Shown one piece after another: positions 1-64,000 of a DNA stretch of 64,000 bases. The position numbers and the translations under genes are program-made. Position 1 is the first letter of the stretch; each line of letters opens with the position of its first letter. This stretch comes from Pseudocercospora fijiensis CIRAD86 (Eukaryota > Ascomycota > Dothideomycetes > Mycosphaerellales > Mycosphaerellaceae), in the NCBI RefSeq assembly GCF_000340215.1, contig NW_006921553.1, positions 62,001 to 126,000 of the forward strand, written 5' to 3'. The notes under the pieces are model-generated. The model was not told the DNA's origin and searched no databases. It saw nothing but the letters and a program-made list of their open reading frames with translations.

Positions 1-90
1 TAAGTCGTAGTTCTAGGCTTAATATATCGAGTATAATATATAGAAGTCGCCCTAGTATTTTTATTAATTTATTAAAAATCCTTCTAGGCA

Positions 91-174
91 AGTATAACGC
101 TTAGCAACCCTAGTATAACGCTTAGTAGCCCTAGTATAACGCTTAGCAGCCCTAGTATAACGCTTAGCAACCCT
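91..174. repeat. Four tandem 21-bp units
   Basis: Four consecutive 21-bp units with the core TATAACGCTTAG start at 91, 112, 133 and 154 and differ at one or two sites (CAA, TAG, CAG, CAA in the variable part). The flanking 1-340 is RIPped and does not match hAT copy A, so the copy B homology begins to the right of it. I see no gene in 1-340. Confidence 0.85.
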
Positions 175-544
175 AGCCCGAGAAACCTAAAAACAAATAA
201 TAGCGACGACGACGTAGCGAGGCCCTATTAAATACTAGACTATTCTAGCCGTCGTTTAGGACCTATAACCCTTCTAGAACTATACTAATTACTTAAATTT
301 AGTTACTTTTTATACTAGCCCTAAGCCCGATTTTTACTAGTAGAATTTTCGAAGACTTCTATTCCGTACGGCTAATAAAGTATACTATACTATATATATA
401 TACTTAGAGAGTATTTAGAGCGCGGTATATAGCGCCGTATAATAGCGGCTTATTTCGTATATAGAAAAACTTATAGACAATACTACGAATATCCTTCCTA
501 CTAGAATATCTATCCTACCTAGTACTATCTCGAATATAGATATT

Positions 545-1217
545 CTAGCCTTTAAGAATCTAATCGAGTGCTTTAAAATCCTTATCTATAATCGTAATAC
601 GCTTCGCGTAGATAGCTATAAGGTTAATTACTAAAATAGTATTAGTATAGTTCGAAAAGAGGTAGAAGAGAAATGTATTTTCGAAGATACGAACTAGATA
701 GGCTTCTATAGCCTCTTAAAGGGCGTCTAGCGCGGAGACTTAGAAGCGAAGGTCTAGTATATAATACTAGGCAATTTCGCGAATAAGTCGTTAGAAAGGA
801 GCTTTACGGAGTAGGAGACTCTAGTCCTTCTAATACTTCCGAATCTTACGAAGGACTACGGCTAAAGAAGGATTAGTAAAAAGACAGTAAGAATACCGGC
901 TACGCTACCGGCTACGCTACCGGCTACGCTACCGGCTACGCTACCGGCTAAGCTACCGGCTATAAAGACTTACTTCCTAAGCGCTATCGACGCTTCGTAC
1001 GATTATTACTACTAGTAGTAGAAGCGCTAGTTGTCGTCTTATATAGAGCCTTACCTGCCGTCGTCTTATACGGAGCCTTACTCGCGACGCCCTTTCTAGT
1101 ACTAGAGCTAGCGGTAGTAGTAGCAGCCTTCTTACGTTAATATACTATACTCGTTCTACTATTTCCGGCCTTATTACGACCCGTAGAAGTAGTAGGTCCC
1201 TTCTTACGAGGCGTCGT
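545..1217 (-). pseudogene. Histone H3-like gene, hAT copy B
   Basis: This is the reverse complement of the H3-like gene of copy A, with the same RIP-type stops. The first intron is at 862-973, with GTAAGT and a 3' TTTAG on the minus strand. It is about 21 bp longer than in copy A because it holds more units of the 12-bp GCCGGCTA-type repeat (897-962). The end is placed at the stop 545-547, which corresponds to the copy A stop. The start is provisional because no ATG survives. A second, independently mutated copy inside the same mobile element argues that this gene is element cargo and not a host histone. Confidence 0.8.
862..973 (-). repeat. 12-bp GCCGGCTA-type repeats filling an intron (copy B H3-like gene)
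   Basis: Six near-identical 12-bp units with core ACCGGCTACGCT lie within a canonical intron (GTAAGT, CTAAT branch-like site, TTTAG on the minus strand). The same motif recurs, usually as pairs 12 bp apart, throughout this hAT family and was not noticed in the other elements of the window. Confidence 0.8.
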
Positions 1218-2384
1218 AACTTAGTTAAGTAGACTCGATATTATAAAAGTCGTCGAATTAAGGAAAAAAGTATATTATAAAGGTATACGAAGGCGCGCGC
1301 GGAGCGAGGGTATTATAGAGGTAGTAGATATAGAGCGTAGAGATATAGGTATTAATACGAAGGTTAAATATAGCGAGAGAGGTAGTATCGCGGTATCGCT
1401 AGATAATAGAGTAAGCGTCGCGTAAGCCTATATTATAGTAACGTTAGAGTAAGGAAAGAAAGTAGGTACGGCTAAAAAAGGCAGGTACGGCAAACTTTGA
1501 AATATAGCCGGTATATATAGCTGGTATAGTAATAGGCGAAAGCCTCCTTTTAGTAAATAGCCGGCGTAATAATAGTATCCTACTATAGTATAGATATTGT
1601 TTAGTAATGCCTTTACTAGCTATAGTAATCTTATAAGTAACCTAGGCCTATTGCTAGTAAACATAAGAAATATTAGGTAGGCTATACTAAACAAGCTAGT
1701 TATTTAGTAGGAAAAGGCCTACTACCGTCTCTATATACCGGCTACGAGTGCCGGCTATCGCTCTAAATTCAACTCCGCCCTATCTCGGAGGCTAAGGTAC
1801 CGAGCGGAAAGCCTATAGCTTATATTTACTCGGTTGTCGCGGAGCGCTTATAGGTAAGGTATTAAAAAAGAGTATAAAAAGTACGAGAAGAGTATCCTAG
1901 GATATAGGTCGTAAGTAAATAAGAGTAGCACGCCTAGCTATTTATATAGTACGTTACTCTAAATAACTAGGAGCCTATATTATCTCGTACTTTGCTTATA
2001 AGACCTCGACTCTACTAGTATACTATCGATCTCCTCCTCGGTCGCTAATACGCTATCTTAATTCTTCTTCGAGTTACCGGACTTAGTACGTATCTATCGC
2101 TATATAATAGCGCTACGTATTATAGAGAAACTCTCGTTAAAGTTTCTCTCTCGTAGGCTTACTATCTACCTCGTAGTATAGAGGATTAAAGTACTAATAC
2201 TAAAGAATCTCCTTATAGTTAGGATACTAGGGCTCTTTAGGACCTTTGTATTTTAGGTCTAAATAGAGACGTATTATAAACGTTCTATTGCCCTTTTCCT
2301 TACTATCCGCTAGATCGCGATATACGAAGAAACTAGTCTAAATATAGCTCGTCTCTATAATAGCCGGGTAAATATAAAGCGCTA

Positions 2385-2392
2385 GGTTTCTA
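2385..2392. repeat. 8-bp target-site duplication, left of hAT copy A
   Basis: GGTTTCTA directly precedes the TIR and is repeated at 12880-12887 right after the other TIR. The uninterrupted site is visible as the reverse complement inside copy A itself near 8,850-8,860. Eight base pairs is the diagnostic duplication length of hAT transposons. Confidence 0.95.
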
Positions 2393-2426
2393 TAGACCCC
2401 GTAGTAGTTCGGTTTCCGAACTACTA
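2393..2426. repeat. 5' TIR of copy A with overlapping hairpin
   Basis: The 20-bp TIR 2393-2412 overlaps a perfect hairpin: arm TAGTAGTTCGG (2402-2412), 3-nt loop TTT, arm CCGAACTACTA (2416-2426). The same hairpin exists in copy B at 34511-34535. The 3' end of copy A has the TIR but no hairpin, so the two ends are structurally different. Confidence 0.9.
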
Positions 2427-2612
2427 AACGTATATAGTTTGGTTTCTTAGCGGCGAACTAGCTCCCTAGTTCCGGTTTAGTTTTTTCGAACTATATAGAT
2501 TCCTAGTTTAAACTAGAGACTGTATTAGTTTTACTATAAGGACACTCTTATTCGACTGCCGGCTACGATTGCCGGCTATAATAGTAACTCTGTTACATTT
2601 ACTACGCTCTTT

Positions 2613-2836
2613 TGCCGTTGCTAGGGCGTAGTTGCCGTTGCTAGGGCGTAGTTTTACTATAAGGATACTCTTATTCGACTACCGGCTACGATTGCCGGCT
2701 ATAATAGTAACTAGGTTATATTTACTACGCTCTATTACCGTTACTAGGGAGTAGTTGCTATTACTAGGGCGTAGTTGCTGTTATTAGGGCGTAGTTACTG
2801 TTACTAGGGCGTAGTTACCGTTACTAGGGTATAGTA
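2613..2836. repeat. Subterminal 20-bp tandem repeats (two arrays)
   Basis: Units with core GTTGCCGTTGCTAGGGCGTA occur about twice at 2613-2653 and about five times at 2735-2836, separated by a GCCGGCTA-type pair (near 2680-2702). Equivalent arrays occur on the minus strand at 34,095-34,330 (copy B) and on the + strand at about 63,660-63,780 (copy C). Arrays of short repeats near the ends are typical of transposase-binding subterminal regions in hAT elements; that role here is inferred. Confidence 0.8.
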
Positions 2837-3029
2837 ACTATAGTTGCGAAAGCTTACCTATATAACGTTATATAGGCGGCAATAATAAGGGCTTCGCGAT
2901 ATTCTTATACTTTTAACTTCTTCCTCTATACCTATACCGATAACAACTACTATACGCTACGCCCCCGCCCCTTTCCCTTATAATAGCAAGAGAGAAGCGC
3001 GCCGCGCGCTAAATAGAAGATAGAACTAA

Positions 3030-4420
3030 AGACCGCGAGTTTGTTTTACCTAAGCGTCTAACTAAAAAGCGTAAGACTAAAGAGGAGTACTCTACGAAGA
3101 AGAATTCCGTACGAGACTGCGAGAGAAAGGAGAAGATAGATAAGAATAAAAGAGCTAAGGAGAAGAGAAGAAAGGCGCGGAATAAGGTATTCTATCGATA
3201 GCTAGCGCCTATAGAAAAAAGTAAAGGTTAGAATAAGAAGACAACCTAAGAGAAGGCTAAGAGAAGGAAAGAATTATAGCTAGTTTTCGAGCGTAAAGTT
3301 CTAGTAGCGTAAGTTAATCTAGCTAGCGGCCGTAGCTAGCAGCTATAGCCGGCAGCCGTAGCCGGTAGCTATAGCCGGCATATTTTTCTTTAATACGTTA
3401 ACTAATAGTATTTAGACCTATAGCCGCTACCTCTATCGATACGACCGATAGTAACGGAGATGTTTAGATAGCCGAGAACAACAATACTAGAGTTTAGGAT
3501 GCCGCGATAGAGCTTAATACTACGAATAAAGGAACTAAAAAAAGCGAGGAGATACTATACGTCGATCTAGTAATAGGTATAGTCTTAGGGCCTAACGCTA
3601 TAGACGATAAGCGCTAGGAGTAGATCGAGTATAGTTAAAGAGACGAGATACTAGTAAATAGCTAAGGTATAAGTCCTATCAATCTAGAAAATTATAGTTA
3701 AAGCTACTACGAAAAGCTAGCAAGGATTGGAATCGAGACTAGTCGTCTTTATATCCTCGATATAGAGTAGAAGTTTCTTTATTAGTATTAGAGCGAAGCC
3801 TTTACGTCTATAAAGGCAAAGTAGCTTACGATTAATACGATCGGGGCTAGGTATCTAGGGACGGTAGAAGTATTACTATAGGAGGAAGGGGTATAGGTAA
3901 TTATTCTATACTCGGTATATATAGCCGGCGTTCGTAGCCGGTAGATACTAACAGTTAAATAGAAAGCGTTTCTCGAAGGTAGAGTACTACTACTATATAA
4001 AATCTTTACTAAGGCAGAGAGGGCTTGTATCCGGAATCTAAGCTACTAGTAGGATAGGTTAGCGTTAGAATTCTCTAAATCTCTATATAAGCCTCCGAAG
4101 GATTACCTATTTTAGCGATACGGCTTTATCTCGACTACTCTATAAGTACCTAAAGAAGCTCGAGCGCTCTTTAAGGTCTTTACTAAGAAGCGGAAGGAGT
4201 TCGAGGATTAGGATTAGTTAATAGAGCTATTAGTTAGTCTTAGGTTTCGTAGTTAGACTCGGCCTAAGTATTTGCTTATCGAGTGTCTTATACCGAAAGA
4301 GGATAGATTAAGACTAAAAACGAGCTTAGATTCGTTAGGTATAGTAGCTCGGTTCCGTTAGTAGGAGAGAGCCGCCGTATAGAAGGCAAAATTTAGGTAG
4401 TTAGGGTAGCTAGGAAAGAA
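3030..4420 (+). pseudogene. Unidentified Lys-rich accessory gene of the hAT element (copy A)
   Basis: This frame can be followed through RIP stops. The N-terminal part (about 3,040-3,308) is extremely Lys/Arg/Glu-rich (for example KEKIDKNKRAKEKRRKARNK). Then comes a probable intron 3309-3415 (GTAAGT, CTAAT, TTTAG) containing GCCGGCA/GTA repeats, followed by an acidic to neutral segment. A second probable intron, about 3897-3954, ends ACTAACAG and again contains the repeat; its exact 5' site is unsure because the phase does not join cleanly. A helical stretch follows, with motifs such as KVFTKKRKEFED and LIECLIPKEDRLRLK. I do not recognise a family. Its position directly upstream of the transposase in the same orientation is conserved in copy B and begins again in copy C, so it belongs to the element. 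Confidence 0.55.
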
Positions 4421-4549
4421 ATTCTAGTAGTTAGGCTAGCTAGGGTAGCTAGGAAAAAAAAATCTAGTAGTTAGGTAGCTAGGAAACAAAAAAAAAGGTA
4501 GCTAGCTATTTACTACCTAGCTATTCCTAACGATACGATACTATAAAAG

Positions 4550-7500
4550 AAAGGGTATTTCCCTATAGCTACTAGTATATATCTACTACTCCTAAGTCCT
4601 TACCTTACCGTACGAAACCTTAAAAAATGCCGACCGATATTGTATATATACTAGGCGCTATACTAGGAAGGGTAATAACGAGACGATAGTCGAAACAGTC
4701 TAGTATACGAGCGAGATTACGATAACGTCGAGAGGAGGTCGTATACTTACCTTCGAGCCTATCGAGTCCTAGACGACGATTAGGGCTAGATTCATCCTCT
4801 CCGAATCCTAGTAGTAGGAATTTATTATAGGGTACTACTACCTAGTCCTTACCTTTACGGAGTCTAAGTAGAAGGTTATTCGGAGATATAAGAATATCGA
4901 GTATTAACCCGGAAATCTTCGAAAAGGCTAGCTAGGCGTATCTTTAGAAACCCGAGTATATAGAGTAGTTTAATTAATAGGTCTATAAGATATAGTTCCC
5001 TTTATACTTACGTTTAAAGGAGTATAAACTCCGGAAGTACTCGATACGATAGGAGAGTAAGGAGCGAACGGACATATTCTAGAAGTTCTTTATAGAAGGG
5101 GTATTATACCGTTATACGACTTCTCGACTTAAAGGTTAACTAGTAATTGTCTACAACTTCTACGGTTTAATCTTAAAATACCCGAAACTAGGGGATAGGA
5201 ACTTATCGCCTATAAACTATCTCTATTCTAAACAGTATCGGAAATCTTAAGGAGAGAGGAGAGTTAATATAGATATAGCGTTCTAGAAAGAGGTACGTCT
5301 TCTAAAATGCCGGCTATAGCTGCCGGCTATAGCTACCGGCTATAGCTACCGGCTATAGATTCCGGCTATAGATTCCGGCTACCTAAATCAACCGTAGAGG
5401 TCTAGCTAATTATTATAGGCTACGCTTAAGGAAGCTCTAGGATTAAAGGCTACCGATTTCTCCCCCGAAGACTTTAAGCAACTAGTAAACGAAATACTAG
5501 CTATAAACGGTCTTCCGGAAGACTTCTACGAAAGGGAGTCTATATAGAAGATATACCTATATCTTATAAACTACCCTCCCCTATTTCTCGGCGCGATAAC
5601 CTAGCGTATTATATTCGAAAAGAATAAAGAGGCTACGTTAGATAACATTCGGGAGATCCTCCGTAATACTCGCCGAGTAGCTATTGCTATCGATAGCTAG
5701 TTAAGCCGGACTATAAGAGCCTCCTTCCTCTCGATTATACTATACTTTATTAATTCGGATTAGAAACTCTAGGAACTTATAATCGGATTCCTTAAAATTC
5801 TAGGTTCCTATACTAGTAAGGATATAGCGAAGCTTGTCTATACGGTAATAGATAGGGTTAGCGTAATAACGAAACTAATCTCGATTACTACGGACAACGC
5901 TAGTAATAATCGAATATTATATAAGGCGTTATATATACAATTCACTCGCATATGTCTTTAAAATTACTAATTATATCGATAGGGTCGAGTACGTAGAGGA
6001 GATTATAAGGTCTATAATCTAGCTTAATCTTCCGAATATTAAGCTCGCTACGATTCCGGATACGTACGACAATACGTATAATAATAACGATAAAGAGGAG
6101 CCTATTAATAGCCCTAGCCCTATTAAATCGGAGCCGACGTCGTTGCTAGTTACATCCCTATAGAAGTTTCCCTACCTCGCTTATATAGTTTAAATCGCGA
6201 TCCGAGCCCTCTTTAAGACGCTTAAAATTGCACTATTAAACGACGACTAATAGAAGATCCTAGATAAGGATAAAGTAAAGTCGAAAGTCGAGAAACTTAT
6301 TATAGCAATAAGACGGGATAACGTAGAGAGCCTCGCTCTTGTTTTGTATAAGGTATAAATTTTGTCCGTAGCCGGTACCTATAGCCGGTAACCTAGTATA
6401 GTTCTAACTCTTTTTCTCTAGCTTCGTCGTCTAGTAATATATACAAACTCGAGCTTATAGAGATATAACCGATTCGAGGCTATTTAAAAGAACCTAATCG
6501 AGCGCCCTAAAACCGATACCTAGAATATCGCATAGAATAAGCGATAGTAAAAGCGGCCTCCTTAGCGCCTACTCCGTTTTACCTAAGACGTTAAAACCCG
6601 GTTCGATTCGACTTTCTATATAGTTACGAGGGGATATACTTTACGTACCGCTCTCGAGATCTATTAGAGTTCCGAGGGTATTAAGTAGCTCGGCCTTACT
6701 ACCGCCGAATAGCGCTAAGTAGAGTATCTCGTCGATATTAGTAAGCATTACGCGAAGGTTACTACTACGATTAGAAGAACCCGAGGACCGACGATCTACC
6801 TTGTCTTTACGTACTATAACTAGCTCTTTAACGAGCTCGAGGAAACCGTAGCTAAGCTAGCTAAGAAGAGCGTTCCCTAGAAAGTAGCTATAACGAAAGC
6901 TATAGACACCTTCTATACTAAGTTGTATAAATATTATAGTACTACCTTTAAGTCGTTCGGGGATATCTATAGCGTTACGTACTTGCTTAACCCGGTAGAA
7001 AAGGATATATACTAGTAGAGGCCGGAATAGAAGGCGGACGAGGTATAGCCGAAGCATTACTAGACTATTCTAGAAAAGATATTCTACGAGCGTCGGAAAG
7101 AAACTAGTCTAAATACAGCTCCTATAAAGAAAAAGAAGGTTTAGAAGGCTCCGATATTATACCTATTTCGTAGATAGAAAGTAGAGGTAGAAGAGGAAGC
7201 AACTACTAAAGTAAATAAAGAAGAGTTCGATCTCTATCGGCGCGCGAGTAAGTATAAACCCGTAGGCTCGGAAAGAGGGCTAATAATCTCTAGATCTTAC
7301 CGGTCTTCTAGACGAATTCGGAGACGATATTCTCGCTATATAGTAGCGGTTAGAGCCTAAGTTTCTAACGATAGCGTCGGTCGCTCGGGACGTCCTCGCT
7401 ATCCCGAGCGTAGGTATAGGCTATAAGAGGTTTTTTAGTATCGCTCGTTACTAGGGCCGCTTTAATCGAATATACTCGCCTACTACCTTCGAATCTATTA

Positions 7501-7769
7501 TAGTATTCCGATACTATCTCCTCTACTAGAATCGCTAAGGCAGGTTACTAAAGATTATATTAAAGGAGTTAATCGAAGAATTAGAAAACCTTAAGATCGA
7601 AGAAACCTAGGAGCGCGAAAAGAATACGAAATTTAGTCTAAGCGAAACCCTAATTAGCGATAACGAAGAGGAGGAGGGCGGAGGTAGAAGGCGATACCGG
7701 GTCGAGAAGCGGAAATATATATAGGCTTAGAGTAGCTTTAAGGAGACGAAGCGTTTACGTATAAGGTAA
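4550..7769 (+). pseudogene. hAT transposase, RIP-killed (copy A)
   Basis: Recognised through stops by hAT signatures. ITTDNASNN lies around 5,880-5,910, inside the RNase H-like core (compare the family motif TDNAsNN). A DVKTR-[W]-NSTF-type block lies near 6,590-6,620. NELEETVAKLAKK and YKYYSTTFKSFGDIY lie around 6,830-6,980. The C-terminal dimerisation region, 7,345-7,520, contains ASVARDVLAIPS, RFFSIAR and PTTFESI. It ends with an acidic EEEEGGGRRR tail and TAA at 7767-7769. Probable introns are 5293-5418 (GTACGT to TATAG) and 6353-6421 (GTATAA, CTAAC, CTCTAG), both holding GCCGGCTA repeats. At least one frame change near 7,290 may be another intron. The start is uncertain: the upstream frame is coherent from about 4,550, and I could not identify a zinc-finger domain. 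Confidence 0.85.
5293..5418 (+). repeat. GCCGGCTA-type repeats inside a transposase intron
   Basis: About seven copies of CCGGCTATAG-type 12-bp units occupy 5,312-5,388 within an intron bounded by GTACGT and a CTAAT...ATAG 3' end. Removing it joins codons in frame (Ala-Phe-stop-Lys-Glu to Ala-Thr-Leu-Lys-Glu). Confidence 0.75.
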
Positions 7770-8119
7770 TATAGCCGGCGTATATAGCCGGTATATATCC
7801 GAAATATGTTTCGAATTCCTAGGACCTAAATAGACTAGTTGCTATAGCAACCGACCCCGCTTACCTACGGACTATTTCTAATTCTCTATTCGCTCTTCCT
7901 TTCTTTCTTCCCTTTCCCTATATTCTTAAAGATAAATATACCTTAAGGATTCGGCTCTTCGGGCCTTCCTAAGCCGGCTACCTCCCCTTCCTTAAGCTAC
8001 TATCCTTTATTCGAATCTAACGATAACCTACTAAGGCGGTTTAATAGAAGACTATTTGTTCTAAAAGGTAAGAAGCATTAATGTCTTCTTACGATTATAT
8101 ACTTATTAATTTTCTAGGT

Positions 8120-8746
8120 CCTACCGATATACCCTCGTCGCCTAAACGCGTAGATAAATATCTTTAAAGGCTAAAGGGTAAGGGTAAAGTAAGCTAAGTA
8201 TAGGGAGACCGTAGCGAGAACGAGATATTAGAAGAGTAAGGCTCTCCGTAGTATATACGAAGGAAGGGGGTTCCTCGGAAAATAGTACCGAAAAATAAGA
8301 AGGCTATAGGTAGATAGGAGAAGGCTAAAAAGAGTAGGCGGACGAAGACTATCGCGAAGAAAAGTTATCTTTCTATTAAAAGAAAGGGAATAAGGTAGGA
8401 CTCGACGATAAAGAAGCGGCGCTTTAAACTAGGTACTATTACCCTTCGCTAGATCCGGCTTTTCTAAAACAAAAGAGGGACCGAGCTTTTAATCCCTAAG
8501 ACTCCCTTCTAGCGACTCGTCCGAGAAATTATATTAGATTTTCGGTCTAGTATACGATTTACGGCTAAGGCGATTAGTGCTCTTTAGGAAGCTACGGAGG
8601 AATTTCTCGTAACCAAGCTTAAGCTTTTAAACCTCCTTACTATCTATACGAAGCGGGTTACTCTTTAAAATAAAGATATATAGCTTCTAGCTAAAATTCG
8701 GCGTCGGTTTATAGCGGATTAGTTAGAAATTGTATTTAGTCGTTAG
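8120..8746 (+). pseudogene. CENP-A-like (divergent) histone H3-fold gene, hAT cargo (copy A)
   Basis: One uninterrupted frame runs with RIP-type stops only. The histone fold occupies 8411-8746 (112 codons). KKRRFK, then GTITLR (H3: PGTVALRE), then TELLIPKTPF-stop-RLVREI (H3: LLIRKLPFQRLVREI), then DFRSSIRFTAKAISAL (H3 alpha-2), then EEFLV, then LLTIYTKRVTL (H3: CAIHAKRVTI) and NKDI before the terminal basic stretch. Two extra residues lie between alphaN and alpha1. The LLT-x-x-x-x-RVTL loop resembles CENP-A more than H3. The N-terminal tail (about 97 codons) is Lys/Arg/Ser-rich and unlike the canonical H3 tail. A probable intron about 8067-8119 (GTAAGA to TTTTCTAG) precedes it: copies A and B differ there while the exon is conserved. 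A host CenH3 origin is inferred, not shown. Confidence 0.82.
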
Positions 8747-9112
8747 ATTAACCTAGGAGGAGGCCTATTTTCGTATCCTTTTGCCGGCTATAGGTACCGG
8801 CTATATTTCCAATTTTATCTCCGCGCCGTCCCTAAATCTAAGGTACGAAGTAGAAACCTAGCGCTCTATATTTACCCGGCTATTATAGAGACGAGCTACA
8901 TTTAGATTAGTTTCTTCGTATATCGCGACCTAGCGAGTAGTAAGCGAAAGGGCGATAGAACGTTTATAATACGTCTCTATTTAGACCTAAAACATAAAGG
9001 TCCTAAGGAGCCCTAGTATCCTAACTATAAGGAGATTCTTTAGTATTAGCACTTTAATCCTCTATACTACGAGGTAGATAGTAAGCCTACGAGAGAGAAA
9101 CTTTAACGAGAA

Positions 9113-10203
9113 ATTCTCTATAATACGTAGCGCTATTGTATAGCTATAGATACGTACTAAGTCCGGTAACTCGAAGAAGAATTAAGATAGCGTATTAGCG
9201 ACCGAGGAGGAGATCGATAGTATACTAGTAGAGTCGAGGTCTTATAAGCGAAGTACAAGATAATATAGGCTATTAGTCGTATAGAGTAACGTACTATATA
9301 AATAACTAGGCGTACTACTCTTATTTACTTACGACCTATATTCTAGGATACTCTTCTCGTACTTTTTATACTCTTTTCTAATACCTTACCTATAATCGCT
9401 CTACGACAACCGAGCAAATATAAGCTATAGGATTTCCGCTCGGTACCTTAGCCTTCGAGATACGGCGGAGTTGATTCTCTATAATACGTAGCGCTATTGT
9501 ATAGCTATAGATACGCACTAAGTCCGGCAACTCGAAGAAGAATTAAGACAGCGTATTAGCGACTAAGGAGGAGATCGATAGTATACTAGTAGAGTCGAGG
9601 TCTTATAAGCGAAGTACAAGATAATATAGGCTCTTAGTCGTATAGAGTAACGTACTATATAAATAACTAGGCGTGCTACTCTTATTTACTTACGACCTAT
9701 ATCCTAGGATACTCTTCTCGTACTTTTTATACTCTTTTCTAATACCTTACCTATAATCGCTCTACGACAACCGAGTAAATATAAGCTATAGATAATAGGA
9801 TTTCCGCTCGGTACCTTAGCCTTCGAGATACGGCGGAGTTGATTCTCTATAATACGTAGCGCTATTATATAGCTATAGATACGTACTAAGTCCGGCAACT
9901 CGAAGAAGAATTAAGACAGCGTATTAGCGACTAAGGAGGAGATCGATAGTATACTAGTAGAGTCGAGGTCTTATAAGCGAAGTATAAGATAATATAGGCT
10001 CTTAGTCGTATAGAGTAACGTACTATATAAATAACTAGGCGTACTACTCTTATTCACTTACGACCTATATCCTAGGATACTCTTCTCGTACCTTTTATAC
10101 TCTTTTCTAATACCTTACCTATAAGCGCTCCGCGATAACCGAGTAAATATAAGCTATAGGGTTTCCGCTCGGTACCTTAGCCTCCGAGATAGGGCGGAGT
10201 TGA
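9113..10203. repeat. Three tandem copies of a ~365-bp block
   Basis: A block beginning ATTCTCTATAATACGTAG starts at 9113, 9474 and 9842 (spacings 361 and 368). Each ends near a GGCGGAGTTGA motif. Copies differ by a few substitutions and short indels. Copy B has only one block (about 1,770-2,130, reverse strand), so the triplication arose in the copy A lineage. No protein was recognised in it. The flanks 8,747-9,112 and 10,204-10,700 are RIPped spacer with GCCGGCTA pairs (8,784, 10,207, 10,450). Confidence 0.9.
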
Positions 10204-10767
10204 ATTTAGAGCGATAGCCGGCACTCGTAGCCGGTATATAGAGACGGTAGTAGGCCTTTTCCTACTAAATAACTAGCTTGTTTAGTATAGCCTACCTAAT
10301 ATTTCTTATATTTACTAGTAATAGGCCTAGGTTACTTATAAGATTACTATAGCTAGTAAAGGCATTACTAAAGAATATCTATACTATAGTAGGATACTAT
10401 TATTACGCCGGCTATTTATTAAAAGGAGGCTTTCGCCTATTACTATACCGGCTATATATACCGGCTATATTTCAAAGTCTGCCGTACCTGCCTTTTTTAG
10501 CCGTACCTGCCTTTTTTAGCCGTACCTACCTTCTTTCCTTGCTCTAACGTTACTATAATATAGGCTTACGCGAAGCTTACTCTATTACCTAGCGATACCG
10601 CGATACTACCGCTATATTTAACCTTCGTATCGATATCTATACCTCTACGCTCTATATCTACTACCTCCGTAATACCCTCGCTCCGCGCGCGCCTTCGTAT
10701 ACCTTCGTAACGCACTTTTTTCCTTAATTCGACGACTTTTATAATAGCGAGTCTACTTAACTAAGTT

Positions 10768-11416
10768 ACGACGCCTCGTAAGAAGGGACCTAGTACTTCT
10801 ACGGGTCGCAATAAGACCGGAAATAGTAGAACGAGTATAGTATATTAACGTAAGAGGGCTGCTACTACTACCGCTAGCTCCGGTACTAGAAAGGGCGTCG
10901 CGAGCAAGGCTCCGCGTAAGACAACGGCGGGTAAGGCTCTACGCAAGACGACAACTAGCGCTTCTACTACTAGTAGTAATCGTACGAAGCGTCGATAGCG
11001 CCTAGGAAGTAAGTCCTATTTATAGCCGGTAGTATAGCCGGTAGCGTAGCCGGTAGCATAGCCGGCATTCTTACTGTCTTTTTACTAATCCTTCTTTAGC
11101 CGTAGCCCTCCGTAAGATTCGGTAGTATTAGAAGAGTTCTAAGCTCCTAATCCGTAAAGCTCCTTTCTAACGACTTGTTCGCGAAATTGCCTAGGATTAT
11201 AGAACGGACCTTCGCTTCTAAGCCTCCGCGATAGGCGCCCTTTAAGAGGCTATAGAAGCCTACCTAGTTCGTATCTTCGAATGTATATTTCTCTTCTACC
11301 TCTTTTCGGACTATACTAATACTATTTTAGCGGTTAACCTTATAGCTATCTACGCGAAGCGTATAACGATTATAGACAAGGATTTTAAAGCACTCGATTA
11401 GATTCTAAAAGGCTAG
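10768..11416 (+). pseudogene. Histone H3-like gene with two introns, hAT cargo (copy A)
   Basis: Exons 10768-11008, 11100-11282 and 11331-11416 (170 codons) read as a histone H3. The long basic Ser/Thr tail contains RKGVASKAPRKTTAGKALRK, echoing the H3 tail. Next come GTVALRKIR, SSKLLIRKAPF-stop-RLVREIA, DYRTDLRF, ASAIGALQEAIEAYLV, FE, AIYAKRITI and DKDF. Intron 1 (11009-11099) has GTAAGT, CTAAT and TTTAG; its removal regenerates Gly-Thr-Val-Ala-Leu-Arg. Intron 2 (11283-11330) has GTATAT, ACTAAT and TTTTAG; its removal regenerates the FE-xx-NL-xAI junction of alpha2/L2. In-frame stops are TAG/TAA from Gln, Arg or Trp codons, and Met/His codons read Ile/Tyr, as RIP predicts. The C-terminus (KALD-stop-ILKG) departs from canonical RRIRGERA. 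Start and stop are provisional. The tail and C-terminus suggest a variant H3 and not a recent host copy. Confidence 0.88.
11009..11099 (+). other. Intron 1 of the H3-like gene with GCCGGTA repeats
   Basis: The intron has a canonical GTAAGT donor, a CTAAT branch-like site 11 nt before the TTTAG acceptor, and a run of TAGCCGGTAG-type 10-12-bp units at about 11,024-11,067. It is the clearest example of the family motif sitting inside a spliceosomal intron. Confidence 0.8.
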
Positions 11417-12345
11417 AATATCTATATTCGAGACGGTGCTAGGTAGGATAGATCTTCTAGTAGGAAGGATATTCGTAGTATTATCTATAAGCTTTTCTAT
11501 ATACGAAATAAGCCGCTATTATACGGCGCTACATACCGCGCTCTAAATACTCTCTAAGTATATATATATAGTATAGTATACTTTATTAGCCGTACGGAAT
11601 AGAAGTCTCCTAAAATCCCGTTAGTACTAAGGAGTAAAAAGGCCGGCTACGCTGCCGGCTACGCTACCGGCTACGCTGCCGGCTACGCTACTAGCTACGC
11701 TGCTAGGTTTTTTAAAGAACTAAAAGAAGATAGACATTCCGGTTGATTTGTATTAGTTTGGATTTTTATAAAAAGAAAACAGGGAAAAATAAGGAAGGTT
11801 GAAGAGCCTAATAGTTATAGTTATAGGCACTATCCCTGTTTTCTAGAGCATATTATACACCTGCCTTCGCAACTCTACCTAATACTCCCTCTAAATATCC
11901 TTATACTCTACCTACTAGAAATTCAACTAGGTACCTAGACCTATAGCTACCTCTATATCTTTTACTATCTTCTATAGGTTAAAGGCCTCTTCTATAGCAG
12001 CCTCTACCTCCTTATATAATACGAAGTTACTACCTGCCCTACCCTTTATATCTCCTAAATAACTAAGAGTTCTAAGGAACGAACTAGCATTCGGCCTTAG
12101 TATAGCGAGTAACTAGTAGAACGTTCTATAGAGCTGCCTTATAGCTCTTTTATATACTATACCGATACCGAGAGAGGAGCTATCCTAGTACTTAATATTA
12201 TCGAATAGTTCGGTAGGAAAGTGTTAGAACTTCTTAAGGAGGAGGACTTCTAGGGAAATCGATAAGTTCTACCTAGATCTAGATAATAATATTCTACCGA
12301 GTAGTTAGGGAATTGAATAGCGAGCGAAAGGATAAAATTTATACC

Positions 12346-12751
12346 TAATAAGTGCAGTTTCTAAACTAAACTATAATAGCTTGTATATGTGTGTGCTTTT
12401 AATTAGTTAGTGCCCTTAGCTAATTGTCTATAGATTTAGGGTTATATAAGTACCTTCCTATAACTGAAAAATGCCGGCTACGCTACCGGCTATACTCTCG
12501 TATCTTATAAAGGGCTTACTTCGAGTTACGTAGACATTCTTACACTTCTAATAAGTGCAGTTTCTAAACTGAACTATAATAGCTTGTCTGTATGTGTGCT
12601 TTTGATTAGTTAGTACCTTTAGCTAATTGCCTATAGATTTAGGGTTATATAAGTACCTTCCTATAACTAAAAAACGCCGGCTACGCTACCGGCTACACTC
12701 TCGTATCTTATAAAGGGCTTGCTTCGAGTTACGTAGACATTCTTACACTTC
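12346..12751. repeat. Two tandem 203-bp 3' subterminal repeats of copy A
   Basis: Units start TAATAAGTGCAGTTTC at 12346 and 12549 and each contains one GCCGGCTA pair. They retain more TG and CA than their surroundings. A single diverged unit occurs in the truncated copy at about 39,325-39,515. Region 11,417-12,345 is RIPped spacer with a repeat cluster at 11,641-11,705; I see no recognisable gene there. Confidence 0.85.
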
Positions 12752-12859
12752 TTAGAAACCGATAAATTCTATAGTTCGAACTAGCTACTCTTGTAGTTGC
12801 TTAGCAAATCAACCTAAACTAAACTAGATCTTCGGCTTAGTAAACCAAACTAAACTAAC

Positions 12860-12879
12860 CCGAACTACTACGGGGTCTA
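12860..12879. repeat. 3' TIR of hAT copy A
   Basis: CCGAACTACTACGGGGTCTA is a perfect 20/20 inverted match to 2393-2412. It is followed by the target duplicate GGTTTCTA (12880-12887). Confidence 0.95.
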
Positions 12880-12991
12880 GGTTTCTACTTCGTACCTTAG
12901 ATTTAGGGACGGCGTAGAGATAAAATTAGAAATATAGCCGGTATCTATAGCCGGTAAAAGGATACGAAAATAGGCCTCCTCCTAGGTTAAT

Positions 12992-13620
12992 CTAACGACT
13001 AAATACAATTTCTAACTAAACCGCTATAAACCGACGCCGAACTTTAGCTAGAAGCTATATATCTTTATTTTAGGGAGTAACCCGCTTCGTATAGATAGTA
13101 AGGAGGTTTAAAAGCTTAAGCTCGGTTACGAGAAATGCCTCCGTAGCTTCCTAAAGAGTACTAATCGCCTTAGCCGTAAATCGTATACTAGACTAAAAAT
13201 CTAGTATAATTTCTTAGACGAGTCGCTAGAAGGGAGTCTTAGGGATTAAAAGCTCGGTCCCTCTTTTATTTTAGAAAAGCCGGATCTAGCGAAGGGTAAT
13301 AGTACCTAGTTTAAAGCGCCGCTTCTTTATCGTCGAGTCCTACCTTATTCCCTTTTTTTTAATAGAAAGATAACTTTTCTTTACGATAGCCTTCGTCCGT
13401 CTACTCTTTTTAGCCTTCTCCTATCTACCTAAAGCCTTCTTATTTTTTAGTACTGTTTTCCGAGGAATCCCCTTCCTTCGTATATACTATAGAGAGTCTT
13501 ACTCTTCCGATATCTCGTTCTCGCTACGGTCTCCCTATACTTAGCTTGCTTTACCCTTACCCTTTAGGCTCTAAAGATATTTATCTACGCGTTTAGGCGA
13601 CGAGGGTATATCGGTAGGAC
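12992..13620 (-). pseudogene. CENP-A-like histone H3-fold gene (copy B)
   Basis: The 336-bp fold region 12992-13327 is the exact-length reverse complement of 8411-8746. It has no indels and a partly different set of RIP changes. The stop is at 12992-12994. The tail extends to about 13,620. The bases corresponding to copy A's 8081 ATG are not conserved, supporting an intron there. Confidence 0.8.
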
Positions 13621-13967
13621 CTAGAAAATTAATAAGCCTATAATCGTAATAGGATATTTATACTTCTTACTTTCTAGATAAAATAGTCTTCGATTAAACC
13701 GCCTTAGTAGGTTATCGTTAGATTCGTATAAAGGATAGTAGCTTAAGGAAAGGGAGGTAGCTAGCTTAGGAAGGCCCGAAAAGCCGAATCCTTAAGGTAT
13801 ATTTATCTTTAAGAATATAGGGAAAGGGAAGAAGGAGAGGAAGAGCGAATAGAGAATTAGAAATAGTCCGTAAGTAAGCGGGGTAGGTTGCTATAGTAAC
13901 TAGTCTATTTAGGTCCTAGGAATTAGGAATATATTAAAGATATATACCGGCTATATACGCCGCCTAT

Positions 13968-16900
13968 ATTACCTTCTATATATACGCTTCGTCTCCTTAA
14001 AGCTACTCTAAGCCTATATACGTTTCCGCTTCTCGACCTAGTATCGCCTTCTACCTCCGCCCTCCTCCTCTTTATTATCGCTAATTAGGATTTTACTTAG
14101 ACTAAATTTCGTATTCTCTTCGCGCTCCTAGGTTTCTTCGATCTTAAGGTTTTCTAATTCCTCGATTAAGTCCTTTAGTATAATCTTTAGTATCCTATCT
14201 TAGCGACTCTAGTAGAGGAGATAGTATCGGAATACTATAATAGATTCGAAGGTAGTAGGCGAGTATATTCGATTAAAGCGGCCCTACTAATAAGCGATAC
14301 TAAAAGACCTCTTATAGCCTATACCTATACTCGGACGTCTCGAGCGACCGACGCTATCGTTAGAAACTTAGGCTCTAACCGCTACTATATAGCGAGAACA
14401 TCGTCTCTAAATTTATTTAAAAGACCGGTAAGATTTAGAGATTATTAGCCCTCTTTCCGAGCCTATAGATTTAGTACTTACCCGCGCCTTAATAGAGATC
14501 GAACTCTTCTTTATTTACTTTAGTAGTTACTTCCTCTTCTACCTCTACTTCCTACCTACGAAATAGATATAATATCGGAGCCTTCTAAACCTTCTTTTTC
14601 TTTATCGAAGCTATATTTAGGCTAGTTTCTTTCCGACGCTCGTAGAATATCTTCCCTAAAATAGTTTAGTAATACTTAGGCTATTCCTCGTTCCCCTTCT
14701 ATTCTAGCTTCTACTAGTATATATCCTTTTCTACCGGATTAAGTAAGCATATAACGCTATAGATATCCCCGAACGACTAAAAGGTAGTACTATAATATTT
14801 ATATAACTTAGTATAGGAGGTATCTGTAGCTTTCGTTATAGCTACTTTCTAAGGAACGCTCTTCTTAGCTAGCTTAGCTGTAGTTTCGTCGAGCTCGTTA
14901 AAGAGCTAGTTATAGTACGTAAAGATAAGATAGATCGTCGGTCCTCGGGTTCTTCTAATCGTAGTAGTAACCTTCGCGTAATACTTACTAATATCGACGA
15001 GATACTCTACTTAGCGCTATTTAGTAGTAGTAAGCCTAAGCTACCTAATACCCTCGGAACTCTAATAGATCTTAAGAGCGGTATATAAAGTATATTCCCT
15101 TATAACTATATAGAAAGTTAAATCGAACTAGGTCTTAACCTTTTAGGTAAAACGGAGTAGGCGCTAAGGAGGCCGCTTTTACTATCGCTTATTCTATACG
15201 ATATTCTAGGTATCGGTTTTAGGGCGCTCGATTAGGTTCTTTTAAATAGCCTCGAATCGGTTATATCTCTATAAGCTCGAGTTTGTATATATTACTAGAC
15301 GACGAAGCTAGAGAAAAAGAGTTAGAACTATACTAGGTTACCGGCTATAGGTACCGGCTATAGATAAAAGTTATACCTTATATAAAACGAGAGCGAGGCT
15401 CTCTACCTTATCCCGTCTTATTACTATAACGAGTTTCTCGACTTTCGACTTTGCTTTATCCTTATCTATAATCTTCTATTAGTCGTCGTTTAATAGTATA
15501 ATTTTAAGCGTCTTAAAGAGGGCTCGGATCGCGATTTAAACTATATAAGCGAGGTAGGGAAACTTCTATAGGGATATAACTAGTAACGACGTCGGCTCCG
15601 ATTTAATAGGGCTAGGGCTATTACTAGGCTCCTCTTTATCGTTATTATCGTACGTATTATCGTACGTATCCGGAATCGTAGCGAGCTTAATATTCGGAAG
15701 ATTAAGCTAGATTATAGACCTTATAATCTCCTCTACGTACTCGACCCTATCGATACGATTAGTAATTTTAAAGATATATACGAGTAAATTGTATATATTA
15801 CGCCTTATATAATATTCGATTATTACTAGCGTTATCTATAGTAATCGAGATTAGTTTCGTTATTACGCTAACCCTATCTATTACCGTATAGATAAGCTTT
15901 ACTATATCCTTACTAGTATAGGAACCTAGAATTTTAGGGAATCCGATTATAAGTTCCTAGAGTTTCTAATCCGAATTAATAAAGTATAGTATAATCGAGA
16001 GGAAGGAGGGTCTTATAGTCCGGCTTAACTAGCTATCGATAGTAATAGCTACTCGGCGAGTATAACGGAGGATCTTCCGAATATCGTCTAACGTAGCCTT
16101 TTTATTCTTTTCGAATATAATACGCTAGGTTATCGCGCCGAGAAATAGGGGAGGGTAGTTTATAAGATATAGGTATATCTTCTATATAGACTCCCTTTCG
16201 TAGAAGTCTCCCGGAAGACTGTTTATAGCTAGCATTTCGTTTACTAGTTACTTAAAGTCTTCGGAGGAGAAATCGGTAGACTTTAATCCTAGAGCTTCCT
16301 TAAGCGTAGCCTATAATAATTAGTTAGATCTCTACGGTTAATTAAAGTAGCCGGTAGCTATAGCTAGTAGCTATAGCCGGCAGCTATAGCCGGTATTTTA
16401 GAAGACGTACCTTTTCCTAGAACGCTATATCTATATTAACCCTCCTCTCTCTTTAAGATTCCTAAAACCGTTTAGAATAGAGATAGTTCGTACGCGATAA
16501 GTTCCTATCCCCTAGTTTCGGGTATTTTAAGATTAAACCGTAGAAGTTATAGACAATTACTAGTTAACCTTTAAGTCGAGAAGTCGTATAACGGTATAAT
16601 GCCCTATTTATAAAGAACTTCTAGAATATATCTATTCGCTCCTTACTACCCTATCGTATCGAGTACTTCCGGAGTTTATACTCCTTCGAATATAAGTATA
16701 AAGGGAACTATATCTTATAGACCTATTAATTAAACTGCTTAGTATACTCGGGTTTCTAAAGATACGCCTAGCTAGCCTTTTCGAAGATATCCGGGTTAAT
16801 ACTTAATATTCTTATATCTCCGAACAACCTTCTACTTAGACTCCGTAAAGGTAAGTACTAGGTAGTAGTACCCTATAATAAATTCCTACTACTAGGATTC

Positions 16901-17160
16901 GGAGAGGATAAATCTAGCCCTAATCGTCGTCTAGAACTCGATAGGCTCGAAGGTAAGTATACGACCTCCTCTCGACGTTATCGTAATCTCGCTCGTATAC
17001 TAGACTATTTCGACTATCGTCTCGTTATTACCCTTCCTAGTATAGCGCCTAGTATATATATAATATCGGTTAGTATATTTTAAAGTTTCGTACGGTAAGG
17101 TAAGAACTTAGGAGTAGTAGATATATACTAGTAGCTATAGGGAAATACCCTTTCTTTTAT
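13968..17160 (-). pseudogene. hAT transposase (copy B)
   Basis: Reverse complement of the copy A transposase. The TDNAsNN signature lies at about 15,820-15,850, the dimerisation region at about 14,240-14,400, and a repeat-bearing intron around 16,345-16,395. RIP stops lie throughout. The upstream gene continues to 18116, where the LTR element is inserted. Confidence 0.82.
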
Positions 17161-17249
17161 AGTATCGTATCGTTAGGAATAGCTAGGTAGTAAATAGCTA
17201 GCTACCTTTTTTTTGTTTCCTAGCTAGCTAACTACTAGATTTTTTTCCT

Positions 17250-18116
17250 AGCTACCTTAGCGAGCCTAACTACTAGAATTTCTTTCCTAGCTACTCTAAC
17301 TACCTGAATTTTGCCTTCTATACGGCGGCTCTCTCCTACTAACGGTACCGAGCTGCTATACCTAACGAATCTAAGCTCGTTTTTAGTCTTAATCTATCCT
17401 CTTTTAGTATAAGACACTCGATAAGCAAATGCTTAGGCCGAGTCTAACTACGAAACCTAAGACTAACTAATAGCTCTCTTAACTAATCCTAATCCTCGAA
17501 CTCCTTCCGCTTCTTAGTAAAGACCTTAAAGAGCGCTCGAGCTTCGTCGGGTACCTATAGAGTAGTCGAGATAAAGCCGTATCGCTAAAATAGGTAATCC
17601 TTCGGAGGCTTATATAGAGATTTAGAGAATTCTAACGCTAACCTATCCTACTAGTAGCTTAGATTCCGGATATAAGCCCTCTCTACCTTAGTAAAGATTT
17701 TATATAGTAGTAGTACTCTACCCTCGAGAAACGCTTTCTATTTAACTATTAGTATCTACCGGCTACGACCGCCGGCTATATATACTAAGTATAGAATAAT
17801 TACCTATACCCCTTCCTCCTTTAGTAATACTTCTACCGTCCCTAGATACCTAGCCCTAATCGTATTAATCGTAAGCTACTTTGCCTTTATAGACGTAAAG
17901 GCTTCGCTCTAATACTAATAAAGAAACTTCTACTCTATATCGAGGATATAAAGACGACTAGTCTCGATTCTAATACTTACTAGCTTTTCGTAGGAGCTTT
18001 AACTATAACTTTCTAGATTAATAGGAGTTATACCTTAGCCCTTTACTAGTATCTCGTCTCTTTAACTATACTCGATCTACTCCTAGCGCTTATCGTCTAT
18101 AGCGTTAGGCCCTAAG
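17250..18116 (-). pseudogene. Lys-rich accessory gene of hAT copy B, part 1 (split by Gypsy element)
   Basis: Counterpart of copy A 3,600-4,420. It is broken at 18116/33365 by the LTR element; the N-terminal part lies at about 33,365-33,930. The break lies in GGCCCTAAG/ACTATACC, the intact form of which is visible in copy A at about 3,578-3,595. Confidence 0.7.
18112..18116. repeat. 5-bp target-site duplication of the LTR element, left
   Basis: CTAAG precedes the left LTR and recurs at 33360-33364 after the right LTR. The empty site in copy A holds it once. Five base pairs fits Gypsy integration. Confidence 0.93.
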
Positions 18117-18238
18117 TATTACGAAGGCAGGTATAGGTATAGGCTAGGTAGGAGGCCCTAGCCTTCTATAGTATATACTTCTCTAAGCCTAGATAGACTT
18201 AGAATAATTATCTACTTTATAATATACGATGTATAACA
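18117..18238 (+). repeat. 5' LTR, 122 bp
   Basis: Begins TATTACGAAGG (TG to TA by RIP at the expected 5' TG) and ends GTATAACA. Matches 33238-33359 with a few CpA/TpA differences. A candidate primer-binding site starting TAGTAGCTTCGC (ancestrally TGG) lies 3 nt inside; the tRNA was not determined. Confidence 0.92.
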
Positions 18239-18699
18239 AAATAGTAGCTTCGCTTCGAGTACTAGCGTAAAACACGTACTAACCGTCTCTAAACGGACTA
18301 TCCGAACTACGGTTTACTATTCCCCTCTTTAAGGCGAAAGTCCTCCGCGCCGAAGGAGAGTTCTAACGAACTACTCTAATACTACTTTCCGCACTATTAA
18401 ACGCCGTAGCTATACTGCAAGAAAGAGGCTATAATTTAGTACGAAAACATACGAGACCTACTAGCGAATCGGTACGGAAATTAACGATAGACCTAGCCTA
18501 GCGCCGCGGCGCGCTTTACGCTCCCTCTATTAATACCCTTACTTACTAAGGGTAGGAACGACATTTCGGGTTAGTAGGAGCTAGGTACCTAACCCTCCTA
18601 ACTTCCCCTTTTTAGGTATAAGGATATAGAAGGTTCTAATTACTCTTACGGTAGCTGCTATATCTATACCTACGGTTAGTATTAGGACGGTACCCTATT

Positions 18700-21600
18700 C
18701 CGTCTCTTAGCGAATAATATCTACGTCTTAATATAGGAGCTTATAGTATTAAAGGACTAGGAATCTCCGAACGAGCCGCCGCCTATAGCCTAGGAGGATT
18801 GTACTCTTCCCGAATTAGAGGAAGATAGATACTACCTAGTTTATATAGTATATATACTATTAGCCTTCTCGAAACTAAGGTAGTACCTAAACAAGCTATT
18901 CGAGAAGGATCTTAGATATAGAGTTATCGCTATTACCGAGTAGTACGAGGATCCGGAGGAGGCTAAACCTCTACGTTGCCTAAGGTTATAGTCCCGTATT
19001 CCGGATACGGATAAAGACGCGACTCCTAAACCTTAGATACGCGCTAAGATTATTAGTTCGTAGGTTAACGATAACTCCCTATCGCTTTCCGCTATACGAT
19101 AAGTATATCGTCTAACTTCGTACTAGTCGGATAGCCTATATTTCGCTTAGTAGCTAGTAGAACACCTTAAGTCTACTAACGAGAATCTAGCCGTAGGCGA
19201 GAATTAGCTACGTCGCCGTAAGGTTTATATCCCTCTACGACTAGAGAAGTAGGGCGTCCGTCGCTTAATTAAGGACGAGAACTTAGGCTAAGCTAAGCCT
19301 AATAGACGTAGGGAGTCTTTTAAAATTAACCCGCTAACGGGTAACGTTTTTAAGAATTTCGGTATCTTTCGTAAAGACGACCCGCCTCCTAAGCCTCGCG
19401 AGAGCTTATTAATCTCGGTATCTAGTAGTTCGATACTTAGCTCGCTACCGGATTCCTAGCTAAAAGGAGGAGATATATCGGGTAAGTAGGCTCTAGGATC
19501 TATAGTACCGGCGAACGGTATAGCCGGCGCTAAATAGCGAAATAAAATTAGATAAATAAAGTCCTAGGTAGCTTAGTAGCTAGCCGAGTAACGTACTAAG
19601 GTAGATAATAATCGAGCTACGGATCGTATACGTCTATAGAGGGTACTAGACGAGTAGCGCGAGGCTTACGAGATCGAGATATAGGCCTAAATCTAATAAG
19701 CGTTTAACGAAGGCCGTAAGGAGGCTATAAGAGCTAAGAATAAGAGTAGAGATAAGGGTATAGAAGCTAGTAGAGCACTACCTCCGATAGCCTTAGAATA
19801 GCGCTATACTATCGATACGAATAGTATCTCTAAATTGTTCCTTACCGACGAATAGCGACGTCGAAAGAGGAATACTAAGTCTATTAGGCACTTTAACGAC
19901 GAGGTTACCGCTAATAACAACGCTACTACTAATACTAATACTAGGAATAATAGGAATAACAATACCTCCGCTAGCGCTAATAACGATAATACTAGATACG
20001 ATAAGCTAGAGGCATTAGTAGGAAAACTAATAGAGGTAATATAGTCTAATAGCGCCGCCTTAGCGGCCCTACGACCGAATAATAACTATTCTAGGCTACC
20101 GGGGTAGTAGCGATATAGAAATCTTTACGCGATACGTAGCCGAACTAGCTAAGGTACGACTAGAGCTAAGTAGCTAGCTAATTAGAATCGGAATGCTCGA
20201 GCTAGTATTATACTAGAGATTAGCTCGGAACGCTACGCCTATAGAGGCCTTAACGCTAAAGGTAATCCTAGGCCTATCTAAGATAAGGCCGGCTTTATAG
20301 ACCCGAGGTTCGAGCCCGCCGACGTATATACTCTACTATACGCTAGTCCTCCTTATACTCTAGTTACGGACTTTAGCTAGGAGGTCGCGCCCTATAAGTT
20401 TAAGCCTAAGTAAGTTAGGTATTTTAATAAGGACCTTCCGGAGAGTAAGGGCAAAGGCCTAGTTATATATATTAGTAATACGGCCTATTATCGAGACGTT
20501 TTTGCTTTTATTACTCGCCTTAATATAGCTATTTAAGTAGGCGAGTATCTAGTAGCAACTCTACGTCTATTACTATATAGATGCCTTTAGGGCTCCGCCT
20601 TAACTTAGTACCTTTACGGCCTTACTAACGATCGACGTACGCTCCTTTAAACTAGCCTAGGTATCGAGCGATAGAAGGAGGCCTTATACGAGTAGTTCCG
20701 ATTAGATCCCTTAGTCGCGGCGCGCGAATTAGAATTAAAATAATATCGTATTAAGGAAGTCGCGGCCCGAAAGAGCGTAAGCGAATTCGTTATTAACGTT
20801 ATACGTTTAGCGTAGTAAAGCGGTACGGAGTTACTTATAGGGTAAATTAACTATACCTTCTAAAAGATCGTACTAGAGCTACGTAGCGATCTTAATACGC
20901 CTACGCTATTATAGATATATTAGACGCTTATCGATATAATATAAGCCTATTATATAATATAGGTAGAATTATATCCTCTAGATAGTACTACTACCGGCTA
21001 CTATAATAGTAAGTTAAACCTTCGACGTAGCGATTCGGTATAGGGTAGGTTCGTAGACCCTAGGTTCGCGTCTAGGTCTCGTTTTAATACTAGACGCTCG
21101 TCTTTCCTTAGAAATAATAATCCCTATAATCGGTAGCAACCTAATACATTCTAGTAACGCCGTTAGCCTAGATTATAGGTCTATAGCCGCTAGAGACTAT
21201 AGGGCGTAAACGTAAACGTAAACGAGAAAATAGTAGACGCCCGCGGTCTCCCGTAGTATCCGAATCCTTAGAGATAGTAGACGAATTTCGGAAATATAAG
21301 AGGCTAAGGCATTCCCGCAAATTCCTAGGCTCGTAGTAAAGCTACGTTCTTCTATAATTTAGTAGACCTAGGGTAGGAGACTAACTATTAAGAACTAGAA
21401 TACGATAATACTACCTAAGCTAAGGGCGGAGAGTAGGCTAAGGATTAGTATATAGCTAGCGAGGATATCGGCGGTATCGAGGTAGAAGAGGACTAAGCTC
21501 TTCCTCCTATAAATCTATAGTTAACTCTAGTATACTACGCCTAGCCGTAGGTTCGTAAACCTAAGGTAAATGCCTAGCCTTAACGCGATAAAACGCGACC

Positions 21601-21950
21601 CGAAGGTCGGTAGACGCGTTATAATATATACGGAGAGGTTTTCCGCTCGGCTAACGAGTTTTTTAATAGCTACCTCGATTATATATACCCTAAGGACGCT
21701 ACTAGGAAGCGTACGAATATTCTTTACGAGCTAGCTCCGGGAAACTCCTCGAGCTAGAAGTAAAACTAGTTACTACTAGCTAGTATAAAACCGCAAGTCT
21801 ACCGGAAATTCTAGAATCCCTAGCGGTAGCGGAACTCCTAAAGTCGCCGGGTCGCTTACTACCGGATAAGCAAATATCTTTATATCTAGTAATAACGATT
21901 ATAGTAGGATAGCCTAGCTAAATATCGATACCTATACTTCTAGTACTATA
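18700..21950 (+). pseudogene. Gag-type ORF of the 15.2-kb element
   Basis: A single frame is followed from about 18,700 with RIP stops. A Retrotrans_gag-like helical domain lies at about 20,480-20,960 (VFAFITRLNIAI, ASLGIERWKEAL-type and ELELK spacing, TLIDII). An Asn/Thr-rich linker lies at 19,900-20,000. No CCHC zinc knuckle was recognised. The frame differs from that of RT, so the ancestral element used a frameshift or a separate pol. Confidence 0.6.
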
Positions 21951-22779
21951 GCCCGCAACCTCTAGTCTATTAATAGATATCTAAGCCTAAATATTCTAGT
22001 CTATATCGGTATCGCGCCCCCCCGCGGCGGATTATACGTTTACGCTAGCGGGCGTAGCTTTTCCTATAGAAGATTCTTCCGCTACGATCGCTCTATAGTA
22101 GACTACGCCTAGCTCTATCTATATATTAGATTTGCTACTAGATATCCTAGCGGGCGTAGCGACTACTATTAGGAGGTCCCCGATTAATCCGGACGCGCTA
22201 AATACTCGGAATACTATAATATTAGTTACGGAGTAGCCCTAAGTCTACTATATCGCCTAAACGACTAAGGCTACGCCCTTAGTAGAAGAGGCGTAGTACT
22301 ATATAATTTTATTAAGTACCTCGAAGATTTCTTCCCCTATCGACGATAGGAAGGCTCGTACGGGGAAGCGCTCCTTTAGTACTATTAATAACCTTATACT
22401 ATAGGTCTATTATATACGAGAACGCCCTTAATAGAAATTGCAAATTATACCCTACTTAGTAAAACTCCCTCCGGGAGACCTAGCTTATATCTTTAGATAT
22501 TACGATATCGTCGAAGCGAACTACGCCCTTTCTCCGGAAGGGGATTTTAAGCGCGTTTGCCTCGATACTAGTACTAAAGTATCTATAATAGACTAGGGGT
22601 AGCTAACTATATAACTAGGGTAGGACGATATTTAGTATCTTAAGTAACCTCTAGAATTCCGTAGTTTAGCTAGAAGTATATAGTACGAGTAATAGATTAA
22701 TTTGTCGATATACTTTCCTATCTTCGCTAGGTATTCTTAGTTACCCGCTCTAGCCTATATTAAATAGCTAGTAAGGGTA

Positions 22780-25700
22780 ATACTAAACTTACCCTATAAT
22801 ATACTCCTCGGGACGGATATTATAACGCCCGTAGGATTTATTATCTATATAGGCGCTAGATATATTAAGATAATAGGAAACGACGGCGCGCTTATACCGA
22901 TCGCCTATTCGCTAAAATCTAATCGTTTCCTACGCGCTAATATTAAGTCTATAGATAGACTAAGAGTACTACTACGTATAGCCGTTATAGCTAAGGTATA
23001 AATCGATAAAGCCGACGCCTTAAAGGACGTAAATAGGGACTTCCTCTTCGCGCTAAATCTACTAAGCCTCCCTAATACGGCGGTAGTATACGCCTATATA
23101 GCTAGACTAGAGATACTAGCGGTATAGGTCCGTAATCTTAGCTACGATAACGACTTAATTATTTAGCAATATCGAAGTATAAGCGAATTATAGGAACTAT
23201 AGCTAGATAACTTCTACTAGATCGACAAGTTCGATACCGACCCTAAGTCGATAGAGCGTAAGATTAGCGGCGCGCCTCTTAGACGAGATCTACGACTAAT
23301 AAATAGGCTCTACTATATATCCGAATCGATAGACCTACGGTTACTAGTAGTTTTTTAAAGCGACGCTATAGGCTAGTTTTAGTTAATTCCGCCTCTAGCT
23401 AAAGACTCCGCAAATCGCGATTAGGCTAGAGTAGGCCTATAATTCCGGCAGATCCGTAAATCTTAACCTACTATTTACGGACTTAGCGAAAACGACGAGA
23501 TAGACTTAATAGACCTAGACTACCCTTCCGATACTACGAAGATCTTAGTAGATATAGGGATAGTAACCGTTATAACCTCGGCTAGAGTAACGATCTATAT
23601 AGCGAATCTAGATACCGCGGTAGCCTTAGATATTAGGTCTATCGTAGAGAAATACCCCTAACTATAGATAGATCGGGATACGACGATCGATCTTTTTAAA
23701 GATAGATAGCTAGAGCTCCTACTTAAATCGGGCTAGGAAAACGAGAAGTTTAGTAGTAAGGTCTACTATATATCCGATAAGGATAATATAGAGGTAAATA
23801 AGCAGTTTAATAAGCTTTATACTTAAGGCAAAATAGCCTATAGTAAAAAGCTATCGCCGCTAGTATAGCTAGTCTTTATAGTCTAGAGAACTCTTTTCCG
23901 CGACGATAGTACTATATATAGGAAGCCGCGTATAGTAATCGATATCCGAGGCCTTAATAGTATATCCTAGAAGGATACCTACCCGCTACTACTCTAGGAC
24001 GATATTATCGCGAAATTACGCGGCTATAAGTATATTTCTATTATAAATATAAGATCTATATTCTACTAGTTCGTAGTCGCGGAAAAGGATCGCTAGAAAT
24101 TTACCGTTAATACTACGCGGGGATAGGAATATCTAAAAGTCGCTACTATAGGTTACTATAATAGCGTATAGTACGTATAAAGACTACTCGATCGTACCCT
24201 ACGGGAATTCGGCGACGTAGCGAATAGGTATATTAATAATATAGTTCTCGGCTCGGTAGACCTAGAGTCCTACCGAGATTTGCTTAATCGCGTATTTAAA
24301 AAAATAGATAAGATACGGTTTAGTTTAGAGCTAGAAAAGGCGTTCTTAGATTTCCCCTCTATAAAAATCCTAGATAGAGAAGTAGACGGAAAAGGCTTCG
24401 TAACGTAGGCGGATCGACTTATAGTACTACGAGAATTAGAAAAACCTACTAACGCCGAATAACTTAAGTAATATCTCGGACTAGTAGGCTACCTTAGGTC
24501 TATAGTACTATACTACGGAAGAATTACCCTACCGCTATAATAGGCGAAAGTTGCGGCTATAAAGGATTATTAGGCTACTTAAACGAAAGGAGGCAAGCGA
24601 CGCGCTTAAATACGGGGCGCGCGCCTCTAATAGACTAACGAAATAAATACCGCTTAGGAAATTATATAGTCGATATAGTCGGAAGAGTACCGAGGGTTTC
24701 TTTAGCATTTTAACCCTAAGTCTACCCTCTATATCGACGTTAATATATCTAAGGAATTCGGAATCGGGGTAATATACTACTAAGTCTACGGAGACTTAGA
24801 TATAGAATACGAGGAGCCCGAACTAGTAACTCGTAGAGACGATATAGTTTCGGATTTCGTTAATAGTACTACCTAGTTACGGAGATCTAAGCAATTCCCG
24901 CGTAATAGACTTAAGGTCTTAGGATTTACTAGCTATATACTTACCGGGGCCGAAGCCTACTACTAGCCTATAGAACTCGAATTGTTCGGGGTAGTATAGG
25001 CAATTAAGAGGGCCTCTTATATAGTAGATTCCGCGCTAAAGACTATCGTAGTTACCGACTATAGTATAGTTACTATAATAGCGAAAAAGATATAGATCGT
25101 AACGACGGTGTCTACGGCCGGCCTTAACCGCCGAATTATCTAAGCCGCGGTATATATTTCCTAGTTTATAAACCTCGATATTATTTATAGGCCGGGTAGG
25201 AATTATATCGCTCCCGATATACTCTCCCGATTATAAGGTACGAGCTCTCCTAATCGATATAACCTTAATATAAGCGGCTTCGACGAGATTCCCGCGATAT
25301 TAGTAAGAGCGCCGATATTAGAAATGCTATAAAACCCTACGTCTATCGAAGATATCGGGAGCGGCGTAGAAAAGATATATATTATAAAAAGATCTAGACG
25401 ATATACGAACGATACCTAGAATCGGCCTATACTAAAGACCGGTACTATACCCCCTTACCTAGATCCTAGGCCGCGATCCTTAGCCCTTCCGAACTTCTAT
25501 CTAAGCGTTCCTATTCTTCCTACTATAGCGTTAGTTAATATAGTATCCCTATCCGGGATCGACTATACTAAGTATTTTCTTTCGCGACTCGATAGATATA
25601 AATACTAGGCCTACGATAAGATCCCTATATTTTTCTATAGTCTCCGAGGGGAACCTAGCTATTATATTAAAACGGTTATATCGCTATCCGATAACTTTAA

Positions 25701-27420
25701 AACCTAGCTAAGATAGGCTTATTAAGAAGACCGTCCGTAAAGACGTTTACTCTCCGTCCTTTAATCTATTAAAATAGCGTATATATAGGAATAGTAACCT
25801 TAGCCGGATCGAATATTAAACCGGTAGGCGAGGAGGAAGTAGAAACGCGAGCGAGATAGAGAGCTTAAGCGAAGATCCGTATATCTCGAAGCCGCCTAGC
25901 GTAAAGATAGTAGCGAGAAACTATAGGTCTATCCTAAGGCGACGCCCGGCTATCTCCTAAAACCGCCTTCTCTCCGCTCTTTAGAGGATACGGCCGCTCG
26001 TAGTATATAGAACGCGCTTAAGAGACTAGACGATATTCCTATAGACCTAAAGTCCTTATATAGTATTAGATTCTTTCGGGAGGACGGCCTTATCTACTAC
26101 GTCGACCTAGTTTTACTTTACTCTCGATTATATATTCCTTTCGCTCTTACTTATAAGATCTTTAAGATAGTATATAACCTAAGGTACTACGCGGGGTTCT
26201 AGCGTACGCTCGATTAAGTTAACGCTAGTTTCTATATTAGGTACTACCGTCGATATTTAGAACGATATATCGATTAGTATAATATATATAAGGCGAACTA
26301 ATCGACTCGGTATAAGCCTTACGGCTAGCTTAACCTAATAGACTCGAAGTATCGACTTCCTATAGACGTCTAAATAGCGGATTAGATTATAAGACTCCCG
26401 CCTACTAACGAAGGTTTCGATACGCTCCTTATAGTTACCTATAAGAAATCTAAGCGAGTTTTGCTACTTCCCGGGAAATGCTAGTAAACTATAGAAACGT
26501 AGGTAGCCTAATACCTTACGTCTATCTAAGAACGATCTTAGCGGATTGCTAAGGTATTTATTTGCGACCGGGACCCTAAATAGCTATCTAAATTTTTTAC
26601 TACGATAATAAAGCTACTAGGTATATCGATCCTCGCCTCTATAGCTTACTACCTATAGATAGATAGCTAGTCTAAGCGTACAAATTAGACCGTTAAGATC
26701 GCTATACGGTATTTTGTTACGGCAAATCTAGATATATAGTAGACGGACGTCCTTCCCTCTCTTATATCCTATCTCGGGAGTATTAAGAATACGAGCACCG
26801 GCGTCTCGCCCGATAAGATGCTTTTCGGGTTCGATTTAAATACTAACGCCTTTATTAGGCTCCGGGAACTATAGCTAAAAGACTACGTAACGCTACGATA
26901 GTAGTTTCGCGACGTAGCCGAGGAATCTATAGCCTTCGTAGCGGTAGATATAAAGCACCGCTACGATACTAAGCATTAGTATATATTCTTCGAGCCGGGA
27001 GACTATACTATACTTAGGCTATATTACGGATATCGCGTATATAGTTAGAGCTATCGCAAATATAGTAATTAGGCTATAGGCCCTTTTAAGATTAAGAGAA
27101 GGATAGGTAAGCTAGCCTATAAACTAGAGCTACCGAAATTAGCTAAGTTCTACCCGGTAATATCGATCGCGTAGCTTAAGCTAGCCCCTAACCTAGTAAA
27201 GGACCCGTTCGTAAGACTATACGACCGTATCCCCGTACCGATAGACCTAGAGTCTAAGTAACTAATAATAACTCCTAAACGCGTTTTAGAGAAGCGTAGT
27301 TTTAGAGGAAAAACGGAATATCTAGTTAAGTAGAAGGACGAGTAGCCGATAATAAATAAATAGATTAGGGTAGACGACCTTCTAGAGAGTAACGCTTACC
27401 TAATCGACTAGTTTGAGGAC
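22780..27420 (+). pseudogene. Gypsy pol: protease end, RT, RNase H, integrase, chromodomain-like tail
   Basis: LLGTDIITPVGF near 22,800 resembles the C-terminal part of a retropepsin. RT is at about 23,840-24,540 (KPRIVIDIRGLNS; the active box reads YINNI at 24,229-24,243; then YLGLVGYLRS). RNase H is at about 24,690-25,240 (YRPGRNYIAPDILSRL). An integrase zinc-binding region is at about 26,140-26,330, and its core is at 26,340-26,900 (YYPQIDSQSKRTNQTV, counterpart of HPQTDGQxERxN). GPFKIKRRIGKLAYKLELP lies near 27,090-27,150. A chromodomain-like PKRVLEKRSFRGKTEYLVKW lies at about 27,275-27,335. The last motif suggests a chromovirus-type targeting tail. Confidence 0.85.
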
Positions 27421-28649
27421 TCCTAAATTACGGATAAGTAGATTAGTTAGATAAAACTATCCCTAATATTACGAATACCTACGTAGGTCGCGCCGATAGT
27501 AAAGCGACTCTAGTCTAATAATAATAACGAGGAATAGCTATAGCGAGATACGTAGCTTATAAGACGGTAGCCGCTAAGAGGAGGTAGAAGGCCGAACTAC
27601 GCGGAAGACAGCGACCCTAAGTCTATTAAGAGGGCTACCTAACCCGACGCCTAGGAAGCGTAGATAGGTTAGTCGGCTACCGATATAGACCCGAACCGGC
27701 TAACTTCGCTAGTAAGCAAAAATACTACGTTAAACGAATCGATTAGCTTAGACGTATATCGCTTCCGCGATAGCGGTAGCTACGACGCCCGGAAATAGGC
27801 TAAGACCTTAGATCTACTAACTATATCTAACGTTAGATCGCGCGAACTAAAGGCTAGGGCGCTTATCCTAACGGTAAGGCGCCTTACTAAGGAGGAAATC
27901 TAGCGATAGAGAGATACTTCTACCCTACTAAATATATAAGTAGGGGTATATCGTAGAATCCTCCGTAATAATACCTTACCGTCCTTTTTTACTACGCTAC
28001 GTTTCCCTCTAATTACTACGAATCGGTACCTCGATCTATAGCTATAGGTTTTTCCCCCGTTAGGAGAAATCTAAGAAGTTTTCCGGGAAAATTACCTAAA
28101 TAGATCTTGTACGTATTATAGACCTAGACATTAGGCCTAAGAGGCTACCCTATCTTTCTCCCTTACCCTTACTTCCGACTATTCTAGCGCCTTCTATCTA
28201 TTAGATATACGCGGCTAGAATAAGGTTTGTATACCCGCGCGACCGTTACGTAGAAGCTCGGACTATATCGCCGAAGTAATATTTTAACTATCGCTCGAAT
28301 TAATAATAATAATAATATATATAGCAACGAGGCGTAATAAGTATACGAGGCGTATAACTATAGCTATCTATATTATAGCAATATTAAATAAGTATTATAA
28401 AGAAGTATTACTACCGATATAGCCGGAGGATCGAAGCTTTAGTAGAAGCGCGGCGCGATAATATTCGGTTAGGAGGATACGCCTCTACTAGAGTATACGC
28501 CTCTACTAGGCGGTACCCCCGAAACGCCTCCGTCCGGCTAGGTAACGATATCGCTATAGCGCGGCGAAGACCCTAAGGGAATAGAATAAGGTAACGAAGT
28601 AGAGAATAGAGAGAATTCTAAAGTAATAGAAATAGATAGAGAAGATAGT

Positions 28650-30830
28650 AATAATAACTATAAGGGAGATAGAGGACGGGAGCCTATTCCCGAGAATAAA
28701 GAGAATAAGAATAAAGAGAATAAAAACGAAGAAAATAAAAATAAAAAAACTAATAATAAGGAAGGGGAGCCTATTCCTAGAACTAAGAATAAGGATACTA
28801 CTAGAAATAGGGGAAATCCCGAGGATAGTTAATCTACTACTCTAAATAATAGGGGAGTAGTAGCAAGGTAGGCTATACCTACTAATAGGGAAGAGCAAGG
28901 ATAGGATAACGATAGGGCTAAGAAAGAGGTTTCCGATAATAGCGGAGAAGAAGAGTAGGGTTAGTAGACTACTAAGAGATAGGCGCCTAAGACGAAGCGT
29001 CTTATTATCGCGCTACCTAAGCCGGGCGAAATCCTACGTATACCGTACCTAGACAAGGTACCGAGGTTTTCTAATATACTCTCGTATATCGATAGGGCTA
29101 GGTATAAGGCTAACGCCGTCTCAGACGTACTAGGTATACTAGTACGCTCTATTAACGGTATAATACGGCGCGAACACAAACTCCTATATAAGATTATAAC
29201 GAACGGCAGGCCGGAAAAGGCTTTAGTACTATAGTTACCCGTAGCTCCTATCTACGCCGAGCGGTATACGGCCTTCGGCACTCCTCGAATCGAGTATACG
29301 CTTATACCTTAGGTCTATAAGACGATTAGCGCCTTAGGCAATCGCCTATATTATACCTTAGAGACTAGCTATAACGCCGACGCGCCGTACTATTACGATA
29401 CCTATAATTAGTAGGGTCGCGAACGCCTCGACCTCTACGAGTAAAAGCTTCGCGACGGTATAGAGACTAAGGCTAGACGCTAGGTCTATCGTAAAGAATC
29501 GAAAGAAGAGGGCCTTAGGGACGATAGCTATACTACCCTATAGGTCGAATTAGAGATAGAGGGCGAGCGCGCCGTACGTCTCGCCGATATTAAGAAGGCC
29601 TTAAAAGCTAAGCTCGACTAGTATAAAAGGAAGTTTAAGAAAAAGGATAATAAGGGCCGCGATATATATAGCAACTGCCTCTAGCCGGACCTCGCCTCCT
29701 TTAAGGACGAGTACGATTTCGATACCGACGAGGATAAGCCTACCTAAGCTAGAAAGAAGGCTATCCTTAGCGCGCGCGCGGCATTACGAGCTAATTAGTT
29801 TATCGATATACTATCTAACGGACTAGCGGTATACCTCTTAAAGGTCTAGCTATCGTATTTCGACCTTAACGAGTTTAAAACGGCGCTCGTCGACCTAGAC
29901 GCTATATACGGTTCCGAGAAGTACGTAAATTAGTAATACGCCCCTCCTAGCGAATAGCTAAAGGCGATCTAGAAGAGTACGGGCGAGATCTACCCTCCTA
30001 AATAGATAAGGAAAGGATAGAGCGGACTAAGGAACCCTTACTATAGTACTAACGTACGCTTACTCGAGTAGGCGACCGCTAGTAATAAGCTACTATATAA
30101 TATTAATAAAGACGGTTTCTCTACGGATAACTCGATTATATACGCCCCTAAGGCTCTAGAGGACTTTTCTATACCGGACTACGCTATCCTAAAATACGAG
30201 CGCGACAGTTTTGCTTATATAATAGCTTTTTAGAAGACTTACTAAGGCTAAATAACGCCTCTAGCCGTCGCCTACTACGCGTTAGTATACTAGGTTACGG
30301 AGGGAGCGTACTACCTCGTAAGCTACCTAGAGGTAGCGAGTTGTTTCGCCGGACTAATCGCCGATATAGTCGAGCGCTATAAAAAAGACCTAAGATAGAA
30401 AATTGCCGCCGACCTTAAGTCTATTCTCGATATCTTCTATAAACCCTTCCTAGCGCTAGTCCTTTAGGGCGAGTAGCTAAAAATATAGCGATCGATATAT
30501 ATATAGCTAATTATAGTACTAGTAGACGACAAAAGCTAGCAATTAGAATACGGCGCTATTACTAAGGACTTCGAGCGCGTTATCCGCAACTTTTAGATAT
30601 AGTTAAGCCGTTTCCCGCTAGGCCTACGCGCCCTACTAATAGACCTAATATTAAGTCTTATACCGGCTACCTAAGGCATAATCTTTTAGGATATTCCTTT
30701 AGCCTACTATAAAGAAAAAGCTAAAGGCGATAACGAAAGACGGATACTAACGCCCGGCGATACTACTATATCCCGACTATATAAAGTAGAAGAAAGCAAT
30801 CGACTAGAGGATATCTATATAGACTAAGAA
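28650..30830 (+). pseudogene. Extra ORF-X downstream of integrase in the 15.2-kb element (unknown)
   Basis: One frame (codons in phase with 28680) runs about 720 codons through RIP stops. It starts with an Asn/Lys/Glu low-complexity stretch (28,680-28,790), then LIIALPKPGEILRIPYLDKV near 29,000, DIKKALKAKLD near 29,590, and YLVSYLEVASCFAGLIADIV near 30,315. I do not recognise a family: no transmembrane envelope pattern, no known polymerase motif. It lies between the integrase and the 3' LTR, where env-like or transduced genes sit in other LTR elements. Confidence 0.55.
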
Positions 30831-30839
30831 ATTTAAGGC

Positions 30840-33175
30840 TAAACTCTAAGAATAGAAGGCCTAGGAGTAGGCCGACGTAAAGGCTTAGAAAGTAGCCTAG
30901 AAAGCCGCGAAAGTATAGAAGGCCGCCTCTATCTCGATAGCTAGAAAGCGTAAGGATGCGCCTACGTCGGCCCTAACTACCGCTAAAAAGGCTAAGTCTA
31001 CTAAAGCCGATAATAGTAGAGCCGACCCGCTAACTACCGCTAAAAAGGCTAAGTCGACTAAAGCCGACCCGCTAACTACTACTAAAAAGGCTAAGTCTAC
31101 TAAAGCTAACGATAGCAAAGCCGATCCGGATACTAGGAAAGGCAAATCTATAAAGGCGCCCGCCGGGAAGGCCGTAATAGTAGGAAAGGCTAAGTCTACT
31201 AAAGCGCAAACCGCGGCGCCGGAGAAAGTAACCGGTAAGAGTAATTTAGACTTAAGTAAGCCTATAACTCGCGTAGACGAGGAGATCTTACCCGTAGACG
31301 CTACTATCTATATAGGACTACCTCCCTAAGGGCTCCTTACGGATTCGACGATCCGCCTCCCTATAAGCCGTTTCGACTTTCCGAGACTTATAATAGCCTT
31401 CCGTAACGTAGACTTAGAGCGGGTACTACCCGGTAATAAGCTACGTCTATTAAGGGAGTAGGAGAAGAACTTTATCCGCCGCTCCGTAGCTTTTTACGAA
31501 CTTAATATCGATACTAGCTAGCTTATCCTCGCGATATTCCTAAACGAAGAATAGAAAGCCTACCTCTACTATCTAATACTAGTCGTATTAAATTTTAACT
31601 ACGAGTGCGGAAACATTTACTTCTAAGTCTCCTAAATGCTAGTATCTACTTAGGATAAGATCGAGAAAATTAATAAAGCCGACTCTTTCCCGAATCGAGA
31701 TTTCGTTACTAGTATATCTAGAGACGATAGAGACGTAGATATAAACGCTTTCCGTAACTAGACGAACTAGATACTAAGTTACGCCCCTAAGCAAATAATA
31801 AACGTTATTTAACAAAACGGCGACCGCTTAATGCTTTACCTAATAAGTAAGCTCCTTATATCGGCGGTACCCTTACTATTAAAAGCCGCTATCCTTCGAT
31901 ACTAGATAAAGGCACTCGTCCTAATAGACGGGAATAACGAGATCTAGCCTATACCCTAGGCGACTATCGTTTACTATAAGGGAGATAACGACGTTAGATA
32001 GCTACTTAAGTACTTTGCGCGGAAACTCGACGACCGAAGCGGCGGACGGCCGCTATAGCAAATCGCGACTAAGGATACCGGGTACTCTAGGTCTACTATA
32101 GACAACGCGTTTCGGCCCTCTAGGGAGGATGTTCTCGATAAGCTCGAGGCCGTAAAATAGCTATATTTCGCGGAGCTAATATATGCCCGCCCCGTAAAGA
32201 TAGTCTAGTAAATTCCGCCGGAGCCTACGTCTATCGACGATAGCCGTACCTTACTAATCGAGGCGATACGTAACTATAGATAGGACGACGACGACTTTCG
32301 GAAGGTATTAGCTACATTATAAGGAAATTAGTAAGAGGATACCGACCCGTAAGAATTTAAGCAATATATCGGCCTCCTTATAAAAGCCGTCGGCGACGCG
32401 CTCGAAGATAGCGGCTACGATTAAGTAATAGACGACGAAGACCTCGCCGAACTAGACGCTAACGAGAGGTTATAGTACGAGAGATATATCGCGCTATATT
32501 AGAAGTTCGGTACCGCGTTTACCTAACTACTAAAAGAGAATTAGAGAGAGGTTATAGACTACGGTAACTAATTCGACTAGGAAGGCACCGAATAGGACGG
32601 CAAATTCGACCCTACTAACCTCGATAATATTATAGAGTTTATAAATACACTCGCCCATTTCTAGTTAGAAGACGGCACTATTAAATACAATAACGAAGAC
32701 GAGCCGACCCTAAGTCTACCCCTAATTATCGATTCTATCTAGTATATATCTAAAGAACCTAACTCCGCTACGAATACGATTAAGGCTATAAAAGACCTGC
32801 CGCTACTATAGTACCTTAGACAAGAGGAAAGCGACCTTTTTAAACTACTTGCCGCGCTCTATAGATTAGTACGACCGAGCGGCGATAAGGGCCTACGTAA
32901 GGCGCTCGGAAAACTTACCGTAGAGACTTTTAATAGTCTATATCCTACTAATAAGAAAAAGGGCCTCCGCTTTTTAGAACTGCGCCCTCTATATTAAGGA
33001 GAACCCGATAACGAGCATCCTAGAGACCCCGCAGTTAGCGAATAGTAGTGCTTCTTATACTCTCGCGCGTTAACGACCTAGCTAGAGGAAATAGGATATT
33101 AAGTATTAGCGGGCAAGGAAGAATAGGGATAGCGAGACGAAAAATAGGGGCGTATAGCCTAAAATCTCTTTTGTT
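30840..33175 (+). pseudogene. Extra ORF-Y, Lys/Ala-rich then globular (unknown)
   Basis: The frame is +1 relative to ORF-X and runs about 770 codons to near the 3' LTR. The N-terminal part is a Lys/Ala/Gln-rich coiled-coil-like stretch. Then repeats of AKKAKSTKA follow (30,982-31,220, at least four), then a long globular region (ITRVDEEILPVDATIYIGLPP near 31,262; IIDSI, KALGKLTVETFNSLYPT near 32,900). It has no recognised homologue. It could be the same protein as ORF-X joined by a frameshift or a lost intron near 30,830. Confidence 0.5.
30975..31220 (+). repeat. Lys-rich coding repeats in ORF-Y
   Basis: Imperfect repeats containing GCTAAAAAGGCTAAGTCTAC start near 30,982, 31,033 and 31,081 and a degenerate form lies near 31,185. 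The complement gives an apparent 82-aa Leu/Ala/Val-rich minus-strand ORF that is only an antisense shadow. Confidence 0.75.
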
Positions 33176-33237
33176 ATATATACAGATACTAAGTCTACCG
33201 TCCGCGTAGTCGCGGACATTTCGGGACCGGGGGATTC

Positions 33238-33359
33238 TATTACGAAGGCAGGCACAGGCATAGGCTAGGTAGGAGGCCCTAGCCTCCTATAGTATATACT
33301 TCTCTAAGCCTAGATAGACTTAGAATGATTATCTACTTTATAATATACGATGTATAACA
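33238..33359 (+). repeat. 3' LTR, 122 bp
   Basis: Same sequence as 18117-18238, but slightly less RIPped (retains GGCACAGGCA). Followed by the CTAAG target duplicate (33360-33364) and then copy B sequence. Confidence 0.93.
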
Positions 33360-34552
33360 CTAAGACTATACCTATTACTAGATCGATATATAGTATCTCC
33401 TCGCTTTTTTTAGTCCCTTTATTCGTAGTATTAAGCTCTATTGCGGTATCCTAAACTCTAGTATTATTATTCTCGGCTATTTAAATATCTCCGTTACTAT
33501 CGGTCGTATCGATAGAGGTAGTAGCTATAGGTCTAAATGCTATTAGTTAACGTTTTAAAGAAAAATATACCGGCTATAGCTACCGGCTGTAGCTACGAGC
33601 TACGGCCGCTAGCTAGATTAACTTACGCTACTAGAACTTTACGCTCGAAAACTAGCTATAATTCTTTCCTCCTCTTAGCCTTCTCTTAGGTTGTCTTCTT
33701 ATTCTAACCTTTACTTTTTTTCTATAGGCGCTAGCTATCGATAGAATACCTTATTCCGCGCCTTTCTTCTCTTATTCTTAGCTCTCTTATCCTTATCTAT
33801 CTTCTCCTTTCTTTTATAGTCTCGTACGGGATTCTTTTTTGTAGAGTACTCTTCCTTAGTCTTATGCTTTTTAGTTAGACACTTAGGTAAAATAAACTCG
33901 CGGTCTTTAGTTTTATCTTCTATTTAGCGCGCGGCGCGCTTCTCTCTTACTATTATAAGGAAAAGGGGTAGGGGCGTAGCGTATAGTAGTTATTATCGGT
34001 ATAGGTATAGAGGAAGAAGTTAAAAGATATAAGAATATCGCGAAGTCCTTATTATTGCCGCCTATATAACGTTATATAGGTAAGCTTTCGCAACTACAGT
34101 TACTATACCCTAGTAATAGTAACTACGCCCTAGTAACGGTAACTACGCCCTAATAACGGCAACTACGCCCTAGTAATAGCAACTACTCCCTAGTAACGGT
34201 AATAGAGCGTAGTAAATATAACCTAGTTACTATTATAGCCGGCAATCGTAGCCGGTAGTCGAATAAGAGTATCCTTATAGTAAAACTACGCCCTAGTAAT
34301 AGCAACTACGCCCTAGTAACGGTAAAAGAGCGTAGTAAATATAATATAGTTACTATTATAGCCGGTAATTGTAGCCGGTAGTCGAATAGGAGTGTCCTTA
34401 TAGTAAAACTAATATAGTCTCTAGTTTAAATTAGGAATCTTTATAGTTCGAAAAAACTAAACCGGAACTAGGGAGCTAGTTCGCCGCTAAGAAACTAAAC
34501 TATATACGTTTAGTAGTTCGGAAACCGAACTACTACGGGGTCTAAACTAGTT

Positions 34553-36040
34553 TCCTAGACGTCCTACTACCGCCCCGACCTCCTTAGGACTCTACGTATT
34601 TAACCCTACTAGTACTATTACTCGCGATCTTATACCGACTAATCGTTAGAGTAAGTTAGTCGCTAGCCTTCTTAGCTAAGGTACCTCCTTCGATCGCTTT
34701 CGTTAGACTAGTAATACTATCTTCCCTCGGGTCTTCGCTTAGATATAATATTAATCCCCTTATAGAGCGTACCTTTCTCTTGTCGTTAACCTAGTATAGG
34801 GGGAGTTTCGTGTATACTTTTAGTATATATCTAAACTACCTAGGTCTAAGTAGGAAGGCCGTAATACTCTTTGAACCTGTAGCGTAAGTAGCTGAATCGT
34901 CCGTTACTGTCCTGCCTTATAGCTCCTAGCCGTTACCCTTCGACCTAATTGCGTATACGAGCTTATCTTAGTCCCTAAGCCTGCTAGGTTCTTTAGGGTA
35001 GGCGAGGGCAGTTGTAAGAACTGCCCTACTAAGGAGATTTCTCGTCTCGGATAAGATATAGTTAAGCTCGTAACTAGTAAGGGTACTAGCTACCTACGTA
35101 TTAAGGTCTGTCTTATATCTAAAGATAAAACCGCCTATTTAACTATTATCGAGGGTATATATAAACTAGTAGTCTTCGAGAACTAGGTTAAGAAGCTTAA
35201 GGGCCGTAGACTAATTCTATTTAACAAGATTAGTAAGCTTACTAATAAGCACCTTACTACCGACGACCTCGAATATATATTCGATAGTTAGCCTAACGAA
35301 GACAAGGTAGCTTAGTAGATCCTTAACCCTCTAAAGGAATACGAAGTCTCTATTTAGATACTATATCTTCCGTATAGTAATCTAAAGGCTAAGAGCGACT
35401 ATATATTAATCGACCTAGGCTACTCTCGCGTTATTAATAGTACTAAGATTAAAGGCTACGAGAACTTAACTATCTCTAAGGTTGCTAAGGCGTACCGGAA
35501 TCTAACCGCTCTTCTAGGTTTAAATACCTTCGTACTATTCGCTTTTCCTACGGCTATCTTAGTCGAAGGCCTTAGTTATATTTCCGATACCCTAGTCGGT
35601 AGAATTCCTTAGTTAAGTTACGTTGTTTAGAATAAGGTTAAATAAAACCTCTAGTTTAGTAAGGAGGAGCTTAAGGAATATCTACGCGAGTAGGAGAAAG
35701 CTATATAGGACAAGGCTACTAACCTCCTAGTTAATTAAGCTTACTACGAGGCCGAGTACTTCGGTACTAATAGCTTTAATACCTACGAAGGAGTTCTCGA
35801 GAACCGACTAGCTAATAAGGTTATTACTAGTAAGGATTACGGTATATTAAAGCAATAGTAAGTCGGTATAGTAGATTGGTTATTGCTTATAAGAATGTTT
35901 TTATATATTAATAGAATCTAGGAATAATACTATCCTAGGGGTATTATTACGGAGTTTCTAAAAATAGCCTTAGCTAAGATACCTAAGGTAACTATATAAC
36001 TGTTTATTTGTTTTTAGCGCGTAATATAAAACGTATCTAG
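34553..36040 (+). pseudogene. Unidentified RIPped frame(s)
   Basis: A coherent + frame is visible at about 35,290-35,870 (LKEYEVSI, STKIKGYENLTISKVAKAYR, NTFVLFAFPTAI, KEELKEYLRE). RIP stops punctuate it. No family recognised. It may be the gag-side part of the retroelement whose integrase lies downstream, but nothing shows this directly. Confidence 0.3.
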
Positions 36041-36311
36041 TTAGATAGGAAGAAAGGGAGGGATACTAGCTAGTAACCGGCCCTATATATATAGGCTAGG
36101 GTTTAAGCCTATAAAAGAGGCCTCCTTCTATATAGTAGATAGATTATTAACCTCGTATAGTATATTATTTATATTACACTTCTATAATACCTATATTATA
36201 GGGCTCTAGTTATTAGCCTAAGCGATAGTCTTATTATCCTATCTTTCTAAATATAGCTGCCTATATTATTATAGGTTATATTACCCTCGGTTGCCTATAC
36301 TATTGCTACTA
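36040..36311 (+). repeat. Possible solo or degenerate LTR
   Basis: A short-repeat-poor block with a promoter-like TATAAAAGAGG at about 36,108, preceding an integrase fragment with no RT between them. No matching second copy was found within the window, so the LTR call is only a suggestion. Confidence 0.25.
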
Positions 36312-36316
36312 GTTAC

Positions 36317-36317
<1 letters not shown>

Positions 36318-36357
<40 letters not shown>
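36318..36357. repeat. (AGT)n microsatellite
   Basis: About 13 uninterrupted AGT units. Ancestrally possibly a mixed TGG/TAG or CAG-type repeat altered by RIP. Confidence 0.95.
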
Positions 36358-36362
<5 letters not shown>

Positions 36363-36449
36363 TTCCGTCCTTTACTAGTAAGAGTAACTAGTCGATCGAT
36401 AATAAGGGTTACTTAAAGTTTAAGGGTAGATACTATATCCCCGCTAAAC

Positions 36450-37840
36450 AGTCGATTAGATAAGAGCTTTTAAAGCGGTACTACGATAGTAAGCTTGCTA
36501 GTTACTATAGTATAGAGAGGTCGTACGAGCTACTATCGCGTATATACTACTAGCTAAATAGTAAACGGTATATAAAAGAGTATATATAGACCTATATAGT
36601 ATACTACCGTATTAAAGCACTAAAGCACTTGCTATTTAGCGAGCTATCTTTACTTCCTATCCTAAAGAAGCTATTTATAGAGCTTATAATAGACTTTATT
36701 ATATACCTTCCTCCTACTAAGCGTAGGGGTAGTAAGGATATATATAATACTATCCTTATTATAGTAGATCGATTTACTAAAGGCGCTCGATATATCCCGG
36801 CGCGGAAAGATTAGACTACTATTAATATAGTAGAAGCGCTATAGAATAATATCTTCTATACCTATTAGGGAACCTCTAAGGGAATAGTATCCGATCGCGG
36901 ATCGATACTAATATCGTACTATTAGAGCGAGATATACTTATAGCTAAGACTAAAGCATTAGCTATTAATAGCCTTCTATCTATAGACTAACGGTTAAATA
37001 GAGAGGTAGAATACTACGCTATAGTAGTACCTACGTAGCTATATTAATAAGAACCCTAAAGATTAGGTTAACCTCCTATAGCCTATCGAGTTCGTATATA
37101 ATAATAGTGTATACTTATTAACTAAGGTTTTACCCTATATAGCTATAATAGGCTAAAATGCCGCTTTGCTATAAGAGGCATTTACCTTACTCGAGGCCGA
37201 GCGTAAGGAAAGGGAAGCGCGTTAAGTACTAGAGACACTAGCGGCAATAGAACGCGTTTAGAAGATACGAGAAATCTATACTAAGATAACTAAGAAGCTA
37301 ATAAAGGCTTAAGAATACTAAAAGACCTACTACGACAAGCGCTATATACTAATAACCTTTAAGTAAGGCGATATAGTTATACTTAGTATAAAGAACCTCT
37401 ATATCCGTAAATACCTATTACCTAATAGCAAAACAAGGCCTAAGCTCGTACTAAGATATATTAGCCTATTTCGTATCCGAGAGGCTAGGGGTATATAGGC
37501 TTACTAGTTATAGTTTGCTCCTTATTATACTATCTATAATACCTTCTATAGATCCCTCCTTAAGCTATATTACTAGCGCGAAGGCAATAAAGCGCCTACT
37601 AAGTTAGAAGAAGTCTTAGCTAATAGTAAAGAGCTATAGTCGGTCGAGCGTATACTAAAGTACCGGACTAGATAGGGTAAGAAGGAGTAACTACTAAGGT
37701 AGTAGGGCTATTCGCCTAAATAGGACTCGTAGGAAACTAAAGGCTCCTTTAAGGATATAACTAAGTTGTTAGACGAGTATTAGACTAGTATAAAGAACAA
37801 GAAGAAGACTAAGAGCCTATAATATCGCTAGAGAGACCGA
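36450..37840 (+). pseudogene. Chromovirus integrase with C-terminal chromodomain
   Basis: The zinc-binding part reads LLSRIYY...YIKEYI. The catalytic core carries ELIIDFIIYLPPTKRRG (first Asp at 36692-36694), ILIIVDRFTKGARYIP, IVSDRGS (second Asp at about 36,893) and the TNG-x-IER counterpart of TDGQTER (about 36,988-37,010). The C-terminal GDIVILSIKNLYIRKYLLP lies near 37,370. A chromodomain lies at about 37,630-37,785 (SVERILKYRTR, ITKLLDEY). One 61-codon stretch, 36629-36814, escapes stops. RT and RNase H are not seen upstream, so this is a truncated element. Confidence 0.85.
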
Positions 37841-37849
37841 GGATTAATA

Positions 37850-39204
37850 GTACCCCTAGGGTACTATTAGCTAACTAATTAGAAGTAAGCAATTATTAGT
37901 AAAATAAGGCTATACTATAATAGTAAACGCGTACCGAGTATTAATAAGCGCGCTATAACGTATTAACTAATCGCCTACTCTTTTAAGGATTCTACCTTTT
38001 TACTAACGTAATAAGGCCCTTCTCTTAGTATTTAGGTCCCCCTTTTATTCCTTTATCCTATCGAGGCCTCGAGGCCTAGGCGATTAGAGCGCGCGCGCGC
38101 GAATAATAATAACAATAGTAATAATAGCGTCGCGCTACGGGCTTGCGATACGTTAGAAGCCGTACGGTCGTATTGCCGATATTATTATTATTAGTTAAAG
38201 AAGAAAACTAGAAGTAAGGTAAAGTTAGCGCTAAGACGACTAGCGCCGCTATTATTAATTTTACTTACTATTATTACTATATCTATAGGAACAACCTTAC
38301 CTATACTACGTACCTAAGGCTAAGAGCCTGCTATACTAACTAAGTTAAAGAACGACTATAGCGGAAGTTTAGTTAAAAAGAGAGAGAGCCGCTTAAGGAC
38401 TAATTAGTTAATAGACTACCTAAGGGCAAAAATATAGAGCGAAGCTAGCTAGGGTCGATTTTATAGATAATAAGTTACTTCTCGATCTTTCTAACTCTTT
38501 AAGCGAGGCGAACCTTAACTACTACGCTTATAATAGCCGTTACTTATAGAAACTAGACGAACTGTATTTTAGAAGATTAATAATTAAAGGCTACTAAACC
38601 TAACTAATTAGGGCTAGCGAAACTACGAATAAGAAAATAGAAATAGCCCTCGAAACGAATATTACTAGGTCTTTTAGAGTAGACGCAAAGAACTCGGATA
38701 ATATTACTTAGAACGGAGGTAGTACTATAATACCTCGTATGTCTACCTATTATAGTAGGGAAGACGCGCTCGTATTATAATTAGCGAATAGCCCTAGATT
38801 CTTATAGATATATATTACCTTATTATACGTAAGGATAGCGTAGTTAGAGTATTATATTGCTATTAGAAGGTAAGGTTTAATATAGTTATATAACTAGGTA
38901 GTTAAGCGTTTAATTTAGCGCGGACTAAGCAGTTATTAGACTTGCTAAGTTAGTACTAATAGAGGTCGAGATTAGAGTATAAAAAGGCTACGAGGGCGCG
39001 GCCTTTAGAAAGGAAGCGTATATTAGGGCTAAAGAGGCTATATATAATTAGTATATAACTAGGCCGAGTAAAGCTAGGGTCTCGAAGCTCTAGGTAGGGC
39101 TTAGCGCTTAGCGATAGGCTAACTTACCCGCCTTCCTCCCTCTCCTCCTAGATCCCTATCGAATACTACTATATCTACTACTACCCTATCTACCTACTAA
39201 TATA
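37850..39204. other. RIPped DNA without recognisable genes
   Basis: Uniform RIP composition with a (CG)n-like GCGCGCGCGCGC tract near 38,090. No domain signature found on either strand. Confidence 0.6.
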
Positions 39205-39625
39205 ACCCCTATTATAAGGAGGGCTTCTAGGGAAATCGATAAGTTCTACCTAGATCTAGATAATAATATTCTACTAAGTAGTTAGAGAATTAAAAAGCGA
39301 GCGAAAGGATAAAATTTATATCTAATAAGTATAGTTTCTAAACTAAAGTATAATAGCTTATATATATATATATACTTTTAATTTATTAGTACCCTTAGCT
39401 AATTGTCTATAGACTTAGGGTTATATAAGTAGCTTCCTATAACTAAAAAATACCGGCTACGCTACCGGCTAAAGGGCTTACTTCGAGTTACGTATATATT
39501 CTTATACTTCTTAGAAACCGATAAATTCTATAGTTCGGACTAGCTACTCCTATAGTTGCTTAGCAAACTAACCTAAACTAAACTAGATCTTCGGCTTAGT
39601 GAACTAGACTAAACTGACCCGAAAA
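39205..39625 (+). mobile_element. Truncated 3' end of the hAT family (copy D)
   Basis: Closely follows copy A 12,235-12,862 but with a single 203-bp-type subterminal unit. It ends at ...AAACTGACCCGAA just before the TIR, where a (TAG)n tract (39634-39669) begins. Contains one GCCGGCTA pair (39,452-39,473). Confidence 0.85.
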
Positions 39626-39633
39626 ACTTACTA

Positions 39634-39669
<36 letters not shown>
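39634..39669. repeat. (TAG)n microsatellite followed by purine-rich tract
   Basis: Twelve TAG units are followed by GTATATAAAG and an (AAGAAA)-like purine run to about 39,716. Confidence 0.92.
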
Positions 39670-39739
39670 GGGTATATAAAGAAAAAGAAGAAAAAGAAGA
39701 AAAAGAAGGAAAAGAGGAGAATATTAATACTACTAGAAA

Positions 39740-39960
39740 GCGATTAAAAAGTAAAAGTTACAAAAGCGAAGGAAGGCGCGAGCACAAGCAAAGCGATTAA
39801 AAAAGTAGTTACGGCGCGCTTCAGAAGCCGGTTAGCAGGCAAAAGAGCGCGGCCCAGAAGTCGCGAAGAAAGTAACAGTCCCTAAAACCTAGGATACAGT
39901 AACCCCGACCAGAATATCGCGGAAACCCTAGGCGCGCAGAAGGAAACTACGAGCGCGTTA
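39740..39960. other. Strand-asymmetric RIP patch
   Basis: About a dozen CA dinucleotides are retained on the + strand while TG is absent. In the rest of the block both are depleted. Minus-strand CpA was therefore mutated but plus-strand CpA was not. Confidence 0.75.
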
Positions 39961-42900
39961 CTTTAGAAAGCTTAGATAAGTATAGATCTAATATCTAAGG
40001 TAATAGCGCTAGAAACTACGAGAAACGTTCTATTCCTATAAAGGAAGGGGAGGAGGACGGGGATAATATAAAGGGCTACGCTCTAGGTAGAAAGTACTAG
40101 CCTTAGGCATTCGGCCTACGCGATTCTAACCTACTACTTAGCGCTTAGTACACTATATAAAACCATTCGGATTCACGTAGATAGACTTAGCTCTTTATCG
40201 AACCTGTTAAGTCTTATATCTAGTATCTACGTACGCGTTACTTACCTATAATAATTAGTAGATTTATAAAGTAATAAAACTCGATTTAGTTACTATTTTA
40301 GGGTTCTTTCGCTCGATATTATGCTTAAATTACACTCTAGCTATTATCATTCTATCTATATAATAAATAAGCTTTTACCGTCGGATTTTACGCCTAATAT
40401 TATTAGTATTCTTTAGACTAAGATAAATTTCGCTAAGTACGTAAACCGCTTTATCTCGGAGATACTATTATAGGGCGAACGTCTAAAAGAATACGGGTTT
40501 TCCCTTTCTAATTAGTTTCTTAACCGTTTAGTATACTATTTTTATTTGCTTATTATATACAGTATTAAAGTTACTAGTAGCGTTTAAGTAATAAGTCTTA
40601 AGATTTTATTCTTATAGGATTAAAGTAGTCGTATCGGTAGCGGCGGTAGACAATAATACTAATTAAAGGATACGAAGATAATATAAGGATATACCGTAAA
40701 GTTAATAGACACGAGCTTCCTTATTTTAACTAGAAAACTAATCTCATTTAGGAAACCTAGTCTAGAAAGGAGGTAATTGTAACCTAATTACGATATTAAT
40801 CGTTTAGGAACCTATTCGTAACCCTAGATTAGCTAGGTATATTATACTCTCTATAGCCTCAAGTATCTACTACTAAGACTAGTATAGGCGTCGTAGTAAA
40901 AGAGAGGGCTATAAATTATTACAATTACGTAAGTAGGTTCTATAGGATACGGACAACTTTATACTTTAGTAAATATTCCTATAAGACTATTCGAAAAATA
41001 GTAGATAGGAGGCAAGAAGCTATAAGAGGATTTAGAGAAGCTACTAGTACGGTAGAGGCGAGTAGAAGTAGCGGTAGTTTATAAGGTATACTAGCTAGCT
41101 ATAGACGCTATACGAGTCCTACGCCTAAGGTAACTTTAAAGAGTTACAAGCGATATAGTATCTAAGCTAACTATATAAGCTATACTAATTCTACTCTAGA
41201 GAAAAGGTAGGAGCGACGATAAGGAGCGGTCTATAATAAGGAGAATTCTCTAACTTTACTAAACGTATAGTATTAAGGATACGACTTACTACTATAGCCG
41301 TAATATATTCGTCTAAAGTAAGTATAATACTTATAACTCTATTATAGCCTAAAACTAGACTATATCGGGTAGCAATTCGTTCTAAGGAATTAATCTACCT
41401 CTAAGCTAGCTTAATAATATAAAGAGGGCCTCGGGAATATACGAAATTTAAGCTCTAATAAGACTAATATTATCTCGTAATACTAAATCTTTCCCTACTA
41501 GATAGTAGGCCGTAGGACAAAGATATACGCGAAATAACGTTAACTATCGATAAGATAAAGGTAACGAATACTACTACGGCTTTGCCTTCGTCTTTTTAGT
41601 ATAATATAAAAAGAAGCCCGCTCTTCTATTAGCCCCTTACTCCGTTCGCGTTTAGTAAATAGAAGAAGGATATAGCCGTTAGTAAAAGCAGCTTCCCTAG
41701 AGTTACCTTTAATAGTCCTTAATATCGTACCCTACTTATTATTACTATACTTCCCTATATTATTTTCTGACTTTAAATAATATACGTTAACTCCTCGCCT
41801 ATTACTTATAAACCTTCTCTAGAAAAGGCCCTTCTATAGTCCTACTAAAGACGATAAAAGCCCCTAAAAGCGCTTATACGTTCGCGAATACCGAGACGAT
41901 AATAGGAAGTAATATAACTTCCGAGAGTATTAGTAAAGAATGTTAGGTGTATTTTAATCTCTTCTTAATAAACGCCTTATATCTACTAGTAGCTAATCCT
42001 TCGAGCGGTACCTAACTAAGAGCGCTAGCTACAGCTCTTCTTCGGTAGGCTAGAGCTAGTTATACCTATAAGTTCGTCGTCTTATATAGAGAGTATAGTA
42101 AAGGGATTAGATTTAGTTTCCTAAAGAAGGCAATAATCTTTACTCTCTTTTTATATTAACGTAGTAGAATTACTCCTATACCGAGGTTATAGACGCTACT
42201 ACATATTATAGACTCTCCTTTACCTATAGAAGCTATAACTAATAAATATTCGGAAAGCGCTTATACGCTTAAGTATTACTTTACTATAATTTTCCTCCTA
42301 GCCTACGACGTTAGTCTTATCCTAATCCTATAAACTATAGTAATAACTCTACCCTTTATATATACTTCTTTACGTTTAGACTAAGCCTATAACTCGGCAA
42401 GCTCTATAAGTAATAATAGGGGACGAGAAAATATATATAAAAGATATCTCTCTATATCCTATCCTAGAGGGAGTAGTAGTAAAGCTTCTATTAAAGTAAA
42501 GAAGAGACTATAAGGAGAGAGGCCTTATAAAAGTAGCCGTAGGTAACGTAAAGTCTATCTATTCTACGTATCTACTAAGGGATCTTTAAACAAGTAATCT
42601 AACGACGTTAGCCTAATAGACCTAGATAAGTAGGAGCCTAGGTATATAGATATAAAAAGCAAATATCGGAATAATATAGAAGAAATAAGTTAGGAAGGAG
42701 TAAGCTAGAGAGGCGTAAGTTTAATAAGCGCGTAATTAGTACTATTAACCGGAAGTCGAATAGTAGCTACCTACTATACTATAGTATTACGGCTATTAGG
42801 TAGGCGGATAATATATTACTAGTAATAGTCGTTTAGGTAGTCTTAGAATACTAGCGTATAGTAGTAGGTAAGGATAAGCTATAAGATAAATACCTAAAGA

Positions 42901-45600
42901 TTAACGTAATATAGCGTAGGTAATTAGGTTTAGATTATCGTCTAGCTAGTATAACTCTACTCTATAGTCTTAAATAGGCAAAGGTTTAAAAGGCTTCCTA
43001 CGAGTTTATAAGTCTCTACTACTAAACCTATCTCCTCCTATATAATCTATAATAATATATAACTACTATCGCTAACCTTCTATATATAATTCTTATAGTC
43101 TCGTCTAAATCCTCCCTACTACCGTCTTTATACTTATACTACTATAGTTTATAAGATTATCGTTTTATAGAGTCTACGCTCTCCTATTACTATACTACGT
43201 TTACGCTAATCCGAACTATCTCGCGCCTTACGTTTTATTCCTTAGTCTAAACTATATTCTTTATCTTCGGCTATATAATCTAAGTATATTTCGAAAAGGC
43301 GATAAGTCCTAATAGATTTCTACTATAATTCGCTATATATAAAGGGAATGTATAGCGTATCCCTAGGGTATAACGTTCGTCTATAAACTTAGTAGTAATA
43401 GAGTTAGAGTATTACTTAGCTTCGAAATTGCTATAGGTCCCTATAATACTCCTAGAAGGGCTAGCGTATTCGAGTAGTATAGTATAAGCCGGTATATCGG
43501 CAATTTTCGAGAAAGCTATAGCCTAAGACCGTAAAGCTTCGAATACCGGCGGTATAAATATCCTACTACCGAAAGATCTTTACGCGGCTTTAATTTTTTT
43601 ACCTATACCGTCTATCCTTATTAATACGCTATTTACGCTTAACCCTAAAGCTTTTCTACTAAATTTAGCTATCTATATAATCCGGAATATACGACACTTA
43701 CTAAGTAAGTATAGCAACCTCGGACAAATATAGCAGGCATCTTAGTGGACTATAAATCTTTATCGGTACGCTATAGAGCCTAAAATTAGAAGCATTTCTA
43801 CTAGACTTTAGTACTAGACTCGATGCCGAGAGTGCTAAAGTCTATAAGGAAATGTAGCGACGTCGGGTATAGATAGTAGAACAAGTATCTCTCTAAAGCT
43901 TTATAATTGCCGGCTAACGAGTATAAGCCGAGCACTTTTATAAACTCCCTTCCTACGTCTTCTAAGTACCGCTCTACGGCTGCTATAAGCTCTACGAGCC
44001 TAACCTACCTCTATTTAGGCGCCCCGCTTTATAGGCTTATATGTACCTTCTACCTTCTACCTTCTACCTTCGATCTTATATATATATTAGTTTCTATTCT
44101 CGCTCGTTCTTATATTATCTACACTAATATATATCTAGTTAGCGGTCTATACTAAGCCTATAGCGAAGCGCCTAAAAGAAAAGCGTACAGCTCCTATATA
44201 ACCGTCTAGTATATAAACGAGATTTCGAATTTATAGAAGTATAACTATATATTAGATAGACAAACCTAAAAAAGCTATTCTACGTAACGATAAGAAGAAG
44301 ATTTATTCTTATATAAGCCTATTGCTAATTTAGATACTATAGGCTATATTTGCTATACACTAAGGCTAGTTATCCGTAGAACCTAGCTTAAATCTAATAG
44401 CTTCCTCTACTCGAGGGTAAGACAAGACCTTTAATACTAGATATACGGACAATAAACACTAGGAGATCCGAGTCTATAGCGATACAAAGGGGCTCCGTAT
44501 ACTAGAAAGGAGGTCGTAGTCTTATATTGTTACTATCTTGCCCTCGGAGGCAAATAATAAGACTTTTATCGCAATCTACGTTTCCTCGTAGCGGATAGAA
44601 CGCGGTAACAACCCTCCGTCGTATTCTATCTTAGAGTTAGAGGGCCTAGCTAAATACATTGCGATAGACCTTAGCTACTTAAGATTATTATATCGCCGTA
44701 GAGATAGTAAGTTACAGCCTTCGAGGGCAAATAGCTATATACTACCTACTAGTTTAGCCTAGTTTGTTATTAGGCTTATAGGCGAAGAATTAGTTATATA
44801 TTATTAAAGTGTCGTAAAAGTCCTATTTAATATTAATAAAAGTCGATATAACGTAATTCTTCCTCCTATAAGCCTAAATAGAGGTAGAGCCTAATACGAC
44901 GTAGCAAATACTATCGTTTAAGGCCTCTCGTTATCGGTATAGGAAGCTAAAGACCGTTATTACGAAGGAGATAGAGAATAGCGCTTTAAAGGAGTTAGAG
45001 TATAGTATTCTAAAGGAGCTAGAGTACGGCATTCCGAAAGAGTTAAAGTATAGTTATTTAGGAGGACTTTAGGCCTTCTCGTACAGCGACGCGTAATAAG
45101 TCTCTAACTTGTTCTAATATAGTTAAAGACGAACGTAGTAGCTAATGCGACCTTAGACTGCCTCTAGTACGAGACTAGGCATCTATAGTAACTTCGTTGC
45201 CTAGTAACGAGCGCTTTAAGTCCTCTACGTCTCGGCCCTTAATAATCTATAATCGCTGCTTTATATAGTATATCTTATAGGAAACTCGATTAGAGTAAAG
45301 CATACTCCTTAGTATAATATTACGCTATAAAGTCGACGTCGGGGAAGCGATTAGCCTATAGTAAACGAAGAAGTCGAGAGCTACCCTTAGGAAGAACAGA
45401 ACGCGATTATAACAAAATTCGGGTAACGAGAACAGTTTCTACTAGATAATGCCGACGAAAGAAGTAGCAAGCTTCTACGAAGTACAAGCTACAAGATTAG
45501 GAAGAGAAAACCTCCTTAACAATTATAACGATATCGCTCCGCTTCCGGAGAGCCTATATCTTCTACTTAAGTTAGAATCGCGAGCATAGTTTAAGAACTT
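39961..45600. other. RIPped DNA, unassigned
   Basis: Composition is that of RIPped repeats. I found no transposase, RT, integrase or LTR pair. Minor structure: four TACCTTC units at 44,044-44,071, and a roughly 33-bp coding-like repeat (KELEY-type) at about 44,985-45,055. An apparent 82-aa + ORF at 43,907-44,155 has no recognisable features. Confidence 0.55.
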
Positions 45601-45740
45601 TATTCTACGACGGCTAAGACGATGCTATTCCTAGAGGATAGAGAGTTAAGCCGGTAGACTAGACGGGCTAAGTATAGAAGTAGTTGCCTACGGACATATA
45701 TAGAATCCTACAAATCCTTCGCCGACTACCTAGTAATACG

Positions 45741-46001
45741 TCACTTGAGTTTTGGTTTAATGCATCTTAAATATAGCTTAAGAGCGACTATGCTAGTTGT
45801 AACAAAAATGCCCTTTAGCCGCGTCCTCTGTTTCTCCTCCGTAATAGTATCTCGGACTTCAACGTCTAAAGCATTCGGGCTCCTAGACTGCCTAAGGAAA
45901 TAAGCAGAGTTCGAGGCTAGTTGATTTGGTAAGGTTTGAGGTTTGCTGAGCACTGAAGACGTGTAACGAGGTGAACTTAGGGAGATATCGAGTATCGCCA
46001 C
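45741..46001 (-). CDS. Hypothetical 86-codon ORF at the island edge
   Basis: An 86-aa minus-strand ORF straddling the RIP/normal boundary. Its C-terminal half lies in partly RIPped DNA. No recognisable domain; could be a truncated gene tail or chance. Confidence 0.15.
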   Translation of the reverse strand: MAILDISLSSPRYTSSVLSKPQTLPNQLASNSAYFLRQSRSPNALDVEVRDTITEEKQRTRLKGIFVTTSIVALKLYLRCIKPKLK

Positions 46002-46687
46002 CTCCTATGACTTGGGCTGAGATCCAGAAGCCACGTTTGCGACTGACACCTCGTCAGGATGTGAAGAGTTCGGAGTAGCAGCGCTGGCAAGCGAGGATTC
46101 GACAGTTGGGGCTGCGTGATCGTCGGTCGCCTGGGGCACTGCGTCTTTGAAGCTGGATGCCACTTCTCGTCACTGGCTTCGGGAGCCTTCGTTGTCCGGT
46201 GTGAGCTTGAATCATTTTCAGCACGTGTGAGTGACACTGCTGCTAGGCATCTTGCCACTATCAGCACGAGGGATTGTGCCTGAAGGCAAGTTGTTGTGGA
46301 GTCAGTGTGCCCGGCAGCCTCTGCGTCAGCTGCAGTGTGACCAAGATTCGGGATACAATGAGCGATTCCCATGCCTTCAACGCATTGATCAGAGCGCACT
46401 CCGCCTCCATTTGCAGTCTCGACAAGTTGCGATGAGATTTTGTGCGGAACAACAGCTTCGCCGAGCTCTGCCTGCCGCTCATCAATGTCTTGGATGGCAG
46501 CGACCTGCTCCGTGTCTTGAGTGGCTCGCACGGCCGCAGTTGACTCGTTGGGCGGCTGAGAGTTGTGATCACTCACAACGAGCTCTTGATCTGGCGATGG
46601 GCGAGCTGTCAAACCCTTGTGCTGTGCCAGTGCTTTGGTCTCCGTCGCGTTGCTCGCGGGGACATTTGCCTTGTCGCCCTCGTTCAC
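45977..46687 (-). CDS. Hypothetical 236-codon ORF, repeat-derived
   Basis: The longest minus-strand ORF of the island's left side starts inside the ~240-bp repeat array (its N-terminus includes GLTARPSPDQE, echoed with frame changes in the next two units). Ala/Ser/Gln/Glu-rich, no known domain, no convincing splice pattern. A 156-aa + ORF overlaps it, so coding status is doubtful. Confidence 0.25.
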   Translation of the reverse strand: MNEGDKANVPASNATETKALAQHKGLTARPSPDQELVVSDHNSQPPNESTAAVRATQDTEQVAAIQDIDERQAELGEAVVPHKISSQLVETANGGGVRSDQCVEGMGIAHCIPNLGHTAADAEAAGHTDSTTTCLQAQSLVLIVARCLAAVSLTRAENDSSSHRTTKAPEASDEKWHPASKTQCPRRPTITQPQLSNPRLPALLLRTLHILTRCQSQTWLLDLSPSHRRWRYSISP

Positions 46688-47290
46688 CTAGTGATAGATG
46701 ATGGAGCTCCAGGTCCTTGTAGCCTCTGGACGTCCGCGGTTGTTATAGTGCAAGGCCTCATTTGCATTCGAAGAGTCCTTTTCGCCCGGCTTCCTCCTCG
46801 CTGGGGTTGCGATCACGCTCAACAAGCCCTCGCTCTAGCGATGGGCGAGCTGTCAACTCCTTGTGCTGTGCTGGTGCGCTGGTCTCGGCTGCAATGCTCG
46901 CTGGCACATCATCTTGTCGGCCTCGCGATGGATGGTGCTCTCGGTCTCTGTACCCTCCTCACGTCTCCACTGTTGTAATGGTGCAAGGCCTCATTTGCAT
47001 TCGAAGCGTGTCTTTCGTCTTGACCTTCCTCCTGACTGGGTGATCCGAGCACTAGAAGGCGCTCGTAGCCTGGCGATGGCCGAGCTGTCAGGTCATTGTT
47101 CTGTGCTGGTGCTCTCTGGTCTCCGCTGCCATACTCGCTGCCGCACTTGCTTTTCGGCGTCGTTCACTTTGCGATTGATGGAGGTTCCGGGCGCTGTGGC
47201 CGCCACATATCCGCTGTTGGTCTGAAGCCCCACTTGAATTCGAAGTGTCCTCTTCGCCTTGTTCGCCCAAAACCTCCTCCTTACTGAGAG
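46575..47290. repeat. Three ~240-bp tandem repeats
   Basis: Units are marked by CT(G/A)GCGATGG(G/C)CGAGCTGTCA at 46591, 46835 and 47070 (spacings 244 and 235). A second shared block GGCCTCATTTGCATTCGAAG lies near 46,755 and 46,986, with a diverged form near 47,225. Spacings are not multiples of three, so any ancestral minus-strand reading frame is broken between units. Confidence 0.85.
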
Positions 47291-47400
47291 CATTCTCGCC
47301 CGGAACCTCTTTCCAACTCGGAGCGTTCTCTTCGCCAGGAGCATCATCCTTCTCTGAAACCTCATCTTCGCCCGCAACCTGCTCCCGCGTCGTCGTTCCA
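47245..47400 (-). other. Acidic repeat-like minus-strand frame
   Basis: Minus-strand reading gives short Glu-rich units (EQVAGEDEVSEKDDAPGEEN, then PGENALSKEEVLGEQGEED) with no stop for about 50 codons, flanked by a stop upstream. Could be an exon of a decayed repeat protein; the + strand frame is Ser/Pro-rich. Confidence 0.25.
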
Positions 47401-48056
47401 GATCTAGCAAGTGTCGAATGTTATGGGCTCGTCAAAGGACCAAAGTTTTGCATGGGACATGGTTGGCTTTGCCTCTGTTTCACGCTTGACCGTCACGGAC
47501 ATCGTAGCTGTCGACAAGAATCGCGAATTGACTTTCGATGTACAGTGGAGTAGAGTGCGGCGCGTGGATTGCGTCTGATGTGCGTGGCATTCGTTCTCTA
47601 GAGCCCAGTCTCCGTCCTGCGCTGACAAGCAGTTGTGGAGAAGAACCAGGAAGCAGGGAGGCGCAAAAACTTGACGTGCATATGGACGAGGACTCATGTT
47701 GCTGATCGGGACCGGCCTGGCGACAGAAGGGAAGAATGAGGCAGCGAGGATGACAGGCGCGCCGTATTTGCATCAAGAATACGTGAAAACATTTCGTGCG
47801 TTCGTTACGAGAGCTTCGCGTCCTGATCTCCACCAAAACCGACAGGTCAGCAGCTGTAGGCCGGCGTCCGCGCGTGGTAGCAGTGCAGGTTGAGAAGATT
47901 TCAGTGGTGGAGTCAAGATGGCGATGAAAAGTGCAGTAGTGAGCATCGAGGAGGCCGCCGCATTGACATTCTCCTACGGCAAAGTTGCTGGAGAATGCTC
48001 AAGTCCGCCAGTCTCGGGATCACGACCCCTGCCAATCCCTGCCGGTCCCCGGAAAC

Positions 48057-48117
48057 TCAATCTGCGTGTGGAAAGTCAAATCTGCATATGGACACCCAAT
48101 CTGCATCTGCATACTCA
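48057..48117. repeat. Three ~20-bp imperfect repeats upstream of the 177-aa gene
   Basis: AATCTGCGTGTGGAAAG, AATCTGCATATGGACACCC and AATCTGCATCTGCATACTC lie in tandem about 110-170 bp before the predicted ATG at 48,228. Role unknown. Confidence 0.6.
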
Positions 48118-48227
48118 GTCAGCCTGCATCCCATTACTGCACTGAACCCCATCGCACAACTCCAACCCCTTCTCACCTTTCGCCAAGCTGTGCCATCCCG
48201 CGAATGCCTCCCACACGCTGACTCACA

Positions 48228-48988
48228 ATGGAGTTGGAAAGGTGGGTGCCGTGCCGCATCTCCGTGGACATCTCATCTTGCAGCTTTGCGGACTAATCGA
48301 AGCTTGGGCAGGCGCAAGAAGACTCTCGACGTATACGAAGCGCTCTTTACGAACATTCGGGCGAGCCTGAGCGCTCTCGAAACCGGGCAGCATGACTTTA
48401 TCCTCGCAATGGGACCCTCCGCCTTCCAACGATCCGATCTCCTCCAGAATGGCGATTACGCCGCAGTCATAGCCAGTGCAAAGGGCACAGTGTTCGGTGC
48501 TGAGAAGGCCTTCGAGAAGTACACTGCCATCGTCCACAAATGGAACCAGCACATCTACAACATGCAAATACTACTTTCCACAGTCGAGACGGAGCTGGGT
48601 GTGGCCAGGGACGCATTCGTGGAGACGCTACAAAACACAGCACGAAGTGGTATGTTGGCTGAGGAGACTTGCGCCAAATCGCCACCATACACACGCACGT
48701 CTGGATGCAAAAGCGAGACATGCAAAAGCGAGACATGCAAAAGCGAGACATGCAAAAGCGAGACATGCAAAAGCGAGACATGCAAAAGCCAGACGTGAAG
48801 ACGCAGCACAAATTGATATGCTGGCTGAGGATACGTCCGCGAAAGCGCCACCATACACGCACGCGTCTGCATGCAAAAAGGAGACATCAGCGCCTAGCAG
48901 GTCGGAGGACTTTACTGCACGTCTTCGTGATCGCATGGCAAAATCAGGTTCGTCAAATGCCCACGTCAAGCGTACACTTCGGGCATGA
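48228..48988 (+). CDS. Hypothetical 177-aa helical protein, three exons
   Basis: Model: exons 48228-48241, 48312-48649 and 48807-48988. It starts MELERRKKTLDVYEAL. Intron 1 (70 bp, GTGGGT...GACTAAT...GGGCAG) joins GAA-AG/G-CGC in frame. Intron 2 (157 bp) begins with a canonical GTATGT and ends GACGCAG, joining AGT-G/CA to reach TGA at 48986-48988. Residues about 10-115 are alpha-helical in character (ASLSALETGQHDFILAM, AFEKYTAIVHKWNQHIYNMQ), then a Ser/Thr/Lys-rich tail. If intron 2 is retained, the frame instead runs through a 5-residue KSETC-type repeat to a stop at 48796-48798. No family recognised; no signal peptide. Coding evidence is the clean phase of both junctions. Confidence 0.6.
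48638..48887 (+). repeat. 84-bp direct duplication bracketing intron 2
   Basis: 48638-48721 and 48804-48887 align over 84 bp without gaps (offset 166). The donor GGTATGT of intron 2 lies in the first copy where the second has GATATGC. The acceptor CAG lies at the start of the second. Confidence 0.9.
48707..48796 (+). repeat. Six 15-bp minisatellite units
   Basis: GCAAAAGCGAGACAT is repeated from 48707, five perfect units plus one variant (48782-48796). It extends from the end of the first 84-bp copy and lies wholly inside the predicted intron. In frame it would encode a Cys-containing pentapeptide repeat. Confidence 0.95.
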
Positions 48989-49224
48989 GAGCTGAATCCA
49001 ATACAAGCAGGTCAAACAAGGACATCTCATATCTCATCGGTTCAGCTGGCATCAAGCATCAGAACAATTCCAACTGGATCTCGATGCTTTGGACGGGGCA
49101 GCAAACGTCTCAACACAACCCATTTGAGATCCATCACCTACTACAGTCTCTACCAAGATCGGTAGCCTCTTACAGCTAGCATCAATCAAGCCGTTTTCCT
49201 CCTGCTTTTTCCACCTGACTTTTC

Positions 49225-49700
49225 CCAACGCAATTCCGGCCCTGCTGTGGAAGGCATGCCCACTCCGAACGGCGGTAACCTGCTGCACTGCCGTCTGCCA
49301 CCCCCCTTTCGACTTTTTTNNNNNNNNNNNNNNNNNNNNNNNNNNNNNNNNNNNNNNNNNNNNNNNNNNNNNNNNNNNNNNNNNNNNNNNNNNNNNNNNN
49401 NNNNNNNNNNNNNNNNNNNTTCTGGCCTGAGGATGCGCCTACCTTCACATCTTGGATTCTGACCTTGTGCTTCGGAAGGCAGCCCCCCAGGTTTGGAATT
49501 CTGGCCCTGAGGGCGTGATTTCCCTTCATTTCAGATCTTGGATTCTGACCTTGGCTTTGAACGTCATACCTCCCGGCTCGGAATTCCGGTCCTAGGGATG
49601 TGCCTACCCTTCACATCTTGCATTCTGACCTTGGCTGTGGAAGCCATACCCCCAGGCTCGGAATTCTGACCTTGGAGGCGTGCTTTCCCTGGTCCCACTT
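49225..49700. repeat. ~81-bp tandem repeat array spanning an assembly gap
   Basis: Units with GGAATTCTGGCCCTGAGG and TCTGACCTTGG recur at 49420, 49499, 49584 and 49664 (spacings 79, 85, 80). A diverged unit (CAATTCCGGCCCTGC) lies left of the gap near 49,231. Confidence 0.85.
49320..49419. other. Assembly gap (100 N)
   Basis: Exactly 100 N, which usually denotes unknown length. It sits inside the ~81-bp tandem array, suggesting that the array collapsed in assembly. Confidence 0.98.
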
Positions 49701-50109
49701 CTCTCTGGTACTGGCATTGAGCAGTCATCCGCTTGCACGCTATATGTCTTTCGTCCTGGATCTCAATCGGTTTTGTCGCAAAAGACTCATCCAAGCCAAT
49801 TGCACTTGACCTTGATGCTCCAATTCGCAGCATAAACGATGCATGTCGTCCTGATCTTGCCGCTTGCTTCGTGGAGCACCGACGATGATTGAAAACGTAA
49901 TAATGGATAGTGTTGCTGAAACTCACTCGTCGGGCAGTGATCGAAATACGGAAAAAAAAGCATTTACATCGCAGATTGTTCGCCTGGAGCCGCGCGCCAG
50001 AACGAGGACCCCAACGAGGAAGATCAACGAGTTGCCTTCCTGGACAGACGCCGCGATATGCTCGCCCATCGACTCACAGCAACTTGTGGAGCCGGACACC
50101 ATGCGGACT

Positions 50110-50880
50110 ACCCAGAAACACTGTACCACGGAGCTCAGCAGCCGCAAAGGCACAAACCAGAACATCATTTACGAGGATCATACTTCACGACAGCCACGCC
50201 AATCCAAAACCAGTGGACCAGGGAGCTTCTTGGCAGCACAGAAACAAACGAGAACATCATTTGCGACGTCAAAGTCAACAGCAGCTACGTCAATCCGAGA
50301 ACACAGTACCTAGGAGCTCAGCAGCAGCACAGAAGTCAGCGAGAACACTATTTACGTCGGAGTTCATAGCAGCCACGTCAATCCGAGAGCACCGTGCCAG
50401 TGAGCCGAGCAGCAGCACGGAAACAAACGAGAAGACCGTTTACGAGGTCAAAATCAACGACAGCCACGCCAATCCGAGCGCGCTTTGCCAAGCAACACAG
50501 CAGCCGCAAGGAGACAAACGAGGACACTATTTACGAAGGCCCAGCCAACGACAACCACGCCAATCCGAGAGCCGGCTGGAGCGTCGAAGTTTGCGCGCTG
50601 AATAGGAAGAAGGCAGCTCGGCTCACAGCAACAAACTGGGCTCGATGGAACTCTCAAGCCTGCTCGATCCATGCAAATTCCTGCGGGAAGTCAATGTTGG
50701 AACCATGACGATACACCGAAACGCCCAGCCTCGCCAGGAGACGAATGGAGGTGCTGAGAAGGTCAGCGGCTGCAAAGAAACTCACGAGAGCAGCATCTAC
50801 GGCTTCGAAAGTCAACGATAGCGAGGCCAATCTGACCAATCTCTACAGACTCAATTGAAGTCCAAATTCCCGTCACATCG
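50110..50880 (+). repeat. ~90-bp degenerate tandem repeat
   Basis: The anchor CCACG(C/T)CAATCC(G/A)A recurs with CAATCC at 50200, 50291, 50379, 50470 and 50561 (spacings 91, 88, 91, 91), and a diverged unit ends near 50,835. Units read like a 30-residue repeat (TVYEVKINDSHANP in one), but most spacings shift frame, so no continuous ORF exists. Possibly related, more diverged units lie at 51,070-51,175 (TVFEVNI-type). Confidence 0.8.
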
Positions 50881-51415
50881 GCAAAACATTGACACTGAAG
50901 GCATATCTGTGGGTCAGGGTAGCTGTGTGCAATCTTTGTTGTCGGCACCAAACCCGTGCGCGTTGACTTCAACGGAAGCAAGGCCGGGAAACTGCGACGT
51001 CGCAGATGTCTTCGATACGGCCATTTGAGGTGGCGACAAACAGTGCTTGCATCTCAAATCTATCACATGCCGTCTTCGAAATCAACATTGCCGATCGCAA
51101 TACGCCGCAAGAGCATTCAAATCTCGAAGAAAAATCACCTACCGTCTTCGAAGTTAACATTTTCAACTACACTGCTATTCCAGCGTTCACAGACAGCTTT
51201 CTCAAATATTGTAGAAACAAAGATCGCACTTCGCATCGCCTCTCTTTGCCTTTCCTTCCTCCAGATCGAAGTAAATTTGCAGGTAGGTGTACGACTTCGT
51301 TCCGCTGAATTTTCGCGAATCTGAGGTAGGCGTAGACGTCGGTCGTATCCCAAGCTCTTGCTGAAATCAAAACACACTTCTCCCTCTTTCCTCTTAGATC
51401 TCCGCTGAGATCTCC

Positions 51416-51760
51416 GACCTGCTCCTCCGTCTTCGTAGTGGTATGCAAATCTTTGTCAAGACTCTCACCGACAACACTAGGCCGCACCATCTCTGATTAC
51501 AACATTCAGAAGAAGTCCACCCTCTAGCTTCCTCCGTCCCGTCTCCGTGGTGGTATACAGATTTTTGTCAAGACTCTCACACTGGAAGTGGAATCATCAG
51601 ACACCATCGACAACGTCAAGCCGAAGATTCAAGACAAGGAGGGAATCCCACCAGACCAGCAGCGTCTCATTTTCGCCAGCAAGCAGCTCGAGAGAACTGC
51701 CGCACTCTCTCCGACTACAACATCCAGAAAGAATCCTCGCCTCTCCTCCGTCTCTCCTCC
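51416..51760 (+). pseudogene. Polyubiquitin relic
   Basis: At least three broken ubiquitin units in tandem. A C-terminal LLLRLRSG (51,419-51,442) is followed directly by MQIFVKTLT (51,443-51,469). An internal deletion then leads to ISDYNIQKKSTL, a stop, and [25 protein letters not shown] starts at 51,554 and runs on through [16 protein letters not shown] frameshift near 51,695 then leads to [11 protein letters not shown] (from 51,707). Ubiquitin units are 76 residues; here one is deleted internally and another is frameshifted. Decay is by indels, not RIP. It ends 15 bp before the ATG of the next gene. Confidence 0.92.
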
Positions 51761-51774
51761 CGCCAGAAAAAAAA

Positions 51775-52893
51775 ATGGCACATACATTCGCCTCCCCAGC
51801 CCGCGAACAGACTCCTCTGGCCTCCCACCTGCGCATTTTGGAAGAACATACATATTACCACCAAGTCGCGGAGAGCATGCAATTCAAACGCACCAAAATT
51901 TCCCAGATTCAGACGCTGCAGCATAAAATCACGGAAGCGTTCGGACACATTCATAACGCGCAAATCAATCTTTACGCTTACAATCGCTGGTTTCGCGAGC
52001 ATTATCCAGCAGCATATGCGGAGTTTTTGGCCTCGTTTGCGGAGAGGGAGAGGTTGGAGGAGTGTTTGGAGGTTGTGGAGCAGGATATTTCGAAGCAGAA
52101 GGGTATCGTGGAGTCGATTTTGGGGTGTTGGCCGGAGTTTGGGTGGAGGTTTGGGACGAATGGGTCGTTGAGTCCGGGGTTTTGGTCGATTGCTATGTTG
52201 AGGAAGTTGGCGTTTTTAGCGAAGAGGGGGGAGTGTGAGTATGTGGTGGCGTGTGTAGAGGAGGCGGTAATGGAAAGGGTAAGGGATCGGGTGGGAAGAG
52301 CTGGGGTGCCGAGAGAGCCGAGGGTGATGAGTTGTGATTTGGAATCGGTCAGAGGGAGGTTGGAAGAGGAGGAGAAGGCTGGAGGAGGAGAGGAGGGGAG
52401 GGGGAGTGTTCGGGTAGGGGAGAAGAGGAAGAGGAAGGGAAGATTGGCTGCGCCGAACTGGGCTGCTCGAGATGCCTATAGGGCAAAATTTCAGGCTGGT
52501 CAGTATGGCAGTAATGCTAGGGAGGGGGATGGAGGATTGGGAGAGGAAGAAGAAGACGAAGAGCCAGTGGATGAAGGAGGAGAAGGAGATTCCGTGGAGG
52601 GAGGTCGGGCGGGCGGTTCTCCGCTACAAGATGCCTCCTCCGTCGCCGCTCAGGGCGGCGATGGCGAGGACGACAACGACGACGAAGACGAAGACGACGA
52701 TGATGAAGATGAGGACGAGGATGAGCCAGCACCACCACCAGCGCCGCCAAAGAAGAAGACCCGCGGCCCGAACAAAACCGGGCCTCTCGATGCTGCCGAA
52801 GAGCAGACTTTGCTGCGCCTTTTGAGGCGATACCAGCCCGCTTCTGCTCGGGTGGATAGTGCTCGCAAGAGCATTATTCGAGATCTGTCGTAG
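51775..52893 (+). CDS. Hypothetical 372-aa protein, coiled-coil N-terminus and acidic C-terminus
   Basis: The start is chosen at 51775 because it has a good context (AAAAAAATGGCA) and lies past the ubiquitin relic; the open frame extends upstream to 51547 without obvious homology. Residues about 15-115 are helical ([30 protein letters not shown]). Residues about 210-225 hold a basic KRKRKGR stretch resembling a nuclear localisation signal. Residues about 300-325 are a run of Asp/Glu, then a Pro run, KKKTRGPNK, and a final helix ([13 protein letters not shown]). No known family. From about 52,020 to 52,460 the coding strand is strongly G-rich, unlike its first 240 bp. The stop TAG lies about 40 bp before RIPped DNA. 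Nuclear location is inferred only from composition. Confidence 0.65.
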
Positions 52894-52939
52894 TGGATTT
52901 TTTTTCTAGAAAATCGATACCTTTACCGCCCGCAGCTTC

Positions 52940-53600
52940 TCGTTCGTAATTTCGAAACTTTTTCTAGGGTTACTTTTCTTTATTACTAAGATAGAAGGAA
53001 CAAGATATTAAAAATAATTTTCTTGTTAAGAAGTTAGTATATATAGAGTTATACTACTAGTAGCAGTTTTAAGGATTTACAGAAATAATTAACAAGGAAA
53101 GAAATATCTATAGATAATAATATCCTCGAAAATACTATTACTATAGTATCTTTATAAAGTTATAGATTTGCTTTCATACTATATAGCTATTCTTAATATC
53201 TAGTTAGTATAGAGCAAAAGGAGTGAAAGATTTTTAGTAGTTATATAAAAAGTATTTTAATAAAAAGAGATTTAACAGTTTAGATCTATATATAATAAAT
53301 AGTAGATTATTTTATTTTTATATAAACAATAAGACTGTAATATATAACTTTATAGATCTTAAGAATAAAGTAGAATTAGCGTATATTTTAATACTATTTA
53401 AATTATCTATAGTAGTATAAGAGGAGTAGATAAATAGATAAATAGATATAATATAGGAGTTAGATTTCTCTATATAGTAATACCTAAAGGACTCGAAAGG
53501 AGAGAGAGTAAATATAGAGTTTTTATAGTACGCTAAGCTAGCCTCTACGAATCGGATATATAGCGCTACCGAGGAGCTTACAAATTAGTTATAAGTTAGG
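52940..53600. other. AT-rich junction between island and RIPped repeats
   Basis: Very A+T-rich, with TAGATAAATAGATAAATAGATA near 53,430 and few CA/TG. No gene or element end recognised. Confidence 0.5.
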
Positions 53601-56500
53601 GTTCCTTAATAGTATCCCTCCCTCCCCTAGTAGTCTATCTCCTAGTTTAGAGGGAATTTCGTACCTATTACCTATCCTTACTAGTCTCGTAATACGAGCC
53701 TTAGATTAGTTACTCTATTATCTATTACTTACCCTTTTTAATAGTTTTCTATAGTTACGCGGTACGTAGTCGTTATAGCTATAGGGCGGTAATAAAGGTA
53801 TAGTAATTCGCCCTCGCGGGCTCTATACTTAAAGTAGTACTTTTTCCTTTAACCTTCCTTATTCTTTTCTACTATAACGAGCCTTCGGAGTAATAAATTA
53901 ATAATTAGTTATTAAACTATCGTTATAAGTCGAGGCTTTAGTACGCTATAACGTTCTACGCCGTCGCTAATTCTAGCTAGGGATAGTATTCTTAGCTATC
54001 GTAATTTTAAAGAGCTAAACTTAAATAATGCCGCGTAGAGTAGGTATTAGCGGCGTTCTATAATAGTATCGGTAGCTAATCGTTATAAGCCGGTCGTCTT
54101 CTATCGGGGTAGTAACTATATTAAATAATAGTTTAAATTTAGTTCGTATATATAGGTAATAATACGGCTTTTAATAGTAAATAGGCTAAGGTACTTACTA
54201 TTAAGCCTTTTATAAAGACGGCGAGTATAGATATTCTTTCCCGAAATAAAGACTCTTTTCCTTCGGTCTTAGACTAATCTACTATAGTATCTCTTTTATA
54301 AGATTATAGGATACTCTAGGCTAGCTTTAGCGTAAGCTAATTCTTCTTACCTTACTAGGACCTATACGTAGAATTATTCCGCTAGCTTTTAAGACTTCGA
54401 CGTAGTTTCGGCGTCTCTTTACCCTCCTACTAGTAGGTATTCTTAGTCGGTAGTACGACTAATACCGTCTATAGTATCTAGAACGATACTATAGGCAATT
54501 TAAATCGGTAACTTCTCTAGGCCGGCGTAGACTTTACTATTATACGCTAGCGCGTCTATATAAAGAAGCTATACCTAGTCGTCCTAATCCTAACTATAGG
54601 AGATAGAGAGATAAGTTTCGAGGTTCTAGTTCGAATACTCGGTTTGCCTGTCCGTTTAGAGATAGAAGGTAGTACTAAGTCTTCTCTTATAAGCTACGTA
54701 GTAATAGCTCGCGCTATAGTATATACTTATAAAGACCGAGCTACGATCTAATAAGATACTACTAGGTACGCTACTACTATAGACAGCTTTATAGAATATA
54801 GTTTCTACTAGCTATACTATATCGATTTTTAAAGTAATAGGGAAATACTAAACTATCTTTTAAAACCTATCGACGATAACTAGACTTAAGTCGTAAACGC
54901 GGCTATTAAAACACTTTAAGGATAGGAGCCCTATAATAAAGTCTATAGAGATATATTTCTAGGTTTCTAAGAATATTTCTAAGGGCTTTAATATCCCGTA
55001 AGGGTTATACCGTTTAACCTTAGTCCTCTAGTATATATCGTATTCTACGATATATTTCTCGACGTCTTTCGTAATATCCTTTTAGGCGTATTTAGCGGTA
55101 ATAGCTTCTTAGGTACGCTACTTACTATAATATTCTACTATCGGGTCGTCGTAGTTTTAGTATAAGATCTCTTACTATAGGGTCGCGCGTAGTAGTACGT
55201 AGGCCTTACCTTAAAAGCGTAGAAGTCCTTTACTATAAAAAGTATACTTATTTATCTCGGTATATTCGACTAGGTTAGTCCTAATTTTCTCTCTTAGTAT
55301 TAATTCCTTATTACCGTAGCGCTCTATTGCTATCTTAACGTCTTATATAAAGGGATCCTTTAATTATATCGAGTAAATTAGATCTAAAGGGGATTTCGGA
55401 GCCTTATAGGTAAAGGGTTCTTTATTACTATTCTTAATAGGAACCCGACTAAGTCCGTAATAGTTAGTATAGAGTCGTATCCTACTATCTTTCTTTAGAA
55501 CGAAGAGAATAGGAGCGCCGCTTAGCGATTTACCTAGACATATCTAGCTATTCTCGAGGACGCTATTAATATACCTACGTAGAGTTTTTAGCTCTTTTTA
55601 GAAGAGGTTATAGATAGGTATCTATAGAAGTAACTTACCTTCTTCGAGGTCGATAGTATAGTCGTACTATAAATTCTACGCTAGGATACCGGCGGGTTTT
55701 AGGTTAGAGACGTCTTTATACTCGTAGTACTAATAAGGAATGTCTTAAGTAACCTATACTAAGGTAATAAGGTCGGTATAGACTTAGTTAGCAACTTCTT
55801 AAAGTTTAGGGCTATCTCTATAAAGGTTTTAGAGTCGATCCTATACCGCTACGGTAGCTAGCTACTACTAGTCGGGTTTTCTTTTATCTAGGTTAATAGT
55901 TATAGGGTTATAGTTACCTTCGCCTTATCTATTTACAATATAAAGTATATCCTTTAAGGCGAAGGAGCGTATAGGCTCCGCGACTATAGCGATATTCTTA
56001 TATAGAGATACTAGAGCTAGTCTAAAGTTAGAGTTATTAGGGGTATTAGTAGATACTATATATAGGCTATTTTCTAGAGAGTAGTAGCTCGTACTATCGA
56101 TAATAGACGTAAAAATAGGGGCGGCGGTCCCTTTTATATCGGTACTACTATTATTAGAATACTATATAAAGGTAGCCTTCTAAAAGCTAGTAAGGGGCGA
56201 GGTAGCCGCAAGCTAGTTATATCCGAGAACTATATTATAGCCTTAGAAGGCTTCTACCTAGAAGATCTAATTAGCCCTTCTCTATACTAAAAGACTATCT
56301 TTAATAGAGATAGAGAGCCGATACGCTTTAAAAAGCCTTATTTTATTATTATTAAGGAACCTTATATTTAGTATAGGTAGGGCGAGGGATTAGAGTTATA
56401 GAAGTCGTAAAGTATAGATAGAGATTAGGTTTAGCTATACGCCGTAGTTAATAAGCGTCTAAGGCCGTTTCGAAATACTATCGATACAGATATCTACGTA
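53600..56500 (-). mobile_element. Gypsy element with internal pol deletion, RIPped
   Basis: Minus-strand reading gives the RT N-terminal part (about 55,430-55,680: IDLEEGK, KELKTLRRYINS, GAPILFVLKKD, RLYTNYYGLSRV). It then jumps directly to the integrase zinc-binding region (about 55,080-55,260) and core (about 54,500-55,080: ISIDFIIGLLS, LVIVDRF, LLDRSSVFIS, TDRQTEYSN). An integrase C-terminal region follows (about 54,190-54,260: GKNIYTRRLYKRLNSKYL). The RT palm with YxDD and RNase H are missing. The Asp-protease/gag side is expected at 55,700-56,500 but not clearly read. No LTR pair found. Confidence 0.75.
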
Positions 56501-57059
56501 AATATATCTCTCTCGTCCCTATTAGAATACTCGCGAATATACGAGGCTAGTTGGATTTATAAGTAAGAGAAAGAGACGGAATCTTTAGGATTATTTACTA
56601 ATAGCTAAGTAATAGCTTATAACTCTTAGCGCTACGGTATATAAATAGCTAGTAAGTCCTTTATTTAAATAATAAACAATTATATCGGTTTACTGCTTAT
56701 CTATAATAGTTATAAGCCTAGAACGTAAGTATAGGAACGAGAAGGCTCGAGGAAATACCCGACTAGGCAATCCGCGTACGTAAGCTTAAACTTTATTCGA
56801 CGTTACTCCGTTAATCGAAAAAGCGACTAGCTTTAAATAATAATAAGACAACGGTTATTATACCGCTATAGATACTAGTCTTTAGGTAAAAGAAACTAAC
56901 TAATAAGACTAAACGAACTAAAAATTACTACGATACGACTACTATAAGTCGAGATATAAAACGATAAAGATATCTATTACTAAAACAACTCTCGGCGCGG
57001 TAAAAGGAGTTCCGTAGCTTACTACCGAGAACTATACTATCTAGATCGATTTTATTTAA

Positions 57060-59215
57060 GACTATTTATCCGAATAAGGCCTTTAGGAGTATAGGGACGG
57101 TATACTAGAATCTATAAGCCGAGATTCGACTAAGCTAAAAGAAGCTAAAAAAGAAGACGTAAAAGCGGTTACGTTTATTAAGTCTACGGCCGGGGATAAG
57201 CGTATATATCTCCTAGGACTACGTACGACTAAGGAGGTAATCGAAAAAATATAGGAAGTAAGCGAGGTATTAACTAAGGAACGGGTTTCGACGCTACTCT
57301 CCCGTTTCTACTCTTTTAAGGCCCTTAAGGATATCGATATTACGGCTTTATCTCTTACGTAAATCTAACCCTAGATTAAGGCTGCGGACTAAGACAAAAC
57401 TCCCTCGGAGGCCTCTAAGAAGGCAGTCCCTATATCGTCTTTAGAAGAAGAGTATTTATCTACTATATTCGCCTTAAAGGTAGCCGGTTTATCTACTCTT
57501 TCCTATAAGGAACTAGTTTAACGACTACGGGACGTTTAATATACTATTACTATTTCTAAAAATAATATAGTAGTAGCCCGATATACTAAGGATTTAGTAA
57601 AAAGTAAGGCTAGTAATAGAAAAAAGGGTAATGTGTGTTATAAAAGCTTTTTTCCCGATCGCGAAGATCCTATCGATAGGATCGCTTAGGATCCTCGAGA
57701 TCGTACGTTAAAGATCCTATTAGATAGGATCGCTTAGGATCGTAGGGTCGCGATCCTATCGATAGGATCGTCGCGATTATAAATTTCGGGATAGGCTATC
57801 CCGAAATTCGAGGCCTAGGAACGTAAAGAACGCGGGATAAGTTAGAGCCTACGGGATAAGTTAGAGCCCGACTACTACCGTAACTAATACTCCGTATACT
57901 ACTACTATAAGGTATTTCGGGGTATTACGTACTAATATAGGTCAAATTTAGTAGTTTAGTAGGTTTCGTTAAATGCAGCCGATATTTCGTTAAGGTTCCC
58001 TTTAAAAGCCGACGCTTAATAAGTAGAACTTTAGAAAAAAGTATACTCGAAATACTCGAGATTCTTTTCTAGATTCTAAGATAACTACTAGGTATTAAGA
58101 CTTAAAAATCTATAATACTCCTAGTAGTAGGTAGAGCTTTGAGTTCTATCTTTTAGATTTCTAAAAATAGTAAAGTATAACTTAGAAAAAGCTAAAATAC
58201 TATATTACTTATTTCTTTTTCCTAGCTTCAGTTTCGTAGGAAATCTATAGATTTTATATTTTTTTATAATAATATACTAAAAACAGAGTATCTTTCTACT
58301 ATATTCCTAAGCTATAAACCTGCTAGAAAAAAGATAATTTAGAAGTGAAATATCTAGAAAAGCGATTTTCTTTTCTTTTTATCTTTTTATCTAGAGAGTT
58401 TACGGCTTAGTAATATAGGACAAAAATGTTCTATTTTTAGTACAGTACTAGGCAAAAGTCTAACTTTTATATGTTACCTATTTATCGTTCTAGGATAGCT
58501 TAGGATCGCTCGCGATTAAAAGGATCGGCAAAAAAGTTTTTATAACGCGGCTAATACGGCTAATAAAGCTAAAGGAAAGACGTATTACTATTGCTAAAAG
58601 TTCGGGCACTTTGAACGTAACTATAGGAACTATAAAGGGGACCTAATAAACGGAAAAATCTAAGAAAATAATAAGGAGGAATCTAAGATCGCGGCTAAGA
58701 TAGCTATTAATTCTACGACTCGACTATCTAATAAAGGGGATTAGATCCTAGGCTCCGGATATACTAGACATATATCTAATAATAAGAACTACTTTATAGA
58801 TTATAAGGAAGGAACCGGAAACGTTACTCTAGTAAACGGTAAAACGATAAAAGTCGCGGAATCCGGTATAATCCTCGTCTAGTTTAAGGAAATTCCGACT
58901 ACGATTCTAGACGGTATATACGTACCTAAGATTAGTTATAACCTGCTTTCGATAAGTTAACCCTCGGAACGAGGTATTGTAAGCTTATTTACTAAAGAAG
59001 AGGCTATACTTCGGAGAGGAACCTAATAACTAGCTAAAGGCGTACGAGTAGGTAGATCCGACGATCTAAAGGAATCTAAATCTATCGGGACTTCGAGAGT
59101 AGCTACTACTACCGCTAAAGCTACTACTACGGCTAATAGTACTATCGTACTTTAGTACCGACGCCTAGGATATCTAGGGACGAAAAATAATATAACACAT
59201 ATAAAGTACTACTAG
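57060..59215 (+). mobile_element. Ty1/Copia 5' fragment: gag, zinc knuckle, protease, GAG-pre-integrase
   Basis: The + frame after the insertion at 57,637-58,546 shows the zinc knuckle YYYC-x-KFGHFERNY at about 58,581-58,620. The first and last Cys read Tyr as RIP predicts from TGY. The protease motif ILGSGYTRHIS lies at about 58,744-58,776 (family: LDSGAS/T-x-H-M/I), then VPKISYNLLSIS near 58,925, and the GAG-pre-integrase RRLGYLGTKN at about 59,160-59,190. The gag-like part lies at 57,060-57,630. It ends abruptly near 59,215; integrase and RT are absent. Confidence 0.82.
57637..58546. mobile_element. 0.9-kb palindrome-rich non-autonomous TIR element
   Basis: Ends match as inverted repeats: GTTATAAAAGCTTTTTTCCC at the left, and the reverse complement of the right end reads GTTATAAAAACTTTTTTGCC. 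The element splits the Copia frame between gag and the zinc knuckle. No ORF. Internal palindromes include the perfect 20-mer CGATCCTATCGATAGGATCG (57,741-57,760) and the hairpin TTCGGGATAG/G/CTATCCCGAA (57,785-57,806). The target duplication could not be resolved, so the superfamily is undetermined. Confidence 0.72.
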
Positions 59216-59289
59216 GAGTCTTAGAGCGTTTAACGTTAAATAAGTCTTACGAGACTTATATTACTATAAAGTCTAGTAGACGACAAAGT

Positions 59290-62200
59290 TAAGAACAACC
59301 TAAAAAGGCAGATAATTCCCTAGATAGGATAGCTCTATACTAGTTTAGTAATAAAAAGTAGTTAAAGTACAGAAAGGCGTAGTTTAAGTAGTAGCTAATT
59401 TCTAATTAATAATAGCGAATTTAATAGAGGGCGTTAATCTTAGCTAGTTATTTTAATAATTATTATAGAAACACCTAATAATCTGTTTAATCTAAGCGTT
59501 AGTACGTTACGGTTACCCGTTAGTCTATAGATAGTAGGCCGTTAGAAGGCGTATCTAAATTTGAAGTCGCTTATAGAGGCGCTTCTAAAAGCGGGCAACG
59601 AAATACAGGCTACGATTAAATAAAATTAATTTAGGTAGGCCTATATCTTTCTATACGTCTCGGTAGAAGACCTAATCCGAATTCTTAGTACTTAGGCTCT
59701 AGGCGTTTAATACCTTCTTACGTTTAGTAAGGTAGTAAACGACGACTAGTATATTTTATTATTTTAAAACTAGCGGCTATTAAAGTCGAAACCTTTTAGT
59801 AGGCTTATAATAAAATCTATTAAAATATACTACTATAGTCGTAGAGGAATTTCTAGAGACTTTAGTAACCCTTATAGCTTACGCGTATCTACCTTTACTC
59901 TAGAGTAGACTACGTAGTTCTTAATAAATCGGTAGATATCTCGATATAGACTAGGCTAGTAGTACTACTTCCGAAGCTAAGATAGTATCTTAGCTCGGCT
60001 AGGATATACTATTCCGAGAAGGCTAAACGTATAATCTAGTTATATAGATCTTTAGGGACTAGGACGTAGAGGGCATTTCTAGACCCCGTAGTAGTTCGGT
60101 TTACGAACTATAAAACGTATATAGTTTACTCTCTTAGCGGTAGGTAGCCGGTTTAGTTCTAGTTAAATTTTTTACCCTACTAGTCTAGGCTAGTTTCCGA
60201 GAAAATCCGACTAAACTACGACGATAAATAATAACGTACGACGACCTCGGATCGAGTCCTAAACGCGAGGGAGGCCCTATATTATATACGCTATACTATT
60301 ACATCTATATTTTAGGCTATTAAGACGTATTTTAGGTTAGGTTTTTGTCTATAGCTAGTACGTAGCTAGTAAACTAGTCCGTATACCGGTTTCGTAGCAA
60401 ACTAAACTAAACTAGAATTTCGGCTTAGTAAAATAAACTAAAGTAACTCGAATTCTATAGGGTCTAGGTATTTCTAAAGGTTATACGGGGCGCTCGGAGT
60501 AGAGTTCTATAGAGTTCGTATTCCGAGAGATATATATTCTTATATAGCCGTTCTTTATTCTATAGGATATAAATTAGGCCCTTAGCGAAAGCGTCTTCGG
60601 TATATACCGTTATTAGCTGCTACTTACTCTAGGTAGGCTCGAGGAGGTCCTATACTTCCTCCTCGCTTTCCTAGTTACTATCCGAGCTTTCTAAGCTTAT
60701 ATCTTTATCGTCTAAGCTATTACCTTCTTTTAGAAAAATAGGAGCGGCTATTAGGACGAAGGAGGCTACGAGAGGTTTAGGGCTAGTAAGGTTATCTCCG
60801 AGGAACTCGTATAGCTCTTAGCTAAGGTTATACTCTTTAAGGATAGACTATTCTTTACGCTACGGGCCTCGATCTAAGGCTACGTCTTCGTTACGTCTTA
60901 TAAGTACGTCGGCTTAGGAGTTTGCCTTACCGGATATATACTAAATTACGAAGTTATACCGGGAAATAAACTTACTTTAGCGCACTTACCTATAGCTTAG
61001 AAGTTTACTTTTTAGAAAGTAGACGAGGTTTTAATAATTTAGGCTAACTTAGATCGGCAATTCGGAACCTTCGAGCTCCGGGCGCTACTCTTCGAAGGCC
61101 TTAACGATCGCTAAGAGTTCTTTATCGTAGGTATCGTAATTATATTCGATATAGGATATTTTCTTAGAAAGGTAGGCTATAGGTAGCTACGAACCTTTAG
61201 GAGTCGCTTTTTAAAGAAGAACGACGCCTATTATACTATCGGAAGTATTAGTCTCTAAACGCGTTACTTTATTAAAGTCGAAGTATAGTACTAGTTCTTA
61301 AAGTAGCTACGTCTATATAGGACGCTAATACGGGCTACTAGCGGCCTATTAACTACTAAACCAATTCTAGCTAATATTTAGTTAGGTACCCCTTATTTCG
61401 AATAACGCCTTTTTAGCGCTTACGTATAGAATCTACTATATTTTCAATTACGTAGTCTAGTAGCTCCTACTATAACCGCTCTATCTCCCGATCTAGCTAC
61501 GCGACCGTTTCTATCTAATATATACGCCGAAGTTTATTTTGAATCTACGCGTAAATATACTTAATCGGGTTTAAATCCGGCGAATTAGAGGGCAGCGGTA
61601 AGAACTAATTAATCCCCTACGGTATATACCGGTATACGGACGTTATACGGACGTAGCTACTTTAAAAAACAGCACTATTCTATAGGATTAGTATAGTTAT
61701 AAAACTTTCTTATAGCTAGTCGAAAGCTTCTTAATAGACCGAAGACTACTTAAACTAAATATCTTCCTATATAAGTACTATAGGAGGACGGGCGATTCTA
61801 CTAAAGTTCTATATAAATCTCTAGTAAAAGTTAGTAAAGTCGAGAAAAGTTTAGACTTCTTTTACGTTTCGTAGTACTTACTAGTTTAGTATAGCTTCGA
61901 TTTTACTAGGATCTATTTAAATATTCTCTAAAGAGACGATAAGGGCGAGGGACTTTACCTCTTACTTATAAAACTTATATTTATTAATATTAATATATAG
62001 TCTAGCTTCTTTAAGATTCTAAAGTACCTTTTCGATATACTCGTAGTACTCCGCTTTCGTTTTACTATAGATAAGATATCGTCTATCTAGATAGACTAAG
62101 ACGAAGGCGTCTTAAGATCCCTTAAGCGTATCGTTAATATAGGCTTAGGACGTACTAAGCCCGTTATAGAGCCCGAACGGTAAAACTAGGTATTCGAAAA

Positions 62201-62980
62201 GGCTATAACGAGTTCGGAAGGCCGTTAGCTATTCGTCTCCTTCTGTAATACGGATTGTAGGCCCCGGTAGTCTACGTAGAAGCGGAGACCTCTTCCGGAT
62301 TTCTAGGCAAATATAACTAGTATAGCGGCTTTAGAGGAACTAGAACGAATAAAGCCTTTTTATAAGTTATCCTCTAAATACTTTCTTAGTATAAGGAGCT
62401 CGTCTCGAGATATAGAGTAGAGAGGACCGTACGGCGGCGGCTTACTCTTAATCAGCTCGATTCTATAGTTAATATCCGGCCGGTACGGTAGTAGAATATT
62501 AGCGTTCTTTTTCGAAAACTAGTAGGGTCGGTACTAATACTCTTTTAAGAGTTTCGTTTTTAGATCTATCGGTTCGTCGTTGAACTTTCGGATAGCTCTT
62601 TCTATATCCTATATCGAAGTAGTAAAGATCTAAGTACTTTTATCGCAGATAAGACGCGAGAGAGCGTCGGCGCTAATAGCGAATACAGCACGATCTCGGG
62701 AGGTTTCGGCAGCAGAACTAAATTCGCTAAAGTAGTACTCTATATAGTACTTACTCGTAAAGGATAGAGATTCCGAGGCCTAGTTAATAACCGGGTTATC
62801 TTTTTTAAGCTAGAGGAGGCTAGGAATAATAGGGTACGTCTTCGGAAGTTTCGTAAGGAAAAATGTAGTGTGTTCGATAGATAGGCCGATAGTAATAGAT
62901 AAGTAGTAGATCTAGGTTACCTTACTAGCGGCCGCGGTCGTACTATTAGATATCTCTAACTCCCGAGCGTACGTAAGGTC
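59290..62980 (-). mobile_element. Gypsy element (RT, RNase H, integrase), RIPped
   Basis: Minus-strand reading: RT about 61,800-62,440 (KGFIRSSSSKAAI, GLRFYVDYRGLQ). The active box near 62,066-62,096 reads YLDRRYLIYS in place of YLDD-x-LIYS, followed by DFTNFYQRFI-type sequence with a stop. RNase H about 60,900-61,250 (YDTYDKELLAIVKAFEE, then YISGKANS). Integrase about 59,380-60,070 (LTAYY-type and TNG motifs recognisable with stops). The 387-bp hAT derivative interrupts it at 60,080. Indels exist within RT in addition to RIP. Confidence 0.85.
60072..60474. mobile_element. 387-bp non-autonomous hAT derivative with 8-bp TSD
   Basis: Element 60080-60466 begins TAGACCCCGTAGTAGTTCGG and ends ATTCTATAGGGTCTA, matching the ends of copies A and B. 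The flanking duplicates are GGCATTTC (60072-60079) and GGTATTTC (60467-60474), differing by one CpA-to-TpA change. No coding capacity. It could have been moved in trans by the same transposase. Confidence 0.9.
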
Positions 62981-63149
62981 TTAGAATATTAAACCGAGCT
63001 CTCTCGTATAGTCGTACTCTATAAACAAGTATCTAATTACGCCGTTATTAATAAGAGGTATAGTTTTTAATCATTTCTTTTAATTTCCTATTAAGGTTTC
63101 TACTACAAAAGGCTAGCAAACTAACTCTTTCCCTATAGCGGAACTAGAG

Positions 63150-64000
63150 TAGACTATTAAGCAGTTCGGTTTACGAACTATAAACTATATATAGTTTAAT
63201 TTCTTAGCGGCAAACTAGCTCCCTAGTTCCGGGTTAGTTTTTTTAAATTATATAGATTCCTAGTTAGAACTAGAGACTATATTAGGTTTACTATAAGTAT
63301 ACTCTTATTCGACTAGCGGCTACGACTGCTAGCTATACTAGAGACTATATTAGTCTTAACTATTCTACAGGCGAGTTTTAGTATTAATCTCTAATAGAAT
63401 ATTTCCTAGGGCTATAACAAGATATCGGTTATTTCTATCGATCTTATATATCTTAACGTCTTCGGATAGTAGATAAATCCGGAATACGGACTATTATAGC
63501 CGGTAGGAATATTAAGAGTATTATACACGTATTAAATAAGAGTAAAGAAGCTTAGCTAGATCAAATAAGGTAGGAATCTCCTAGCCTAGGGTTGCTATAG
63601 ATAATTATTTAACTGCTAGCTACTATTGCCGGCTATAATAGTAACTAGCTTACATTTACTACGCTCGCGGTTGCCTTAATAATAGCTATTTACGTTGCTA
63701 GGTCGTAGGTACCGTTATCGGCGCGTAGTTATATATTACTTAGCCGTAGTTACTTTTACTAGGATATAGTTACCGTAGATATGAAAGCTTACCTACAGAA
63801 CGTTATATTTCGGGCGATAATTAGGACTTTGCGATATTATTATACCTTTTAACTCCTTCTTCTTCCTCTATACCTATACCTATAAAAACTACTATACGCC
63901 CGGCCCCCCGGCTTCCTTAAAATAGTAAAAGAATAGCCTACCGTGCGCTAAATAGAAGATATAACTAAGGACTACGAGTTTGTTTTACCTAGGTACCTAT
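63150..64000 (+). mobile_element. 5' end of a third hAT copy (copy C), cut by the window edge
   Basis: The degraded TIR TAGACTATTAAGCAGTTCGG at 63150 is followed by sequence matching copy A 2,413-2,590. A roughly 270-bp interruption (about 63,334-63,607) follows, then the subterminal 20-bp repeats and the start of the Lys-rich gene (TTTGTTTTACCTAGG at the window end). Confidence 0.85.

Follow-up and report, generated by a model that had tools for sequence, protein, structure and literature searches.

Two divergent histone H3 genes in a RIP-broken hAT transposon nested within its own copy in Pseudocercospora fijiensis

Introduction

The locus described here raises the question of how two histone H3 genes came to lie between the TIRs of a hAT DNA transposon, and whether they ever served it. 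It was analysed within a window of 64,000 nucleotides from Pseudocercospora fijiensis, the black Sigatoka fungus of banana. The first-pass annotation of this DNA was not aware that any hAT family with histone genes had been described; two reports show otherwise, one on the same family (PMC6710886) and one on a separate element (PMC3538342). An H3-carrying hAT family is already known: in P. fijiensis, Dhillon et al. 2019 described 784 RIP-inactivated H3-like copies within 471 hAT elements, with a 20-bp TIR, an 8-bp TSD, one or two H3 genes per element and a full-length set of 9.5-9.9 kb (PMC6710886).

Anatomy and nesting of the element

Sequence inspection placed the element at positions 2393-12879 of the window (10,487 bp), with perfect 20-bp TIRs and an 8-bp TSD exactly at these borders, as first annotated. 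The two H3 genes, termed A and B, are indeed present between the TIRs, with the correction that they carry in-frame stops and that the element is nested in a copy of itself. This inner copy inserted into another copy of the element that runs in the opposite direction, and the outer copy also holds both H3 genes.

2385..2392, no strand, left TSD GGTTTCTA, direct sequence match
2393..2412, + strand, left 20-bp TIR TAGACCCCGTAGTAGTTCGG, direct match and assembly-wide 20-mer count
9113..10203, + strand, three tandem units of ~362 bp between genes A and B
12860..12879, - strand, right 20-bp TIR, TAGACCCCGTAGTAGTTCGG inverted, direct sequence match
12880..12887, no strand, right TSD GGTTTCTA, direct sequence match
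345..2392, - strand, outer copy, gene B part, 92-94% identity to the inner copy
12880..18116, - strand, outer copy, gene A plus the bulk of the transposase, 93.5% identity to the inner copy
33360..34544, - strand, outer copy, left end with TIR, sequence comparison and TIR match

The ORF at 3420-4382 has neither a Pfam match nor codon bias.

Copies in the assembly

With up to three mismatches allowed, the TIR 20-mer occurs at 472+486 sites in the assembly versus 7+4 for a reversed control, that is, 958 TIR-like sites versus 11. A histone search of the assembly scored 150 matches out of 772 candidates. Genes A and B are both present in 13 of the 13 copies checked, a non-random sample composed of the inner and outer copies of the window, eight TIR-paired copies chosen by a TIR spacing of 9.5-10 kb among the sites listed, and three copies from the histone search, which belong to a second subfamily with 78-86% identity across aligned blocks. 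The TSD comparison covered seven of the eight TIR-paired copies, with L044 left out; among these seven, in which both ends were found, five have identical 8-bp TSDs and two (L040 and L043) have no match. The seven delimited copies, picked by the 9.5-10 kb spacing, measure 9,565-9,934 bp and so fall in or close to the published range of 9.5-9.9 kb.

Nested insertions do occur in the window, and a host H3 fragment could by chance have inserted into one copy. However, the histone matches are multicopy, and the presence of both genes in every copy checked, three of them from a subfamily this diverged, leaves such an event with practically no probability; we rejected it. The H3 genes are accordingly a multicopy feature of the element and no single nested host fragment, in line with the first-pass reading of them as genes carried by the transposon.

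The hAT transposase and assignment to a known family

4621..7760, + strand, hAT transposase, RIP-broken, exon-like frames with approximate borders (4621-5301, 5380-5925, 5981-6346, 6401-7231, 7240-7750), frames and codon-position bias
7326..7445, + strand, hAT C-terminal dimerisation region (PF05699), Pfam, window copy below cut-off

The window copy scores 18.7 bits against PF05699, under the cut-off of 21.4, and four other copies score 23.9, 23.7, 20.9 and 17.2 bits. The dimerisation region proposed at first pass thus passes the Pfam cut-off in two of the five copies tested. Dhillon et al. reported the hAT dimerisation domain as not identifiable and reported DUF659 (PMC6710886). No Pfam match to DUF659 was obtained in the window fragments, whose frames are cut by RIP and introns, and no transposase relative was found at E 0.001 among 7993 candidates.

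Comparison with the P. fijiensis family (PMC6710886) revealed a shared 20-bp TIR, 8-bp TSD, length of ~9.5-10 kb and hAT transposase, in addition to two H3-like genes, a CA-to-TA RIP signature and hundreds of copies. The intact host H3 lies on contig 6 here, and the published original H3 on scaffold 6. There are three differences: the window copy exceeds the published full-length range, a dimerisation domain can be identified here, and the 16-aa insertion published for the second H3 reads here as an intron. By its anatomy, the element is very probably a RIP-inactivated member of this family.

Structure of genes A and B

8081..8731, + strand, gene A, divergent histone H3 with in-frame stops, 3' end approximate (tail ~8081-8419, fold ~8420-8731), frames, Pfam and PDB matches
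10744..11008, + strand, gene B tail exon, inferred start
11009..11099, + strand, gene B presumed intron 1, GTAAGT...ACTAAT...TTTAG
11100..11283, + strand, gene B histone-fold exon, frames and Pfam
11284..11331, + strand, gene B presumed intron 2, 48 bp
11332..11420, + strand, gene B final piece of the histone fold, 3' end approximate

When the in-frame stops, which gene B also carries, are read through, Pfam Histone is matched at E 9e-24 by gene A (8081-8740) and at 2.5e-22 by gene B (11099-11521), and residues encoded by 8237-8722 of gene A match PDB H3 chains at 1.1e-26. Both have a histone fold of the H3 type, in agreement with the initial claim of two different H3-fold genes in one element. 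Elsewhere, gene A has 369 matches, with 40-57% identity among the 120 listed; the 11 of these that were inspected resemble ordinary H3 or CENP-A rather than an intact close relative.

Beyond the fold, the frame of gene A is open except for TAA/TAG, which prompted the idea of a long C-terminal extension. An open frame here is weak evidence, because RIP removes TGA. The extension was dropped: 8741-9430 has no Pfam match, and 8861-10366 for the most part fails to align with the second subfamily.

Gene B contains two intron-like segments. Relative to host H3 intron 2, presumed intron 1 is shifted downstream by a single codon and has an identical phase, and the published 16-aa insertion in the second H3 (PMC6710886) looks like the 48-bp presumed intron 2. 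From these sequence features, we infer that both segments were spliced. They bear on the published origin of the H3 genes, in which capture of a transcript or retrocopy of host H3 was followed by passive multiplication between the TIRs, without the H3 sequences ever serving the element; to this account we give close to an even chance. It agrees with the intron-free exon-exon junctions recovered after de-RIPping (PMC6710886), and gene A likewise has no intron where tail meets fold. By contrast, a presumed intron of gene B one codon from host intron 2, in phase, is not predicted by transcript capture.

Relation to host H3 and CENP-A

Genes A and B are no closer to each other (50/90) than either is to host H3 (A, 53/92; B, 61/90), which also counts against passive capture. 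CENP-A (CenH3) is distinguished by a longer loop 1. Neither gene shows a loop-1 gain, and compared with the host CENP-A-like gene, whose exons were joined by eye for this purpose, the values are 46/93 for A and 50/90 for B. Both genes being nearer to host H3, a CENP-A origin is disfavoured, and with it the earlier proposal of a role in centromere identity, which the first-pass annotation had put forward beside possible roles in marking the element's own chromatin, biasing insertion and countering silencing. The tails of A and B lack the ARTKQ and ARKS of the ARTKQTARKS tail, both present in host H3; gene A keeps two AKKS stretches.

Evolutionary rates between subfamilies

Between the two subfamilies, sites with transversions number 12/312 in the gene A core, 124/2767 in the transposase, 30/270 in the gene B core, 46/472 at the left end and 115/926 in the poorly aligned gap between A and B. 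The gene A fold evolves at half the rate of its own tail plus upstream DNA (39/488; p 0.025, from small counts and, like the other p values here, uncorrected for multiple testing). Transversions fall at codon position 3 in 66/124 cases in the transposase (p 4e-6) and in 22/42 in the A and B cores jointly (p 0.008). The codon-position pattern of gene A by itself is not significant, and the gene B tail has just 4/25 transversions at position 3. That the gene A fold is about as slow as the transposase suggests selection before RIP; the selection test for gene B, whose core changes at least as fast as non-coding DNA, is mixed.

The lack of overall slowing in gene B again favours passive capture, and the slow fold of gene A opposes it. 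The latter is what would be expected if the H3 genes were working genes of the element, for example encoding a divergent H3 that loaded chromatin with tails poorly marked by silencing enzymes. This possibility, which we hold tentatively and somewhat below an even chance, is also consistent with the codon-position bias of the joined cores and with the loss of ARTKQ and ARKS. Against it stand the AKKS stretches retained in gene A, the small counts, poor gap alignment and uncorrected multiple testing noted above, and the behaviour of gene B together with the non-significant codon pattern of gene A. We tentatively infer that gene A, before RIP, encoded a histone useful to the element.

Discussion

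A separate hAT/H3 case adds to the argument for working genes. In Pyrenophora tritici-repentis, Manning et al. 2013 described hAT elements whose TIRs enclose a divergent H3 gene, H3L, together with a further ORF of unknown function; H3L is intact and EST-supported, and the authors regarded drift as possible for it (PMC3538342). These elements differ from that of P. fijiensis in size (5.6 and 2.3 kb), in their 26 nearly identical copies and in the ESTs for H3L (PMC3538342), and Dhillon et al. found the hAT elements of the two fungi to be without similarity (PMC6710886). H3-like repeats also occur in Cercospora zeae-maydis, P. eumusae, P. musae, Sphaerulina musiva and S. populicola, with 135-520 RIP-inactivated copies per genome and a hAT domain in three of the five species; the TIR of C. 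zeae-maydis differs in being 18 bp long (PMC6710886). A broader reading, in which both genes had long belonged to the element rather than being housekeeping copies captured passively, encoded divergent H3 variants of the nucleosome, were kept by selection because they shielded transposon chromatin against silencing marks, and were taken up separately in two hAT lineages of Dothideomycetes, seems to us rather unlikely.

We propose that an ancestral hAT element would have gained two H3-type genes, that the transposase would have moved and multiplied the element, leaving 8-bp target duplications behind, and that RIP would later have converted CpA to TpA in the repeats, breaking the element genes.

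It is already published that hundreds of copies of a core histone gene can arise through a DNA transposon, and that such copies can be buried by RIP. The present refinements matter because the intron-like segments of gene B and the slow fold of gene A weigh against the account of a captured transcript carried as a passive passenger, and they reopen the question of whether transposons make use of their own histone variants.

The hAT element and its nested copies

The first-pass annotation described a hAT element with TIRs, a TSD and two different H3-type genes, which proved correct: perfect 20-bp TIRs and the 8-bp TSD GGTTTCTA flank the element, and both genes match the Pfam Histone profile. 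The features of the window are organized as follows.

2393-12879: hAT element (inner copy)
34544-33360, 18116-12877 and 2392-345: second, reversed copy around it (outer copy)
18117-33359: insertion splitting the outer copy
8081-8740: gene A, H3-type
9113-10203: three tandem copies of a ~362-bp unit, between genes A and B
11099-11521: gene B, H3-type
11009-11099 and 11284-11331: intron-like segments of gene B
46000-53000: GC-rich island (about 46-57%)
60080-60466: ~387-bp non-autonomous copy

The inner copy is nested within a reversed copy of the same element, the three parts of which align at 92-94%, and each of the two copies carries both H3 genes. The inner copy exceeds 9.5 kb in part because the ~362-bp unit is present three times. 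The ~15.2-kb insertion that splits the outer copy has terminal 122-bp direct repeats of 95.9% identity and seems to be flanked by a 5-bp target duplication; it is possibly an LTR-type element that has itself received insertions. In addition, short GCCGGTAGC-type repeats recur at ~3330-3385, 5304-5370, 8780-8805, 11020-11075 and 11640-11700, some of them within presumed introns (gene B intron 1 and the transposase frame breaks), and their unit number differs between element copies. The non-autonomous copy shares the left TIR of the element and has an imperfect right TIR, flanked by GGCATTTC/GGTATTTC, a TSD with one RIP-type transition between its sides.

The dinucleotides CpA and TpG occur at 0.05-0.16 of expectation in five measured repeat-rich blocks, a strong RIP signature; at 46-53 kb the values are 1.2 and 1.15. 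The GC-rich island there lies without RIP signature within a RIPed block. It holds a 470-codon stop-free frame, a 372-aa part of which gave no match in a database search.

A known multicopy family

With stops read through, gene A and gene B matched the Pfam Histone profile at 9e-24 and 2.5e-22, respectively, and gene A matched solved H3 chains at 1.1e-26. The hAT dimerisation domain of the window copy scored 18.7 bits, under the cut-off of 21.4, and those of four other copies scored 23.9, 23.7, 20.9 and 17.2 bits.

The H3-carrying hAT element forms a multicopy family in the assembly (73.9 Mb, 30 contigs; the window is 62001-126000 of contig C22). The TIR 20-mer, at up to three mismatches, was found at 472+486 sites, compared to 7+4 for the control. 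Eight copies whose TIRs lie 9.5-10 kb apart were taken from the TIR matches listed, and all eight contain gene A, gene B and the dimerisation region. Both ends were available for seven of them, the incomplete one being L044; identical 8-bp TSDs flank five of the seven, the exceptions being loci L040 and L043. A second, diverged subfamily (78-86% identity over aligned blocks) retains both genes in the same order in three copies; these were not sampled at random, since histone matches led to them. In a third subfamily (about 88%), where gene A was the one of the two H3 genes looked for, two copies contain it. Locus L004 (G000:C2:4665071-4668319) has an 805-aa stop-free frame with a hAT dimerisation match, and blastn did not align it to the element that carries the H3 genes.

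This family is already known, and the earlier statement that no hAT family with histone cargo had been described is wrong. Dhillon et al. 2019 (PMC6710886) reported 784 H3-like copies within 471 Pseudocercospora fijiensis elements, each with one or two H3, a 20-bp TIR and an 8-bp TSD. Their 133 elements of 9.5-9.9 kb compare with our seven delimited copies of 9,565-9,934 bp, which were chosen by TIR spacing of 9.5-10 kb, and their original H3 on scaffold 6 with the intact H3 on contig C6 here. The finding is repeated in a 2026 paper (PMC13041039). Moreover, a different hAT of Pyrenophora tritici-repentis carries an intact, EST-supported H3L, according to Manning et al. 2013 (PMC3538342). Among the publications listed by a literature search for hAT/H3 reports, these are the two cases that came up.

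Two H3 lineages and the putative introns of gene B

The histone-fold cores of genes A and B have 50 of 90 residues in common. Gene A shares 53/92 with host H3 and 46/93 with host CENP-A, and gene B 61/90 and 50/90, respectively, all from read-through sequences that include RIP changes. Judged from these identities, neither gene arose from the other by a recent tandem duplication.

Dhillon et al. 2019 inferred transcript capture from the absence of introns, and ascribed a 16-aa insertion in the second H3 copy to mutation before amplification; the main text, as far as consulted, mentions no intron at that place (PMC6710886). The segment 11284-11331 of gene B is 48 bp, exactly 16 codons, with GTATAT at the start, ACTAATA within and TTTTAG at the end, and its omission restores the H3 alignment. 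The TTTTAG end is kept in all 13 aligned copies; the GT donor is intact in three (GTATGT in L040), and its G is lost in the other ten, a change that RIP of TpG would produce in nine of these. The segment 11009-11099, between tail and fold, has GTAAGT and a TTTAG end in 13/13 copies and ACTAAT in 12/13. It interrupts a Thr codon after the first base; host H3 intron 2 interrupts the preceding codon, the Gly of GTVALRE, also after the first base. Gene A has no intron at this position. A retrocopy would fit gene B less well than either a captured gene that already had introns or a gene that gained them afterwards.

Possible constraint before RIP and present function

RIP mutations are transitions, so transversions were counted between the first two subfamilies; the p values are from single tests, of which several were made. 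Transversions occupy 12/312 sites in the gene-A core, compared to 115/926 in the poorly aligned A-B gap (p 4e-6), 46/472 at the left end of the element (p 0.002) and 39/488 in the tail of gene A plus upstream DNA (p 0.025). Other counts point in the opposite direction: six of the 12 gene-A core transversions fall at codon position 3 (p 0.18), a comparison of position 2 with the other two gave p 0.07, the gene-B core, with 30/270, is no slower than non-coding DNA, and the gene-B tail has 4/25 at position 3. In the gene-B core, 16 of the 30 transversions are at position 3 (p 0.019), and the pooled cores gave 22/42 (p 0.008). In the transposase (124/2767 sites), 66 of the 124 are at position 3 (p 4e-6), an excess that supports the assigned frames. 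These counts are suggestive of constraint on gene A before RIP and leave gene B undecided.

The histone profile search scored 150 of 772 candidates. Among the matches listed, only two are without stops, both of them host genes (H3 on C6 and a CENP-A-like gene on C5), and every element copy has in-frame stops, so no H3 copy of the element is likely to act now. The divergent element H3 has a tail without ARTKQ and ARKS, which might have made the protein difficult to modify with silencing marks before RIP, though gene A still has two AKKS stretches. For this known family, the intron and constraint results are worth a short follow-up.
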